From Owenia fusiformis (taxonomy: Eukaryota; Annelida; Polychaeta; Sabellida; Oweniidae), in the NCBI GenBank assembly GCA_903813345.2, contig CAIIXF020000001.1:34439366-34503365 (forward strand): DNA of 64,000 nucleotides, in the 5' to 3' direction. A program made the translations under genes and the position numbers. Positions 1 to 64,000 of this stretch are shown piece after piece. A model generated the notes under the pieces. It was not told the origin of the DNA, did no database searches, and worked only from the letters and a program-made list of their open reading frames with translations. The first letter of the stretch is position 1. The number at the start of each line of letters is the position of its first letter.

Positions 1-690
1 TTTATGCACACGTGCAACAAATCCAGCAATTTTATTAGTCAAAATTTTTAAGATACATGCGCAATTAATAATCGTGGCCAATCATAGGACTCGTACAGAT
101 AACTGTAGCAACTAGTGATTGTCCTATCACAGGCCTTGTACTATTTCAATCGAAAATCAACTTCCGGAAAAGAAACTTCAAAAAAATATTGTATTTCCTT
201 TAGAAATAGAATATCCTTCGATTATTTAGCGGCTTTTGACCAATTTAAAGGCTGAAGGTAGGTTCTTTTTCCAAGTCTATCAATTTTGTTAATGAAAACA
301 CAGGACTTTGTGTCCAGGGGACAGATCATTAAATTTTTTTGGAGTCCCTTCATCAAAATCCGGGTCCTCTTAATGTTAAGAATGCACTACTGAAAGCCCT
401 GTTAAAAAATATCAGGGTCGTAATGACACAAGAACAAAAAATGCACCTGTACTGATAGTTAAATCATCAAACATCTAATAAAAACAGACTTGCTATACAG
501 TATTTTGAAATTCGCCATTTTGACCCATCAGATTTTGAACCACATCCACTTTTTTGCCAGTCTAGATTACATTATTAAACTTGGGGAGATGAAAGTATGG
601 ATCATGATTTGGGGCACTGCATACTGACTGTGGTCATTATATACTCATTATTTCTAACACATGGTACCTGACAATACATAAGTACAAGTA
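1..690. other. AT-rich sequence without recognised features
   Basis: No coding region, RNA gene or clear repeat structure was recognised here. The sequence is AT-rich and has frequent stops in all frames. Confidence 0.5.
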
Positions 691-1565
691 CAGGGTTGTA
701 AAAAAATGGCAACCCTAATTTTTCCACATATCTTTGTCATCTTAGACATTTCGCCCTGATATTTGGCACACATGTACATAATTCAATTTCGTACTAGACT
801 ATATGTTATTTCATGAACATTGGACTGATAGTCCCAATGTTACAGCACTTTAAACAAGGTGCCCCAGTTGGCCAACATTGTGCTGTAAGCAAACCTGTCA
901 ATGACAAACTGCATTCCTCAGCAAGTATGACCTGAATGACACATGTGATCTTAATTTTGAGGTCAAATATTGTTCTGGTGTTATTACCCTACATGCTATC
1001 TTTGGGATATCCCCACTGGTAAAGATTAAATGGGGGCATATCTTGGCTATGGGGTGCCCATTATTTGGTCATTGAAGTGGTCCCAATGCCATTATAGTGC
1101 ACCATTGGGTGTATCGGGTATGGTTCTGTCTTGTTGGAATCACTGCTGCTACCTATCAACCCCCTGAGTTTACCTAAAGTCCCCAAGAACTTCATGGGAA
1201 TCACAAAATAGAGTTTGATGTTTAAAGTTATTGCACATCCGTAAGCATCATCAAAGGTAAAGGACCCTATCTTCTGAGAACACACTACTTCATCAAGTGC
1301 TTGGCTCCCCAAGAATACATAATTGTTAGAGTTTACCAGTGCATCAAGTTGGAATAACAGACCAGTTCAGACAGCCCAAAATTAGCCATATGGGGCATGT
1401 TGCTTAAAATGCAGTTATATTGTGACTATCAGTCCGATGGTCATAAAATATGGTAGGTTGGTAGGAAATTGAATGATGTACAAATGTGTAAAATATCAGG
1501 GAGTTATTTCTTAGAATGACAAAGATATTAGGAAAAACTAGGGTTGCCGTTTTTTGTACACCCTG
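691..1565. mobile_element. Long terminal-inverted-repeat element flanked by TA (mariner-like, non-autonomous)
   Basis: The left end reads CAGGGTTGTAAAAAAATGGC and the right end, read on the other strand, CAGGGTGTACAAAAAACGGC. Both continue inward with matching sequence (AACCCTA.TTTTTCC, ATCTTTGTCAT). Further matching blocks (CCCTGATATTT, ACATGTACAT, GGACTGATAGTCC) extend the imperfect inverted repeat to roughly 150 bases per side. A TA dinucleotide flanks each end, as expected for Tc1/mariner target duplication. The interior has an open frame of 83 codons on the minus strand that matches nothing I recognise, and no transposase is visible. I infer a non-autonomous or foldback element; the superfamily rests on TA alone. 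Confidence 0.7.
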
Positions 1566-1834
1566 TATTCTAATGAAGTCTCAGTTTTTTATTCTAAGAT
1601 TATTAATCCTCTAAAATGTGAAACAATCTTCAGGCTCTTCTGAAAGAAGGCATGCCTCCGAGAATAATTTGGAAACTTAGACCCTCTCTGGTGCATTCTG
1701 AGAATATCTCTGAGAGCCATATTTGCATCATTAAATACAAATCTCTAAAGAATAGTTTTTCTCTGGAAAGGGGGCGGGGGATTGTCCCCAATACCCCTTC
1801 CCCTTTGAACAAGCTTGATCTTTAATAGTAATAC
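1566..1834. other. Unassigned sequence
   Basis: No feature recognised. It separates two inverted-repeat elements. Confidence 0.4.
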
Positions 1835-2373
1835 CACAGGGTACCAACTTATATGGCAACTATACGGGATGTATCGAAACCAATATGTACCGCAAAACCG
1901 TTAATTTGAATTTTACCAGGTGTTTGAAGATCAAGAATTGTGAGTCTCATACTGCACCGTTTTTCTTCAAAGTTGCGCCATTAAAAGCAAAACAAAAATG
2001 CCTCTATGTCGGTTTAGGATTTTCTGAGAATTTTCAGTCTCAGCACCCTAAAAATTATTTGTAAGAGTTATGCTATGGTACAAATCACAGAAATCAGCAT
2101 TAAAAGATCTATAATTTTGTCAATTCAGATTTTAAAATTCAGGAATCTCAATATAAAATCAGTGCTAAAATAATTCTGTTTTGTAAAAAATCCAAATCCG
2201 CCTTCTTGAATTTTGATGTCACAATGACACTCATTTACATATTCCCATTTTTCAAAAAAACATGTATATATGGGTCTATTAGCAATTCAAAATGATATAT
2301 AACTTATTCTAGGTGAAAATATTGAGATGGTATGTATATTCAAATTAAATGGTGTGTAGCGAAAATATCAAAA

Positions 2374-2700
2374 CTAGAAAAACAGCAACTCCACAGAGTA
2401 GCAAATCCCATCGAACAAAACATATTTTGATTATTAGTGGCCATCTATTTACCAGTGTAGATCCTTTGTCCCTAAGCATCAGCATATAAAATTTGAACCA
2501 TATCCGTCAACTAGTATTTGAGTTATCAATGATTACAGTTTTCATGAAAAATGGCCACCATTTTGAAATTTAGCTGCCATCTTGAAAATCCTTTCTTGAA
2601 CAAATCTACTTTTTCCCTAGGCACCATTAAATAAAATTTGAACCAAATATGTGCACTGGTATTTGAGTTATCAAAGATTACATTTTTCTTTTACACCATA
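2374..2700 (+). repeat. Family A repeat, truncated
   Basis: It begins with the family A head (CTAGAAAAACAGC) and the ACTC-CACA-GAGT hairpin followed by AGCAAATCCC. It then has two internal units with TTTGAGTTATCAA and ATGGCCACCATTTTGAAATT. It lacks the (GGAC)n tract and the GGTGGGAT tail, so it is 3'-truncated. Confidence 0.75.
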
Positions 2701-2888
2701 TTTGTGGCCTTAAAATACTAATAATTCGATGTTGAATGTCAATCGTAGGCAAAGTTTTTTTTACCGATTTTAACCCTTTCAACGAAAGGCAAGCAAACAA
2801 ATTGGGCATGACCGTCTCCTCTCGATTTTTAGTTAATGAAAACACAGAATGAAATCCTGTGCTAAGGGCTGATGTGAAAAAGTCAGTC

Positions 2889-2959
2889 CACCCCAGTGGG
2901 GATCGAACCCACGACCCCTCGCTTTCCGGGCAAATGCTCTACCACTGAGCTACAGCATG
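2889..2959 (-). tRNA. tRNA-like sequence (possible tRNA-derived SINE head or pseudogene)
   Basis: Read on the minus strand it gives a near-complete cloverleaf of 71 nt. It has an A-box-like GTAGCTCAGTGGTAGAGC, an anticodon stem TTTGC/GCGAG (two wobble pairs) with loop CCGGAAA, and a perfect GTGGG/CCCAC T-stem enclosing TTCGATC (B box). The acceptor stem CATGCTG/TGGGGTG has one mismatch plus wobbles. The anticodon would be GGA (Ser), but position 33 is C instead of the near-universal U and there is no long variable arm as expected for tRNA-Ser. I therefore favour a pseudogene or SINE head. It lies directly next to a family B copy. Confidence 0.55.
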
Positions 2960-2983
2960 TAGCGTACAATTTCGAAATAAAAA

Positions 2984-3445
2984 CTAGAACAACGGCAATG
3001 CCAAAGTGTAGCGAATCCCACTGAATAGAAATAGCTGCCATTTTTATATACGAAATATATAGCAAATATCATAAAATAACACCCATAAGAAAGGCCACAA
3101 TTTTCAAAATGTTTGATCACTAGCCAAGTTGTCATCAGAAGAAGAAATATGCTTTTAAGTAGCCACATATAAAATTTTAAAAAAATCGCCAATGCTGGCC
3201 ATTTTTCAAAATAGCCAACTACTCCCCAAAGTTTTATTATTAGACAATGTGCCATGCTTAAAGTATTCACATATCAAATATGAACAAAATCGCTCCAAAA
3301 CTTTTTGAGTTATAGTAAAAAATGTAAAAATGACAGCCATTTTTCAAAATGGCCGCCTACTATGCGAAGTGTCATGAGACAGTGTGCAAGGCTCATGAGT
3401 ATTCACATACCAAATATGAACAAAATCGCTCCACTACACCTGGTA
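2984..3445 (+). repeat. Family B repeat, truncated
   Basis: Head CTAGAACAACGGCAATGCC is followed by TAGCGAATCCCACTGAA, then degenerate units with TTTTTCAAAATGGCCGCC, GTGTCATGAGACAGTGTGC and ACCAAATATGAACAAAATCG. The (GGAC)n tract and tail are absent. The short open frames here on the minus strand are translations of the repeat and not genes. Confidence 0.7.
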
Positions 3446-3899
3446 GGTTTAAAATTCAAATAAACAGTTTTGCGAGACATAGTGGTTAACGTCCCCTATA
3501 GAGTAAGACTGGCGAAATAACTAGACTTGTAGTTGAAAGATATGAAAATTTGGGGACCAACTGGGGACCAAAACGCCCCTAGAACGAGGAACTTTGTACA
3601 CTTAAAAATGCACTGACAGAGAGGCATTTTTGTTTTACTTTTAAGGGCACAAATTTCAAAAACCTGGTAGCAGTTTAAAATTCAAATTAACAGTTTTGCG
3701 GGACAAAGTGGTTTCGATATGTCCCATATAGTTGGTACCCCGTGAATACATGTATTCGGCCTACTCACTCTATGTCAGTTTCATCCAGAAAAAGAGTCCC
3801 CAGTTTACATGATCTGTGTGTTTCAAAACATAGTCCTAAAACAACATCATCCACCAGTTCATCCATGACAGAATTGAGAGTCCTCTGAAAAGAAAAAGT

Positions 3900-4277
3900 A
3901 TAAATGATAAGATAAGATAGTACTTTATTGTTCCGTATCTCCTTCCGGAGTATTGGTCATTTAAAATAAAGAAACATGCATACATAGAATAAAGGTACAA
4001 TATATATGGTTGTTTACAATGAGGAAACATGCATACAAAGACACAAAGGGTATAGTAATATTTATGAGCAGTATATATATGAGATAATCATATTGCTTGC
4101 TTACTTGGCATCACCTTTCTTTTGGAACCATTTCAGTAAATCATTTTTATTTCTCAGTATTTTATGAGTGTCAACAGTAAGGTTCATTTTGTTTAGGAAT
4201 TCACCCCATGGATTCATTAGTTCATTATCGTGGCTCATAAGTAAATAACTAAATAGCTGTTTGTTATTAAAGATATG
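3900..4277 (-). pseudogene. LINE 3'-end fragment (C-terminal coding remnant plus GATAA-tailed 3' UTR)
   Basis: On the minus strand, an open segment from about 4277 to the stop at 4101-4103 encodes residues such as QLFSYLLMSHDNELMNPWG and a lysine-rich end NKNDLLKWFQKKGDAK. This is the style of the extreme C-terminus of several invertebrate LINEs, inferred from general likeness only. Downstream lies a UTR-like stretch that ends near 3900 with ATAAAGTACTATCTTATC repeats on the minus strand; GATAAGATAAGATA tails are common at invertebrate LINE 3' ends. A stop upstream and the missing RT show heavy 5' truncation. Confidence 0.45.
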
Positions 4278-4613
4278 CTATACAGATATGTAGGTCAGTA
4301 TTACATAATCGTGAAATGAATAAGTCTGAATATATCATTGGTCAGAAAACACTAAAACCTGCTTGAAACTGTAAAAGTTTATACACTCTATTCCACACTG
4401 TATAGAAATAAAATGACTTACACTATAAGTAACTGTGAGCCAATCATTGCATAGAAAAAACTTTATGCACTGTTTATAAGATTCACTGAGACAAGTGGGT
4501 CAATACTTCGTGTACTTTATGTGCTCTCACACAATTACCTTCCCTTGCATAAAGTTGCTGTACAGTTATATGTAACTGAATATTGTATATTCATCACAAA
4601 CAACCTTAGCAAA
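4278..4613. other. Unassigned sequence upstream of a candidate exon
   Basis: No repeat or gene recognised. If the exon at 4614 is real, this would hold its promoter and 5' UTR, but no core promoter element is convincing. Confidence 0.3.
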
Positions 4614-4713
4614 ATGATGGTTCGACGAAACAGACGGTTCGCTAAAACCAATAAACCAGGCAATTCAGGCCAATTTGGAAAGAAACAAGATAGCGTGATA
4701 GCGAATGAGGATA
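4614..4713 (+). CDS. Candidate first coding exon, basic N-terminus, unidentified protein
   Basis: ATG at 4614 opens a 100-nt segment that begins MMVRRNRRFAKTNKPGNSGQ and ends after ...DSVIANED at a consensus donor (ATA|GTAAGTG). The peptide is Arg/Lys/Asn/Gln-rich and low in hydrophobic residues, like a nuclear or nucleolar protein N-terminus. It is out of character with the surrounding repeats. The frame also runs upstream from 4521, but the paired ATGs at 4614/4617 are a more natural start. No downstream exon could be identified. Function unknown; it could also be a chance ORF or an element's exon. Confidence 0.35.
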
Positions 4714-5074
4714 GTAAGTGAAATATATTTTGCAAAGGTCAGCTTGTAAACTACTGGGTAACCCTAAATGATGAGAAATATGTACAAAATATGTTTTGCA
4801 TGATTTATTCATATCCCAATGATTTAACTCCTTCACTGCATCTAATAAGGTATATAGATACTAATTACGGGACATTTAGGAATTAAGTGACTAGACCAAA
4901 GCAAGCATGTTTGAGATTTTAATGATTTTAAATAAATTACCACTTCATTATTTGCTTTTAGACATTCAATCAGTTTTATTTGTCCAACAAACCATATTCA
5001 CAATTGTTCAATCCAACGAAGATTAGGGGATAAGCTAAGAGACCCCTCCATTTGTCCGTCCATCCATCCTTCAA
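4714..5074. other. Unassigned sequence (intron-like if the exon is real)
   Basis: AT-rich, no recognisable feature. The last 40 bases hold a short GTCCGTCCATCC tract next to the family B head. Confidence 0.3.
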
Positions 5075-5460
5075 CTAGACAACAGCAACACCAAAGTGTA
5101 GCAAATCCCATCGAACAGCCATGGCTGGCATTTTTTTTACAAACAAAGTATACAGCAAAAATGGCAGCCATTTTTCAAAATGGCCACCTTCTACCAAAAG
5201 TGTCATTAGACAGTGTGCCACGCTTATAGTATTCACGCATCAAATATGAACAAAATCGCTCTACTACTTTTCGAGTTATAGTAAAATACGTTAAAAGGAC
5301 GGCCATTTTTCAAAATGGCTGCCTTCTACCAAAAGTGTCATTAGACAGTGTGCCATGCTTATAGTATTCATATACCAAATATGAACAAAATCGCTCGACT
5401 ACTTTTCGAGTTACAGCAAAAATCGTAAAATAACGAGTAAAGGCCGCCATAGTTCAATTC
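5075..5460 (+). repeat. Family B repeat
   Basis: The head CTAGACAACAGCAACACC carries the hairpin ACAC-CAAA-GTGT (5088-5099), followed by AGCAAATCCCATCGAACAGCC. Two to three internal units follow, with TTTTTCAAAATGGCCACC, GTGTCATTAGACAGTGTGCC and ATGAACAAAATCGCTC. The copy ends without a (GGAC)n tail. A short GTCCGTCCATCC stretch lies just upstream of the head. Confidence 0.8.
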
Positions 5461-6300
5461 TTTGAAGCAAATGATTCTAAAAGTACAACATATCTTTGAA
5501 AAAATATCATTCTGTTAAGTGAAATTGTAAAAAATATTTTGCAATGTGTGAAATTGAATTAAAGCACATGATTCAATGAATAGTGGATGCTTCAATTCAC
5601 TTATGTCTTCTAGTCTAGGCTTTGAATTTGGACTACCACCCTCGTTCATAGTCTAGAATCAGGACATATGTTAAATTTAATCATCTACAATGCATTGAGT
5701 CATTGGCTTAAATCCTATAATATAATATGCCTATCAATATAATATGTAATTATTTAAGTATCATCTCAATGCTTTAATTTTAATAGAATTATTTTAATAT
5801 TTTACTAACTGTATAATATGTAGTTTGCATTACTGTTGATAAATAAATAAATGATTGCACTGTTCAGTAAAGAAATATAGCAATTGTGTTATTTAAACTG
5901 ACTATACACTATAGAAATGATTTTCATTGAAAAATCAAATCAGTACCAAAATTATGGTTACCCTGTAGTAGTGAAAGGCACATTAGAAATGAATATCACC
6001 CCCTTCAATCTATTTTTACAGGTTTTTATGATTATTTCAGATTTTTCTATAGTTTGCGTAACCAGGACGGTGAATTTTCTTCATTTTTCATCAAACATTT
6101 CGTCTTACCAATATTTATTATATCTGTCAATTTTATCAAAATCGCGCCGCTACGTTTGAAAATAATTCAAATTATGTAGTTTTTCCCATTGAGCTCCATT
6201 ATAAAAATGGAATTTTCAAACTTAATATTTTAAAATTCTACGTGGTGAAAAGTTGCATATTGAGTAGTTAGTTAATGTTATGGTGTTAAAAATTCAAAAC
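5461..6300. other. AT-rich sequence without recognised features
   Basis: The short plus-strand open frame at 5917-6159 (80 codons) shows no recognisable motif. Its composition matches its surroundings. Confidence 0.4.
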
Positions 6301-6304
6301 AAAA

Positions 6305-6846
6305 AGGAATAAAGAAAAAATGCCACAGAGCAGTCTCAATAGAGTATCTTTAAATTGTATAAACTGTTCTTTAATCTGTCTTATACCAAAAATAAAGTCT
6401 TTACGTATATTTATAAGTTTTTCATAGTTGCATTCGAAGAGTACATGGTACTCATCATCAATTTCTTTGGAGTCACATAAATAGCAATATCACTTTTCTT
6501 TTGCAATTTTGAATCTCCTTTTATAGGAAAGTTATGACATGAGATCCTAGTCCTTGTTATAGCCTTTCTGTGGGAATCATTATTAATATTAAGGTATTTC
6601 TCTTGTTTATACATTTTCTTTACTGTTCTATACACTCTGGTTTTAGATGGTATATTTTCAGCTACATTAATTTTTTTAAAGAAAAGTTCTTGATATTTAT
6701 TAAATAATTTGTTTTTCAAGGTTTTGATTAATATGCTTGCATCTGTTTGATCAAAACTATCTTTATCTTCGATAAAAGTTGATATTCCACAGAATTCACA
6801 GATAGCCTTTACAACAGTATAATAATTCGAGGTATTGTTGGCAATA
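6305..6846 (-). pseudogene. C-terminal part of a split LINE ORF2-like protein (CCHC-type knuckle)
   Basis: On the minus strand the reading continues from the 9339-10073 segment in frame after removal of the 6847-9338 insertion. The segment encodes a basic C-terminal region with ARG-rich KAITRTRISCHNFPI, typical of the stretch before the final zinc knuckle of LINE ORF2. A frameshift near 6485 is needed to read the Cys-His cluster CYLCDSKEIDDEYHVLFEC. So the copy is dead. Confidence 0.6.
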
Positions 6847-6910
6847 GAGAGATTTCGCACCTAGTTAAAGTACAAATTATAACGTATACTTATACTTATA
6901 GGTAAACGTA

Positions 6911-7131
6911 CAAGGTGTTTCATAATGTGAGCTTTTCGTCAGGAAAGATCTTCTCGGACTGTAATAAATACAGGTCAAAGGGATGCCATTTGTACTTTCT
7001 TGAATTGTAGCATGTTTAGTTGATTCAAATGTGTTTGTCTAGAATAAAATAGGCTCATATATAGTACATACGTTATAGACCCATCTCTTCTCAAATTGAC
7101 TTTTTGGAGATGCTCGTTATGAAACACCCTG
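6911..7131. mobile_element. 221-bp mariner-like MITE
   Basis: Terminal repeats are CAAGGTGTTTCATAA (left) and, on the other strand at the right end, CAGGGTGTTTCATAA. Matching continues weakly (GTGAGCTTTTC / CGAGCATCTCC). TA dinucleotides flank both ends (6909-6910, 7132-7133). No coding capacity. Confidence 0.75.
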
Positions 7132-7134
7132 TAT

Positions 7135-7992
7135 CAGAGATCACGATAGTTGAAAAAACTTGTTAGCCATTGTGGCTAAATCTTCCAAAATATTTTTAGC
7201 CAACCAAAATATGAATTAGCCATTTTGAAAAACCGTAAAAAAGGGAATTCGCAATAGAGGTGTCACGGTCCAAGAAAATTTCGGTACGGTACGGAACGGT
7301 ACAAATGGTCTCAACACGTTACTTTCGGGACGGGACGGGACAGAACATTAAAAATGATGAAATGTCTGATGATGACAGTTTCACTTTTCAAAATCATATT
7401 CAGGAATAAAAAAACGTCCATTGAAATTGATTGTAAAGCATCTGCCGCGAATGTGATCGGCATTTCACATAGTCTGCACGGTGTAATATTACCAATTCGT
7501 TTACCTTGTGATATCGGAGTCCCAAAATACTTCCCAACTGCCGACTTTTTCGACTTAGATGCCGGCTCGATTTTTCAATTTCTTTCCTACATCCGGCATA
7601 CTGATAATGCACTAGATTTGCGAATGACGATGAAGAAATTTACGAACAAGCATTACCATCTACCTGAAATCGCGGGTCCGTTAATAACACTTTTCAATGC
7701 AAAGAAGTGTAATCTAGGTACGAGGTAAGTGAAAATATTTCAGAACGAAATCGGAGGTGTTCCTCGCTATTTATACACGTTTTTATGCATTTTAGTGAAG
7801 GAATCTATGTACCGATATTAACCCTTTCTGTCCCATGTCCCGAACCGAAGCATCTGGACCGAAATTCGGTCCAATATCGGGAAACCGTGACACCTCTAAT
7901 TCGCCATAACTGCGAAATACCTTTACATATTTTTCGCCACCTTTTTCGAAAATTCGCAATTGGCGAATGGCGAACGTCTACCGTGATCTCTG
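7135..7992. mobile_element. hAT-like non-autonomous element with 7-bp TSD
   Basis: The left end is CAGAGATCACGATAG, and the right end on the other strand is CAGAGATCACGGTAG. The flanks carry CCTGTAT at 7128-7134 and 7993-7999. The hAT superfamily normally makes 8-bp duplications, so the assignment is tentative. It is interrupted by the element at 7255-7898; its own sequence is only about 200 bp and includes repeated TTAGCCA/AATTCGC motifs. Confidence 0.65.
7255..7898. mobile_element. hAT-like non-autonomous element with 8-bp TSD
   Basis: Terminal inverted repeats TAGAGGTGTCACGGT (left) and, on the other strand, TAGAGGTGTCACGGT (right) are of the TAGRGGTGTMACGGT type common in animal hAT elements. 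The flanks are ATTCGCAA (7247-7254) and ATTCGCCA (7899-7906), an 8-bp TSD with one difference. Inside, an open frame from 7354 to 7724 runs into a consensus donor CGAG|GTAAGT. The encoded peptide was not recognised. Confidence 0.8.
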
Positions 7993-8005
7993 CCTGTATG
8001 TCATA

Positions 8006-8779
8006 CAGACCCTAAGATTCAGAATAATTAATACAAGTCCTTTGGACTTGTAAGTGAAAATTTCATCCAAAAAAATACAAGCCAAATAAGGACTTGTAAA
8101 TTTTAAAGTTACAAGTCCAAAAAAATTTGGGAAATTTGGACACTTTCTCGCAAGTAATGCAAAACATTTTATCGCCTCTGTGAGCTAACCATGGTCTTCC
8201 AAATTCCCATTTGGGTAGATACTTCCGCTTTTTGGTCTTTTCCATATCATATATAAGAGTGGTTTCCGAAAAAATTGAGAGAAATACGAATATTTCAAAT
8301 ATATCAAAAGTAAAATTTCGAAAAAACACTGACAAAGGTACAAGAGAGGCGAATTCTGATTAGTTGTTACCACCGGAAGTTAGACAGATATGTAAATTTA
8401 AGCCAATGAGATCGCGGTTTACTAACGTGTTTTGGCTCGATATCCATCCCACAATTTAGTAGGCGAGAGAGACGGTTTTTGATTGGTAGCGGAAGTATTG
8501 CATATTTTTAAATTTAAACCAATTGGAATGCGGCTTACTTACATATGTTTGGATCGGCATCCACAGAAAAAAAAGAAAGAAAAGTTAGTTTCAAACTTTT
8601 TATTCATGATATTGCCACGACCAATATTGATGAATACAGTCAACAGCTGACAGTCAATCAGGGTAAGCTTATAGGTCGTTTTTTAATACGCCAGGGAGAC
8701 TTGTATTTTGAGAGGAAACACGCCAGCCGCTAAAACAAGGCGACGCTGGCGTCCTGGCGTGTGGGAATCTTAGGGTCTG
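8006..8779. mobile_element. hAT-like non-autonomous element with perfect 8-bp TSD
   Basis: The left end CAGACCCTAAGATTC is exactly complementary to the right end GAATCTTAGGGTCTG. ATGTCATA is duplicated at 7998-8005 and 8780-8787. The interior has a palindrome around ACAAGTCCTTTGGACTTGT. An open frame from 8545 (starting MFGSASTEKKERKVSF) meets a consensus donor at 8662|8663 (GTAAGC). No transposase domain is recognisable. Confidence 0.85.
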
Positions 8780-9338
8780 ATGTCATATGTTGAGCTACTG
8801 AATGGGTCGTTTCCAGGAATTGCTAGACTCTACTGGTTTGATTGGTGTTTCAAATTGATGGTTAAAGTATTTGATTGGATACTGTTCCCACTCAGCCAAT
8901 TAATTTTAAAAAATGCTTGTGGTCGATTGTTCCACACACATGTAGGCAAATCTTTATACGGAGATCCAACTGTACGTAAATATACCGTTTTGTAAGTTCA
9001 TTGAACTTATACTGATCATGAAAACATTGAAATAATCAACTTGTTTACGTAATGACTCACTTAAAAGAATCATGACTCCCTTTAAAGGATCGTGTTTATA
9101 ATACACTACAACTACAAGGACACGGAAGCAAGCATTTAATTATAATGTGCATAATCTACACGTGCAGATGACAGTGCATTCATAGTCTCTAGTTGATGGA
9201 GCTTTTCTATAACGGGAATAGTTATGTTCCATTAAGTACAATTTAAAATTGATTTTAGTAAATATAATAGTTCGACATGACCCTTTAAACTATACGTATA
9301 CGTATAAGTTGTACTTTCACTTATGTGCGAAATCTCTC

Positions 9339-10073
9339 TAATATCTAGAGTTGTTACTTTCGAAATCAGTGAAGTTTTGGGAGCTTTCCTAGCATGTACC
9401 CAATATTTTATGATCCCAATATAGATATTAATAAATAAGGGATACCTTCCCAATTCAGATTTAGCTAGTATGTTTGTACATATTTGAATTAACTTGTAGT
9501 ATGAATTTGCAAAATTTTGTATGCAGTTGTTCAAATGGGAGTTTGTCATTTAATAACATTTCTTCTATGGATTTAGATTTCCAATTAAATCCATATGCGC
9601 CCCATATCTCTGAGCCATATAATGATATTGGTTTTATGAGGGAATCATACAGCTTCATTTGTATCCTTACTGGCATTCTATAAAAACTTTGTTTAATAGC
9701 AAAATGAGCTTTCATTGCCTTACTATTCAGTAAATTCATGGCTGATACAAAAGAACCATTTTTCTTAAAGGTGATGCCAAGGTATACATAACTTTTAGTT
9801 TCAATAATCTTATTATTACCAAAATAAAATACATGGTTCATACTAGTGGTATTAAAGACCATAACTTTTGTTTTACTAAGATTAACCTGTAATTTCCAGT
9901 CAGAACAATACTTTCTAAATGCATTTAAGCAGTTCTGTAGGCAAGACTCTGATGAACTCATAAGTACAATATCATCGCCAAAGGCCAGAAAGTTTGTGGA
10001 TATATCATCTTATCGTATAGCTTTACATTTTTTCTTACATAAGTATGATTCTAAATCATGTATGATTATATTA
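9339..10073 (-). pseudogene. LINE reverse transcriptase fragment (palm motif C to thumb)
   Basis: On the minus strand the segment reads LAFGDDIVL, the RT motif C with the two catalytic aspartates (the first position is G instead of the usual A). It is followed by WKLQVNLSKTKVMVF and YLGITFKKNGSF, which are motif D/E and thumb signatures of LINE RT. KLYDSLIKPISLYGSEIWG is also typical. Upstream, IIIHDLESYL resembles the motif B-C linker, but a stop intervenes near 10015. The copy is 5'-truncated at about 10073. It continues at 6846 beyond the mariner-like insertion. The clade is uncertain. Confidence 0.75.
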
Positions 10074-10097
10074 TAAATGCACAAATAATAAATCCTG

Positions 10098-10143
10098 CCT
10101 AATCTGAACACTACTGGGACCAGCTAAAAGTGTTCAGATTAGG
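10098..10143. other. 15-bp perfect hairpin
   Basis: CCTAATCTGAACACT pairs exactly with AGTGTTCAGATTAGG across a 16-base loop. The function is unknown; it may be the fused ends of a small foldback element. Confidence 0.6.
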
Positions 10144-10846
10144 AGTTTAAAGGACGGGTATAGAATGGCAAAGGATTTTGGACAGTCATATCTTTCACCA
10201 AGAATCAATTTATTAATTTATTTATTCATATGTATTTCAACAACAAATGTACAGTAACGGGTGACACTACTCGTGTATATTTCCATGTTTATGATCATAC
10301 GTACATGAAATGAACAGATTGGGGATCTGCTTGTGTGAAGAATGCTACTACTATCTATGTCTGATTAATTGTGAGTCATTTAATGCCCACTATGGTTATT
10401 TAAAATTGGTATTATTGATTGATTAAGTTTTTTTCAATTATTTTTTTCATAATAAAAATACATCCAGATAATGTTATTTCAATAGGTTATGAATTCCAAA
10501 TTGATGGTGCAGTAAAAGATATCCCTCCCCTGCCCCCTTGTCTGGTAAAATGGTACAATATGAATAATTGTTGGCTTATATCATGAATTTTGCATTTGCC
10601 GATTATATTATAAAATTATAAAGTAAACAGGTATACTTTATGACTATGACTTATGACTACCGTTTTAATTTGACAGATTGGCGGATCAAAAAAATTTGCC
10701 AAATTAAAAATCTGCCAATTATCACATCTTTTTTGGAAAATCCCCAGGGAATTTGTAATTTGCAATTATTTCATGTGTGTGAGTATTCCCATTTGGATGT
10801 CAGTGTTATACCAAGACTTACTGTAAGTAATACATTAACTGGTCAA
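10144..10846. other. AT-rich unassigned sequence
   Basis: No convincing gene or repeat. The plus-strand open frame at 10640-10948 runs into the 17-mer array and has no recognisable motif. Confidence 0.4.
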
Positions 10847-10905
10847 CTGGTACCCAAGATAAGTCAGACCCAAGACAACTGGTACCCAAGACAACTCGTA
10901 CCCAA
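10847..10905 (-). repeat. 17-mer array, inverted arm
   Basis: About three copies of the complement of TACGAGTTGTCTTGGGT (seen here as ACCCAAGACAACTGGT). This is the opposite orientation to the array at 11395-11495. Confidence 0.7.
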
Positions 10906-11394
10906 GTATATATTTTGTTTTGAATCAAGCATTGGACTGGGAATGTGAATAGATATACATATTATAATTGTAACATACTGTTCAGAATAGTTTAAAGTTT
11001 GAAGAAGAATTTTCGGAAGAAATTGATTTAATTTTGTGACAATTTATATTGACTAATATTTTATATTGGTCACATATTCAGGATGTTCGATTGAAGAGAC
11101 ATATGTTTATTCCACATATTCATAATCATTTTTCAAAATATTGTATGTTTATGAATGTTTGGAACAAGTGTCAGATCTAATGTTGTAATTATATTTATTT
11201 ATATATATATGTTTGACAAAAAATGTTGAGAACAATGCATTAAAAAAAAAAGCTTTACTGATCCATTGAGAATAAATGTCGTCTAAATTCAAAAAAATAT
11301 TGAGGCTTATTTGATTCCCATTGTAACATGAAAGCATTACAAACTCAATTTTTTCCCTAATATCCACCCATAATACTGAAAATAATCCTGAGTA

Positions 11395-11495
11395 TGAGTT
11401 GTCTTGGGTACGAGTTGTCTTTGGCACGAGTTGTCTTGGGTACGAGTTGTCTTGGGTACGAGTTGTCTTGGGTACGAAATGTCTTGGGTATGAGT
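11395..11495 (+). repeat. 17-mer tandem array
   Basis: About six near-identical units of TACGAGTTGTCTTGGGT with a constant 17-base period. With the inverted copies about 500 bases upstream it could form a large foldback. The minus-strand open frames crossing it are by-products of the repeat. Confidence 0.8.
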
Positions 11496-11499
11496 TGAC

Positions 11500-12420
11500 T
11501 AGGAAGCAGTAATACACATGAAACTGAAATGCTTATTTCCAGAAATAACAGTTGGCTGTTGAGTAGATAGCTGATCAAGAATCTGGTATTTTTCAATTCG
11601 AACTGGCACCATTGAGTTAACATGAGGATATCATCATATTGATTTTTTGTGATTTCAAAATGCCCTAACTTCCGAACCGAAAGTCGGCTTGCAATTTGGT
11701 TTGCAGATTCGTATTCCTGAGAAAATTCTACCATTATTTCATAACTCACACGTTAAATTTGAAGAACTTTTTGTTTTGACCTTTTTTCTCGACACGATAT
11801 CTCAAAAGTGGGTCAAATAACTCTCTGACGGCAAAAGGCTAACGCCATTAGCATACTCTTTGCTATCTGTATATCAAATTTTGAAGAATATTATTAAAGT
11901 GTAGTGCCAGAATCGTAAAATAAGGAAAATCTATGAATTTTACCTAGATTTTGACCTAATTATACCCAAATTTTGAAGGAAAGTAGATTTTGAGATTGGC
12001 TTCTATTGTAGGCTCTTATTAAGTTGGATGCATCCAAGCTGTATCTCCTGTTGTTACAATTCATAATTTTATCAAGCCCCATTGACTTAACATAGAAAAG
12101 AAAATAGCGATTTTTGAGATTTCAAAACGTTATAACTCCTGAACCTTGACTTTTAGATTCGGAATCCTGAGAAAATTTCCTATAAGACTAAAACCCTTGA
12201 CATTGAATTTGGAGAATGTTTTGTTTTGACCTTTTTTCCGGACACGATATCTCAAAAGTGGGTCAAAATACTCTCTGACGGCAAAGGGCTAACGCCATTA
12301 GCATACTCTTTGCTATCTGTATACCAAATTTCGAAGAATATTAGTAAAGTGTAGTGCCAGAATTGTAAAAATAAGGAAAACCTATGAATTTGACCTAGAT
12401 TTTGACCTAGGCCATGGACT
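11500..12420 (+). repeat. Direct duplication of a GGTCAAA-rich unit (about 450-bp spacing)
   Basis: Two copies starting at 11771 and 12221 share TTGTTTTGACCTTTTTTC, ACACGATATCTCAAAAGTGG, TCTCTGACGGCAAA, and CTAACGCCATTAGCATACTC with only scattered differences for about 190 bases. Both end near TTTTGACCTA. The units resemble the GACCT-rich body of family C, but the hairpin ends are missing. Confidence 0.75.
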
Positions 12421-12520
12421 GGATTTGGACCTGGACCTAGATTTGACTTGGACCTGGACCAACACTGGACTTGGACCTGGACTGGACCTTGACTTGGACC
12501 TGGAAATGGACTGGACCAGT
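12421..12520 (+). repeat. GGACCT-type hexanucleotide array
   Basis: Imperfect repeats of (T)TGGACCTGGAC/GACTTGGACC across about 100 bases. The open frames here encode Asp-Leu or Gly-Pro repeats as a by-product. Confidence 0.8.
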
Positions 12521-13509
12521 ATTTTTTCAATTTTTCTTCACTTTTCTGGACTTTCAATAAGACTATTATCAGATCGATTTTTCTCGAAATTTCAAAACAT
12601 TTCCTATAAGACTGATACCCTCGACATTGAATTTGGTGAACTTTTTTTTGGACCTCGTTTTCGGACATATCTCGAAATCAGTTAGATATATCAAAGATAC
12701 TAAATCAACAATAAGTTGATAAATACTTTTTTATTAGAAACACAATGAATAAAATCTGGATCGAAAATATTGAAGGACGACCGAGAAAATCCAAAAAAGT
12801 GGCAAAGTACTGGATTTGACCTAGTTTTTGACCTTTGACCCAAATAAAAATTTGACGTCACCAACTAGATACATGACCTTAAGGGGACTCATCTCTAACC
12901 CTTACGACAATGGTGATATACTTGCCAATTACAGAACAGAAAATAAACATCTTCAGGAAAAGCTTGTTTGTTAACTTCACATTTGACAAGTATTCTATAA
13001 TTAAATATTAATGACGCTGAATGACGGTATGTGACACTTTACGACATAGTAGCTCATAGCAACTATGAGCTCCTCACTTGAAGCATCGTTTTATCATGAC
13101 ATCATATAACACTCTTGCTCATGAATTCTTGGAAAATTGTTTCCATTATAAAAAGTGACTCATTGCCCCATCAACAATTAAACAAACAAATGAACTATAC
13201 GTCACTGATTTCCCAAATAATTGCATAATTTGGGTGTTTGCTTTGTTTTCTTGTATTCGTTCAAGCTTAGTTCGTTATATTCTAGCAGTTTAACAAGCAA
13301 GCAAAGGTTTTACAGACAAACTAGCATGTAACTTGGTTTTTTCGCTAAATGCCATTAGTATGAGCAATTTATATAAGGTTTCATTGAATATTACCTTGGA
13401 AATCAAAATGGTTATTATTCCCATATATATTACTGGTGTATAAGAAAATCATTGTAGCCTACGGTACAGCCACCGAATGGTGTGCCTCTTAATAACATCT
13501 AAAATAAAA

Positions 13510-14790
13510 AAAAAGGTTTCACCATCGATTTTTTACGTCAAATAATATCAAAGTTTATTGAAATAAAGAGGCGATTGAAATTCAACATGGCGTCAAGAAC
13601 CATTTACAAATGTTAGTCTTATAAGGCTTTAATATATTTACCCTCATTTGAATTTTCTTGGAATTCAAACTATTCAGATAATAAAAGGCATTGCATTTAT
13701 ATCATTTTAAGCGATTGTAAAATGATTCGCATATCCGATAACACGGATAGCGAGATCATACCGTTTCGCACTGAACAATTTTTGTTGGTGATAATTGACG
13801 AAATTCTTGAAAAATATCAGAAAAAGCCGAAATTTTGAATCTAAATAACAGAAAAAATCGACGGTGGAACCTTTTTATCTTTTCAAATGTTATTTAGGGG
13901 TATGTGAACTATTCTTTAAAACAATAAAAACAATATGTCAATGTTTTATTTTTCTCCTCAAAGAATGTCAAAGTTAATGGTAATTTAAGTTCAACATGGC
14001 CGAACTTGGATGAGGGGTCACAATCCTTTTCAAAGGTTGGTCTTGTGATTCTTTATTTACCCTAATTTTAGTTTTCTTGAAATTTACATTATTATGATAA
14101 TATAAAAGGCATTGCATTTATATAATTTTAAACGATTGTAAAATAATTTGCATGCCCAATAACACGTATGTTGAGATCATACCTTTTCGCACTAAAAACA
14201 TTTTTTGTTGGTGATAATCGATGAAATTCTTGAAAATAAAATGAAAAAGCCGAAATTCCCAAAATAAATAACAGAAAAAATCGACGGTGGAACCTTTTTA
14301 TATTTTCAAATGTTATTTAGGGGTACGTGAACTATTGTTTAAAACAATATGTCAATGTTTTAGTTTTTTCCTCAAAAAATGTCAAAGTTTATGAAAATTG
14401 AAAGTCAATTAATATTTGATATGGCGTCAATTGTACTGCCGATTTTGGGTAAGGGGTCAGAGGCCTTTAAAAATATTTATATAAAAATGCTTTATTTTCC
14501 CCGAATCGAATTTTCTTGGAACTCAAAACTCTTCAGATAATCAAACTGAAGTTAATCAAAGACATTTTAAGCGGTTGTATAATGATTCACATGTCTTATA
14601 CGTGTATGGCAAAACCATACCGGTGAGCAATATAAACATTTCTTTTTGGAGATAATCGATGAAATTCATAAAAATATCAGAAAAAGCCGAAATTTTAAAT
14701 CTAGATAACAGAAAAAATCGACGGTGGAACCTTTTTATATTTTCAAATGTTTTTTAGGGATACGTGAACTGTTGTTTGAAACAATAAAAA
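13510..14790 (+). repeat. Tandem array with about 423-437-bp period
   Basis: The marker TCGACGGTGGAACC occurs at 13858, 14281 and 14718. Each unit also contains ATATGTCAATGTTTTA, TCAAAGTTTATG, a CATGGCGTCAA-type core and GATCATACC. The left edge reads GGTTTCACCATCGATTTTTT, an inverted version of the unit's AAAAAATCGACGGTGGAACC, so the array has inverted ends. It resumes at 15737 after the family C insertion. Confidence 0.75.
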
Positions 14791-15736
14791 TAGGACCCAC
14801 GGTCCTGTGCTCACACAGTTTGGAACCTTCAGAGGAATGTATCTCCTGACTTTCAAACAAAAATGTTGATTTGGATTTGTAGTCTCGAACTTTGAGAAAC
14901 TAAGACAGCACAGTTGTGTGACCTAGTTTGATGACCTTTGACCTTGAAAATTTTAATTATTTAGAGCTCAGTAAGGTCTTTGTGATTAAGCTGAACAAAA
15001 TTTACATCCAAAAATCAATTTGAAAAATCAACCTTTTGGACCTTTCAAAGGTCACTGGAGGTCAAGGTAACTTGTAGATGATTTTCAAAAAAAATTTGGT
15101 CAAATTGAAGCAAGTTGAAAAATAACTTATTTTTACTGTGTTTTTTTTACGTCAAATATCTCAAAAACGGTAAAAATTTGATGCTGACATATATTGAGCA
15201 ATATGTAGGGAATGCTTAAATCTAGTTATGATGTAATTCATCGCAAGAAATGATCAAGTATAAGGCAAACTTTGAGAAACTTGTCAATCACAAAACCTGC
15301 CATTGACTTTATACATAAGAAAGTTTCCTACTTTTTGTCAAATTTTATAGAGTAAGCACCAAAAACTGTAATTCCTAGAGCTTTGAAATCTTCAGAGGAC
15401 ATAAGTTGCATATACAGCAACTACTACAAGTTATTTGAAAGTTCTACTTCAACAAAGTGTCTAGAATTTACAGAAAATTTGACTTTTTGACGTCAAAATC
15501 AGCAATTTCTCGGAAACCGGGCAAACTTGGGAAATGGCGATGAAAGGTCAAATAGGCATTATGGATATGCATAAAATGAATGTGGTAATGACTCAATCCG
15601 AATAGCAGTTTTAATTTGTGCGGCCAATGTTGACGGACGGACCAACGGACGGACCAATGGACGGACCAATGGACGGACGGACGGACCAACGGACGGACGG
15701 ACGCCTGGTCGATCCCATAGGCTCACTGTGTGAGCC
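14791..15736 (+). mobile_element. Family C element, complete, with clean insertion boundaries
   Basis: It begins TAGGACCCACGGTCC (hairpin GGACC-CAC-GGTCC) and ends at the 7-bp hairpin GGCTCAC-TGT-GTGAGCC (15720-15736). The flanks are CAATAAAAA on the left and AAAAACAATATG on the right; the neighbouring array unit at about 13920 has the unoccupied sequence CAATAAAAACAATATG, so AAAAA was duplicated. The body is rich in TGACCTTTGACCTT. A (GGAC)n tract precedes the tail (about 15635-15705). The minus-strand open frames encode Arg-Pro-Ser-Val repeats from this tract and are not genes. Confidence 0.8.
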
Positions 15737-16180
15737 AAAAACAATATGTCAATGTTTTAGTTTTTTCCTCAAAAAATGTCAAAGTTTATGAAAATTGAAA
15801 TACAATTACAATTTTATATGGCCTCAATTGCACTTCCGAACTTGGGAAAGGGGTCAAAACCCTTTATCTAACCTGTTCTTACTATGCTTTATTAGTACCC
15901 ATGAAGAAATAATTGGCATCAAAAGTCTTCAGCTTATCAAATGCCGTAAATTAAAAACAACCTTGGTGGCCATGTGACAATTTTCCTATCAATCATCGAT
16001 AAAATAAGAATGTGTCGCTTTTAAAGCAAGCATATTCTAGTGAAGCGGGTAAATTGAGGCGTTTTTTCCGTAACGTCACACCCATCTTTCAGACAATCTA
16101 GGGAAATATTTTAACGGCTAACATTCAGTGTGTTTTACATTAAATGAAAGCATATATGAAACACTTCCAAAAAAAGAAAC
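15737..16180 (+). repeat. Continuation of the 13.5-kb array, then unassigned sequence
   Basis: The first about 240 bases continue the interrupted array unit (ATATGTCAATGTTTTAG, TCAAAGTTTATGAAAATTGA). The rest shows no recognisable feature. Confidence 0.5.
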
Positions 16181-17520
16181 ATCCCAGCCTATCATCAGGT
16201 TATTGAGGCGTAGACCAAAAGTTAACCTTAAATGTGCCTTACTTTCAGGTCTAGACTAAAAGTATGCCTCTTTTACAGGTATTTTTAAGGCTTAGACCAA
16301 AACCTAGCCTCATTTACTCACAATAATTTCAGTTATAGACCTTATTTTCAGGCGTATAGACCAAAACTGCGCCTTAAAAACCAAATCTAAACCACATTTA
16401 CTTAGAAGATTTTAGAATAGACCTCACTGTAAGGCGTATAGACCAAAAGTGCGCCTGAAAAACTTGAACAATTTTCAAAATGACCAAATCTAGACCTGAT
16501 AAACTAAGAACATTTTAGAATAGACCTCACTGACAGGCGTATAGACCAAAACTGCCCCTTAAAAACTTAAACATTTATAAAATGACTAAATCTAGACCTG
16601 ATAAACATAGAATTTTTTTAAAAACTTAGAAAACATAAATCTGAAAAAGCCACACTTACTGTAGTATTTTGTCAGAATCACGAAGGAGACAGATTATAAT
16701 ATATTAGGTTAACAGACCAGTAAACTGTATTTTCAACTCCCTATTAATGGTTTTTATCAGAACTTAAAAAAATAATCAAAATCTGGGAAATCTAAAGAAG
16801 GATGTCTGAAAATAATAAAATATTGAAATATTGTTAAATTTAAATGATGAAACAAAAATACATCATATTAGAAGCCTACATATAATTTATATAAGAATAC
16901 TGTGTAATTTTTCCTTCATCTTTCTAATGTGTTCATAGATCTGTATCTTATCCATGAGACAAGTTAATCCTAGAAAACAACACAGCAATTCAAAATAAAT
17001 GCAATTTATTTAACAACTATGGAGGGTACTGATATGTACTAAGTACTTTTCTACTTTGAAACAACAAAACATGACCTGACCTTACTTACAGTTATATGAG
17101 GCTTGTACCTGAAATGAGGTCTAGACCAAAAGTAGACCTTAAGGCTTAATTTCCATAATTGAAATGTGCCTTAACGTAAGGTGTACACCAAAAGCAGAAG
17201 AGAAGTAGACCTGAAAACCAATAGTGAACCTCAAATAAGGCGTAGACCAAAAGTATACCTCAAATATAGACCTGATTTACAGATAGTTGAGGCTTAAATG
17301 AGGTCTAGACCTCAAATATAGACCTGATAAACCTGATGAGGTCATTAAATAAGGTGTACTTCTGGTCTACTTTTGGCTTAATTTAAATATTTGAAACGCG
17401 CCTGACTATGGGGATTTAACACAGAGAAAAACCAAAAGTAGACCAGAAGTACGCCTCATGAGTAGACCAAAAGTAAACCTCAAATATTGACCAATATTGC
17501 GCCTGACGATAGGCTGGGAT
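16181..17520. mobile_element. TIR element built of AGACCAAAA repeats
   Basis: Ends ATCCCAGCCTATCATCAGG (left) and the complement of CCTGACGATAGGCTGGGAT (right) match at 18 of 19 positions. AAAC flanks each side, possibly a 4-bp TSD. The interior has a dozen or more degenerate units of AGGCGTATAGACCAAAA and AGTAGACCTCAAATA, in both strands, separated by an AT-rich centre. No coding capacity. Confidence 0.6.
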
Positions 17521-17574
17521 AAACAGGGGGTTCAGGTTACTCCCCAATTCGGCTAGGTTAGAGATGAGTCCCCT

Positions 17575-18535
17575 TTATTGTTGAGAAATCTTGCACAGTA
17601 AAATAATAAGAAGAAGAATAAAGAAAAGAGGCAAAAACAATTAACAAATACTTCAGACTCGTTTTATATTTATAGTGCGCATACACTATCATATTATCAT
17701 TGGAATTATTTCTACAGAGGCACGTATAGGTGTTTTATATATAGCTCTGGAAATTTTGCTTTATCGTCAGATTTTATGAGATTTTCATATTGAAAGTCAA
17801 AATGTATAATAGAAGTAACAATTAAGTTGGGAACGAAAAAACTTTTATTTCCAGATCATCATCTTGGTGGATGGACTCTCATAGTATTTCAATTATGGGG
17901 TTCTACTATTAGACACATATGTGCCTTACATATGGTGCTTACGTTTTCTAATAATACAAAACAAGCTTGCATGGATAGGCAGCAGTTTGGAAATATTAGG
18001 CACGCAGTTTGGGAAATACATGTGAATATAGGTGCGCAGTTTGACAAGAAATATGTTTAAATCACGTTTATGGCGTATTATCATTTTGAACACAAACTAT
18101 GCTGCTTTAATCAGATGGAGTGATCCTGTATATTATAGCATACACAGACACAATGGCTGAATAAACGGCAAATGACAATAAAAAGACATAGATATAACTT
18201 TACACTGTAAATTTTGAGCACATAAGTTACTTAAAACCCTTATATTGAGATAACTAGGTTTACATCGGGAACAACATTGAGTGCTATGAGTAAATTAAGT
18301 TCATCTTTACAGAATGGTACTATCTTTAGAATGAGACTAACCTTGTATTTTTTTGTATTTTGGCTTTTTTTGGGAGTCATGTCCTCCCCGTCTTCTATTT
18401 TGAAATATGCGCACATTTTGTCAGAGTTTCAAACTGCGTGCCTAATAGGCGCGCAGATTGACATGGACACCGTGATATAGTGGCATGATAATATTTATAT
18501 ACGTTCTCAGCATAAGTCTGAAGGTATAAATGCAT
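17575..18535. other. Unassigned sequence with one inverted 18-mer pair
   Basis: TATTAGGCACGCAGTTTG at about 17994 and CAAACTGCGTGCCTAATA at about 18427 are exact complements. Otherwise nothing was recognised. Short open frames at 17827 and 18277 (plus) have no motif. Confidence 0.4.
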
Positions 18536-18539
18536 GTTG

Positions 18540-18715
18540 ACAAAAAGCTTCGTCACTAAGCAATTTTGGGCCAGTGAACCACCTCCGCCTTCGTTAGAAA
18601 AGCTTAGTTGATAACGAAGCAATTGGGTAGAAAATTCAACGAAGGTTAGATCATAACGAAGCTTTTTTTGCCAATGTAACAGGTAGCTTCGTTAGAAAAT
18701 GCTTAGTTGGTGGTT
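18540..18715. repeat. Cluster of TAACGAAGC motifs
   Basis: Motifs AGCTTCGTTA, TAACGAAGC and TTCAACGAAGG recur at least six times, in both orientations, together with GCTTAGTTG. It may be the end of a small element; no terminal repeats were established. Confidence 0.4.
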
Positions 18716-20535
18716 TGCGCATGCGTGTAATAAAGAGCACATTGATCATTTTGTATTAAATGAGAGAAATGGCGTGGAAAAATACATTTTTAAGTACGTA
18801 TTATAATGCTGCCTATTGATTAAAATAATTAGCCTAACTCAATCCCCAAACGCCACGTACAAAAAAGTAATTTCCTGTCTTTCTTAGCTTTTCATTCTCA
18901 TTCCCTGCCTTTCCTCCGATGGATATGACATAAAGTATCAAATCTAAAAACCGCAGGTTTTACCGTATACGTATACAGTAGTTTAGAAATGTTTATTCAA
19001 TCCATTAGCGAATATTAGACCTAGAAAACTCAGTCTCATGTGTGGAAGCGTAAACTTTTGAAATTATGTAAGCTATGCTTACTTAATAGAATAATAGAAT
19101 GATGTGGAATACATATTTGATATTTAGATTTTTGCTCCTCGTATAATCGTACCTTGAATATAATTAGGTGTTAATACCATGATACTATTGCTTCCCAGTG
19201 AATCACATCAGGGATTTAGCTGATTTAATTTAAAGTCCTTACTCAGAAATCGTATTCAATTAACTGGTTATCGCCTTATTGCAAGTCTTATCTGGTCGTT
19301 CCATTATTTTATTCTTCGATGATTTTAAATTGTAATTGTAGTTCAACTTCATGTTTAAATAGATTGAATTAACGTTTCAAAACTAGCGTGTACATATGCG
19401 GTAAGACCTGCGAGCAAGGAACGCTCTTTGGACTGGCCAAAACTGTTCCAGAGCTAGAGAGGGTCCATGTTTTAGACGCGCACCAAAACCCAAAGTCCCG
19501 CCTAAGCATTCATTATTGTTGCCTTTGAATTATTGATGTGTCCTAAGACGTTGCTTACAACTGATATTCAAGTTTCTTTCTATTTGCGTCACTTTTGAAT
19601 TCAACTGACGACTGATGGATTAACATACTATTTTATGGCCAACTAATTCAAATATGAATGGTATGGTGGCAGATAATATTCATATTAAAATGAATTGGTC
19701 ATGAAATAGTAAGTTAAACTACCAGCCGAATCCAAGATATTTAATAATGGCTACACCTGAGAAGCACATTCTGGAATCATTTTTATACGATCACATACAA
19801 GCCCTCTGTATAAACCTCAAATCCAATCCCACCTAGTCATTAACCTCTAACTATTCCATAAGTTTTCTAAGAGAAATGAGAGAAAAATGAGAAGAATACT
19901 TGTAATTGTATTGACTGAAATATACTCCTCAAAAAAAGTTAAGGACCAGTGGTTTTCCTCATAGGTTTACATGTTAACCCCCATATTTGTTTGAATGACT
20001 ATTTTCTAAGCGTGGAACAAAAGAAATCCCAATAAAGTAAATAAATCTGGATCTTGATTCTATTCCCTATAAAGTCCGCAACGTTTCAATGTTGTATCTC
20101 CATTACATTGGGTCAAAATTTTATGTCAAAATTGATGAATTTCATGAAATTTAACAAAAATGGCAGATCCCATGTTAAACATCATTTTTTATAAAAAAAG
20201 ATCCAAAACATAGAATCTTATTTATACCTTCAGAGTTGGACTGGAAACATTATCATATCACTATATCGTGCCATTAAAAAGTTAAATAAGAAATGGTACA
20301 TTTTAGAGTATGAAACTCTGGCGCTGTTTTCAATTGCTTTTACTCCTACCATTATTGGACTTTGAACAAAAGTGAAAATTTCCTGCAAATGATATATGCA
20401 TTGCATGGAGAAGTTAATTTTCTTATATATACATAACAAAACATATGAGTCAAAATATAATTTGTGAAATCTTTTTAGTGGTTTAATGAAAAATAGCATG
20501 CTCCCAAGCTGGACAAATTTTTCGATGACACCCCA
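18716..20535. other. Long stretch without recognised features
   Basis: AT-rich and apparently non-coding. The minus-strand open frame at 20230-20553 (107 codons) has no recognisable domain and an AT-driven composition. No RNA gene was seen. Confidence 0.4.
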
Positions 20536-20539
20536 TGGT

Positions 20540-20665
20540 ATTTGAGATATCAAAGACTATGTCTTTCATGAAAAATGGCCACCATTTTGAATTGAATTTG
20601 TCCTACACCCATAAGGCATAAGCCTATAAAATTTTAATCAAATCCACCAAGTCACCTTTTCTGTG
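20540..20665 (+). repeat. Family A fragment
   Basis: GAGATATCAAAGACTATG, GAAAAATGGCCACCATTTTG and CATAAGGCATAAGCCTATAA match the internal and distal units of family A. Neither terminus is present. Confidence 0.6.
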
Positions 20666-20768
20666 ACCTGTTTTCTAAAAAGAAGATCTTTTAAATATCA
20701 AAACTTTCTTCTGCACTATATTAACAATATCTAAAAAGGGATGGGTATTGAGATGCTATAACTTAACC

Positions 20769-21569
20769 ACACATCCTAGTTTTCTGCATGAGAAAAATGC
20801 AAATTCTGCGCAGAAATTCTGCATGAAATCTAAAATTCTGCGCCAAATTCTGCACGGGGAAAAGTGAAATTTTGTGGTTCAAGAATGTGCAAAAAGTTAA
20901 ATTCTTGCTAAAATCTGAGACTAAATTAAAGCTAAAATCAATAATTTTCTCCAAAAAATGAATAATTCAAAATTCTTGAACTCCACTCATGCTGCTTTAT
21001 TCAGCGATAATGGACAACTGCAGTAATAACATCAGATGCAATTTTAATCAATTAGCGGCAAAACTTACCAAATGCTCACTTGTGAACTATCACGAAATTC
21101 GAAGTATCACGAAATTCCAGATCAATATGCAGGGAATTCAGATGTCGTTTATTTATATATGACGAAGTAAAACGCAAGAAGAAGCATAATTTATTGCGTT
21201 AGAATACAAAATAATACAATATTAAACATATTATTGCAAAACAATTACGAGGGACAGTCATCGGTTTCAAATTTCGTGATTATGTTAGACGCAGTCTTAC
21301 CTCTAAGTGCAAAGGCGGAAGTTCGAGAATTTAAAACAGATTTCAGATTTCCTCTTGAAAATCTGACAAAACACAAGTATCTGACAACAAACGAGCGGAG
21401 TCTTTGGGTGTTTAGGTGAGTGACAAATATGAGATGAGATGGTTGACTGGAAAAATCATGTTTTCCGCGAAATTCCGTGCTAAAACAAAAATTCTGCAAA
21501 AAAAATGAAAATGCAAATTTCTGCGGTTTTTCTGCGGCGACGCGGAATCACGGAATACTAGGATGAGTG
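20769..21569. mobile_element. hAT-like non-autonomous element with 7-bp TSD
   Basis: The left end ACACATCCTAGT and, on the other strand, the right end CACTCATCCTAGT are imperfect inverted repeats. CTTAACC is repeated on both sides (20762-20768, 21570-21576). Subterminal sequence is rich in TTCTGCG / CGCAGAA motifs, on both sides and in inverted orientation. An open frame at 21234-21415 (starting MQNNYEGQSSVSNFVIM) runs into a consensus donor TTTAG|GTGAGT. The peptide was not recognised. Confidence 0.65.
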
Positions 21570-22204
21570 CTTAACCTTCTGCATGCTAACTTAATTCAGC
21601 AAATATATCCCACGCGACTGACTTATTTTTCAAAGAGTGCAAAAAATGATATGCCTGGACTAAATAATTAATATCTCAATAACTACTGAATGAATCTGGA
21701 TAAAATTTTCACAAAGAGAAGATACATTGGCCTGGCTCATGAAAAAAATGTTCTCATGAATTTTTTACATAAATAAACAGGACTGGGCATAAAAATACCT
21801 AGAATACTCCTCCGGAATCCGCCGCTTCGCCCCTGTGGAGATTCAACGTCTGGTCAGAATCCAAAACTGAATTTGCAGCGATTGAATGTTCATTTTTCAG
21901 TTCAGAAAATATTCTAGTTTCTATTTTCGATGACCATTATCGGCTTCCAAGAGCCTAAAGAGCTCGAAATCGCAATCCATTTCCTCCACATGTTCGTTGT
22001 GATCCTATTTGGCCGCCATTTTGTACGATTTGTTCACTAAAAACGACTTAAACACTGTTTAAATCGTTGAATTGAGAAATATTTTTCGAAACATCGCCAT
22101 TTCTAGGTCAACAGGAAGTCCCCACGTAAGGACTAAATAAATCGGGCAATCTGATTGGATCATAAGACCGGCGGGAAAAAGTTAAATTTTTGAAAGTTTA
22201 AATT
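21570..22204. other. Unassigned sequence
   Basis: AT-rich; a short GC-richer piece near 21800-22000 has no open frame of note. Confidence 0.35.
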
Positions 22205-22314
22205 CGACTGGTCATCAAAAATTAATATCCTCAAAACTTGACTTTCAATACCATTCTACTTTTGAAGTTTTAGACCTCTTGTTGAATATTCTTTTTATGC
22301 AACAAAAATCAAAA

Positions 22315-22986
22315 CTAGAAAAATAGCAACTCCACGGAGTAGCAAATGCCACTGAACAAAACATATTTTGCTTATTAGTGGCCATCATGAAAATTCCTTC
22401 ATGAGCAGAGCTTGATTGTCCCTATACTAGGCATCAACATATAAAATGTGAACCAGATCCATCAATTACCATTTGAGTTATCAAAGATTACATTCCTTTT
22501 TTACGAAAAATGGCAGCCATTTTGAAATTCAGCTGCCATTTTGAAAATCTTTCTCGAACAGAGCTACTGTGTCTCTAGGCATCAGCATATAAAATTAAAA
22601 AAGAAAATCCATTCACTGCTATTTGAGTTATCAAAGATTACATTTTTTATGAAAAATGGCCGCCAATTTGATATTTAGCAGCCATTTTGAAAATTTCTCC
22701 TTCAGGGTAGCTACTTTGTCCCTAGGCATCAGCATATAAAATTTTAACCAAATCCTTCAACTAGTATTTGAGTTATCAAAGATTACGTTTTTTACGAAAA
22801 AAGTTCTTTGGGATATATTTCTTTCATGTCTTTCTCTATTTCATCATCATTGTTGATGCTGCATAAGTCATCTATAAACCTTGTGGTTTTTGTGTATTTG
22901 AGTATTTTCGAATAGTCCTTCTTATGCGGATGGACAAACGGACAGACGGCTTTCTTGTATCCCCCTTGAACTTCATTTAGTGGGAT
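22315..22986 (+). mobile_element. Family A element carrying a reverse transcriptase fragment
   Basis: The head CTAGAAAAATAGCAACTCCACG carries the ACTC-CACG-GAGT hairpin, and three internal units follow. At 22801 the sequence switches to an RT-derived piece on the minus strand (to about 22920), then a short GGAC-type tract and the tail ...AGTGGGAT. The flanks are A-rich (ATCAAAA before, AAAAAGAAG after) and the paralogous empty site reads ATCAGAAAAAGAAGATC. Confidence 0.75.
22801..22920 (-). pseudogene. Reverse transcriptase fragment spanning motif C
   Basis: Minus-strand reading gives YSKILKYTKTTRFIDDLCSI and EIYPKE, which closely matches residues 95-131 of the 267-codon RT in the palindrome arms. 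The catalytic FIDD box is intact. Only about 40 codons survive. It lies immediately before the GGAC-type tract of the family A element, the same position as the larger RT segment in the family C copy, and antisense to the element's head-to-tail direction in both. Confidence 0.75.
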
Positions 22987-23130
22987 AAAAAGAAGATCCT
23001 CTTTTGAGTAAATAGGTTCAACATTTTGAAAAAACTTGAATAAGTTCTAGACCTCTTGTTGAACCTCTTGTTGAATAATCTTTTCATACAATAAAAATCA
23101 GAAAGAGAAGATCTTCATATTAGTAAGGTT

Positions 23131-23542
23131 CAACATTTTGAAAAAAATGTTCTCCAAAAGTAATTATAGCTCAATAACTCAGATGTCTGATGAGAGTAGG
23201 TAGTTACCAGTTTCACCACTAGGTGGCTCATTCAGGTCAGATAGCATGGGAGGTATAGTAGAAAGTTCCCTTTAACTTGATTATTTATCAGTTTTAGTGG
23301 TTCAATTTTCAAATCACCCTTATGTATCTAATAGTTAAGCAAATTAAAACATGTCCAGTAAAAGAAAATATTATCTGTCCAATACAAGAAAAGATATTTC
23401 TTTTTTTGTGATTCTTTTAAGAGGTGTCTATGGGCATGCCCGGTGATCATACAAAATGAATGGAGGGGGGGGTAGGCGATTTCTGCAAGAAAACTCATTT
23501 TGGAAGATTTATTTTTTCAAGAGAAATTTTACAACTGAATTG
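23131..23542. other. Unassigned sequence before the palindrome
   Basis: No gene. Contains a G-run (GAGGGGGGGG) near 23464. Confidence 0.35.
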
Positions 23543-24140
23543 TCAAATGAATAGGCGCAGTGCACGCTTCTAAGATATGAGATCTATTAAAAAGGCGCAT
23601 CATTGCTATAAATCAGGCAACAATGGTCTACACGACCTGTAAAAATAGGTATAAGGGACGTTATAATCACAACACTAATCACATTGCTCACTTTTTAAAG
23701 TTAGTTTCCATGCGTTATACAAAAAATGATCGAAATAGATTAATATTGGATGGAGTCTCCATATAATATTGGAGAGCAGTCTCCTGGGCTAATTATTTTT
23801 TTATGAAAAATAAAGAAATATCACCCAAATCAAATTATGAATGTTCAAAAGAGGACATTTAAGTCTACAAGATGTAAAAATATCAAAATTGTCCGAAGCA
23901 GGGGTAACGTGCAGTAGACTGATTCATTTTGGAGAAAGAAGTTCATCAGTGTACTGCGCTAATAATTTTTTGTGAAAAATCTAAATATATGACCCAAATT
24001 ATATTATGACTATTCAAAAGAAGACATTCAAATCTGTAATATGTAAAAAATCACATTTGTCCGAAGCAGGGATAACGTTCAACTAGAGTGATGAACTTTG
24101 TTCTCCAAACCGAGAATAGTCCTTCCCATATTTAAATGAA

Positions 24141-26209
24141 GGACCCACGGTCCTATGCTCACACAGTTTGGAACCTTCAGAGGAATTTATATCCTGACTT
24201 TCAAACAAAAATATTGATTTGGATTTGTAGTTTCAAACTTTGAGAAACTTAGACAGCATAGTTGTGTGACCTAGTTTGATGACCTTTGACCTTGAAAATT
24301 TTACTTATTCAGAGCTCAGTAAGGTCTTTTGTGATTAAGCTGACCAAAATTTACATCCAAAAATCAATTTGAAAAATCAACTTTTTTGACCTTTCGAAGG
24401 TCACTGAAGGTCAAGTAAAGGTCAAATCCTAAAACTAATGTCATATTTGAACTTCTGGCAACTTGTAGATGATTTAAAAAAAAAATTTGGTCAAATTGAA
24501 GCAAGTTGAAAAATAACTTATTTTTACTGTTTTTTGACGTCAAATATCTCAAAAACGGTAAAAAGTTGATGCTGACATATATTGAGAAATAAGTAGGGAA
24601 TGCTTAAATCTATTAATGATGTAATTTATTGCAGGAAATGATCAAGTATAAGGCAAACTTAAAGAAGCTTGTCAATCACAAAACCTGCCATTGACTTTAT
24701 ACATGAGAAAGTTTCCTAAAGTCCTACTTTTTATCAAATTTTATAAAGTAAACACCAAAAACTGTAATTCCAAGAGCTTTGAAATCTTCAGAGGACATAA
24801 GTTGCATATACACCAACTACTAAAAGTTATTTGAAAGTTCTACTTCAACAAAGTGTCTAGTATTTACAGAAAATTTGACTTTTTGATGTCAAAATCTGCA
24901 ATTTCTCGGAAACCGGGCTAACTTGGGAAATGGCGATGATAGGTCAAATAGGCATTATGGATATGCATAAAATGAATGTGGGTACGACTCAATCGGAATA
25001 GAAGTTTTAATTTGTGCGGCCAATGTTGACAGACGGACGGACCAACGGACGGACGGACGGACGTCATTTGTTGTTGCTGCATTGGTTTCTTCATTCATTT
25101 TCTTCTTTCTTTGTCTTGATTTGATTGCGATGTTACTTATCTTTCTTCAGGGTCCACAGACTTGAGACTGCGCATAGGTGGGTTAAACGTTTTGATCCGG
25201 CCGGAAAACTCTCCCCTTCCCCTTACTGTTGGTCTTATGCTGATTTGTCATCTTAGTTTACCCTCTTTGCGGAGAAGATACTGTTTCATATTCATTTGTT
25301 AATGTTCTCTTCTCTCATTAATTTTCCAGTCCTTCATGATGATATTCTCCTGCATATTGTATTTAGTACATATCCATTTATTTCTTGTTATAGCTTTCTT
25401 AGTATACGAATTTAGTATGTTGCTTCTGTAGCCTTGACATTGTAGTTTATTTCCCAGGCTGGTAACTCTGTTTGTTGCATCTTCCAGTTGACTGCAGATT
25501 CTTGAAATCCTTATTATTTGTGATATAAATATTCCATAAGATTGGTTTCTAGGAATATTTCCAGATAGATCAGGATATGAGACTATTTGGAAATTGAAGT
25601 TTTCCCTTTTGTCGTATAGTTTTGTAGTGATTTGTTTATTTACTATTTTCATTTGTATGTCCAGAAAAATTGTTTCTGTATCCTTCTCATTTTCCTTGTT
25701 TAACACTAGTTCTTCAGGATAGATGTTCTTCATATCAGTCTCCATTTCTCCGTCGTTGTTTATAGTACATAAATCATCGATGAATCTTGTAGTTTTAGCA
25801 TATTTTAGTACTTTGGAGTAGTCTTCCCTATACATTTTCTCAATGGCTTGAAATTCATAACTGTATAAGTATAGGTTTGCCATATATGGCGCCGGATCGA
25901 TTCCCATCGGTATTCCAATTTTCTGTCTTAGAATTGATTTCCCTGCTTTAAAGTAGGCTGTATCCACGATGAAATCCACTAGATCATTGCACTCTCCTTT
26001 GGTATATGCCTTTTTATTATCCACCTTTCCACCCCATTTGGCTTCATCTCCACCTACTGTTATCTTTTGGTTAGTTCCTCCTCTGAAGGCTTTATCTATC
26101 ACCCATTTCAGTTTTTCCTTTATGTCAGTTAGATTGGACCAACGAACGGACCATCGGACGGACCAATGGACGGACGCCTGGTCGATCCCATAGGCTCACT
26201 GTGTGAGCC
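24141..26209 (+). mobile_element. Family C element (left arm) with an RT segment inside its (GGAC)n tract
   Basis: The head GGACCCACGGTCC (24141) and tail GGCTCACTGTGTGAGCC (ending 26209) are those of the complete copy at 14791-15736. The body up to about 25060 is colinear with that copy. Between two GGAC-type blocks (25033-25063 and 26136-26176), about 1,070 bp of RT-derived sequence is inserted. The flanks (AAATGA and AATAAAT) do not give a clear TSD. Confidence 0.85.
25299..26102 (-). CDS. 5'-truncated reverse transcriptase ORF (left palindrome arm)
   Basis: 267 codons starting at a GTG (the frame stays open upstream through ...LTDIKEKLKWV). Motif B is KIGIPMGIDPAPYMANLYLY (about residues 61-80) and motif C is RFIDDLC (106-112) with both catalytic aspartates. 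Downstream are FLDIQMKI, KLYDKRENFNFQIV and SYGIFISQIIRISRICSQ, blocks I associate with a widespread animal RT group having GIPMG.. and FIDD boxes. It may be Penelope-like, but the clade is not certain. The fingers and motif A are missing, there is no GIY-YIG or other endonuclease, so it cannot be active alone. About 230 bp of 3' UTR-like sequence follows before the GGAC tract. Identical to the right-arm copy. Confidence 0.85.
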   Translation of the reverse strand: MIDKAFRGGTNQKITVGGDEAKWGGKVDNKKAYTKGECNDLVDFIVDTAYFKAGKSILRQKIGIPMGIDPAPYMANLYLYSYEFQAIEKMYREDYSKVLKYAKTTRFIDDLCTINNDGEMETDMKNIYPEELVLNKENEKDTETIFLDIQMKIVNKQITTKLYDKRENFNFQIVSYPDLSGNIPRNQSYGIFISQIIRISRICSQLEDATNRVTSLGNKLQCQGYRSNILNSYTKKAITRNKWICTKYNMQENIIMKDWKINERREH

Positions 26210-26239
26210 AATAAATAGCACCATGGGTACTGGGGTCAC

Positions 26240-26991
26240 ATGGTGTTGCTTAAAAGTGAATGATGGCTAAAATGGCTGAAAAAATGGATGTAATTTTTGC
26301 CGATTTTTTGTAACAAAATTATTTCATACAACTACTCTTTAGAGTGACTTGGCTTTTTACAATGCAGGACACCTGAAATTATTTGTAAAGCTAGTATATG
26401 GGCCACAAGTAAATTTCGCAAGACAAAAATGGCGACCGTTTTGAAATTAGGCGAGCCTTTGAACCAGCAGTCATAGGGGAGTTTTCTGTATTGATGTTGA
26501 ACAAAAATAACTTAAAACAGGAATCCTATTGACAGAGGTTTTACGGCAAATGGTCCAAAAGTGGATTTCATGAGACATATGGACAAAAAAAAGCAGATAT
26601 AAATTTTTGCCGATTTTTTGTAACAAAATTATTTTATACAACTAATCTTTACAGTGACATTGGTTTTTACAATGCAGGACACCTGAAATTATTTGTAAAG
26701 CTAGGAAATGAGCCAAAAGTGAATTCTGCAAGACAAAAATGGTAACCATTTTGAAAATAGGCGAGCTTTTGAACCAGGAGTCATAGAGAAGTTTTCTACA
26801 TTGATGTTGACAGAAATTACTTAAAACAGGAATATTATTGACAGAGGTTTTAAGGCAAATGGTCCAAAAGTGGATTTCGCGAGATAGATGGACAAATCAA
26901 TGTTAACTAAAATGGCTGAAAATAAAAAAACGGATAAAATTTTTTGCTGATTTTTTTTGCTGGCTTTTTAAAATGCACCTGAAATTATTTG
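26240..26991 (-). repeat. Family E tandem units (left arm)
   Basis: Two to three units of about 300-330 bp carrying AAAATGGCGACCGTTTTG, AGGCGAGC, TTTGTAAAGCTAG and TTTTTTGTAACAAAATTATT. They are the mirror image of units in 28181-28935. Confidence 0.8.
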
Positions 26992-28180
26992 AAGATGTTG
27001 ATTTATGAAAAAATTACCTACATGTCACTGTAGGGGTACGACCCCCCTTATATCTCCTAAAATTGGGACCTACCTTTTTTCCTTTCTTGAAAGAAAACAT
27101 GCTCTTTCCCACATAAACTTGGCAATTTAGATAAAAAAACTTGCATTACTGGGCACTGTTTTTGTTGTTCACCATGTGAGCTATTGCAATCACTCCATCT
27201 GTCCGTCTGCCTGCCTGCCTGCCTGTCAACAATTGGGCAGTTTTAAAACCTCTGTCAATAGGATTCCAGTTTTACTATGACTCCTGGTTTAAAAGCTCGC
27301 CTATTTTCAAAATGGCCACCATTTTTGTTTTTGCGAAATTCACCTTAGGACCATTTGCTTTAAAACCTGTGTTGATATGATTCCCGTTTAAATTTATATT
27401 GTTCAACATCAATTCAGAAAACTCCCTTATGACTCCTGGTTCAAAAGCTCGCCTATTTCAAAATGGTCGCCATTTTTGTCTTGCGAAATTCACTTTTTGC
27501 CTATTTCCTAGCTTTACAAATAATTTTGAGGTGTCCTGCATTGTAAAAAGCAATGTCACCCTAAAGAGTAGTTGTATGAAATAATTTTGTTACAAATAAT
27601 TGGCAAAAAATTTTATTTTTATTTTCAGCCATTTTACTTAACATTGATTTGTCCATCTATCTCGCGAAATCCACTTTTGAACCATTTGCCTTAAAATCTC
27701 TGTCAATAGGATTTCTGTTTTAAGTTATTTTTGTTCAACATCAATGTAGAAAATTCCTCTATGACTCCTGGTTCAAAAGCTCGCCTATTTTCAAAATGGT
27801 CGCCATTTTTGTCTGGCAGAATTCACTTTTGGCCCATTTACTAGCTTTACAAATAATTTCAGGTTTCCTGCATTGTAAAAAGCCATGTCACTGTAAAGAG
27901 TAGTTGTATGAAATAATTTTGTTACAAAAAATCGGCAAAAAATTTTATCTGTTTTTTATCTTCAGCCATTAAGATTGATTTGTCCATCTATCTCACGAAA
28001 TCCACTTTTGGACCATTTGCCATAAATCCTCTGTCAATAGGATTCCTGTTTTAAGATATTTTTGTTCACCATCAATGTAGAAAACTCCTCTATGACTGCT
28101 GGTTCAAAAGCTCGCCTATTTTCAAAATGGTCGCCATTTTTGTCTGGCAGAATTAACTTTTGGCCCATTTACTAGCTTTA
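26992..28180 (+). repeat. Palindrome spacer made of family E units
   Basis: After a short unique start (to about 27180, including CTGCCTGCCTGCCTG) the spacer holds family E units in the right-arm orientation. The marker ACCATTTG recurs at 27351, 27681 and 28012 (spacings 330 and 331), continuing in the right arm at 28309 and 28618. Units carry GCTCGCCTATTTTCAAAATGG. There are no plausible genes. Confidence 0.8.
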
Positions 28181-28935
28181 CAAATAATTTCAGGTGCATT
28201 TTAAAAAGCCAGCAAAAAAAATCAGCAAAAAATTTTATCCGTTTTTTTATTTTCAGCCATTTTAGTTAACATTGATTTGTCCATCTATCTCGCGAAATCC
28301 ACTTTTGGACCATTTGCCTTAAAACCTCTGTCAATAATATTCCTGTTTTAAGTAATTTCTGTCAACATCAATGTAGAAAACTTCTCTATGACTCCTGGTT
28401 CAAAAGCTCGCCTATTTTCAAAATGGTTACCATTTTTGTCTTGCAGAATTCACTTTTGGCTCATTTCCTAGCTTTACAAATAATTTCAGGTGTCCTGCAT
28501 TGTAAAAACCAATGTCACTGTAAAGATTAGTTGTATAAAATAATTTTGTTACAAAAAATCGGCAAAAATTTATATCTGCTTTTTTTTGTCCATATGTCTC
28601 ATGAAATCCACTTTTGGACCATTTGCCGTAAAACCTCTGTCAATAGGATTCCTGTTTTAAGTTATTTTTGTTCAACATCAATACAGAAAACTCCCCTATG
28701 ACTGCTGGTTCAAAGGCTCGCCTAATTTCAAAACGGTCGCCATTTTTGTCTTGCGAAATTTACTTGTGGCCCATATACTAGCTTTACAAATAATTTCAGG
28801 TGTCCTGCATTGTAAAAAGCCAAGTCACTCTAAAGAGTAGTTGTATGAAATAATTTTGTTACAAAAAATCGGCAAAAATTACATCCATTTTTTCAGCCAT
28901 TTTAGCCATCATTCACTTTTAAGCAACACCATGTG
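28181..28935 (+). repeat. Family E tandem units (right arm)
   Basis: These continue the spacer array without a break in orientation (ACCATTTG at 28309 and 28618). They mirror 26237-26991. Confidence 0.8.
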
Positions 28936-28962
28936 ACCCCAGTACCCATGGTGCTATTTATT

Positions 28963-31031
28963 GGCTCACACAGTGAGCCTATGGGATCGACCAGGCGTCC
29001 GTCCATTGGTCCGTCCGATGGTCCGTTCGTTGGTCCAATCTAACTGACATAAAGGAAAAACTGAAATGGGTGATAGATAAAGCCTTCAGAGGAGGAACTA
29101 ACCAAAAGATAACAGTAGGTGGAGATGAAGCCAAATGGGGTGGAAAGGTGGATAATAAAAAGGCATATACCAAAGGAGAGTGCAATGATCTAGTGGATTT
29201 CATCGTGGATACAGCCTACTTTAAAGCAGGGAAATCAATTCTAAGACAGAAAATTGGAATACCGATGGGAATCGATCCGGCGCCATATATGGCAAACCTA
29301 TACTTATACAGTTATGAATTTCAAGCCATTGAGAAAATGTATAGGGAAGACTACTCCAAAGTACTAAAATATGCTAAAACTACAAGATTCATCGATGATT
29401 TATGTACTATAAACAACGACGGAGAAATGGAGACTGATATGAAGAACATCTATCCTGAAGAACTAGTGTTAAACAAGGAAAATGAGAAGGATACAGAAAC
29501 AATTTTTCTGGACATACAAATGAAAATAGTAAATAAACAAATCACTACAAAACTATACGACAAAAGGGAAAACTTCAATTTCCAAATAGTCTCATATCCT
29601 GATCTATCTGGAAATATTCCTAGAAACCAATCTTATGGAATATTTATATCACAAATAATAAGGATTTCAAGAATCTGCAGTCAACTGGAAGATGCAACAA
29701 ACAGAGTTACCAGCCTGGGAAATAAACTACAATGTCAAGGCTACAGAAGCAACATACTAAATTCGTATACTAAGAAAGCTATAACAAGAAATAAATGGAT
29801 ATGTACTAAATACAATATGCAGGAGAATATCATCATGAAGGACTGGAAAATTAATGAGAGAAGAGAACATTAACAAATGAATATGAAACAGTATCTTCTC
29901 CGCAAAGAGGGTAAACTAAGATGACAAATCAGCATAAGACCAACAGTAAGGGGAAGGGGAGAGTTTTCCGGCCGGATCAAAACGTTTAACCCACCTATGC
30001 GCAGTCTCAAGTCTGTGGACCCTGAAGAAAGATAAGTAACATCGCAATCAAATCAAGACAAAGAAAGAAGAAAATGAATGAAGAAACCAATGCAGCAACA
30101 ACAAATGACGTCCGTCCGTCCGTCCGTTGGTCCGTCCGTCTGTCAACATTGGCCGCACAAATTAAAACTTCTATTCCGATTGAGTCGTACCCACATTCAT
30201 TTTATGCATATCCATAATGCCTATTTGACCTATCATCGCCATTTCCCAAGTTAGCCCGGTTTCCGAGAAATTGCAGATTTTGACATCAAAAAGTCAAATT
30301 TTCTGTAAATACTAGACACTTTGTTGAAGTAGAACTTTCAAATAACTTTTAGTAGTTGGTGTATATGCAACTTATGTCCTCTGAAGATTTCAAAGCTCTT
30401 GGAATTACAGTTTTTGGTGTTTACTTTATAAAATTTGATAAAAAGTAGGACTTTAGGAAACTTTCTCATGTATAAAGTCAATGGCAGGTTTTGTGATTGA
30501 CAAGCTTCTTTAAGTTTGCCTTATACTTGATCATTTCCTGCAATAAATTACATCATTAATAGATTTAAGCATTCCCTACTTATTTCTCAATATATGTCAG
30601 CATCAACTTTTTACCGTTTTTGAGATATTTGACGTCAAAAAACAGTAAAAATAAGTTATTTTTCAACTTGCTTCAATTTGACCAAATTTTTTTTTTAAAT
30701 CATCTACAAGTTGCCAGAAGTTCAAATATGACATTAGTTTTAGGATTTGACCTTTACTTGACCTTCAGTGACCTTCGAAAGGTCAAAAAAGTTGATTTTT
30801 CAAATTGATTTTTGGATGTAAATTTTGGTCAGCTTAATCACAAAAGACCTTACTGAGCTCTGAATAAGTAAAATTTTCAAGGTCAAAGGTCATCAAACTA
30901 GGTCACACAACTATGCTGTCTAAGTTTCTCAAAGTTTGAAACTACAAACCCAAATCAATATTTTTGTTTGAAAGTCAGGATATAAATTCCTCTGAAGGTT
31001 CCAAACTGTGTGAGCATAGGACCGTGGGTCC
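28963..31031 (-). mobile_element. Family C element (right arm) with RT segment
   Basis: Exact mirror of 24141-26209: the tail hairpin lies at 28963-28979 and the head hairpin ends at about 31031. The RT segment is at about 29037-30108. Confidence 0.85.
29070..29873 (+). CDS. 5'-truncated reverse transcriptase ORF (right palindrome arm)
   Basis: Identical in translation to the left-arm ORF at 25299-26102 (267 codons, GTG start, motif B GIPMG and motif C FIDD). The frame is open upstream into the GTCC tract (…VRWSNLTDIKEKLKW), showing that RT sequence begins abruptly just downstream of where catalytic motif A should lie. The complete amino-acid identity of the two copies shows that the duplication is recent, not that the protein is under selection. 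The stop at 29871-29873 is followed by about 235 bp of UTR-like sequence rich in AAGAAAG before (GTCC)n. Confidence 0.85.
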   Translation: MIDKAFRGGTNQKITVGGDEAKWGGKVDNKKAYTKGECNDLVDFIVDTAYFKAGKSILRQKIGIPMGIDPAPYMANLYLYSYEFQAIEKMYREDYSKVLKYAKTTRFIDDLCTINNDGEMETDMKNIYPEELVLNKENEKDTETIFLDIQMKIVNKQITTKLYDKRENFNFQIVSYPDLSGNIPRNQSYGIFISQIIRISRICSQLEDATNRVTSLGNKLQCQGYRSNILNSYTKKAITRNKWICTKYNMQENIIMKDWKINERREH

Positions 31032-31629
31032 TTCATTTAAATATGGGAAGGACTATTCTCGGTTTGGAGAACAAAGTTCATCACTCTAGTTGAACGTTAT
31101 CCCTGCTTCGGACAAATGTGATTTTTTACATATTACAGATTTGAATGTCTTCTTTTGAATAGTCATAATATAATTTGGGTCATATATTTAGATTTTTCAC
31201 AAAAAATTATTAGCGCAGTACACTGATGAACTTCTTTCTCCAAAATGAATCAGTCTACTGCACGTTACCCCTGCTTCGGACAATTTTGATATTTTTACAT
31301 CTTGTAGACTTAAATGTCCTCTTTTGAACATTCATAATTTGATTTGGGTGATATTTCTTTATTTTTCATAAAAAAATAATTAGCCCAGGAGACTGCTCTC
31401 CAATATTATATGGAGACTCCATCCAATATTAATCTATTTCGATCATTTTTTGTATAACGCATGGAAACTAACTTTAAAAAGTGAGCAATGTGATTAGTGT
31501 TGTGATTATAACGTCCCTTATACCTATTTTTACAGGTCGTGTAGACCATTGTTGCCTGATTTATAGCAATGATGCGCCTTTTTAATAGATCTCATATCTT
31601 AGAAGCGTGCACTGCGCCTATTCATTTGA

Positions 31630-32540
31630 ATTTGTCAACTTGCTCCAAATTGACCAAATTTTTTTTTAAAAAACATCTACAAGTTCTCAGAAGTTCAAAT
31701 CTGACCTTAGATTTCAGATTTGACCTTTCGTTCACCTTCAGTGACCTTGAAAAGGTCAAAAAAGTTGATTTTCTAAATTGATATTTTGGATTTAAATTTA
31801 GGTCAGCTTAATTACAAAACACCTACTGAGGTCTGAAAAAGTGAAATTTTCAAGGTCGAAGGTCAAGGTCATTAAACTAGGTCACAAATGATGTTATCCA
31901 ATTTCTCAAAGTTTGAGACTACAAATCAATTCTGGTCATCAAAATTCCAAGAAAACCGCTAACCTGTTCAACTTGACATTTTTACACATGCAATAGCAGA
32001 CTAGTGGCAAGATCTGATTAGGTTTAGGGCATGCTGGGTAAACTAGGTGGCGGCCATTTTGAATTTTTCAACAAATCTTGTCATCAAAATTCCAGGAAAA
32101 CCACTTATCCGTTCAACTTGAAATTTTTACAGATGCAAGAGCAGACTATTGCCAAGATCTGATTAGGTTTTGGGTATGCTGGCTGAATTACATGGTGGCC
32201 ATTTTGAATTTTTCAATTTGGCGGCCATTTTGAATTTTCAACTTGCTCCAAATTGACCAAATTTTTTTTTAAAAACATCTACAAGTTCTCAGAAGTTCAA
32301 ATCTGACCTTAGATTTCAGATTTGACCTTTCTTTCACCTTCAGTGACCTTGAAAAGGTCAAAAAGTTGATTTTCTAAATTGATATTTTGGATTTAAATTT
32401 AGGTCAGCTTAATTACAAAACACCTACTGAGGTCTGAAAAAGTGAAATTTTCAAGGTCAAAGGTCATCAAATTAGGTCACAAATAATGTTATCTAAATTT
32501 TCCAAAGTTCAAGACTACAAATAAATTCTTGTCATCAAAA
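31630..32540. repeat. Family C-like blocks alternating with family D-like units
   Basis: Two C-like blocks (31640-31930 and 32240-32530) share CTCCAAATTGACCAAATTTT, TCAGTGACCTTGAAAAGGTC and AAGGTCA. Between them, D-like units read CCGTTCAACTTGAAATTTTT, AAGATCTGATTAGGTTT, ATGCTGGGTAAA and GGTGGCCATTTTGAATTTT, matching the order of motifs in the 162-bp D unit. This links families C and D physically. No terminal hairpins are present. Confidence 0.7.
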
Positions 32541-32815
32541 TTGCAGGAAAACCGCTAACCTTGTCAACTTGAAATGTTTACAGATGCAAGAGCAGACTAG
32601 TGCCAAGGTCTGATTAGGTTTTGGCCATGCTGGGTAAATTGCATGGTGGCCAGTTTGCTCTTCAAAGTGCGATATTTATCACTGTGTGTCTTGTTGACCT
32701 TGAGAATGTCATTGAAGGTCAAATCTTTTTTGACCTTGAGAATGTCATTTAAGGTCAAATCTATAGTCAGATTTGAACTTTTGACAACTTGTAGATGATT
32801 TTGAAAAAAAAATTG
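32541..32815. repeat. Degraded C/D-like sequence
   Basis: It holds TGACCTTGAGAATGTCATT twice and a further GATTAGGTTTTGG/GGTGGCCA unit. Confidence 0.5.
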
Positions 32816-32819
32816 GTCA

Positions 32820-33165
32820 ATTTGACAAAAAAGGTATCCCAGAAGGGGATGTTACAGACAAGGGGACGGGGGATGTTACAGGGGTTGATGACAAAAAGAA
32901 AGGGTGTCACAGGAGGGGAGGATGCAACAGAGGGAGGGTGTGTCAATCAAATGGATGGTGTTACAGGGTGGTGTTACTGGAGTTGTTGACATAAAGAAAG
33001 GGTGTCACAGGAGGGGACATTGTCACAGAGGGGGGTGTCAATCAAGAGGACTGTGTTACAGAGGGGTGTTACAGGAGTTGGTGACAAAAAGAAAGGGTGT
33101 CACTGTCACAAAGGATGAGGATGTTACAGAGGGGGTGTCAAACAGGAAAGGGGGTGTTATAATCT
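32820..33165 (+). repeat. G-rich minisatellite, about 97-bp period
   Basis: AAGAAAGGGTGTCAC recurs at spacings of 98 and 95 bases (units begin at 32890, 32988 and 33083), with internal GGGATGTTACAG-type motifs and several G3-G5 runs on the plus strand. Open frames crossing it (32795-33191) are repeat translations. Confidence 0.75.
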
Positions 33166-33405
33166 TTAATACACACCTTATTAGGTTGTGATATAAACCA
33201 AAACAATACTGCCAATTGTTATCTACCCCGTATTAGCCACCTGGTGGTGGAACTGGTAACTACCTACTAGCATCTGGGTTACTGTATTTAGTAATTTTGT
33301 TATAAGGAAGTGATATCCTCATGGCCACAGCCAGGAGGGGACCAGTGATACAGATGTACTTAGGGATACAATGGTTCTTGTATAAAATTATGTATGATGT
33401 GGTAC
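33166..33405. other. Unassigned sequence
   Basis: No recognised feature. It contains CTAGTGGCACC-like text also seen, inverted, near 23200-23250 (TTACCAGTTTCACCACTAGGTGG versus CACCTGGTGGTGGAAC), a possible short dispersed repeat. Confidence 0.35.
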
Positions 33406-33501
33406 CTTTATTTCTTCCTCTTCATCATCTTCAAGTAGATCTTCACCTCTTGAACCCCGTGAATTACTAGATTCTGATGAATCTAGCATGATGACATCCA
33501 T
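33406..33501 (-). CDS. Candidate first coding exon, Ser/acidic N-terminus, unidentified
   Basis: On the minus strand, ATG at 33501 opens 32 codons reading MDVIMLDSSESSNSRGSRGE, then an acidic run (LLEDDEEEE) and IK, ending exactly at AAG|GTACCA. An LDSSES-type acidic start followed by a Glu-rich run is typical of nuclear proteins, and such runs are unusual in the local repeats. No other exon was identified, so the gene cannot be named. A donor of GTACCA is weaker than GTAAGT. Chance is possible. Confidence 0.35.
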
Positions 33502-33740
33502 TGTTGAGGACTAAAGTTAAGTTATCCCCTAAAGACCTAGGTCAAACAGTACTCCAGTATAATTGCCAGTAAGTGCAACAGGTGCTCTGAAAATTAATGT
33601 AATGGAATTGAAGCACATATTATTGAAGTACACTGTGGTCAATTTGAATTGCAAATATCAGTCTGGCAAATAAGGATCTTTTCACTGTAGCCTTTGTCCA
33701 GAAACATTTGAAACACTCTCGCCAAAATGTTTTTTTTGTC
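33502..33740. other. Unassigned sequence upstream of the candidate exon
   Basis: Would be the 5' flank of the minus-strand exon. No core promoter motif is convincing. Confidence 0.3.
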
Positions 33741-33741
33741 T

Positions 33742-34485
33742 ACCCCCAAGTGAGTAAATATTGTATTAGTGATTTGTTAGTGGTGATTTTCATTAACAGA
33801 CCACTTTTTGCCCTTGACTTAACAGGTGGTTTATTAGTTGAAAAAATTACCATGCAAATGATATAAAAATTATTGACCAATCAGAGAGCATGTAATACAC
33901 TACTAATAGATCACTCCTGAAGTCTCAAGTATTACTAAGAGACCACTAATACATCACTCCCTAATGTCTTATACACCACTAATACACCACTACTAGTCTA
34001 ATAGACTACTAACAAATCACTCCCGAAATCTCCGAATTTTATACATCCATAAGGTACAAAATCTCTATAGTACTAAATTCAGTGAGAAATATGAATAAGA
34101 TTTAACATGTACATCTTCTACATACCTTTATGATTATGCTGAGCAAGATTCAATAAAATCCAGTCACCTTTCTGGTTGTAATGCTACATTTCGTTGTAGA
34201 ATGAATTATCTCACATTTTAACTATTTCCGCCATTTAAAAGGGGTTTCTCATTCTAAATCAAGGATCAGTTTAATACACTACTAATAGACCATTCCAGAA
34301 AAAATCGAGTTAATACACTACTTACAAACCACTCCACCTAAAAAACCTTAGAGTGGTTTATTAGTTGAGTATTGCCAGTTTTAATACATAACTTACAAAC
34401 CACTTGACTAAATCACTTTACATGGTGTATTGGTGATCTTTTGGTGATGTATTGGTGGTATATTAGATTTCTTTTTTACTTGGGC
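33742..34485. repeat. TTAGTGGTGTATTAG-type degenerate repeat element
   Basis: Motifs such as GTATTAGTGATTTGTTAGTGG at the left, AATACACCACTAATACACCA in the middle and GGTGTATTGGTGAT at the right recur in both orientations. CCCAAGTGAGTAAA near 33745 and TTTACTTGGGCC near 34475 form imperfect inverted ends. It looks like a non-autonomous TIR element with internal arrays. Confidence 0.5.
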
Positions 34486-34581
34486 CATAATTTTGTCTAG
34501 TCAGTATGCATATGCTCTCGACTTAATTGTGCCCCAAAAAACTATGCGTGAATTGTGAATTGTAAATTAAAATGTTTGAAA

Positions 34582-35532
34582 CTAGAAAAACAGCAACTCC
34601 ACGGAGTAGCAAATCCCACTGAACAAAACATATTTAGATTATTAGTGACCATCTTGAAAATTCCTTCTTGAGCAGAGCTTGTTTGTCCCTAAGCATCAAC
34701 ATATAAAATGTAAACCATATCCATAAATTAAAATTTGAGTTATCAAAGATTACATTCTTTTTTACTAAAAATGGCAACCATTTTGAAATTCAGCTGCCAT
34801 TTTGAAAATTCTTCCTTGAACAGAGCAACTGTGTCCCTAGGTATTATCATATAAAATTTAAAACAAATCCATTCGCTGGTATTAGAGTTATCAAAATTTT
34901 ATGTTTTTTTTACGAAAAATGGCCGCCATCTTGAAATTCAGCCGCCATCTTGAAAATTATTTCTTGAACAGAGCTACTGTGTCCCAAGGCATAATCATAT
35001 AAACTTTCAACCAAATCTGTTCACTGGTATTTGAGTTATCAAAGATTACGTTTTTTACGAAAAATTGTCGCCATTTTGTAAATTTTTTGTCAAACATAGC
35101 TACTGTGTCCCTAAGCATCATCATATAAAATTTGAACCAAATCCGTTCACTGGTATTTGAGTTATCAAAGATTATGTTTTTTAACGAAAAATGGCCATCA
35201 TTTTGAAATTAAGCGGCCATCTTGAAAATCTCTTTTTGTGCGAAACTCCTTTGTCCCTAGGCATCAGCATATTAAATTTGAACCAAATCTGTCAATTTTT
35301 ATTTGAGTTATCAACGATTACATTTTTTATGAAAAATGGCGGCCATTTTGAATTGAGCGGCCATATTGAAAATTCCTTCTCGAGCAGAGGTCCTACACTC
35401 ATAAGGCATAAGCCTATAAAATTTGAACCAAATCCGTCAACCGGTATTTGAGTTATCGCCCGGACACACGGACGGACGGACGGACAGACGGACGGCTTTC
35501 CTATATCCCTCTCGAACTTCGTTCGGTGGGAT
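34582..35532 (+). mobile_element. Family A element, complete
   Basis: Head CTAGAAAAACAGC with hairpin ACTC-CACG-GAGT (34596-34607), then five to six internal units with TTTGAGTTATCAAAGATTAC and GGCCGCCATCTTGAAATTC. A GGAC tract (35460-35493) and tail hairpin CGAAC-TTC-GTTCG (35513-35525) precede GGTGGGAT. The ORF-like stretch at 35191-35451 is a repeat translation. Confidence 0.85.
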
Positions 35533-35983
35533 AATTAATCCACAGTGAAATGTTAGCTCTGGTATAGGTCAAAATACATCGGATGTACAGTTTCGCTAAC
35601 TTTTGATGAATTTTTACTCTGTTATAAAAATTAAAAAGACATACTTATAGGAATGAGTAAGGTAGGAGAATGGAGATGAACTGTATCTAAAAGCTAATTT
35701 AATTCTGAATCCATCAATATTTTTTCAGCTTATTTGAATTCTTATCAGTGAATGAATTTTTACTTTAAAACATTACCATTCTAATTAATTGAATAGTAAA
35801 CTCAACAACTGAGTATTTGACCAGCAATGGAATATTTCCAATCATTTAAATATTATAACTGGGATCCCCTCGATTGTTGTACCATTGTAAAGAGAATTGA
35901 ATTCACTTTAAATAAATACAAATTTTGAATTGAATTATCATTAAACAAAATCTTAAACTAAGTACAATTAACAGACGGTTTGT
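35533..35983. other. AT-rich unassigned sequence
   Basis: No recognised feature. Confidence 0.4.
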
Positions 35984-36016
35984 GGGGGGGGGGGGGGGCA
36001 TGCCCCCAGACCCCCC
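35984..36016 (+). repeat. 15-base G run followed by complementary C tracts
   Basis: Fifteen consecutive G residues (35984-35998) are followed by CATGCCCCCAGACCCCCC. The pieces can pair as a GC hairpin around CATG or form a G-quadruplex. Confidence 0.8.
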
Positions 36017-36221
36017 TAGTTTGTTAAACTAAAACATTTTACTTCATAACAATTATATGTTATTCAATGGATAGATTAAAATACCTCCACTTGTTTGATA
36101 GCAAAACAATGGGTTTCAAACTGACGAAAAAACTCTCCTACATGCACCTTTTCAATTTTAAAAAGCAACCATTTGACTTTATACCTTTAGCTTCAATTGA
36201 ATTATTCTTTGAAAATGCCAA

Positions 36222-37555
36222 ACCAAAACAACGGCAACGCCAAAGCGTAGCGAATCCCATCGAACAGCCATGGATGGCATTTTTACAAACAAAGTATATA
36301 GCAAAAATGGCAGCCATTTTTCAAAATGGCCGCCTTCTACCAAAAGTGTCATTAGACCATGTGCCATGCTTATAGTATTCATACACCAAATATGAACAAA
36401 ATCGCTCCACTACTTTTCAAGTTATAGAAAAAAACGTTAAAATGGCGGCCATTTTTCAAACTGGCCACCTTCTACCAAAAAATGCCATAAGACAGTGTGC
36501 CGTGTTTATAGTATTTACATACCAAATATAAACAAAATTGCTCCACTACTTTTCGAGTAATAGTAAAATACGTTAAAATGGGGGCCATTTTGAAAAATGA
36601 CCGCCTTTTCAAATTTTTTTCAAAATGGCCGCCTTTCAAAAGTGTCATAGGACAGTGTGTCATGCTTATAGTATTCAGATACCAAATATGAACAAAATCG
36701 TTCCACTACTTTTAGAGTTATAGTAAAATACGTTAAAATGGTGGCCATTTTGAAAAATGGCCGCCTTCTACCAAAAGTGTCATTAGACAGTGTGCCATGC
36801 CTATAGTATTCACATACCAAATATGAACAAAATCACTTCACTACTTTTCGAGTTATAGTAAAATGCGTTAAAATGGCGGCCATTTTTCAAAATTTTTTTC
36901 AAAATGGCCGCCTTCTACCAAAAGTGTCATAGGACAGTGTGTCATGCTTATAGTATTCACATACCAAATATGAACAAAATCGCTCCACTACTTTTCGAGT
37001 TATAGTAAAATACGTTAAAATGGTGGCCATTTTTCAAAATGGCGGCCATTTTTCAAAATAGCCGCGTTCTTCCAAAAGTGTCTTTAGACAGTGTGCAATG
37101 TTTATAGTATTCACATACCAAATATGAACAAAATCGCTCCACTACTTTTCGAGTTACAGCAAAAATCGTAAAATAACGAGTAAAGGCCGCCATTTTTCAA
37201 GATGGCTGCCATGTGCTTCTTAAATATCTACATTTCTAGCTTTATTAATGTTCTATATTATTTTTTTACATCTAAAACATATTGCTATTACAGTTTTACA
37301 TATTGCACCTAAAATACTGTAAATTCGGCACTAAAATGGCCGCCATTTTGAAATGAGCGGCCATTTTGAAAATCGGCTTTCGAGCAGAACTTCTACCCCC
37401 ATAGGGTATATGTGTACAAAATATGAACAAAATCAGGCCAACGGTATTTGAGTTATTGCCCGGACGGACGGACGGACGTACGTACGGACGGACGGACGTA
37501 CGTACGGACGGACGGAGGCGTTCTCTATATCCCTCCGAACTTCGTTCGATGGGAT
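36222..37555 (+). mobile_element. Family B element, complete
   Basis: The head has hairpin ACGC-CAAA-GCGT (36237-36248) and TAGCGAATCCCATCGAACAG. About seven internal units of roughly 120-150 bp carry AAAATGGCGGCCATTTTTC, GTGTCATTAGACAGTGTGCC and CGCTCCACTACTTTTCGAG. The end has a GGAC/GTAC tract (37447-37517), CTCCGAACTTCGTTCGATGG and GGGAT. The minus-strand frames at 36179-36820 are repeat translations. Confidence 0.85.
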
Positions 37556-38205
37556 AATAAATATATCATATATTGGAAAGTCACAACTGGATTTTTAATA
37601 TTTGAGTTGAATACCTAGGTTTTGTGTTTTCAATATGTTACCCTTTGTGTCCTACCTTTGATAATGATGTTTAATATGTCCTCTAAATTGAATATCCTAG
37701 GTTAAACCTACTGCATACCAACCGAGGTGATACTTTTGCTGAGTTTCAAGATTAAGATTCATAGATATATTATTACATTTTAGGGGTTGTTTTATGATTT
37801 ATGTTTTCAATATGTTGCCCTTTACCTTAATGATATTTTGATATATCGATTGATTGAATGGTCAATATACTTAAAATAGTCATGAGTGAAGACTAACATA
37901 CCCCTAACATGATATTTAGAATGCTTTGCATAGTCAAACTTAAATGCACTGAATGACCTTAGTTTTAATCCCTATGACCTAATTTTGTTTTGGATGTGTT
38001 CATAATTGATAAAAGTAACTATTTCCATGTAATGTTCAATGAAACCTTTAGGGGCACCTTTAGGTACATGAGGTAACGGATCCTTTATCTGATTCTGAAA
38101 CAATAAAAATAAAGCTTTCTAAGAACACAAATTTTTCTTGTTTTTATTATTGTTTATATAGGCTAAATATTTTATTGGAAATTTTGTGCTGACGAACGAA
38201 TATAG
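37556..38205. other. Unassigned sequence
   Basis: CAATATGTT(A/G)CCCTTT recurs twice (about 37630 and 37808) and AATATCCTAGGTT motifs suggest a degraded repeat. No gene. Confidence 0.35.
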
Positions 38206-38213
38206 GGCCTCCG

Positions 38214-38233
38214 TAAGATTGCTTGCAATCTTA
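38214..38233. other. 9-bp perfect hairpin TAAGATTGC-TT-GCAATCTTA
   Basis: Preceded by GGGCCTCCG and followed by GATCTCTAGTTAT. Position and form resemble the tail hairpins of families A-C, so it may mark the end of another, unlettered element. Confidence 0.5.
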
Positions 38234-38265
38234 GATCTCTAGTTATATAATTTATTCGCTAAACA

Positions 38266-38295
38266 TACGAGGGGTGATCAATAAGTATGGACGCT
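38266..38295 (+). repeat. Solo mariner-like terminal sequence
   Basis: TACGAGGGGTGATCAATAAG directly follows CA and resembles the ends of mariner-type MITEs by general pattern. No matching opposite end was found. Confidence 0.3.
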
Positions 38296-38694
38296 TTTTT
38301 ACACATATATTTAGTAGACCAATCCCTTTGATTTTCCTACCAGTGATTCATCATTCAATTATCTATCGATTTTGAAGATTTGAAGACAAAATATATAATA
38401 CATGTTGATATATCCTTATTTCCGTGAAGGAGGTACAGGTACCCCGGGAAATTATTGTTATTTCTTAATGTAAAGTATCATGCTCTTGGGTCTTCCCAAA
38501 ATTAAATCTCACCACGTGCCAAACGTTTTGAGGGAACTGTAACTTCACTATGACATGTTTTAAAGAAAATAAGGCTCTCGTGTTCACTATAACAAATGTC
38601 AATTCATTTACTGCTCATATATGTAGTTTTCAAATAGCACAGTGATTTAATGATTCTGGTTATATGCATTTTTCGGTAAAATGATATTTTGGGA

Positions 38695-38760
38695 AATCCT
38701 GACCGGGGGTTCGTTCGAACCCACCGAACCCCCGCTGTTCGAACGAACCCCCGCTGCCTA
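38695..38760 (+). repeat. GTTCGAACGAACCCCCG short repeat
   Basis: Alternating GGGGGTTCGTTCGAACCC, GAACCCCCGCTGTTCGAAC and GAACCCCCGCTG form several overlapping palindromes. The two minus-strand frames across it show no domain. Confidence 0.5.
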
Positions 38761-39420
38761 TGGCTATGAGTAGCATATAAGTTCCTAGAAGACGTTGCAC
38801 ATTTTCGTTCTTTACACATCGAGGCAACGTAAACATGAGACATCTATTGATGGTATAAAAAGAATGTTGTTGTAACGTGTCGGTAAAGTTCGTTAGTGTG
38901 GAAAACATAACAAACAGGAACGTTTGATTTTTTACAACATTATAGTCCATATGTGACATAACTCAAACGTCAAAATTCAACGTTATCAAATCAGGCTTTT
39001 AATATCAAAATATTTGTTGGTGGAAAAAAACATGACAAAGACTTTGTGTTCTCACTAAATCAGTTCATTACCGATGTTATTTTAACGTTAAAAGTTAACG
39101 TTGTCAAAACGTTCTTACGATATGAAATAACCTCAAAACGTGACTTCGAAAATAACGTACATGTATCGTCCAGATCCAACGTTATAAATAAAAAAATTCA
39201 TAACCCTGCTAGGACAAACCCGGACCGTGCGATAATTAGGACCACTTCCCCTACTATGAGGAGATAGGGGCATTCTCGGCCACGGGGCATTCCCGGACAA
39301 ACCCTTGGTATCAGATGCAAATCTGGGACAAAGTTAAAATTTTTACAATATATAGCACCACATCTATAATATGATGTGTCTTATACAAAGTTTCAATAAA
39401 GAAACCATATAAAACAAAGA
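38761..39420. other. Unassigned sequence
   Basis: No confident feature. AACGTT-type motifs are frequent (AACGTTATC, TTAACGTTAAAAG, GTTAACGTTG). Confidence 0.35.
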
Positions 39421-39421
39421 A

Positions 39422-39500
39422 TTATTGTACCGGGTACAAAACTTGAACCCAGCATGGAGGATTTAGTACCCGGTACCCGGTTTTTTCTACAAACCCCAAT
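39422..39500 (+). repeat. Dispersed repeat with CGGGTACC motifs
   Basis: GAACCCAGCATGGAGGATTT and CCGGTACCCGGTTTTT match 60870-60935 almost exactly. Confidence 0.65.
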
Positions 39501-39935
39501 GCCCCGTGTCGGAGATTACCCCTATGTCCTCGATCGAAACCATTTTTCCGCAATAACATGCAACTGATACTTGACAATAATATTGAGTTTAACAACGTTG
39601 AACCACAGTGAGCACTATCTATCTTCAGATATTCGACAAATCCATGTGTCATTATTATTGTTCCAAACTGAAGGCCTATAGGCCTACATTCCTGGCTAAA
39701 ATGAAAAAAAAAATGTAAAGGATGGGACGCTCGCTTACCTTTCAGAAGGAAGTAAACATTCTTAATGTGACTCCATCAGCTTTATCTTGTCAATCAGGAA
39801 GCTAAGCAGGCTATCTGATAGAAATAAATGTGGAGCGAATTTCAATCTACAAGCAGGGGCATTTCTTCCATACTATAAATACTGCAGATTTTACTACCTA
39901 CTCTTATAAAACTCGCAGACACTCTATATAGAGTC

Positions 39936-40402
39936 TAACATGGCGAGGATGGTACGAGGCCCCTCCTGGTTTAAATCAATTCTTATGCATATTTATGATT
40001 AAAAATGAGCAAATATTATATTTATATCCCGGTTTATATGCACTGTTGGTACGAGGCCCCTCCCGGTTTAAATCAATTCTAATGCATATTTATGATTAAA
40101 AATGAGCAAATATTATGTTTGTATAAACTATTGGTCGATGTGTTACGATTTTGGTTAATTCTTATGCATATTTATGATGAAAAATGAGCAAATATTATGT
40201 TTATATAAACTATTGGTCGATGTGTTACGATTTTGGTCAATTCTTATGCATATTTATGATGAAAAATGAGCAAATATTATGTTTATATGAACTATTGGTC
40301 GATGTGCTACGATTTTGGTAGCCCTTGCAGATATATTCCCTAAATTATTGTCACCTTTATATTTAACATGGCGAGGATGGTACGAGACCCCTCCTGGTTT
40401 AA
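39936..40402 (+). repeat. Array of TTATGCATATTTATGATTAA units (copy 1)
   Basis: Units carry ATGGCGAGGATGGTACGAGG, AATGAGCAAATATTATG, TATTGGTCGATGTG and, at the end, GCAGATATATTCCCTAAATT. There are four internal repeats with periods near 100 bp. Confidence 0.8.
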
Positions 40403-41450
40403 AGATCTAATAGCAAAGGTTTTGCAAAAATACATGACATGTGACGCGGGGCAGGCAATTTTGATCTATCGTAGACCATATCAGTATCAAATTGCTGATA
40501 TTTCAACCTCGTCTTGCGAGGCCATTTTGATTTGAAACATCTTGAATTTGGTGTCAAAATGAAGCTGGTCACGCCCACTTTCAGAGTAATCAATGAATCA
40601 TTTACTACGACTACTATATTCATTTAGGATGCGTGTAAAGTTAACCAATCAGAAAGACAATTGTTCCATATATGGCAGTTCATTAACATATTCAGTGTTT
40701 ACTACTGCTTTTCGCATCATGACAACACGAGTAGTAACCAATCAAGATGCCGTATTTTATCACGTGAGTTCAGAGTGACACGCACGCGACATGTTGTCTG
40801 AGGTGATCGCGATGTTGAACAATTTCTTCTCGGAATTTGTCCAGAGAAATCAGCGATTCTAAATTAAGGTAGGATCTGCCATTTTTTCCTGTACAAGTTA
40901 TAACTTATCTCTATCGAATCCTAAAGTTTTGGAAGAAGATATGAAGCGTAGGTTTAAAAACGAAGCGATTAATTTGACGATCTGATTTTGCAATTTGCAA
41001 TGGCCAATTTACTACAAGTCCAGTGCATGTATTTGACAAGAGATAGCGCCAAGTCTTGTAGTCTTTGCAGTCTTTGCAGAAAACCTGTTTTCATAATCTG
41101 TTTTCCGCGTCTAGATTTCCCCTCCTTAAATTGTCTTCATTCAAATTACACCCTCTCGCCGATTTATATAGCCATTTTCCAGAACCCGGGAATCAGAATC
41201 GCTGATGTTTGCCATATTGAACATATTATATGTACTGTAATATCTGTACATTGCCTGCTACGCGTAATGGTCACGTGACTAGCGCGATACAGGAAAAATG
41301 GGGAATTTCGAAACAACAATTTTTGGGCACTTTTATTGCAAAATTCAGGTATTTATAAAGTGTTTGTGGTATAAAATATAATCCACAGACATAAATGAAC
41401 ATCCAAACTACATATTTCATTAAGTTTTGGAGCCTTTTCTGCTCTTAAAT
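40403..41450. other. Sequence between related arrays
   Basis: No recognised gene. A short plus-strand frame at 40791 (MLSEVIAMLNNFFSEF) ends within 25 codons, and the frame at 40988-41278 has no motif. Confidence 0.35.
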
Positions 41451-41454
41451 TAAC

Positions 41455-41777
41455 ATCTTTAAATCAATTCTTATGCGTATTTATAATTAAAAATGAGCAA
41501 ATATTATGTTTATATGCACTTTTGGTCGATGTGTTACGATTTTGGCAGCCCTTGCAGATATATTCCCTAAATCATTGTCACCTTTATATTTAACATGGTG
41601 AGGATGGTATGAGGACCCTCCTGCTTTAAATCAATTCTTTTGCATATTTATGATAAAAATGAGCAAATATTATGTTTATATGAACTATTGGTCGATGTGC
41701 TACGACTTTGGTAGCCCTTGCAGATATATTCCCTAAATTATTGTCACCTTTATATTTAACATGGCGAGGATGGTACA
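41455..41777 (+). repeat. Array copy 2
   Basis: Same motifs and orientation as copy 1, with two units ending in AACATGGCGAGGATGGTA. Confidence 0.8.
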
Positions 41778-41959
41778 AGTCTACGAATTGAATTAAATGA
41801 AAAGGGCCCTATTACCATCCAAGCCATGTTAAAATAATAGGAAATAAAAGGTAACAATAATTATGCAAATACATATTGCAAGGGATGCCAAATCATAACA
41901 CATATACAAATAGTGTATAAAAACATAAAACATATTAAATGTTATCAATATTAATATGT

Positions 41960-42110
41960 TAAATGTTATGTTTTTTCTAGGTACATTAGTGCACTTTTTG
42001 TGCAAAACTGAAAATAAAGACAATGAATGTGATGAAGGAGTGATTCCTAATTGAAAAATAACATATGACTTTACGGTCAAGTCAAGTAACTTAGTCAACA
42101 TTGGATATTC
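41960..42110 (-). repeat. Solo half of the foldback element seen at 45836-46257
   Basis: TTTTTTCTAGGTACATTAG, GTGCACTTTTTGTGCAAAAC, GAAGGAGTGATTCC and TTGAAAAATAACATATGACT match one arm of that element. The overlapping minus-strand frame is a repeat translation (shared TPS, KCT.VPRK text). Confidence 0.65.
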
Positions 42111-42965
42111 GTATGTTCATCAATATTTACTAAGAATGGTGCCACAATTGAAGTAAACCTCTGGTTAATTATTTTCAAAAACCTATCAGCAAACATGTAA
42201 ATGATAATTTCGATGTTCTGTTACATATTGGTGAAGCAATCTTGGGGATATGGCCTAAATTTCTGAATTTCTGATATGTCCCTGTATACCCCTACTTCAA
42301 AAGATCTAACATCATGTTTCAAGTTCTTACAATTCTTGGTTAACACAAATATTTTGAAAGTTGTGATTTCGAATGTAATCTCCTACTCCATGAAATTTGT
42401 TGATATTTGTGAATTCTTTCTTTCAGAATACACATTGCTTGATCACAGAACCTTGCCTTGTTCGAGATGCACGAAAAGTGTATTGTTAATACTTGACGTT
42501 CAGATATTTGGATGTGATTAACGTTTTAGTTAATCTCCTATTACTGTAACTTCCAACTTAATTTTTGAAAGCCAAATATGATAGTCACGAATTGATATTT
42601 AAGTCACATGTTGATGCATACATCATGTGTGTACAATAACTGTCGAATACATGCCGACTTACATTAATACAACTTGTATAAATATCCACAGTTAACTCAA
42701 ATCATCAATTCTCGAAATGGTTTATCATATAACCTGGTGAGTTTAATGTTTCATTTTAATTTATAATAATGGTCTCGGTTTTGAGTATGATATTAGTTGA
42801 GGGTTAAACAAAGCAATGAAATTGCATGAAAACTTTTGTGAAAATTCGAACGATTTTTCAAGAAATCCCCTTCAAAGATGTACGATTTTTATTTTCGAAT
42901 GTTGACTCAGTTACTCAACATGACTGTTTATTGAGGATTGCAGCGAAATTCCGAACATACAAACT
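42111..42965. other. Unassigned sequence
   Basis: No recognised feature. Short plus-strand frames at 42276 and 42826 lack motifs. Confidence 0.35.
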
Positions 42966-42969
42966 AGCC

Positions 42970-42997
42970 TTAAAGTTGCGGTGTTCCGCAACTTTAA
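42970..42997. other. 12-bp perfect hairpin
   Basis: TTAAAGTTGCGG pairs with CCGCAACTTTAA across TGTT. More GCGGT/ACCGC motifs follow at 43200-43310. Confidence 0.6.
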
Positions 42998-43331
42998 AAA
43001 TCTTTAAAACATACTCTGCACAGGTTGCTTTTACATCCATATTTGAACGTCTATATCACGTTCAATTTTTTATTTTTTTATTTTGAAACTTAACCTGATA
43101 AAAGGACAATACAAGGTTTACACATGTACATATTACCATCACTGAAAGGTAATGTTAAGTGTTTTTTCAAGAGGATTCATTACACGATAATGACGCAATT
43201 CTCGCAGTACCGCAAGATATCTGCGGTGATGCTGACTTTGCGGTCCCTTTGTGAATTGGAAACACCGGTACCGCAGTGATTTGCGGAATTGTGCAGGCTT
43301 GCGGAGCTTTCATGAATTAGGCCTCTGATAC

Positions 43332-43842
43332 CATCCCCGCCATGTTAAATATAAAGGTGACAATAGTCGAGGGAATATATCTGCAAGGGCTACCAAAATC
43401 ATAACACATTGACCAACAGTACATATAAATATAATATTTGCTCATTTTTAATCATAAATATGCATAAGAATTGATTTAAACCAGGAGGGGCCTCGTACCA
43501 TCCTCGCCATGTTAAATATAAAGGTGACAATAATTTAGGGAATATATCTGCAAGGGCTACCAAAATCGTAGCACATCGACCAATAGTTCATATGAACATA
43601 ATGTTTGCTCATTTTTAATCATAAATATGCATAAGAATTGATTTAAACCAGGAGGGGCCTGGTACCATCCTCGCCATGTTAAATAGAAAGGTGAGAATAA
43701 TTCAGGGAATATATCTGCAAGTGCTACCAAAATCGTAACACAGTGACCAACAGTGCATATAAACATAATATTTGCTCATTTCTATTCATAATCATGCATA
43801 AGAATTGATCTAAACCAGGAGGGGCCTGGTACCATCTTCTAA
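43332..43842 (-). repeat. Array copy 3, inverted
   Basis: Reverse-oriented units with CATCCTCGCCATGTTAAATA, AATATATCTGCAAGGGCTAC and TTTAAACCAGGAGGGGCC. About three units of roughly 170 bp. Confidence 0.8.
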
Positions 43843-43935
43843 TGTTTTGTTGTGTCTGCACGGTTTAGTGAAATCTGCAGATTGGGTCGACTCATATTAA
43901 TGTTAAAGTGAGTTTGCGTACAACGTGCAGCTACA

Positions 43936-43989
43936 ATGGATGGAGAAGATGAAATCTTAGACAGTTGGGAAGATTTTGAGGAAAATGAG
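43936..43989 (+). CDS. Candidate first coding exon, acidic; resembles SUZ-domain protein N-termini
   Basis: ATG at 43936 (context ACAATGG) opens 18 codons, MDGEDEILDSWEDFEENE, then GAG|GTATTA, a plausible donor; reading through would stop three codons later. Acidic residues around a central SWE tripeptide are reminiscent of the start of SZRD1-type SUZ RNA-binding-domain proteins. That is a resemblance from memory over a handful of residues and not an identification. The 5' flank is not part of the adjacent array. No second exon was found in the window. It may also be chance. Confidence 0.35.
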
Positions 43990-45835
43990 GTATTATGAAG
44001 TTTGATTGCATAGAGTTTATTACCACTACAAACTACAATATGTGTCTAATGTTGTGTGCTGAAAAACCAACCTGAATTCGACATGAAATAAGAGCTAAGT
44101 CTTGCCTTGGATAATTTGAGTTTCATTTCTGAAACCACAGATATTGGCCAGATTTACTTCGGTCCAAAGCCTTCTCTATATTCCGGCTCTGAGGAGGAAG
44201 ATTGAGCTGCCTTAGTATTATAAATATTGTAAATCATTGTGTCACACGCACAGTAAATATGGCATAATAATATGAAATATACCTTTATGTATAGATTTGA
44301 AGAACATCAGCTCACATCCCCGTCTGAATCTATTGTTATATTTGATTTCTTTAAGGCGACGCTATATTAAATAAAAAGTACAAAAAATGACTGCCATATT
44401 TTTTTGATAAAGACACATGTTTATAAAATCTGTTTACCTTGTATATGAATTGTGTATCTTGACTAATGAAACATGTCAAAGTTAACATCACCTTGAAGTT
44501 ACCTACACCCATTCAGTTGATCTTTACCTCAGGTCACATAATCATCGGTTGTGAATGGTCACACCATCGGCAAAATGTCTTAAAATGCCAACTATCCTAG
44601 ATATTGATATTTTAAACTTGAAATTACCCTGACTTTTGACCTATGTTGAATACACATCTTATGAACAAAACTTACGAAGTTGAAAACTGATCTTTTTGAA
44701 ATGAAATTGCTGCTAATGTTTCAAAACTAGGGTATCTTTATTGCAAAAGTAATATTCAAATTGAATAAACCAAAAGAGATATATAGACTTAAATTATCTA
44801 ATCTTCCATCAGATTTAGTAAAATTATAACTCTTAAGTAAATGTTGCAATGAATGCTCACACATATCTTGTTGTATATCAATCTAGTGCAACTGCTACAG
44901 GTATCACTCTGACACGTATCTGTGAACAAATCAAACTTCTTTGATGTTTATGTAATGCAAATTGGTATATTTTAATATGACCACGTCCGTAAGATAAACC
45001 ATCAATACTAGGATTGTCAAAACTTGCATTAATAAAATAAATTCCCGTCTCATCACTGTCACACCCATTACTATGATGTATCTTAGATCACTGTCTGCAA
45101 GCTATAAACTAAGTGATGCACTATATGCTCGTAATACTTTTTTATTAAAAATCAAAAGTCAATGATACTATTCCTATTTTACCTATTAAATGATTTTTAT
45201 ATATCCGAATAACCATTATATAAGTTTTTGACAAAGTAAATAATTGTAGGGCTCACACAAGGATCAACTTTTTGAAGACTTTTTCGTACTGGTGTAGACT
45301 CTCCTGCTTGCGAAGCAAGGGCGATGAATTGAGATTTTTCAGTCGAAATGAAATTTTGAAATATCTAAATCCAGACAAGCAACGCTTCATCCTAAATATG
45401 ATTAATATTCTTAAAAATATTTATAAAATTTATTAAAAATGAGTTCTAGGTGCGTGTAGGTGCGTGTAGCACAGTACATACGAAATCAATGAAGTTTCGT
45501 CTAGCTGTAAGCTAGAGACTCGAGTAAGGCCAGATCGTTTTGTAGTAGGATATCATAGGCTCAAAGAATAATACAGAAGATGCGTCACTAAATTAGAAAA
45601 TTTCAAAAAAAAGTGACCACCTTTCAAAACGTTCTTCTTCTTCTTGATCCTTTTAAGTGTCCGTGTGACACTATTGGCACTATAATGCTGCCTTTGGACA
45701 CTGGTTACTCAGTTATTCACTTCGGTACTTTTATCACTTATACTTTTCACTTATACTTTGCTAAGTTGGAGAGAGAGCGCTAAGAATATATTATTTCAAT
45801 ATTATGACGGTAGTAGAAATATAGTTAATCCTGTA
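43990..45835. other. Unassigned sequence (intron-like if the exon is real)
   Basis: No exon or repeat was confidently recognised. Hairpins occur at 45500-45516 (TCTAGCT-GTA-AGCTAGA) and around CTTGCGAAGCAAG near 45308. CTTCTTCTTCTT occurs at 45640. Confidence 0.35.
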
Positions 45836-46257
45836 TTAAGGACAGGGTGCATGTTGGGAAATTTTTTGCATTCCCCAATTGAGTCACATGTTATTTTTCA
45901 AACAAGAATAACTCCTTCCCCAAATTGTCTACATCTTGCAGGTTTTCACAAAGAGTGCACTTCTGTGCCTAGAAAAGCCTTGTGAGAAGATTTGTTATGT
46001 AAAATGTTTAAAAAACGAGAAAATTCAGTGAAAAAAATTTCTGAAAATTTTCTAAATTTTTTCACTGAATTTTCTTGTTTTTTATACAATTTATCAAAAC
46101 ATTCTTCTCATAAATCTTTTCTAGGCACATAAGTGCACTCTTTGTGCAAAACTGGAAGATATAGACAATGTGGGGAAGGAGTGATTCTTGTTTGAAAAAT
46201 AACACGTGACTCAATTGAGGACTGCAGAAAATTTCCCATCATGCACCCTGACCTTAA
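45836..46257. mobile_element. Foldback element with TTAA ends, about 210-bp arms
   Basis: The left arm begins TTAAGGACAGGGTGCATG and the right arm ends CATGCACCCTGACCTTAA. The arms mirror each other through CTCCTTCCCCA, TGCACTT(C/A)TGTGCCTAG to a centre near 46043 (GAAAATTCAGTGAAAAAA). Divergence between arms is modest. TTAA at both outer edges could be a piggyBac-type target, but no CCC-type terminus is present. It abuts the 3' end of the LINE. Confidence 0.75.
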
Positions 46258-46323
46258 GTTGTAAAAGAGTCACTATCTCATGAGTTTGGTATAGAGTCAC
46301 TGTCTCTTTCTTATTTTGTTTGC

Positions 46324-46644
46324 TTAGAATCTTTTTGTATTTTGCAGATAGCGATGCAGCGCTTCTGTGATTGTTCTGTTGGTGGGCCCGTTGATGTTTG
46401 TGTTTAGGCCTAGTATGAGTTGTAAGTCTATGATTTGCGGGTGTTGTTCTCCTAGTAGGATAGTGTCGATGCGAGCAAGTAGTTCCTCCCTTTGGTCCTG
46501 GAATAAGGAGCAGTCAAATATAAAATGGTGTATTGACTCGGGGACCATACAATGAGTACAATTAGGGGACTTATTCTCAGGGTTTAGCTTTGAGAGATGT
46601 TTAAAGGTGCAACAATTAGTGCAGAGGGGCCATTCAACGATCAT
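46324..46644 (-). pseudogene. C-terminal Cys-His segment of the LINE protein, separated by an insertion
   Basis: The reading PLCTNCCTF...CTHC...HHFIFDC holds the CXXC-HX4C-type zinc cluster found after RNase H in such LINEs. The reading runs to a stop at 46324. It belongs to the 46939-50214 ORF but is separated from it by the insertion, and its apparent ATG start is accidental. Confidence 0.75.
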
Positions 46645-46671
46645 GGACCAGTGTCAAAATATATTTAAGTT

Positions 46672-46976
46672 TGGATATTTCATCAAGACTAACATCTATT
46701 TTTATTATCCACAAAAAAAACCCACTAGATAAACATTATTTCAGCATATATTCCTCTTAAAACATGGTGGATCTTAAAAATATAAAAGCGGATTTCCCCT
46801 TTTTGAAGCTTTGAACTGAATTTACACTTCTTAATGCTGAAATTGATAGTTTATACATACATTTTAAGAAAATAGGTCTGTCAAAGAAGATGTTAAGCCA
46901 AATGTTGCCTTGATAGCTCATAAAAAGTTAAAATTTTCCTATTTTCTCTCTACAGGCCTTGTTGCCCCTTTAAGTT
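46672..46976. mobile_element. 305-bp insertion in the LINE with 8-bp flanking repeat
   Basis: TTTAAGTT occurs at 46664-46671 and 46969-46976. The inserted sequence ends with TTTTCTCTCTACAGGCCTTG, and a related copy lies at 58830-58937 (AAGAAGATGTTAGACCAAAC, GATAGCTCA, TTTTTCTCTCCACAGACCTT). That copy also ends in TTTAAGTT, so the motif may be part of the element or a preferred target and not a clean TSD. Confidence 0.6.
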
Positions 46977-49900
46977 GTGTGTGCCCAGACATAAGTTGGT
47001 TTGTTAATACTCTATTGTACCTATTTCCTACCTGAAGGCTTAAACTTTTGGTTTTGATCTTAGGGACCAGGTTTTGAATGAAGCTCACTTTACTAGAGTT
47101 CTCAAATCTGGACTGCCATTTGTGAGTGCAGCCATTTTTAATCTTATTATAAGCTGTAGTCTTTGTGATGTTGGTCTCCGTGAGCTGTTTGGCATTTTCA
47201 GCTGCCTTCTTGGCCATCTTGTCTGCTAGTTCGTTGCCTTCTGTGCCCTGGTGTCCAGGTACCCAGTAGACTTGGATGGTTTTATGTTGCTGTTTAAGGG
47301 TTTTACAGGCTTTGCGAATTTCGAGTGTATCAGTTGTAATTCCTTTTAAGTTAGTGGTTAAGAAGGCTGATATTATTGCCGGTTGACAATCTGATAGTAG
47401 TGTAATATCAGGGCTTGTGGTGGCTGAGGTGAGGAATTCCAGTGCCAATTTCAATGCATGAATTTCGCCGATATAGTTGTTGCCAATCTTAGAGGTTGGT
47501 GATTGGATGCATATTGGGGAGGAAGACAGGCCTTGTTGGTAGATGATTGCTGCTGCCCCTGTTGGCCCTGGGTTCCCCAGTGATGAACCATCTGTGAAAA
47601 CTATAGTGTCTTTATCTGGTTTTGAGGAAAGTATGTTGACTATATTGTCACTCTGTGATTGTTTAGAGTTCTTGAAGTCCTCCACATGGACTTTGACAGG
47701 TGGTAGTTTAAAAGTTTCAATGTTTTCGTTGTGGTAGATGTGTTTGTAATAACTCTCCTGAGAGGTTGGGCAGTTATACAGTCGTAATCTTGCTGCTAGG
47801 ATGTTAAAGCAGGAGGGTTTGCGTTCTAGCGTAGATGACTGGGCCCATTGTTCATATTCGTCAGTAATTGGGGCTGATCTGTGATGGGTAAGAATTCTAA
47901 CAGCTTCTTGAGCTTGGCGTGCCCTTAGGATTATGTCGAGGGGGGGAACTCCAGCTAAAATTTCTAAAGTGTCAGTGCTGGTAGATGTTATGCAGCCGGT
48001 GGCCTTTAGTAGTGCTGATCTGTGTATAGGTGAAAATGCTGTTATAGCTTTATCTGTTACTGATGCGGCAGCGCTGATGCCTGATTCAAAGTGAGGCATT
48101 ACTAGTGCTCTATAGAGCATTGTAAAGACTTCTTGGCTGCATCCTCCCTTATTAGATGTGAAGTTTGAGATGCCGCTAAGCGCTCCGTAGGCCGCTTTTG
48201 TTTTCAGGTCTATGTGTTGGTTAAATGTTAGTTCAGTGTCAATAGTGCATCCAAGTATTTTCTTATGTGTCACTAAGTCCAACTTTTTTCGGCCGATGTG
48301 GATGTTAACTACCGGGGAGGGTTTGTTTGGTGGGGTGAAAATTAGGACTTCAGTTTTTTCAGGGGCAATTTCCATGTTCCATTTTCCACACCAAGAGACA
48401 GCAATTTGGTTAAGGTCTTCGTTGATTTGTGATGATAGCTTATCAATGTCTTTACCATGTGCCCATATGATATTATCATCTGCGAATCCTGCTGTGGCAG
48501 ATTTCACAGGGGTCATAGAGTCTTCAGTGTATAGGTTACAGAGGGATGGACTGAGAATTGATCCCTGAGGAATACCCACCCTAGATGTCATTAGTGGTGT
48601 GGTAAAGTCATTAGTTGTGATTGAGAATTGTCGGTTGTTAAGGTATTCGTGTAAATATACGAGCATCCTGCCTTTGATGCCTTTGTTAAACAGTTTGTAT
48701 ATGAGTCCCTCTCTCCAAATTCGTTCGAAACAACTTTCGTAATCCAGGACTGCAGCAATCACGGTTTCTCCTCTTCCCCAGGCTTGTTGGATGGATTGTA
48801 TTAGTCGAAGCACTGTTTGGGAGCAGGAGTGATGTTCTCTGAAGGCATCCTGGAAAATGGAATATGAATTGGTTATTTCGTTTTTCCAAGAGAGACAGGG
48901 GTTTATGATCCTTTGGAGTATTTTCCCTATGAGGGCTTCAAGTGTGATAGGGCGGTAGGCTCGGTCTGAGTTGTAGTTGGGTTTGTTTGGTTTATTGAGC
49001 ATAATTTTAGGGTCGATTTTATACTCTGATGGTAGTCTCCCCTGTTCCCAGCATTTTTGGGATAAAAACCAAATAGCTTTATGAAGTGTACTTCCGCCTT
49101 TTTTAATGAAGATACTCAAAATTTTCTCCCTTGGGCTAGGGGTTGTTTTAGTAGGAGTATGTTGGATGGCCGAGATTACCTCAGAGAGATCAATGTCTTT
49201 ATTTTCCGGAGCGCACATGTTGTTATAATCCAGAGATGCAATGATTTCCCTTTCTTTATTTATGATATCAGTGGCTTTGTTGGTTACATAAGTGAAACAT
49301 GTGGTAAACTGTTGGACCGGTAGTTGTTGTTTTCCATACTGAGCTACCATTGCTTGAGCTATGTCCTGGTCCGTAGAATAGATGGTATTGCCATCTTTAG
49401 ATATTATAGGCTGGACTATTTTTTTGTTTCTTTTATTTTGAGATTTGTTTATCGTTTGCCAAATGTTATCTGGTCTGTGTGTATCGAGCTCCTTGAACAG
49501 CTCATCCCAATACTCAGACTCGGCTTGTTGGGCCTTCCGGGAGAATTGTTCAGCGAGCTCGGTATAGGTCGACCAGTTATTTGGATCGCTTCTTTGATTA
49601 TATTTTCTTTTAGCCTTTCTCAGCTTTTTTACCATTGCTTTGAGGTCATTATTCCACCACCCTTTGCTCCTGGAACATATTGATTTAGTAGGGATGGTTT
49701 GTTCAACAATTTTAAGTAATGTGGAGCAGAGGGTGGTGTACAATTCTTCCACAGAGGAGTTTGATTGTGAATCTTGCAGCCACGTAGTGAATGATTCATT
49801 ACATTTATCTTGGAATAGCTGCCAGTTGGTTTTTTGTAGGTCCCAGTATTCCCTTTTCTCCTCAGTTGAACCCTGTCCAATGCAGAACGAGATTAGCTTG

Positions 49901-50214
49901 TGATCCGATCTAAGGTAAATCTCATCTCGCACTGTCCAGTTGTCAACTTTAGAGGCCAGGGAGCCTGAGCCTATGGTCAAGTCAATGATAGTTTCCTTCC
50001 TAGTGAATTGTTTGTTGTTGAAGATGTGAAGGTTATTTATCAGAATAAAATCTGATATGCTTTTGCCAAGCTTGTTATTCGAATTGTCATGCCAGAGTTG
50101 GTGTCTTGCATTGAAGTCACCTGTGAATAGGACTGGAAGACTATCATTAATGACCAATTGTGCAATTTTACTGAATTTGTCCCATGCTTCGATGTTCTCA
50201 GGAGGAATGTACAC
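46939..50214 (-). CDS. LINE ORF2-like protein: partial endonuclease, reverse transcriptase, RNase H
   Basis: 1,091 codons starting at GTG (apparent Met), open upstream to about 50272. Endonuclease residues: TGDFNARH (D33, N35) and SDH (103-105); its N-terminal catalytic Glu region is missing. RT about 395-665: motif A LDYESCFERIW (D491), motif B GIPQGSILSPSLCN (548-561), motif C GFADDN (D579, D580). RNase H about 868-1008 with all four catalytic acids: FTDGSS (D875), GEIHAL (E917), SDCQ (D942) and NELADKMA (D998). The last six codons (RPVERK) come from the inserted element. The long intact reading frame points to a young copy. Confidence 0.9.
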   Translation of the reverse strand: MYIPPENIEAWDKFSKIAQLVINDSLPVLFTGDFNARHQLWHDNSNNKLGKSISDFILINNLHIFNNKQFTRKETIIDLTIGSGSLASKVDNWTVRDEIYLRSDHKLISFCIGQGSTEEKREYWDLQKTNWQLFQDKCNESFTTWLQDSQSNSSVEELYTTLCSTLLKIVEQTIPTKSICSRSKGWWNNDLKAMVKKLRKAKRKYNQRSDPNNWSTYTELAEQFSRKAQQAESEYWDELFKELDTHRPDNIWQTINKSQNKRNKKIVQPIISKDGNTIYSTDQDIAQAMVAQYGKQQLPVQQFTTCFTYVTNKATDIINKEREIIASLDYNNMCAPENKDIDLSEVISAIQHTPTKTTPSPREKILSIFIKKGGSTLHKAIWFLSQKCWEQGRLPSEYKIDPKIMLNKPNKPNYNSDRAYRPITLEALIGKILQRIINPCLSWKNEITNSYSIFQDAFREHHSCSQTVLRLIQSIQQAWGRGETVIAAVLDYESCFERIWREGLIYKLFNKGIKGRMLVYLHEYLNNRQFSITTNDFTTPLMTSRVGIPQGSILSPSLCNLYTEDSMTPVKSATAGFADDNIIWAHGKDIDKLSSQINEDLNQIAVSWCGKWNMEIAPEKTEVLIFTPPNKPSPVVNIHIGRKKLDLVTHKKILGCTIDTELTFNQHIDLKTKAAYGALSGISNFTSNKGGCSQEVFTMLYRALVMPHFESGISAAASVTDKAITAFSPIHRSALLKATGCITSTSTDTLEILAGVPPLDIILRARQAQEAVRILTHHRSAPITDEYEQWAQSSTLERKPSCFNILAARLRLYNCPTSQESYYKHIYHNENIETFKLPPVKVHVEDFKNSKQSQSDNIVNILSSKPDKDTIVFTDGSSLGNPGPTGAAAIIYQQGLSSSPICIQSPTSKIGNNYIGEIHALKLALEFLTSATTSPDITLLSDCQPAIISAFLTTNLKGITTDTLEIRKACKTLKQQHKTIQVYWVPGHQGTEGNELADKMAKKAAENAKQLTETNITKTTAYNKIKNGCTHKWQSRFENSSKVSFIQNLVPKIKTKSLSLQVGNRYNRVLTNQLMSGHTQLKGATRPVERK

Positions 50215-50272
50215 TGAGCACAGTAAGAATGCCAGGTCTTTTATGTATATACAAAAAACAAAATGGTACCTG

Positions 50273-50600
50273 CTTCATGACAGATTTTGCACTTATTTTA
50301 GATCTATAGCTGAGTTCTTCATCTTTCTACTTGTTTGGTTCGAGTAAATGACCTATGGATGCAGTTATTTGACTTTCAATACGGCGAATATTTTTCACGA
50401 GATCCGGACTCTTGTGTGTCCAAATATCATTGTACTGATGACGTCACATTTCTGGAACCACAGGAGCACAATTCAGATTTGGACAGACAAGAGTCCGGCG
50501 ATAAAATATCAATGGTTTGGCCTCTTATCAACGCAGTATTGCTTGAATACGGTCATTGGTGATAAAAAAGTTAAAGAATAACAAGACCCTTCGAAGAGGT
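50273..50600. other. Unassigned sequence next to the LINE 5' end
   Basis: Overlapping plus-strand frames at 50335-50581 carry no recognised motif. Confidence 0.35.
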
Positions 50601-50720
50601 ATGCAGGCCTGTCAACTGTCCCGCAATTTGCGTATTTGTCACGCATTTGCTGAAGAATTTGAAGTCACGCCAGTTATTTTTGCGTGACAGAAAATGTCAC
50701 GCAAATACGCATTTTACCTG
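50600..50720. repeat. GTCACGCAAATACGCA inverted/direct repeats
   Basis: GTATTTGTCACGCATTTGC, TGTCACGCAAATACGCATTT and TTTTGCGTGACAG repeat within about 100 bases, and CTGTCAACTGTCCCGC resembles the end motif of the element at 60399-61355. Confidence 0.45.
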
Positions 50721-51268
50721 GTAATTGTCAAGCAAAATTATTTCTGTAGAAAAAATGATTTCGTTTCATGGAGTTTGCGTTTCAGTGTAACTTCCGCAAA
50801 AATGGCAGACCACTGACAGAATTAACAGGTAAAATCACTTCGAAATTTCAAGAGAACTTTTTACCTATATATATAATAGCTAAGAGTCTCAGGGGTATGT
50901 AGGCAAATTCATTTTGGTAGGAGCACTCTGTTTAGTTTGAAAACGCACCCTCTATTATTATATAACAGCACTGTATTTATAGATCGTCAAGAAATCGTTA
51001 ATAAAAAATTTCTGACAAGTTACAAAAATGAAAGTTGAATGAACATAAGATATCACCGAGCAAAGCCCCTGGCATGAGAAAAAAATTATTTAGAATTTTC
51101 TTTTTTTTTCTAAGTTACCGGACTTCATTCTATTATATTAGATATTAGATAGATGGTGCTGACTGTGCCTAAAGCTCACAAATAAAATATGACACAATAA
51201 ATTAGTGCCGAGGTACAATTCTTCAGTGTGACACAACCTCAGCCAATGTCTTTGCTTTCATTAACAAC
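50721..51268. other. Unassigned sequence
   Basis: AT-rich; no recognised feature. Confidence 0.35.
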
Positions 51269-51773
51269 CCGGAATAGCCTGACTACGGTAAAGTCAGATG
51301 CCGTTGTCACAAATGGGGGACATAACCGTCGATTCAACTCTTTAATCACTTGATCCTCATTTCTTCGGATCTTATCGTAGCTAATTCTGTGCATGTATTA
51401 AGCTCTTGTGATAATGTAATATATGAAACTCCGATTTCGATCAAATAGTGTCGTGAATCGCCACAATATAATGTCTTCGATATCATCAATGACAACGGAA
51501 TCTGAATTCCCAAAGACAACGGCATATGGTAGTATATGACAATGGACTATGGTGGATATATTGCATTGGAACATTGGAGAAATGACAACGGAAACTAGAC
51601 TTTTTACCTATATATATATATAATAGCAAAACAGTTGAGTGTAAATGACAACTTTTGTTAACTTCTATTTGAAAAAATAATCTTAGGACCCCTACCCATT
51701 CCAACTAAAGCAGGATTTTTGATTTTTCTACATTTAGCCAGTTAGAAGCATTGAATTTTTATGTTATGACTCT

Positions 51774-52046
51774 ATGAAGAAACAATTAAAAAGATTTATG
51801 AAATCTAAATTAATAGTTATGATTATTTTTAGTTATGATTACCTCTGCTATAATTGTGGAAGAGGTGACAAAGAAATTTCCAAGCTACTATTGCACTACA
51901 CAAAGTATCATAAAGAAGAGACATTTAGTGTACGGCATGCCATACTTAGTGAAACAGATGGCAGTATCATATACAAATCTAGACACTTCTGTGTTAATGT
52001 CCAAAGGTGGATATATCGAGTGACTCAAAAATGTAATAGCATTTGA
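51774..52046 (+). CDS. Possible C2H2-finger-containing exon of unknown element protein
   Basis: Reading from within 51774-52046, CYNCGRGDKEISKLLLHYTK is followed by YH, giving C-X2-C-X12-H-X4-H spacing close to a C2H2 zinc finger. AG before GTTATGATTACC could be an acceptor. Weak evidence: 90 codons, no second domain; a frame on the other offset also stays open. Chance is possible. Confidence 0.25.
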   Translation: MKKQLKRFMKSKLIVMIIFSYDYLCYNCGRGDKEISKLLLHYTKYHKEETFSVRHAILSETDGSIIYKSRHFCVNVQRWIYRVTQKCNSI

Positions 52047-52429
52047 ACGTTAAATTTCATCTCAGTTATCGCTATCTCATTCTAAGCCCATGTAAAGAAG
52101 TAATTTGGATAAAGACTCGAGTAAAATAGGCTATATCCATAAGACAAACTGAAATATTTGCGTATCTACTTATATTTTCATTTTTGATGAACTAATAAGA
52201 CCGGAATTAAAGTACTCAATTGAAGTTTTGAAACACTACTCAGGCCCATAGCAAGAATTTGAAGGGGATTTCTCTTTTTAAAAAAATCTAGGGGCCGTGA
52301 ATTCGTACGATCCGATCTGGATAAATTTCGCAAATGATGCATTGTGGGATTGTAGAATTAATCCAAATATCGGTGAATTCGTAAGATCCTGGGAATAATC
52401 TCAGCCTAAATTTCCTGTATAAATCTCAT

Positions 52430-52905
52430 AAATACTTGGATAAATGTCCAAATGTCCTTATTTTCTGGTGGCCATTTTTAAGTTTTTTTCAAAAAATTTT
52501 GTCATTGCCATTTCAGGAAAACTGCTCATCGGATTTCCTGTACATGATAGGGGATATCAAGTTCTAGAACTTATTAAATTTTGGGTGGCCATTTTGTTTT
52601 CTGGCGGCCATTTTGAAGGTTTTTCGATAAATCTTCTCATCGCCATTTCAAGAAAACCCCTCATCAGATTTGCTCCAAATTCCCACACATGATAGAGGAT
52701 ATCAAGAACTAGAGCTGATAAACTTTTGGGTGGCCATCTTGTTTTCTGGTGGCCGCGCATTTTGAAGGTTTTTTTGATAAATCTTGTCATCACCATTTTA
52801 GAAAAAAACGCTTGGATTTCCTTCAAATTCGCACATATGATAGGGGATATCAAGTTCTACACCTATTTGATGGTATGATCTCGTTCACGTCCTGTGCCTT
52901 GTTTT
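52430..52905 (+). repeat. Family D-like repeat
   Basis: Three units carry AGGAAAACTGCTCATCGG, GATAGGGGATATCAAG and GGTGGCCATTTTG. The end GTTCACGTCCTGTGCCTTG resembles the family D terminus (GTTCACGTCTGTGCC). Confidence 0.7.
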
Positions 52906-52984
52906 ATGAAAACAATGTGTTTTCTTTCAAGTGAAGTCCCCATGATGATAAAAATATTAATTGACCAATTCGAAAAATTATAAA

Positions 52985-53165
52985 TATTATGTGAACAATT
53001 TTTTCAAAATGTTGAACTATTTGCTCAAAAGAGGATCTTCTTTTTCTGATTTTTATTGCTTGAAAATATTGTTCAAAAAGGGGTCTAAAACATCTTCAAA
53101 AGTAGAATGGTACATGTATTGAAAGTCTAGTTTTTTTTAAAGATATCAGTTTTTGATGACCAAAA
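52985..53165 (-). repeat. Dispersed repeat, uninterrupted copy
   Basis: The mirror of 22205-22314 plus 22987-23130 without the family A insertion. It provides an empty-site paralogue (CAGAAAAAGAAGATCCTC on the minus strand). Confidence 0.6.
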
Positions 53166-53602
53166 TCATGCTGAAAACAATGGATAGCATGAGTTTTCCC
53201 TATTGGGAAATAACATGGAAAATGTGGTTTTTAACTCTATCGCATTTCAATACCCATCCCCTTTTCAGAAGTTATTAATATAGTGTAGAAGAAACGTTTG
53301 ATATATTTAAATTGAGAAAAACAAGATCCCCTTTTTTGAAAATAAGCCTTACATTTTTTAAAGGGACAGCATCTTTTCCATTCAATCGAGGTTGGATCAT
53401 GCAGCCGAAGTAAGCCATACAACCGAATTTTGCAGATTCAATCTGACGGAGAATGCCGAGCCTCTCTTTTTGACCAATTAGAGACGTCCTCTTCACATTC
53501 GTGGAACCCTCAGCCAACTTCGTTTTCAAAGAAAATCTTCGGCAATCTCTGGCTTTTCTTGAGGTATCTTCGGTTGCTACCCAAAAGTCGACACCCATTT
53601 TT

Positions 53603-55046
53603 ATCATACCGAACAAAGTTCGAGGGGGATATAGAGAAGCCGTCTGTCCGTCCGTTCATTCGTCTGTGTGTCCGAACGATAACTCCAATACCGGTCGACG
53701 GATTTGGTTCAAATTTTATAGGCTTATGCCTTATGAGTGCAGGACCTCTGCTCGAGAAGGAATTTTCAATATTGCCGCTCAATTCAAAATGGCCACCATT
53801 TTTCGTAAAAAATGTAATCATTGATAACTCAAATACAAGTAGACGGATTTGGTTCAAATTTAATATGCTGATGCCTAGGGACAAAGGAGTTTCGCACAAA
53901 AAGAGATTTTCAAGATGGCCGCTTAATTTCAAAATGGTGGCCATTTTTCGTAAAAATATGTAATCTTTGATAACTCAAATACCAGTGAACGGATTTGGTT
54001 CAAATTTTATATGATGATGCTTAGGGACACAGTTGCTATGTTCGACAAAACATTTTCAAGATGGCCGCTTAATTTCAAAATGGCGGCAATTTTTCGTAAA
54101 AACCGTAATCTTTGATAACTCAAATACCAGTAAACAGGTTTGGTTGAAATTTTATATGATTATGCCTAGGGACACAGTAGCTATGTTCAAGAAATAATTT
54201 TCAAGATGGCAGCTGAATTTCAAGATGGTGGCCCATATTCGTAAAAAATGTAATCTTTGATAACTCATAAACCAGTGAACGGATTTGGTTCAAATTTTAT
54301 GTGCTGATGCCTAGGGACAAAGGAGTTTCGCACCAAAAAGAGATTTTCAAGATGGCCGCTTAATTTCAAAATGGCGGCCATTTTTCGTAAAAATATGTAA
54401 TCTTTGATAACTCAAATACCAGTGAACGGATTTGGTTCAAATTTTATATGCTGATGCCTAGGGACAAAGGAGTTTCGCACCAAAAAGAGATTTTCAAGAT
54501 GGCCACTTAATTTCAAAATGGCGGCCATTTTTCGTAAAAATATGTAATCTTTGATAACTCAAATACCAGTGAACGGATTTGGTTCAAATTTTATATGATG
54601 ATGCTTAGGGACACAGTAGCCATGTTCGACAAAACATTTTCAAGATGGCAGCTTAATTTCAAAATAACGGCAATTTTTCGTAAAAAACGTAATCTTTGAT
54701 AACTCAAATACCAGTGAACAGATTTGGTTGAAATTTTATATGATTATGCCTAGGGACACAGTAGCTCTGTTCAAGAAATAATTTTCAAGATGGCGGCTGA
54801 ATTTCAAGATGGCGGCCCATATTTGTAAAAAACGTAATCTTTGATAACTCATATACCAGTGAACGGATTTGGTTCAAATTTTATATGATGATGCCTAGTT
54901 AACAATGGTATAAACTAATTTTGTGCCAAATTTCATGCTTCTATCACAGAGTACACAAACATTTCAACATTTACACTAGCTATAATAAGCATAATATGTT
55001 TTGTTCGGTGGGATTTGCTACTCCGTGGAGTTGCTGTTTTTCTAGT
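53603..55046 (-). mobile_element. Family A element, complete, reversed, largest copy
   Basis: The tail (ATACCGAACAAAGTTCGAG) lies at 53605 and a GTCC tract at 53645-53665. Then follow seven or more units with a period of 145-147 bp (CTTTGATAACTCA at 53965, 54110, 54255, 54402, 54549, 54694, 54839). The head hairpin ACTC-CGTG-GAGT and CTAG lie at 55019-55045. The open frames here (53430-53963 and others) are repeat translations. Confidence 0.85.
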
Positions 55047-55530
55047 TCGCCCCATTGCTGCAGGCCTACAAGTTTTATCTTACCCTGGTTGTATTAAGGC
55101 CAAGGTTTTAAAAACTAATAGAAAATACAAGTACATGTAAGATGTACTACTAGCGTTACATTACCGTTGTCTTTCTAGATACCGTTGTCAAATATTACCG
55201 TTGTCATCTCGATTTTAGAGCACATTTGACCCACATTTACCGTTGTCATTTTTACAGTATCCGTTGTCCCATGCCATATATCTTGATCATTTAAATTGAA
55301 GCTTTTATTTAGATGGTAGAAGATTATCAACTATACGGTGAGTACCAAGACACTTTTATTGATTCGTGTGCCAAATAAATTTAATATACGTGCTCTATTG
55401 AACTTATAATTCGTGAAAATCAAATCGAATACGAACCTGTGTCAGCCATTTGTGACAACGGCATCTGACTTTACCGTAGTCAGGCTATTCCGGTGTGATT
55501 AAGGTACAGCTGGAATATAACATTTTGGTA

Positions 55531-55859
55531 AAAAATTGCTATACCTGCACATGTTATTTTCTGGTACACTATAAAGTATGAAGGCATTTGTTAATTTCTT
55601 TGCTTTTTTCAGGAAAGTATCATAACATTGTCTTCTTTTAGTATATCTGGTAAGAGGTCAATGGGAACTCCAGGAAATTCTGATATTTCACACTTTCTAT
55701 TTTTCCAAATTTTCTTTCAAAGTTTCCAGACAACACATGAGCTACCATTGACCTGTTTCCAGGTTGAGTAAAAGTCCTGAAAAAAGCAAGGAAATACACA
55801 CATGCCTTCATACTTACTTTTGTACCAGAAAATAACAATGTGCAGGTATAGCAATTTTT
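55531..55859. mobile_element. 329-bp foldback MITE
   Basis: The arms of about 85 bp begin AAAAATTGCTATACCTGCAC and mirror TGCAGGTATAGCAATTTTT at the right, with TTATTTTCTGGTAC and GCTTTTTTCAGGA also mirrored. There are a few differences between arms. No coding capacity. Confidence 0.75.
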
Positions 55860-55860
55860 A

Positions 55861-56622
55861 TTATCGTACCTAATAAAGGTACGATATTGTCGTCAGCTTG
55901 ACGGGCGGCGGGCGGGCGGCGTCTCACTTTTCAGCTTGTCTACAGGTTTCCAGCCAAACCATTTGACAGATTCATCTGAAATTTTCAGGAATGTTTCTAC
56001 GTATCAAAGTTAAGAACTAATTAGTTTTTGGGCATTCTGGGTAAATTTTAAGGTGGCCATTTTGGATTTTCCGTCCTAAAATCTTCACTTTCAAGACTTG
56101 TCTACAGGTTTCCAGCCAAACCATTTGACGGATTCATCTGAAATTTTCAGGAATGTTTCTACGTATCAAAGTTAAGAACTGATTAGTTTTTGGGCATTCT
56201 GGGTAAATTTTAAGGTGGCCATTTTGGATTTTCCGTCCTAAAATCTTCACTTTCAAGACTTGTCTACAGGTTTCCAGCCAAACCATTTGACGGATTCATT
56301 TGAAATTTACAGGGATGTTTCTACGTATCAAAGTTAACAACTGATTAGTTTTTGGGCATTCTGGGTAAAATTTAAGGTGGCCATTTTGGATTTTCCGTCC
56401 TAAAATCTTCACTTTCAAGACTTGTCTACAGGTTTCCAGGCAAACCATTTGATGGATTCATTTGAAATTTACAGGGATGTTTCTACATATCAAAGTTAAC
56501 AACTGATTAGTTTTTGGGCATTCTGGGTTAATTTTAAGGTGGCCATTTTGGATTTTCCGTCCTAAATTCTTCACTGTCACATTGCTGTGTTTTAGGTATG
56601 ATATTGTTCACGTCTGTGCCTT
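55861..56622 (+). mobile_element. Family D element, 4 units of 162 bp
   Basis: Starts TTATCGTACCTAATAAAGG with hairpin CGTACC/GGTACG (55865-55883) and a GGGCGGC tract. Units begin at 55941, 56103, 56265 and 56427 (TACAGGTTTCCAG), exactly 162 apart. It ends TTTTAGGTATGATATTG...GTCTGTGCC. Confidence 0.85.
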
Positions 56623-56639
56623 GTTTACCAAAATGTTAC

Positions 56640-56790
56640 TTTCCAGCTGAACCTTAATTCTCCTGAAGTGTCTGGAGAACCTTAAATTTTAAGGCTATTT
56701 AGCCAAAATGCTAAAGAGCCTTAAAATTTAAGGCTATTTAGCTGTGAACATAGTATTTTGGCTAGAGAGCCTTGGGGTTTATAATCCGTG
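56640..56790. repeat. AT-rich palindromic repeat CCTTAAATTTTAAGGC
   Basis: CTTAAATTTTAAGGCTATTT and CTTAAAATTTAAGGCTATTT recur with AGAGCCTT motifs. Confidence 0.55.
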
Positions 56791-57100
56791 TTTATATTGT
56801 TTTTTAATGATGTTTACGTAATCTAGACAATAAAACAACATTTCTGTGTAAATTCATCACTCTGGTAATATATTAATAATAATAATAACTTAAAGTGGGA
56901 ATATCGACTGCCGAGTCGTATCCATTGATCCTGGGCCTATCGTAAAATGAAAGCTTTGAATATGTTGTTGCCTTCAAAACTGTATCTATTTTCCATGTAT
57001 GCAACTAGAATTTGTGCACATACCTTATATCGATCGATAATGGCAAAGGAAAATCCTCCAATTTTTCGTCTTCATTTCTCCTTTCGTCTCCGCCATTTTT
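56791..57100. other. Unassigned sequence between family D copies
   Basis: No gene recognised. The plus-strand frame from 56947 has no motif. GCAAAGGAAAATCC and CCGCCATTTT lie just before the D copy. Confidence 0.35.
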
Positions 57101-58513
57101 TTATCGTACCTAATAAAGGTACGATATTGTCGTCAGCTTGACGAGCGGCGGCGGCGGGCGGGCGGCGTCTCACTTTTCAGGTTGTCTACAGGTTTCCAGC
57201 CAAACCATTTGACAGATTCATCTGAAATTTCAGGAATGTTTCTACGTATCAAAGTTAAGAACTGATTTGTTTTTTGGCATTCTGGGTAAATTTTAAGGTG
57301 GCCATTTTGGATTTTCCGTCCTAAAATCTTCACTTTCAAGACTTGTCTACAGGTTTCCAGCCAAACCATTTGACGGATTCATCTGAAATTTTCAGGGATG
57401 TTTCTACGTATCAAAGTTAAGAACTGATTAGTTTTTTGGCATTCTGGGTAAAATTTAAGGTGGCCATTTTGGATTTTCCGTCCTAAAATCTTCACTTTCA
57501 AGACTTGTCTACAGGTTTCCAGCCAAACCATTTGACGGATTCATTCGAAATTCTCAGGGATGTTTCTACATATCAAAGTTAACAACTGATTAGTTTTTGG
57601 GCATTCTGGGTAAATTTTAAGGTGGCCATTTTGGATTTTCCGTCCTAAAATCTTCACTTTCAAGACTTGTCTACAGGTTTCCAGCCAAACCATTTGACGG
57701 ATTCATCTGAAATTTTCAGGGATGTTTCTACGTATCAAAGTTAAGAACTGATTAGTTTTTTGGCATTCTGGGTAAAATTTAAGGTGGCCATTTTGGATTT
57801 TCCGTCCTAAAATCTTCACTTTCAAGACTTGTCTACAGGTTTCCAGCCAAACCATTTGACGGATTCATTCGAAATTTACAGGGATGTTTCTACATATCAA
57901 TGTTAACAACTGATTAGTTTTTGGGCATTCTGGGTAAATTTTAAGGTGGCCCTTTTGGATTTTCCGTCCTAAAATCTTCACTTTCAAGACTTGTCTACAG
58001 GTTTCCAGCCAAACCATTTGACGGATTCATCTGAAATTTTCAGGGATGTTTCTACGTATCAAAGTTAAGAACTGATTAGTTTTTTGGCATTCTGGGTAAA
58101 ATTTAAGGTGGCCATTTTGGATTTTCCGTCCTAAAATCTTCACTTTCAAGACTTGTCTACAGGTTTACAGCCAAACCATTTGACGGATTCATTTGAAATT
58201 TACAGGGATGTTTCTACGTATCAAAGTTAACAACTGATTAGTTTTTGGGCATTCTGGGTTAATTTTAAGGTGGCCATTTTGGATTTTCCGTCCTAAAATC
58301 TTCACTTTCAAGACTTGTCTACAGGTTTCCAGCCAAACCATTTGATGGATTCATCTGAAATTTTCAGGGATGTTTCTACGTATCAAAGTTAAGAATTGAT
58401 TAGTTTTTGGGCATTCTGGGTAAATTTTAAGGTGGCCATTTTGGATTTTCCGTCCTAAATTCTTCACTGTCACACTGCTGTGTTTTAGGTACGATATTGT
58501 TCACGTCTGTGCC
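57101..58513 (+). mobile_element. Family D element, 8 units of 162 bp
   Basis: Same start as the first copy (CGTACC/GGTACG hairpin 57105-57123, GCGGCGGCGGGC tract). Units begin at 57187, 57348, 57510, 57672, 57834, 57996, 58158 and 58320. Every second unit shares variants (TTTTTTGGCATT versus TTTTTGGGCATT), pointing to expansion as 324-bp dimers. It ends TTTTAGGTACGATATTG...GTCTGTGCC. Confidence 0.9.
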
Positions 58514-58829
58514 TTATTTATTAGCCTAAACCGGAAGTTTGTTCTCTGTCGTCCGCGCAATTTTTTTACTTTTATTTCAGATTACGCTTCAGTTTCAACT
58601 TTTAATGCTTTCTAATAATCTTCAAGTGATTTCTATGAGAAAGTTTTCGTAAAAAGACTCACACTGTCAGAGATTTTATCGATTCAAGCGGCCAGAAAAA
58701 TTAGTTTCAATTTCACCCGCTAGGTGTTTCGACGTCGACTTGGAAAGAATTTGAAAAAATCTATGAGTGGGACTCCTTGTATTGAATTGTAGATTCTAAA
58801 CGATTTGCCATTATGCATACATTTTTATA
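58514..58829. other. Unassigned sequence
   Basis: CCGGAAGTTTGTTCTCTG occurs at the left; a similar AAGTTTGTTCTCTG occurs at 59212. No gene. Confidence 0.35.
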
Positions 58830-58937
58830 AAATAGGAATAAGGAAGAAGATGTTAGACCAAACTTCGCCCCGATAGCTCAGAAAAGGTAAAATTTCTCCA
58901 TTTTTCTCTCCACAGACCTTAGAGCCGCTTTAAGTTC
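58830..58937 (+). repeat. Copy of the element inserted in the LINE at 46672-46976
   Basis: AAGAAGATGTTAGACCAAAC, GATAGCTCA and TTTTTCTCTCCACAGACCTT match its right part, ending TTTAAGTT. Confidence 0.6.
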
Positions 58938-58994
58938 ATTTACTTCAGAGTAAAATGTTTTATTTTATTTTTACTCTGAAGTAAATGAACTTAA
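58930..58994. other. 26-bp perfect hairpin
   Basis: 58930-58955 (starts TTAAGTTCATTTACTTCAGA) pairs exactly with 58969-58994 across a 13-base loop. Confidence 0.8.
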
Positions 58995-59114
58995 GTTATT
59001 ATTACTATCAATAAAACAACAGTATCTAAGGTTTTTCGACACAGAATGCCACTTAAAATGATTACACATGTATATCACTACATAGTTGCAAAATTTAGGA
59101 CCATGCATATACAA

Positions 59115-59182
59115 GCCACTCTCGTCTAGTGGTTATGGCGTTCGCCTAGTACTCCCACGGCGCTGGTTCGATTCTACGTTGG
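59115..59182 (+). tRNA. Degenerate tRNA-Val-like sequence with Pol III boxes (SINE head)
   Basis: TCTAGTGGTTATGGCG matches an A box and GGTTCGATTC a B box. GTTCGCCT is the 5' side of a Val anticodon stem, but the 3' side does not pair and the T-stem is broken. A run of T residues (59187-59194) follows like a Pol III terminator. It is not a functional tRNA; a SINE promoter is the best reading. Confidence 0.5.
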
Positions 59183-59199
59183 TACATTTTTTTTATTAT

Positions 59200-59999
59200 G
59201 AACAACAAACCAAAAGTTTGTTCTCTGAGGTCCCGAGATTATGTACACCATTTCTTAAAAATTCATGGGCTAGCTGCCTCGCTCCAACGCTCAACCATCC
59301 ATGTTTATTGAAATTAATCACTTGTATTGGCTTTGCTATATTCTCAAGCTTACAGAATACAGGGAATCCCATTTGAAGGTGGCAAAAAGTTTGATGAAGA
59401 CCTGGGGATGAAGAAAAGGATCTTGTTATATTCTAGATACAGCACATCATGATGCAGTTTATCGGGAATGCAGGGACATCAGCCCGGGGACATCAGAGAA
59501 TACACTTCCAAATCTATTGCCTATCAGATTCCAATGCCGATTTTTTAGGATTTTTCAAATGACAAGAGCCACTTCAACCTCAAAAGTCCTTCATTTGTAT
59601 CAAAGTTTTTTTAGGCTAGCCTCCAATTCATCAATAAATGTGACCCCAACACCATTCTCCCAAGGGCTTATTCTAAATGTTTACTGATTAGTAAAATTGA
59701 ACAAGTATATGACTGCTCCAAGTAGCAGCACCACGAATGTTTACTGAACCTTTAAAAAGCCAAATTTAGACTGAGGATTGAAAAGGTTCTAAGAACTTTT
59801 ATTTTTCTCGGTAGACTGGAAGTTTACGAGTGGAGTAAAAAGTGATAATGTTCTTTTTATGGAGTGGGGAAGTCAAAACAGTTCTTTTTGGAAGTCATGC
59901 ATTCAAAGATCATTAAGAAGCATTTAAAATCAAATCCACGGCAAAATTGAAATGACTGAAATCTTTGTATGTTTTCTTCTTCATCTTCTTCGCGGACCT
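59200..59999. other. Unassigned sequence
   Basis: No recognised gene or repeat beyond the TTCTCTGAGGTC motif near 59220 that resembles CTCAGAGAAGAC at 59998. Confidence 0.35.
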
Positions 60000-60398
60000 C
60001 AGAGAAGACACTTCCGGTTAAATAATCGGTGAGTTTATCAATCAAAAAATATATTTTTATGAATTTCTCCAGTATCTGCTTAAATATGGTATGTAAAGGG
60101 GACATGCCATTAAGAGGCCATTCTCTGACTTAGTCATTTTTTCAAAAGTCTGAAAATAAAAAAAGACATGAAAAGTTCTAAAATATTCTGAATAACAAGT
60201 TGAATATATATATTTAATGATGGCACAAGCAAAAGTCTGAAAATTAACATGAAATGAAGTGTTTTGACAGATGCAAAAGATGGTAGATTTGTGATGAAGA
60301 AATAGAGGTTTTTGCAGTAACAACACAATTACCTCCAAGTTATCCGTTATGAGAGGCTGAGGACTAAACTTGACATAATTTTCAATCTCAGATTATCA

Positions 60399-61355
60399 CA
60401 GTACTGTCAACCCCTAAAGATTTTCTCGCGGGACAGATTTTTTAGACCCAGTGCCCAAAATTCGCGGGATTTTGCGGGACATCTACTAAATTCGCGGGAT
60501 TTCGCGGGACATTTAAGGGATTTGCGTGATTGCGCTAATAGGCCAACTTTTTTTCTCAAATTCGCGGGACCATTCGAGGGACAAACACCCTAATTGCGGG
60601 ATAGTTAACAGGTTTAACGCCAAAAACTTGATAGAGGGACAGATTTTTTAGACAAAGTGCCCTAAATTTGCGGGATTTCGCGGGACATTCACCTAAATTT
60701 GCAGGATGTCCCGGGACATTCAAGGATTTGCGTTTTATTTGAAGCTTCTAGCTCAATTTTGAAGGATACATACATTTTTGTGAATTCAAAACAAATCTTA
60801 CACGTTTTCTCATAATCTAATTATGTTATATATTCGTATTTTTCGTTTTTTGGGTACCCGTTTTTTGACCGGGTACCGGGTACGAAGTTTGAACCCAGCA
60901 TGGAGGATTTACTATCCGGTACCCGGTTTTTCTACAAACCCTTTCTAGATATCAGCGTCCATTTATTGTAACTCGCGTTTGCTAACATTTGCTCAGTTCT
61001 GAGATGAAGGCCACATGGATAGTAAAAAGGCCAACGTTAGAACTATTTTTGACCTACATCCCTATTTTCGTAATTAAAATGAAAGTTGAAACCAACCCTC
61101 TTTATTTTGATACCAAACAACAGCATGCTAGGTACTTAAAATTAGGTAAACTTTACTCCTCAAAAGTGCAAAAACTTGGCTTCTTATATAGATAAGATAA
61201 TCACAATATAGGGGATTGCAACAATTTCGGAAATTCGCGGAGGTCAAAACCACATTTGCGGGACTTCGCGGGACATTGCGGGACACGCGAATTAGCCTAA
61301 TTTTGATCAAATTCGCGGGATAATCCCGCCATTCGCGGGACACTTGACAGCTCTG
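60399..61355. mobile_element. hAT-like element rich in CGCGGGA repeats
   Basis: The left end CAGTACTGTCAA and, on the other strand, the right end CAGAGCTGTCAA are imperfect inverted repeats. TTATCA flanks both (60393-60398, 61356-61361). TTCGCGGGA and related motifs recur many times on both sides (60430-60720 and 61230-61340), in inverted orientation. An open frame at 60989-61195 is unrecognised. It includes the CGGGTACC dispersed repeat at 60855-60935. Confidence 0.6.
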
Positions 61356-61361
61356 TTATCA

Positions 61362-63603
61362 GTAGTATCTTACTTAAGCCGGACAGCCACTCTAAATGTA
61401 TATGGAGCCCATAAGATTCATTTTTCTCAATTGAAGTCACTATTTCTGCTTTTTAGCTTCAGAGGATAGGAGGTACATGAACATGCTTAGTTAACCTAGA
61501 TCACAAGCCTTACCACAAATATAAAGTATATAGGAATAGAGTTGATATGTGTGAAAACCTTAAACTTCCCATTTTATTTGGGATGGAACTTGTGGACCAT
61601 GTGTATTTCTAACATCTTCACATGTGCATGGATCTAAAATTGTGGCAGCCATCTTGGATTTGTCATATTATGTGGACATGGTTTTGGTTGTGCTGAATTT
61701 GTTTCAAAATAACATTTCTTGTATACCTTCGATAAGTGAGATAGGCATTTGAAATTAAATACAGATAGTATACTTGACATTTAATGCAGTAAACAGTAAT
61801 ACAATTTATTCTTACATAATAAGTGAGTCCAGACAAAAAGTTGTTACTGTGTTAGTTTAACTGGGCATAAATTACACTCATTGGCCTTGGTTTTCTTAAT
61901 TGGCTTGGATAAAATGTTGTTCTGTTTATTCAGAAAAGGAGTATAGTTCAATATACAAGTTCACATTCGTTCCATCCTCTTGTAGAAATGAATCTCATAT
62001 TATTTCATCTCAAATAGAGAACACAAAAATATAATAAAAAACAAGTTTCTATTAATTGCAAAAGTTAGCTTCTATGTCATGACTGAGTTTGGGTTCCGCT
62101 TCTAGGGAAAAAATATCCATCTGGAAATATCATATACACTCCATATTTAATCCTCCCAGTAAATAACATTGATATACAGTATACAAGTATATATGACATC
62201 GAGGATCTGGGGTTTGGGTAATGTGAGACATGAGGCCACTTGTCTTTTTGAATCTCATATTCAATATTCTTCCTTTAAACCCTCATATTTAATATTTTTG
62301 GAGTGGTAATTCAATTATGTACATATTTTTTATTCTTTATCCCATAGTTGAACTCTGTTCTGCTCTGTTAGGTAACATGAAAACATATTTATGATATTTT
62401 GCAAATGTGTGGAAAAAGTGATATCTGTGGAATACGGAAAATATTTCACAGATATCACCTTTTGGCAGGGATTCGAAAACTACCACCAATATGATGTCTT
62501 TTGTTACATAGTGATTTCATGACATCACGGGGATGAATGAATGGATGTTGTTTTGATATGCTTTGTTTAGTTTTAGAGGTGAACTATGGGAAAAATAGAA
62601 CATCCTATGAATTTTCGTGATATTGTGTTAATCCAACTCATTGATATCAATATCTGCGCTAATTCGCTATGCTAACTTGGCAAGATATTGATATCACCTC
62701 GGAGATAAAGATGAAATCATTTAAAATCATATGATATCCTATACATATCCTTTACTGTGCCACAACTTTCTTATATGTTATATATTTTGGCACAGGCCAT
62801 CATTTATTTTCCTTGAATTCATGATTTTGTTCCTCGTTTTAGAAATGAGAGGAAATCTTTGATTTTCCTTGTATTTAAGTTGCTTAAATGTTGCCCTGTG
62901 ATAATTGATAAAATTCAATAGTAATCCATTACATTCACAGTTGAAATGTACCCATTCCTAGCCCAGAACCTACCAAAATAGCATTTGCATTTTGTCAATA
63001 TTGCCCTATGTGCTTTTCCATGAAAATAATTTTAATCGTATCTTTTCTTCAGTATTTCATATATTACAGTTTAATATATTTAAATTGGTTAATATTTATA
63101 TACTATTTACTTAGACAACAATAAATAAAGAATTTTTTGTAAAAACACCAAAAATTGTATATGATCTTTAAATGACTGTTGTGTGAACATCAAAGGTCAA
63201 AATTCGCTGAAATTGTATTTTTATAAAGCACAAATGATTTTTCTTCAATATGATATGCATTATTATCTTTTATCTTTAGGGGCTAAATAGGGCCCTTAAT
63301 GACACCCGTCCTTTGTGTTGATTGTTAAATTACAAAATAGGTTGGGTAAAGATTAAGTCGTTTGATCTCGTCCCATGGAGCAATATATTTTGTCATTTCC
63401 GTCCCCTAGCTAGGCCTAATTATAAATCTCCATTTTTGCAATGATTCAACACAAGAAGTATCTGACCCCCCTCTAAATAAGTGTAACTTGGTACAGCCCA
63501 TTTCACTGTTTTATTGCGTCAGACAAACCCCAAAAATAAGAAATCAGGAGACCATTGTGCAATGATATATATTGGCGCCAGATGTTTTAAGATTTGATAA
63601 GAA
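61362..63603. other. AT-rich sequence with one notable hairpin
   Basis: No gene or repeat family recognised. GTGATATCTGTG (62418-62429) pairs exactly with CACAGATATCAC (62447-62458). Confidence 0.4.
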
Positions 63604-63701
63604 TTTACATACCATATTTAAGCAGATACTGGAGAAATTCATAAAAATATATTTTTTGATTGATAAACTCACCGATTATTTAACCGGAAGTGTCTTCTCT
63701 G

Positions 63702-64000
63702 TGTTGTTGTAAAATTGAGTATATGTCATTTGAAACCCTCTCTAACAGAATTTTTTTATAAACTAACGGTTACCTGTATTTTACAGGCGGGCAGGCGACC
63801 CAGGCGGGCGCTTTTTTTTCATAGGGGTGGTAGCAGACTTGCCAACCTAAAGTGAAAAATTTTCGGGAGATTTAAAAAAAATTGCGGTACTTTTACCGTA
63901 GTTTTTTTCAAAATCCGGGCGTTTTTGCGGTAAATGTTGAAATAAAACGGGAGTTTTTACGGGAGATTTCACAAGATAGCACCCATTTGTTAGGGAAATA
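63702..64000. other. Unassigned sequence at the window end
   Basis: A GGCGGGCAGGCGACCCAGGC tract at 63786 is followed by TTGCCAACCTAAAGTG and AGCGG/CGGGAG motifs that look like the start of another hAT-like element running off the window. Confidence 0.35.

Follow-up and report, generated by a model that had tools for sequence, protein, structure and literature searches.

Copies of one retroelement in the annelid Owenia fusiformis share a narrow target, the GTCC tract inside HINE-type hosts. They sit there in one orientation with a fixed 3′ end, 5′ truncation and the same host continuing on both sides; several hosts and several RT subfamilies are involved, and empty sites are present. The choice of tract and the choice of HINE are inseparable in these data. 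We are confident that the retroelement is a GIY-YIG-first Penelope-like element of the Naiad type that inserts selectively into (GTCC)n near the 5′ end of several HINE-type families, and that the RT fragment in a family A copy of the window (the whole stretch of 64,000 nucleotides analysed here) is such an insertion, probably shortened later by an internal deletion.

The family A copy has its sense on the minus strand, starting with TCCCAC... at 22985 and ending with ...CTAG at 22318–22315, and its order on that strand is host 5′ end TCCCACTAAATGAAGTTC, GTCC tract, RT, tandem array. Its features, in window positions, are as follows.

22315–22985, minus strand: family A HINE copy (non-autonomous Helentron), its termini aligned with other family A copies of the window and genome
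22968–22985, minus strand: 5′ subterminal inverted repeat and its inverted partner, TCCCACTAAATGAAGTTC (TCCCACCGAACGAAGTTC in other copies)
22928–22948, minus strand: GTCC microsatellite tract of the HINE (GGAC on the plus strand), the target of the retroelement
22802–22927, minus strand: RT fragment of the older Naiad-type subfamily, with a FIDD box in frame (KKDYSKILKYTKTTRFIDDLCSINNDDEIEKDMKEIYPKEL)
22381–22801, minus strand: remainder of the HINE tandem array of about 145-bp monomers, ending mid-monomer at the RT junction
22326–22343, minus strand: 3′ palindrome GCTACTCCGTGGAGTTGC, then TATTTTTCTAG

A sequence-only reading had noted an RT fragment with a FIDD box beside the GGAC tract of this copy, in antisense, and we confirmed it at 22802–22927 of the minus strand. 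Its RT core is 80% identical to the RT of family C over 30 aa (tblastn, E = 3e-14) and 122 bp match C2:15725790-15725911 at 91%, so that the resemblance is not a matter of chance. The fragment belongs to an RT subfamily older than that of the family C RT and is truncated at both ends, the 3′ part of the RT and the 3′ tract being absent. The same reading described the layout as exactly that of family C, which is right for position and orientation; however, the family C RT has its own 3′ end and tracts on both sides, whereas the RT of the family A copy breaks off within the coding region and is joined directly to the array.

The family C insertion has the following parts.

28963–29036, plus strand: host 5′ end of family C (type iv; GGCTCACACAGTGAGCC...CAGGC) and the GTCC tract upstream of the RT, the tract at 28997–29036
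29037–30109, plus strand: young-subfamily RT insertion, 5′-truncated, with intact 3′ end (...AACAACAAATGAC)
30110–30144, plus strand: GTCC tract 3′ of the RT end, followed by type iv host body TCAACATTGGCCGC
25063–26135, minus strand: copy of the RT insertion in the second arm of a duplication, not an independent event, with tracts at 26136–26175 and 25028–25062

Because both copies are arms of one inverted duplication of 3449 bp (window 23543–26991 and 28181–31629, 99.97% identity, arms about 1.2 kb apart), we rejected two independent RT copies and treated family C as one insertion.

By its anatomy, family A is a HINE, that is, a non-autonomous Helentron. We looked for termini in 17 copies, 13 from the genome and 4 from the window, some of them cut short of both ends; both termini were recognised in 8 and at least one in 15. 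The subterminal inverted repeats are TCCCACCGAACGAAGTTCG at the 5′ end, with an inverted partner, and the matching GTTCGGTGGGA at the 3′ end, each with variants. TA precedes the 5′ end in 9 of the 10 found, and after it come the GTCC microsatellite and then the central tandem array of about 145 bp. At the 3′ end, the palindrome GCTACTCCGTGGAGTTGC is followed by TTTTTCTAG, the final CTAG being replaced by CTAA in 2 of 13, and TT follows all 13 of the 3′ ends found, making the insertion site T-rich. A paralogous site lacking the element lies at window 52999–53162 (minus strand), and at this single empty site, which is A/T-rich and diverged, no clear target site duplication was seen. The other family A copies had no RT (0 of 13 in the genome, 0 of 3 in the window) in a search that detected the window copy as positive control. 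Two of the RT-free copies are as follows.

34579–35539, minus strand: RT-free family A HINE, its array directly joined to the tract
53601–55047, plus strand: RT-free family A HINE

Tandem arrays of high monomer identity were also seen at window 40047–43839 (about 82/166–167 bp) and 55924–58472 (162 bp). The window further contains an open 1111-aa frame at 46939–50274 (minus strand) with endonuclease, RT and RNase H matches, an apparently intact non-LTR retrotransposon, and a tRNA match at 2888–2959 (minus strand, 45.6 bits).

Around the RT we recognised six host types, five besides family A being distinguished by the sequence on either side of the RT. Types i, iii, iv, v and vi were compared at the 5′ end, the tract and the start of the body, and complete HINE ends were established for family A alone; as the typing motifs were drawn from the very loci that were typed, the host types are descriptive. 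Autonomous partners for the HINEs are possibly to be found among 58 Helitron_like_N matches in the genome, many with open frames of 2000–3300 aa and many lying on contigs whose number exceeds 12. Hosts with an uninterrupted tract give the empty form of the RT target site, for example:

15560–15780, minus strand: empty RT target site, an RT-free type iv host with uninterrupted tract
37333–37562, minus strand: empty RT target site, an RT-free type i host with uninterrupted tract

Such RT-free uninterrupted sites had 344 exact genome matches for type i, 85 for type iv and 88 for type v, and none for the reversed controls. Perfect 20-nt GTCC tracts gave 4083 overlapping matches in the genome against 175 for the reversed pattern, and many potential targets are therefore seemingly unoccupied.

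The source of the RT is a young retroelement of about 3.3–3.4 kb with a 998-aa frame, in which a GIY-YIG endonuclease comes first and the RT last. A protein search of the species' own genome listed at least 142 RT matches (141 of 435 candidates were scored); among those listed, the best two dozen were 97–99% identical to the query, open frames reached 998 aa and one tandem series had a period of 3407. The ORF searched whole gave no Pfam match. Residues 85–260 matched GIY-YIG at E = 0.0016 with 19.2 bits, below the curated cut-off of 22.6, and residues 600–998 matched RVT_1 at E = 0.0041 with 17.3 bits, below the curated cut-off of 29.6. Between the two lies CDC at aa 431, the sole CxC of the ORF. 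A stricter endonuclease pattern of our own did not match the ORF, comparison by sequence with solved structures returned nothing at E ≤ 10, and a single-sequence fold prediction of the endonuclease part reached a pLDDT of 35 and hence was unused. The RT copies also occur head to tail in tandem, with a unit of 3407 bp in L007 and, in L003 and L008, a partial upstream unit before the full one, GACGTCCG meeting TTTTGTG at the join. In these three loci, no hammerhead ribozyme was matched in Rfam at E ≤ 1. Criteria for the Naiad clade of Penelope-like elements with an N-terminal endonuclease were reportedly set out by Craig et al. in 2021; they include a CxC motif between endonuclease and RT and the lack of a canonical hammerhead ribozyme. 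By these criteria, the predicted protein and its gene fit a Naiad-type Penelope-like element.

To describe the junctions, we assembled 41 loci of the young subfamily, L001–L040 and the family C insertion of the window, picked by RT match and independently of the tract: L001–L040 comprise 20 best-match regions and 20 hand-picked ones, mostly shorter matches of high identity. The window family A copy is excluded from the young-subfamily counts. Of the 41 loci, 37 yielded terminal 3′ ends, 38 in total, and these coincide at a single position, ...AACAAATGA followed by C or T, or a near variant of it. This number leaves out the row for the window family A copy and the internal 3′ ends of tandem copies (the first in L003 and L008, two in L007, seven in L037) and includes both 3′ ends of the L040 duplication. 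A terminal 3′ end was missing in L026, L029 and L036; in L007 it lies beyond the cut, which stopped within the tandem array. The next 20 nt scored at least 0.70 for GTCC in sense at 35 of the 38 ends and in antisense at none, against a window background of 300 of 127,960; at the remaining three (L003, L020 and L037) the tract joined to the 3′ end is short or degenerate. The exact 18-nt 3′ end occurred 110 times in the genome and was immediately followed by GTCC in 86, counts that take in joins within tandem copies and the two arms of the duplication in the window; GTCC starts at 334 of 127,992 positions of the window. The 24 ends without an exact GTCC next to them include some explained by base changes (L022, L023). 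In L037 (C10:28770300-28775800), the type v host contains about 7–8 copies of a segment from the 3′ part of the RT element, with a period near 580 bp, the units being joined at GTCCGTCCG or GTCTGTCCG; here a retroelement fragment has become a tandem array.

The 5′ starts behaved differently from the 3′ ends. The 37 that were measured (the junction fell outside the cut in L001, L007, L022 and L039) were all different, with three neighbouring pairs within 4 nt. A 12-mer tract within 40 nt upstream was found for 23 of the 37 at a score of at least 0.8 (background 173 of 18,276) and for 30 at 0.75 or more (background 837 of 18,276). The seven with no clear 5′ tract at the lower score are L006, L009, L012, L014, L024, L032 and L038, several of which begin at or just within the host 5′ end. 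Where the host could be typed on both sides, the two flanks agreed in 26 of 27 loci. The sole disagreement, L024 (C498:34400-36400, on a 57-kb contig), has a type vi 5′ flank and a type i 3′ flank and is either chimeric or misassembled. The common position and orientation, which the sequence-only reading had held to be no accident, recur across the genome. The mapping of RT limits against the GGAC tract that it had called for was an appropriate check and gives, for the young subfamily, one fixed 3′ point and one orientation. A chance layout was rejected on the similarity of the family A and family C RTs and on the tract and orientation counts against background.

Helentrons capture sequences, and they could have gained the RT pieces when templates were switched at GTCC tracts in a rolling-circle process, a history for which the chimeric reading of L024 would speak. 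Capture would be expected to leave random end points, however, and all 38 terminal ends share a single 3′ point; the graded 5′ truncation, the uniform orientation and the agreement of host type across the insertion likewise argue against it, and we consider capture very unlikely. Taken together, the fixed 3′ point, graded 5′ truncation, single orientation and matching hosts are the signature of target-primed insertion.

The same data bear on the relation of the repeats to the RT. The layout common to families A and C had been read as a sign that the non-autonomous elements arose from this RT or are mobilised together with it, and the presence of RT at the same place and in the same orientation in several families does agree with this. 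Family A, however, has its own HINE termini and T-rich insertion site, and RT was absent from all 16 other copies tested although the control was found. Host copies free of RT number in the hundreds (344, 85 and 88 for the three types), and the RT units have ends of their own, with a fixed 3′ point, variable 5′ truncation and full-length copies in tandem, and are flanked by the identical host type in 26 of 27 loci. This leaves derivation from the RT, or mobilisation by it, barely credible, and the claim is contradicted by RT-free copies that have complete HINE ends. Given the RT-free copies and the HINE ends, we also rejected the idea that the RT is an integral component of these elements. The evidence instead points to the RT element as a guest and to the repeats as its landing sites, and families A and C share their layout because both carry GTCC tracts, which are the target of the RT element.

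The older subfamily, from which the fragment in the window family A copy comes, has a 3′ tail of ...CCTAAAGAC, then GTCC. We sampled 20 places (L074–L093, of which L076 overlaps L058) and recognised a host end on one side or both in 15; host motifs at random window points amounted to 17 of 400 for the 3′ and 5 of 400 for the 5′ side. Both sides were typed in seven, with agreement in all seven. A sense tract scoring at least 0.75 was kept in 10 of the 20 (23 of 2000 random points), and L091 had a tract score on the antisense strand only. A third subfamily, with the tail ...AACAAGAC and the tract next to it, was found in L042, L043, L044, L046 and L051, the last with a tract and no recognised host body. 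As read from the 3′ ends of the three subfamilies, all three tails end, in the better-kept copies, in GAC directly before GTCC. In L085 and L093 we saw, by eye, tails of different RT subfamilies seemingly one after the other at one tract, which suggests repeated use of a single site.

The third-subfamily loci belong to a further 20 places, mostly distant RT matches and including L059. In 13 of these (L041, L045, L047–L050 and L052–L058) there was no sense tract within the fetched stretch, where some cuts may miss the 3′ end; two of them, L041 and L048, are 56–62% identical to the RT query. Among the loci at 35–41% identity (L047, L049, L050, L052, L055, L056 and L057), none of the seven had a sense tract (score at least 0.7) or host body (at least 0.45) in the fetched 3′ flank. 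A tract preference general to all relatives of the RT is thus unsupported, and on the evidence of these seven distant loci only some members of the RT clade seem to have the habit.

The origin of the window family A copy is illuminated by L059 (C2:15.7 Mb), where a family A-type host has the order tract, RT, RT 3′ tail, second tract, array, and where the RT starts within about 2–3 nt of the RT start in the window copy. The window copy retains the first tract and the RT start, and passes from mid-RT into mid-monomer. As the simplest account, we infer a deletion that took out the RT tail together with the second tract and the array end. A second locus with the RT–array junction of the window copy was not found among the 40 of 1152 candidates that were scored, and the junction pattern at the RT start is matched by two loci only, the window copy and L059. 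Since both are in family A hosts with RT 5′ junctions about 2–3 nt apart, RT-bearing HINEs may have been copied by Helentron transposition after the insertion, part of the RT distribution then reflecting HINE movement. Such hitch-hiking would also fit L032 and L040, both in type ii hosts, which start 2 nt apart, and L040 itself, in which host and RT together are duplicated in tandem. Against it, the 37 measured young-subfamily starts all differ, and near-coincident starts are found across host types too (L002 of type iii and L019 of type vi, 4 nt apart), so that coincident starts alone are weak evidence; by eye, the hosts of L059 and the window copy were not clearly more similar to each other than to other copies. 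We regard hitch-hiking as possible, if rather unlikely. It is the one weak sense in which the elements could have been mobilised with the RT, at the two family A loci with nearly the same RT 5′ junction; the evidence speaks against a need for the RT. In L040 (C2:23642100-23644400), we observed that the host 5′ part and the RT are in tandem duplicate with a spacing of 841 bp, including part of the flank.

For selective insertion into the tract, we propose the following mechanism. The GIY-YIG endonuclease would nick the GGAC strand, the 3′ end of the nicked strand would pair with the terminal GUCC of the element's RNA, and the annealed end would prime reverse transcription. In the insertions observed, the 3′ end of the element (...GAC, then GUCC in the RNA) meets the tract and the 5′ truncation varies, so that the RT lies between tract and array with its sense on the GTCC strand; nicking, pairing and priming in this manner would explain the fixed orientation. 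In the window copy, an element of the older subfamily inserted in this way into a family A HINE, and a subsequent loss of internal sequence probably brought mid-RT and mid-array together.

The element resembles the Naiad clade in having GIY-YIG before the RT with CxC between them, tandem head-to-tail copies with partial units resembling pseudo-LTRs, no hammerhead found, and insertion into microsatellites. It differs from the clade as described in that its target is (GTCC)n alone, situated towards the 5′ end of HINE-type DNA transposons and used in one orientation, and in that three RT subfamilies share this target. On the host side, the part of the oyster literature consulted describes Cg_HINE with a 5′ subterminal inverted repeat and inverted repeat, a microsatellite, central tandem repeats, a 3′ subterminal inverted repeat, a palindrome and an oligo-T/TT site, and several Cg_HINEs of the Pacific oyster carry GTCY/GTCC/GTCK microsatellites (PMC7492417). 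The DINE-1/HINE Helentrons are described likewise in the sections consulted (PMC4067079), and family A shares the layout of both (PMC7492417, PMC4067079). In the same sections, these descriptions make no mention of a retroelement homing to the microsatellite (PMC7492417, PMC4067079). Titles and opening lines of abstracts contained no report of a Penelope-like element in Helentron or HINE microsatellites, which at that level does not imply absence from print. In bdelloid rotifers, endonuclease-deficient Penelope-like elements are described at telomeres, in the part of the source consulted (PMC3846280). With these and telomerase RT, the present element shares a related RT class that joins its product to a short repeat. 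It differs from them in having its own endonuclease and an interstitial tract inside DNA transposons, and priming by annealing is a proposed step here.

We tentatively suggest, as a possibility somewhat below even, that a Penelope-like lineage has come to live, as a specialist, on a single kind of DNA transposon. The 3′ end of its RNA would recognise the GTCC microsatellite of HINEs by annealing to the nicked tract, much as telomerase pairs with its own repeat; the terminal GAC before GTCC would have been kept by three subfamilies whose tails otherwise differ, and homed copies would seed tandem arrays in HINEs, as in L037.

The findings turn the puzzle of a shared RT fragment into a guest–host relation between two classes of transposons. 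They also caution that RT fragments within tandem-repeat transposons are no evidence of mobilisation by the RT. The retroelement has a simple and countable target, a four-base repeat in one orientation. With such a target, in vitro assays can ask directly whether a Penelope-like enzyme recognises the tract, and the target is also relevant to how these RTs are related to telomerase.
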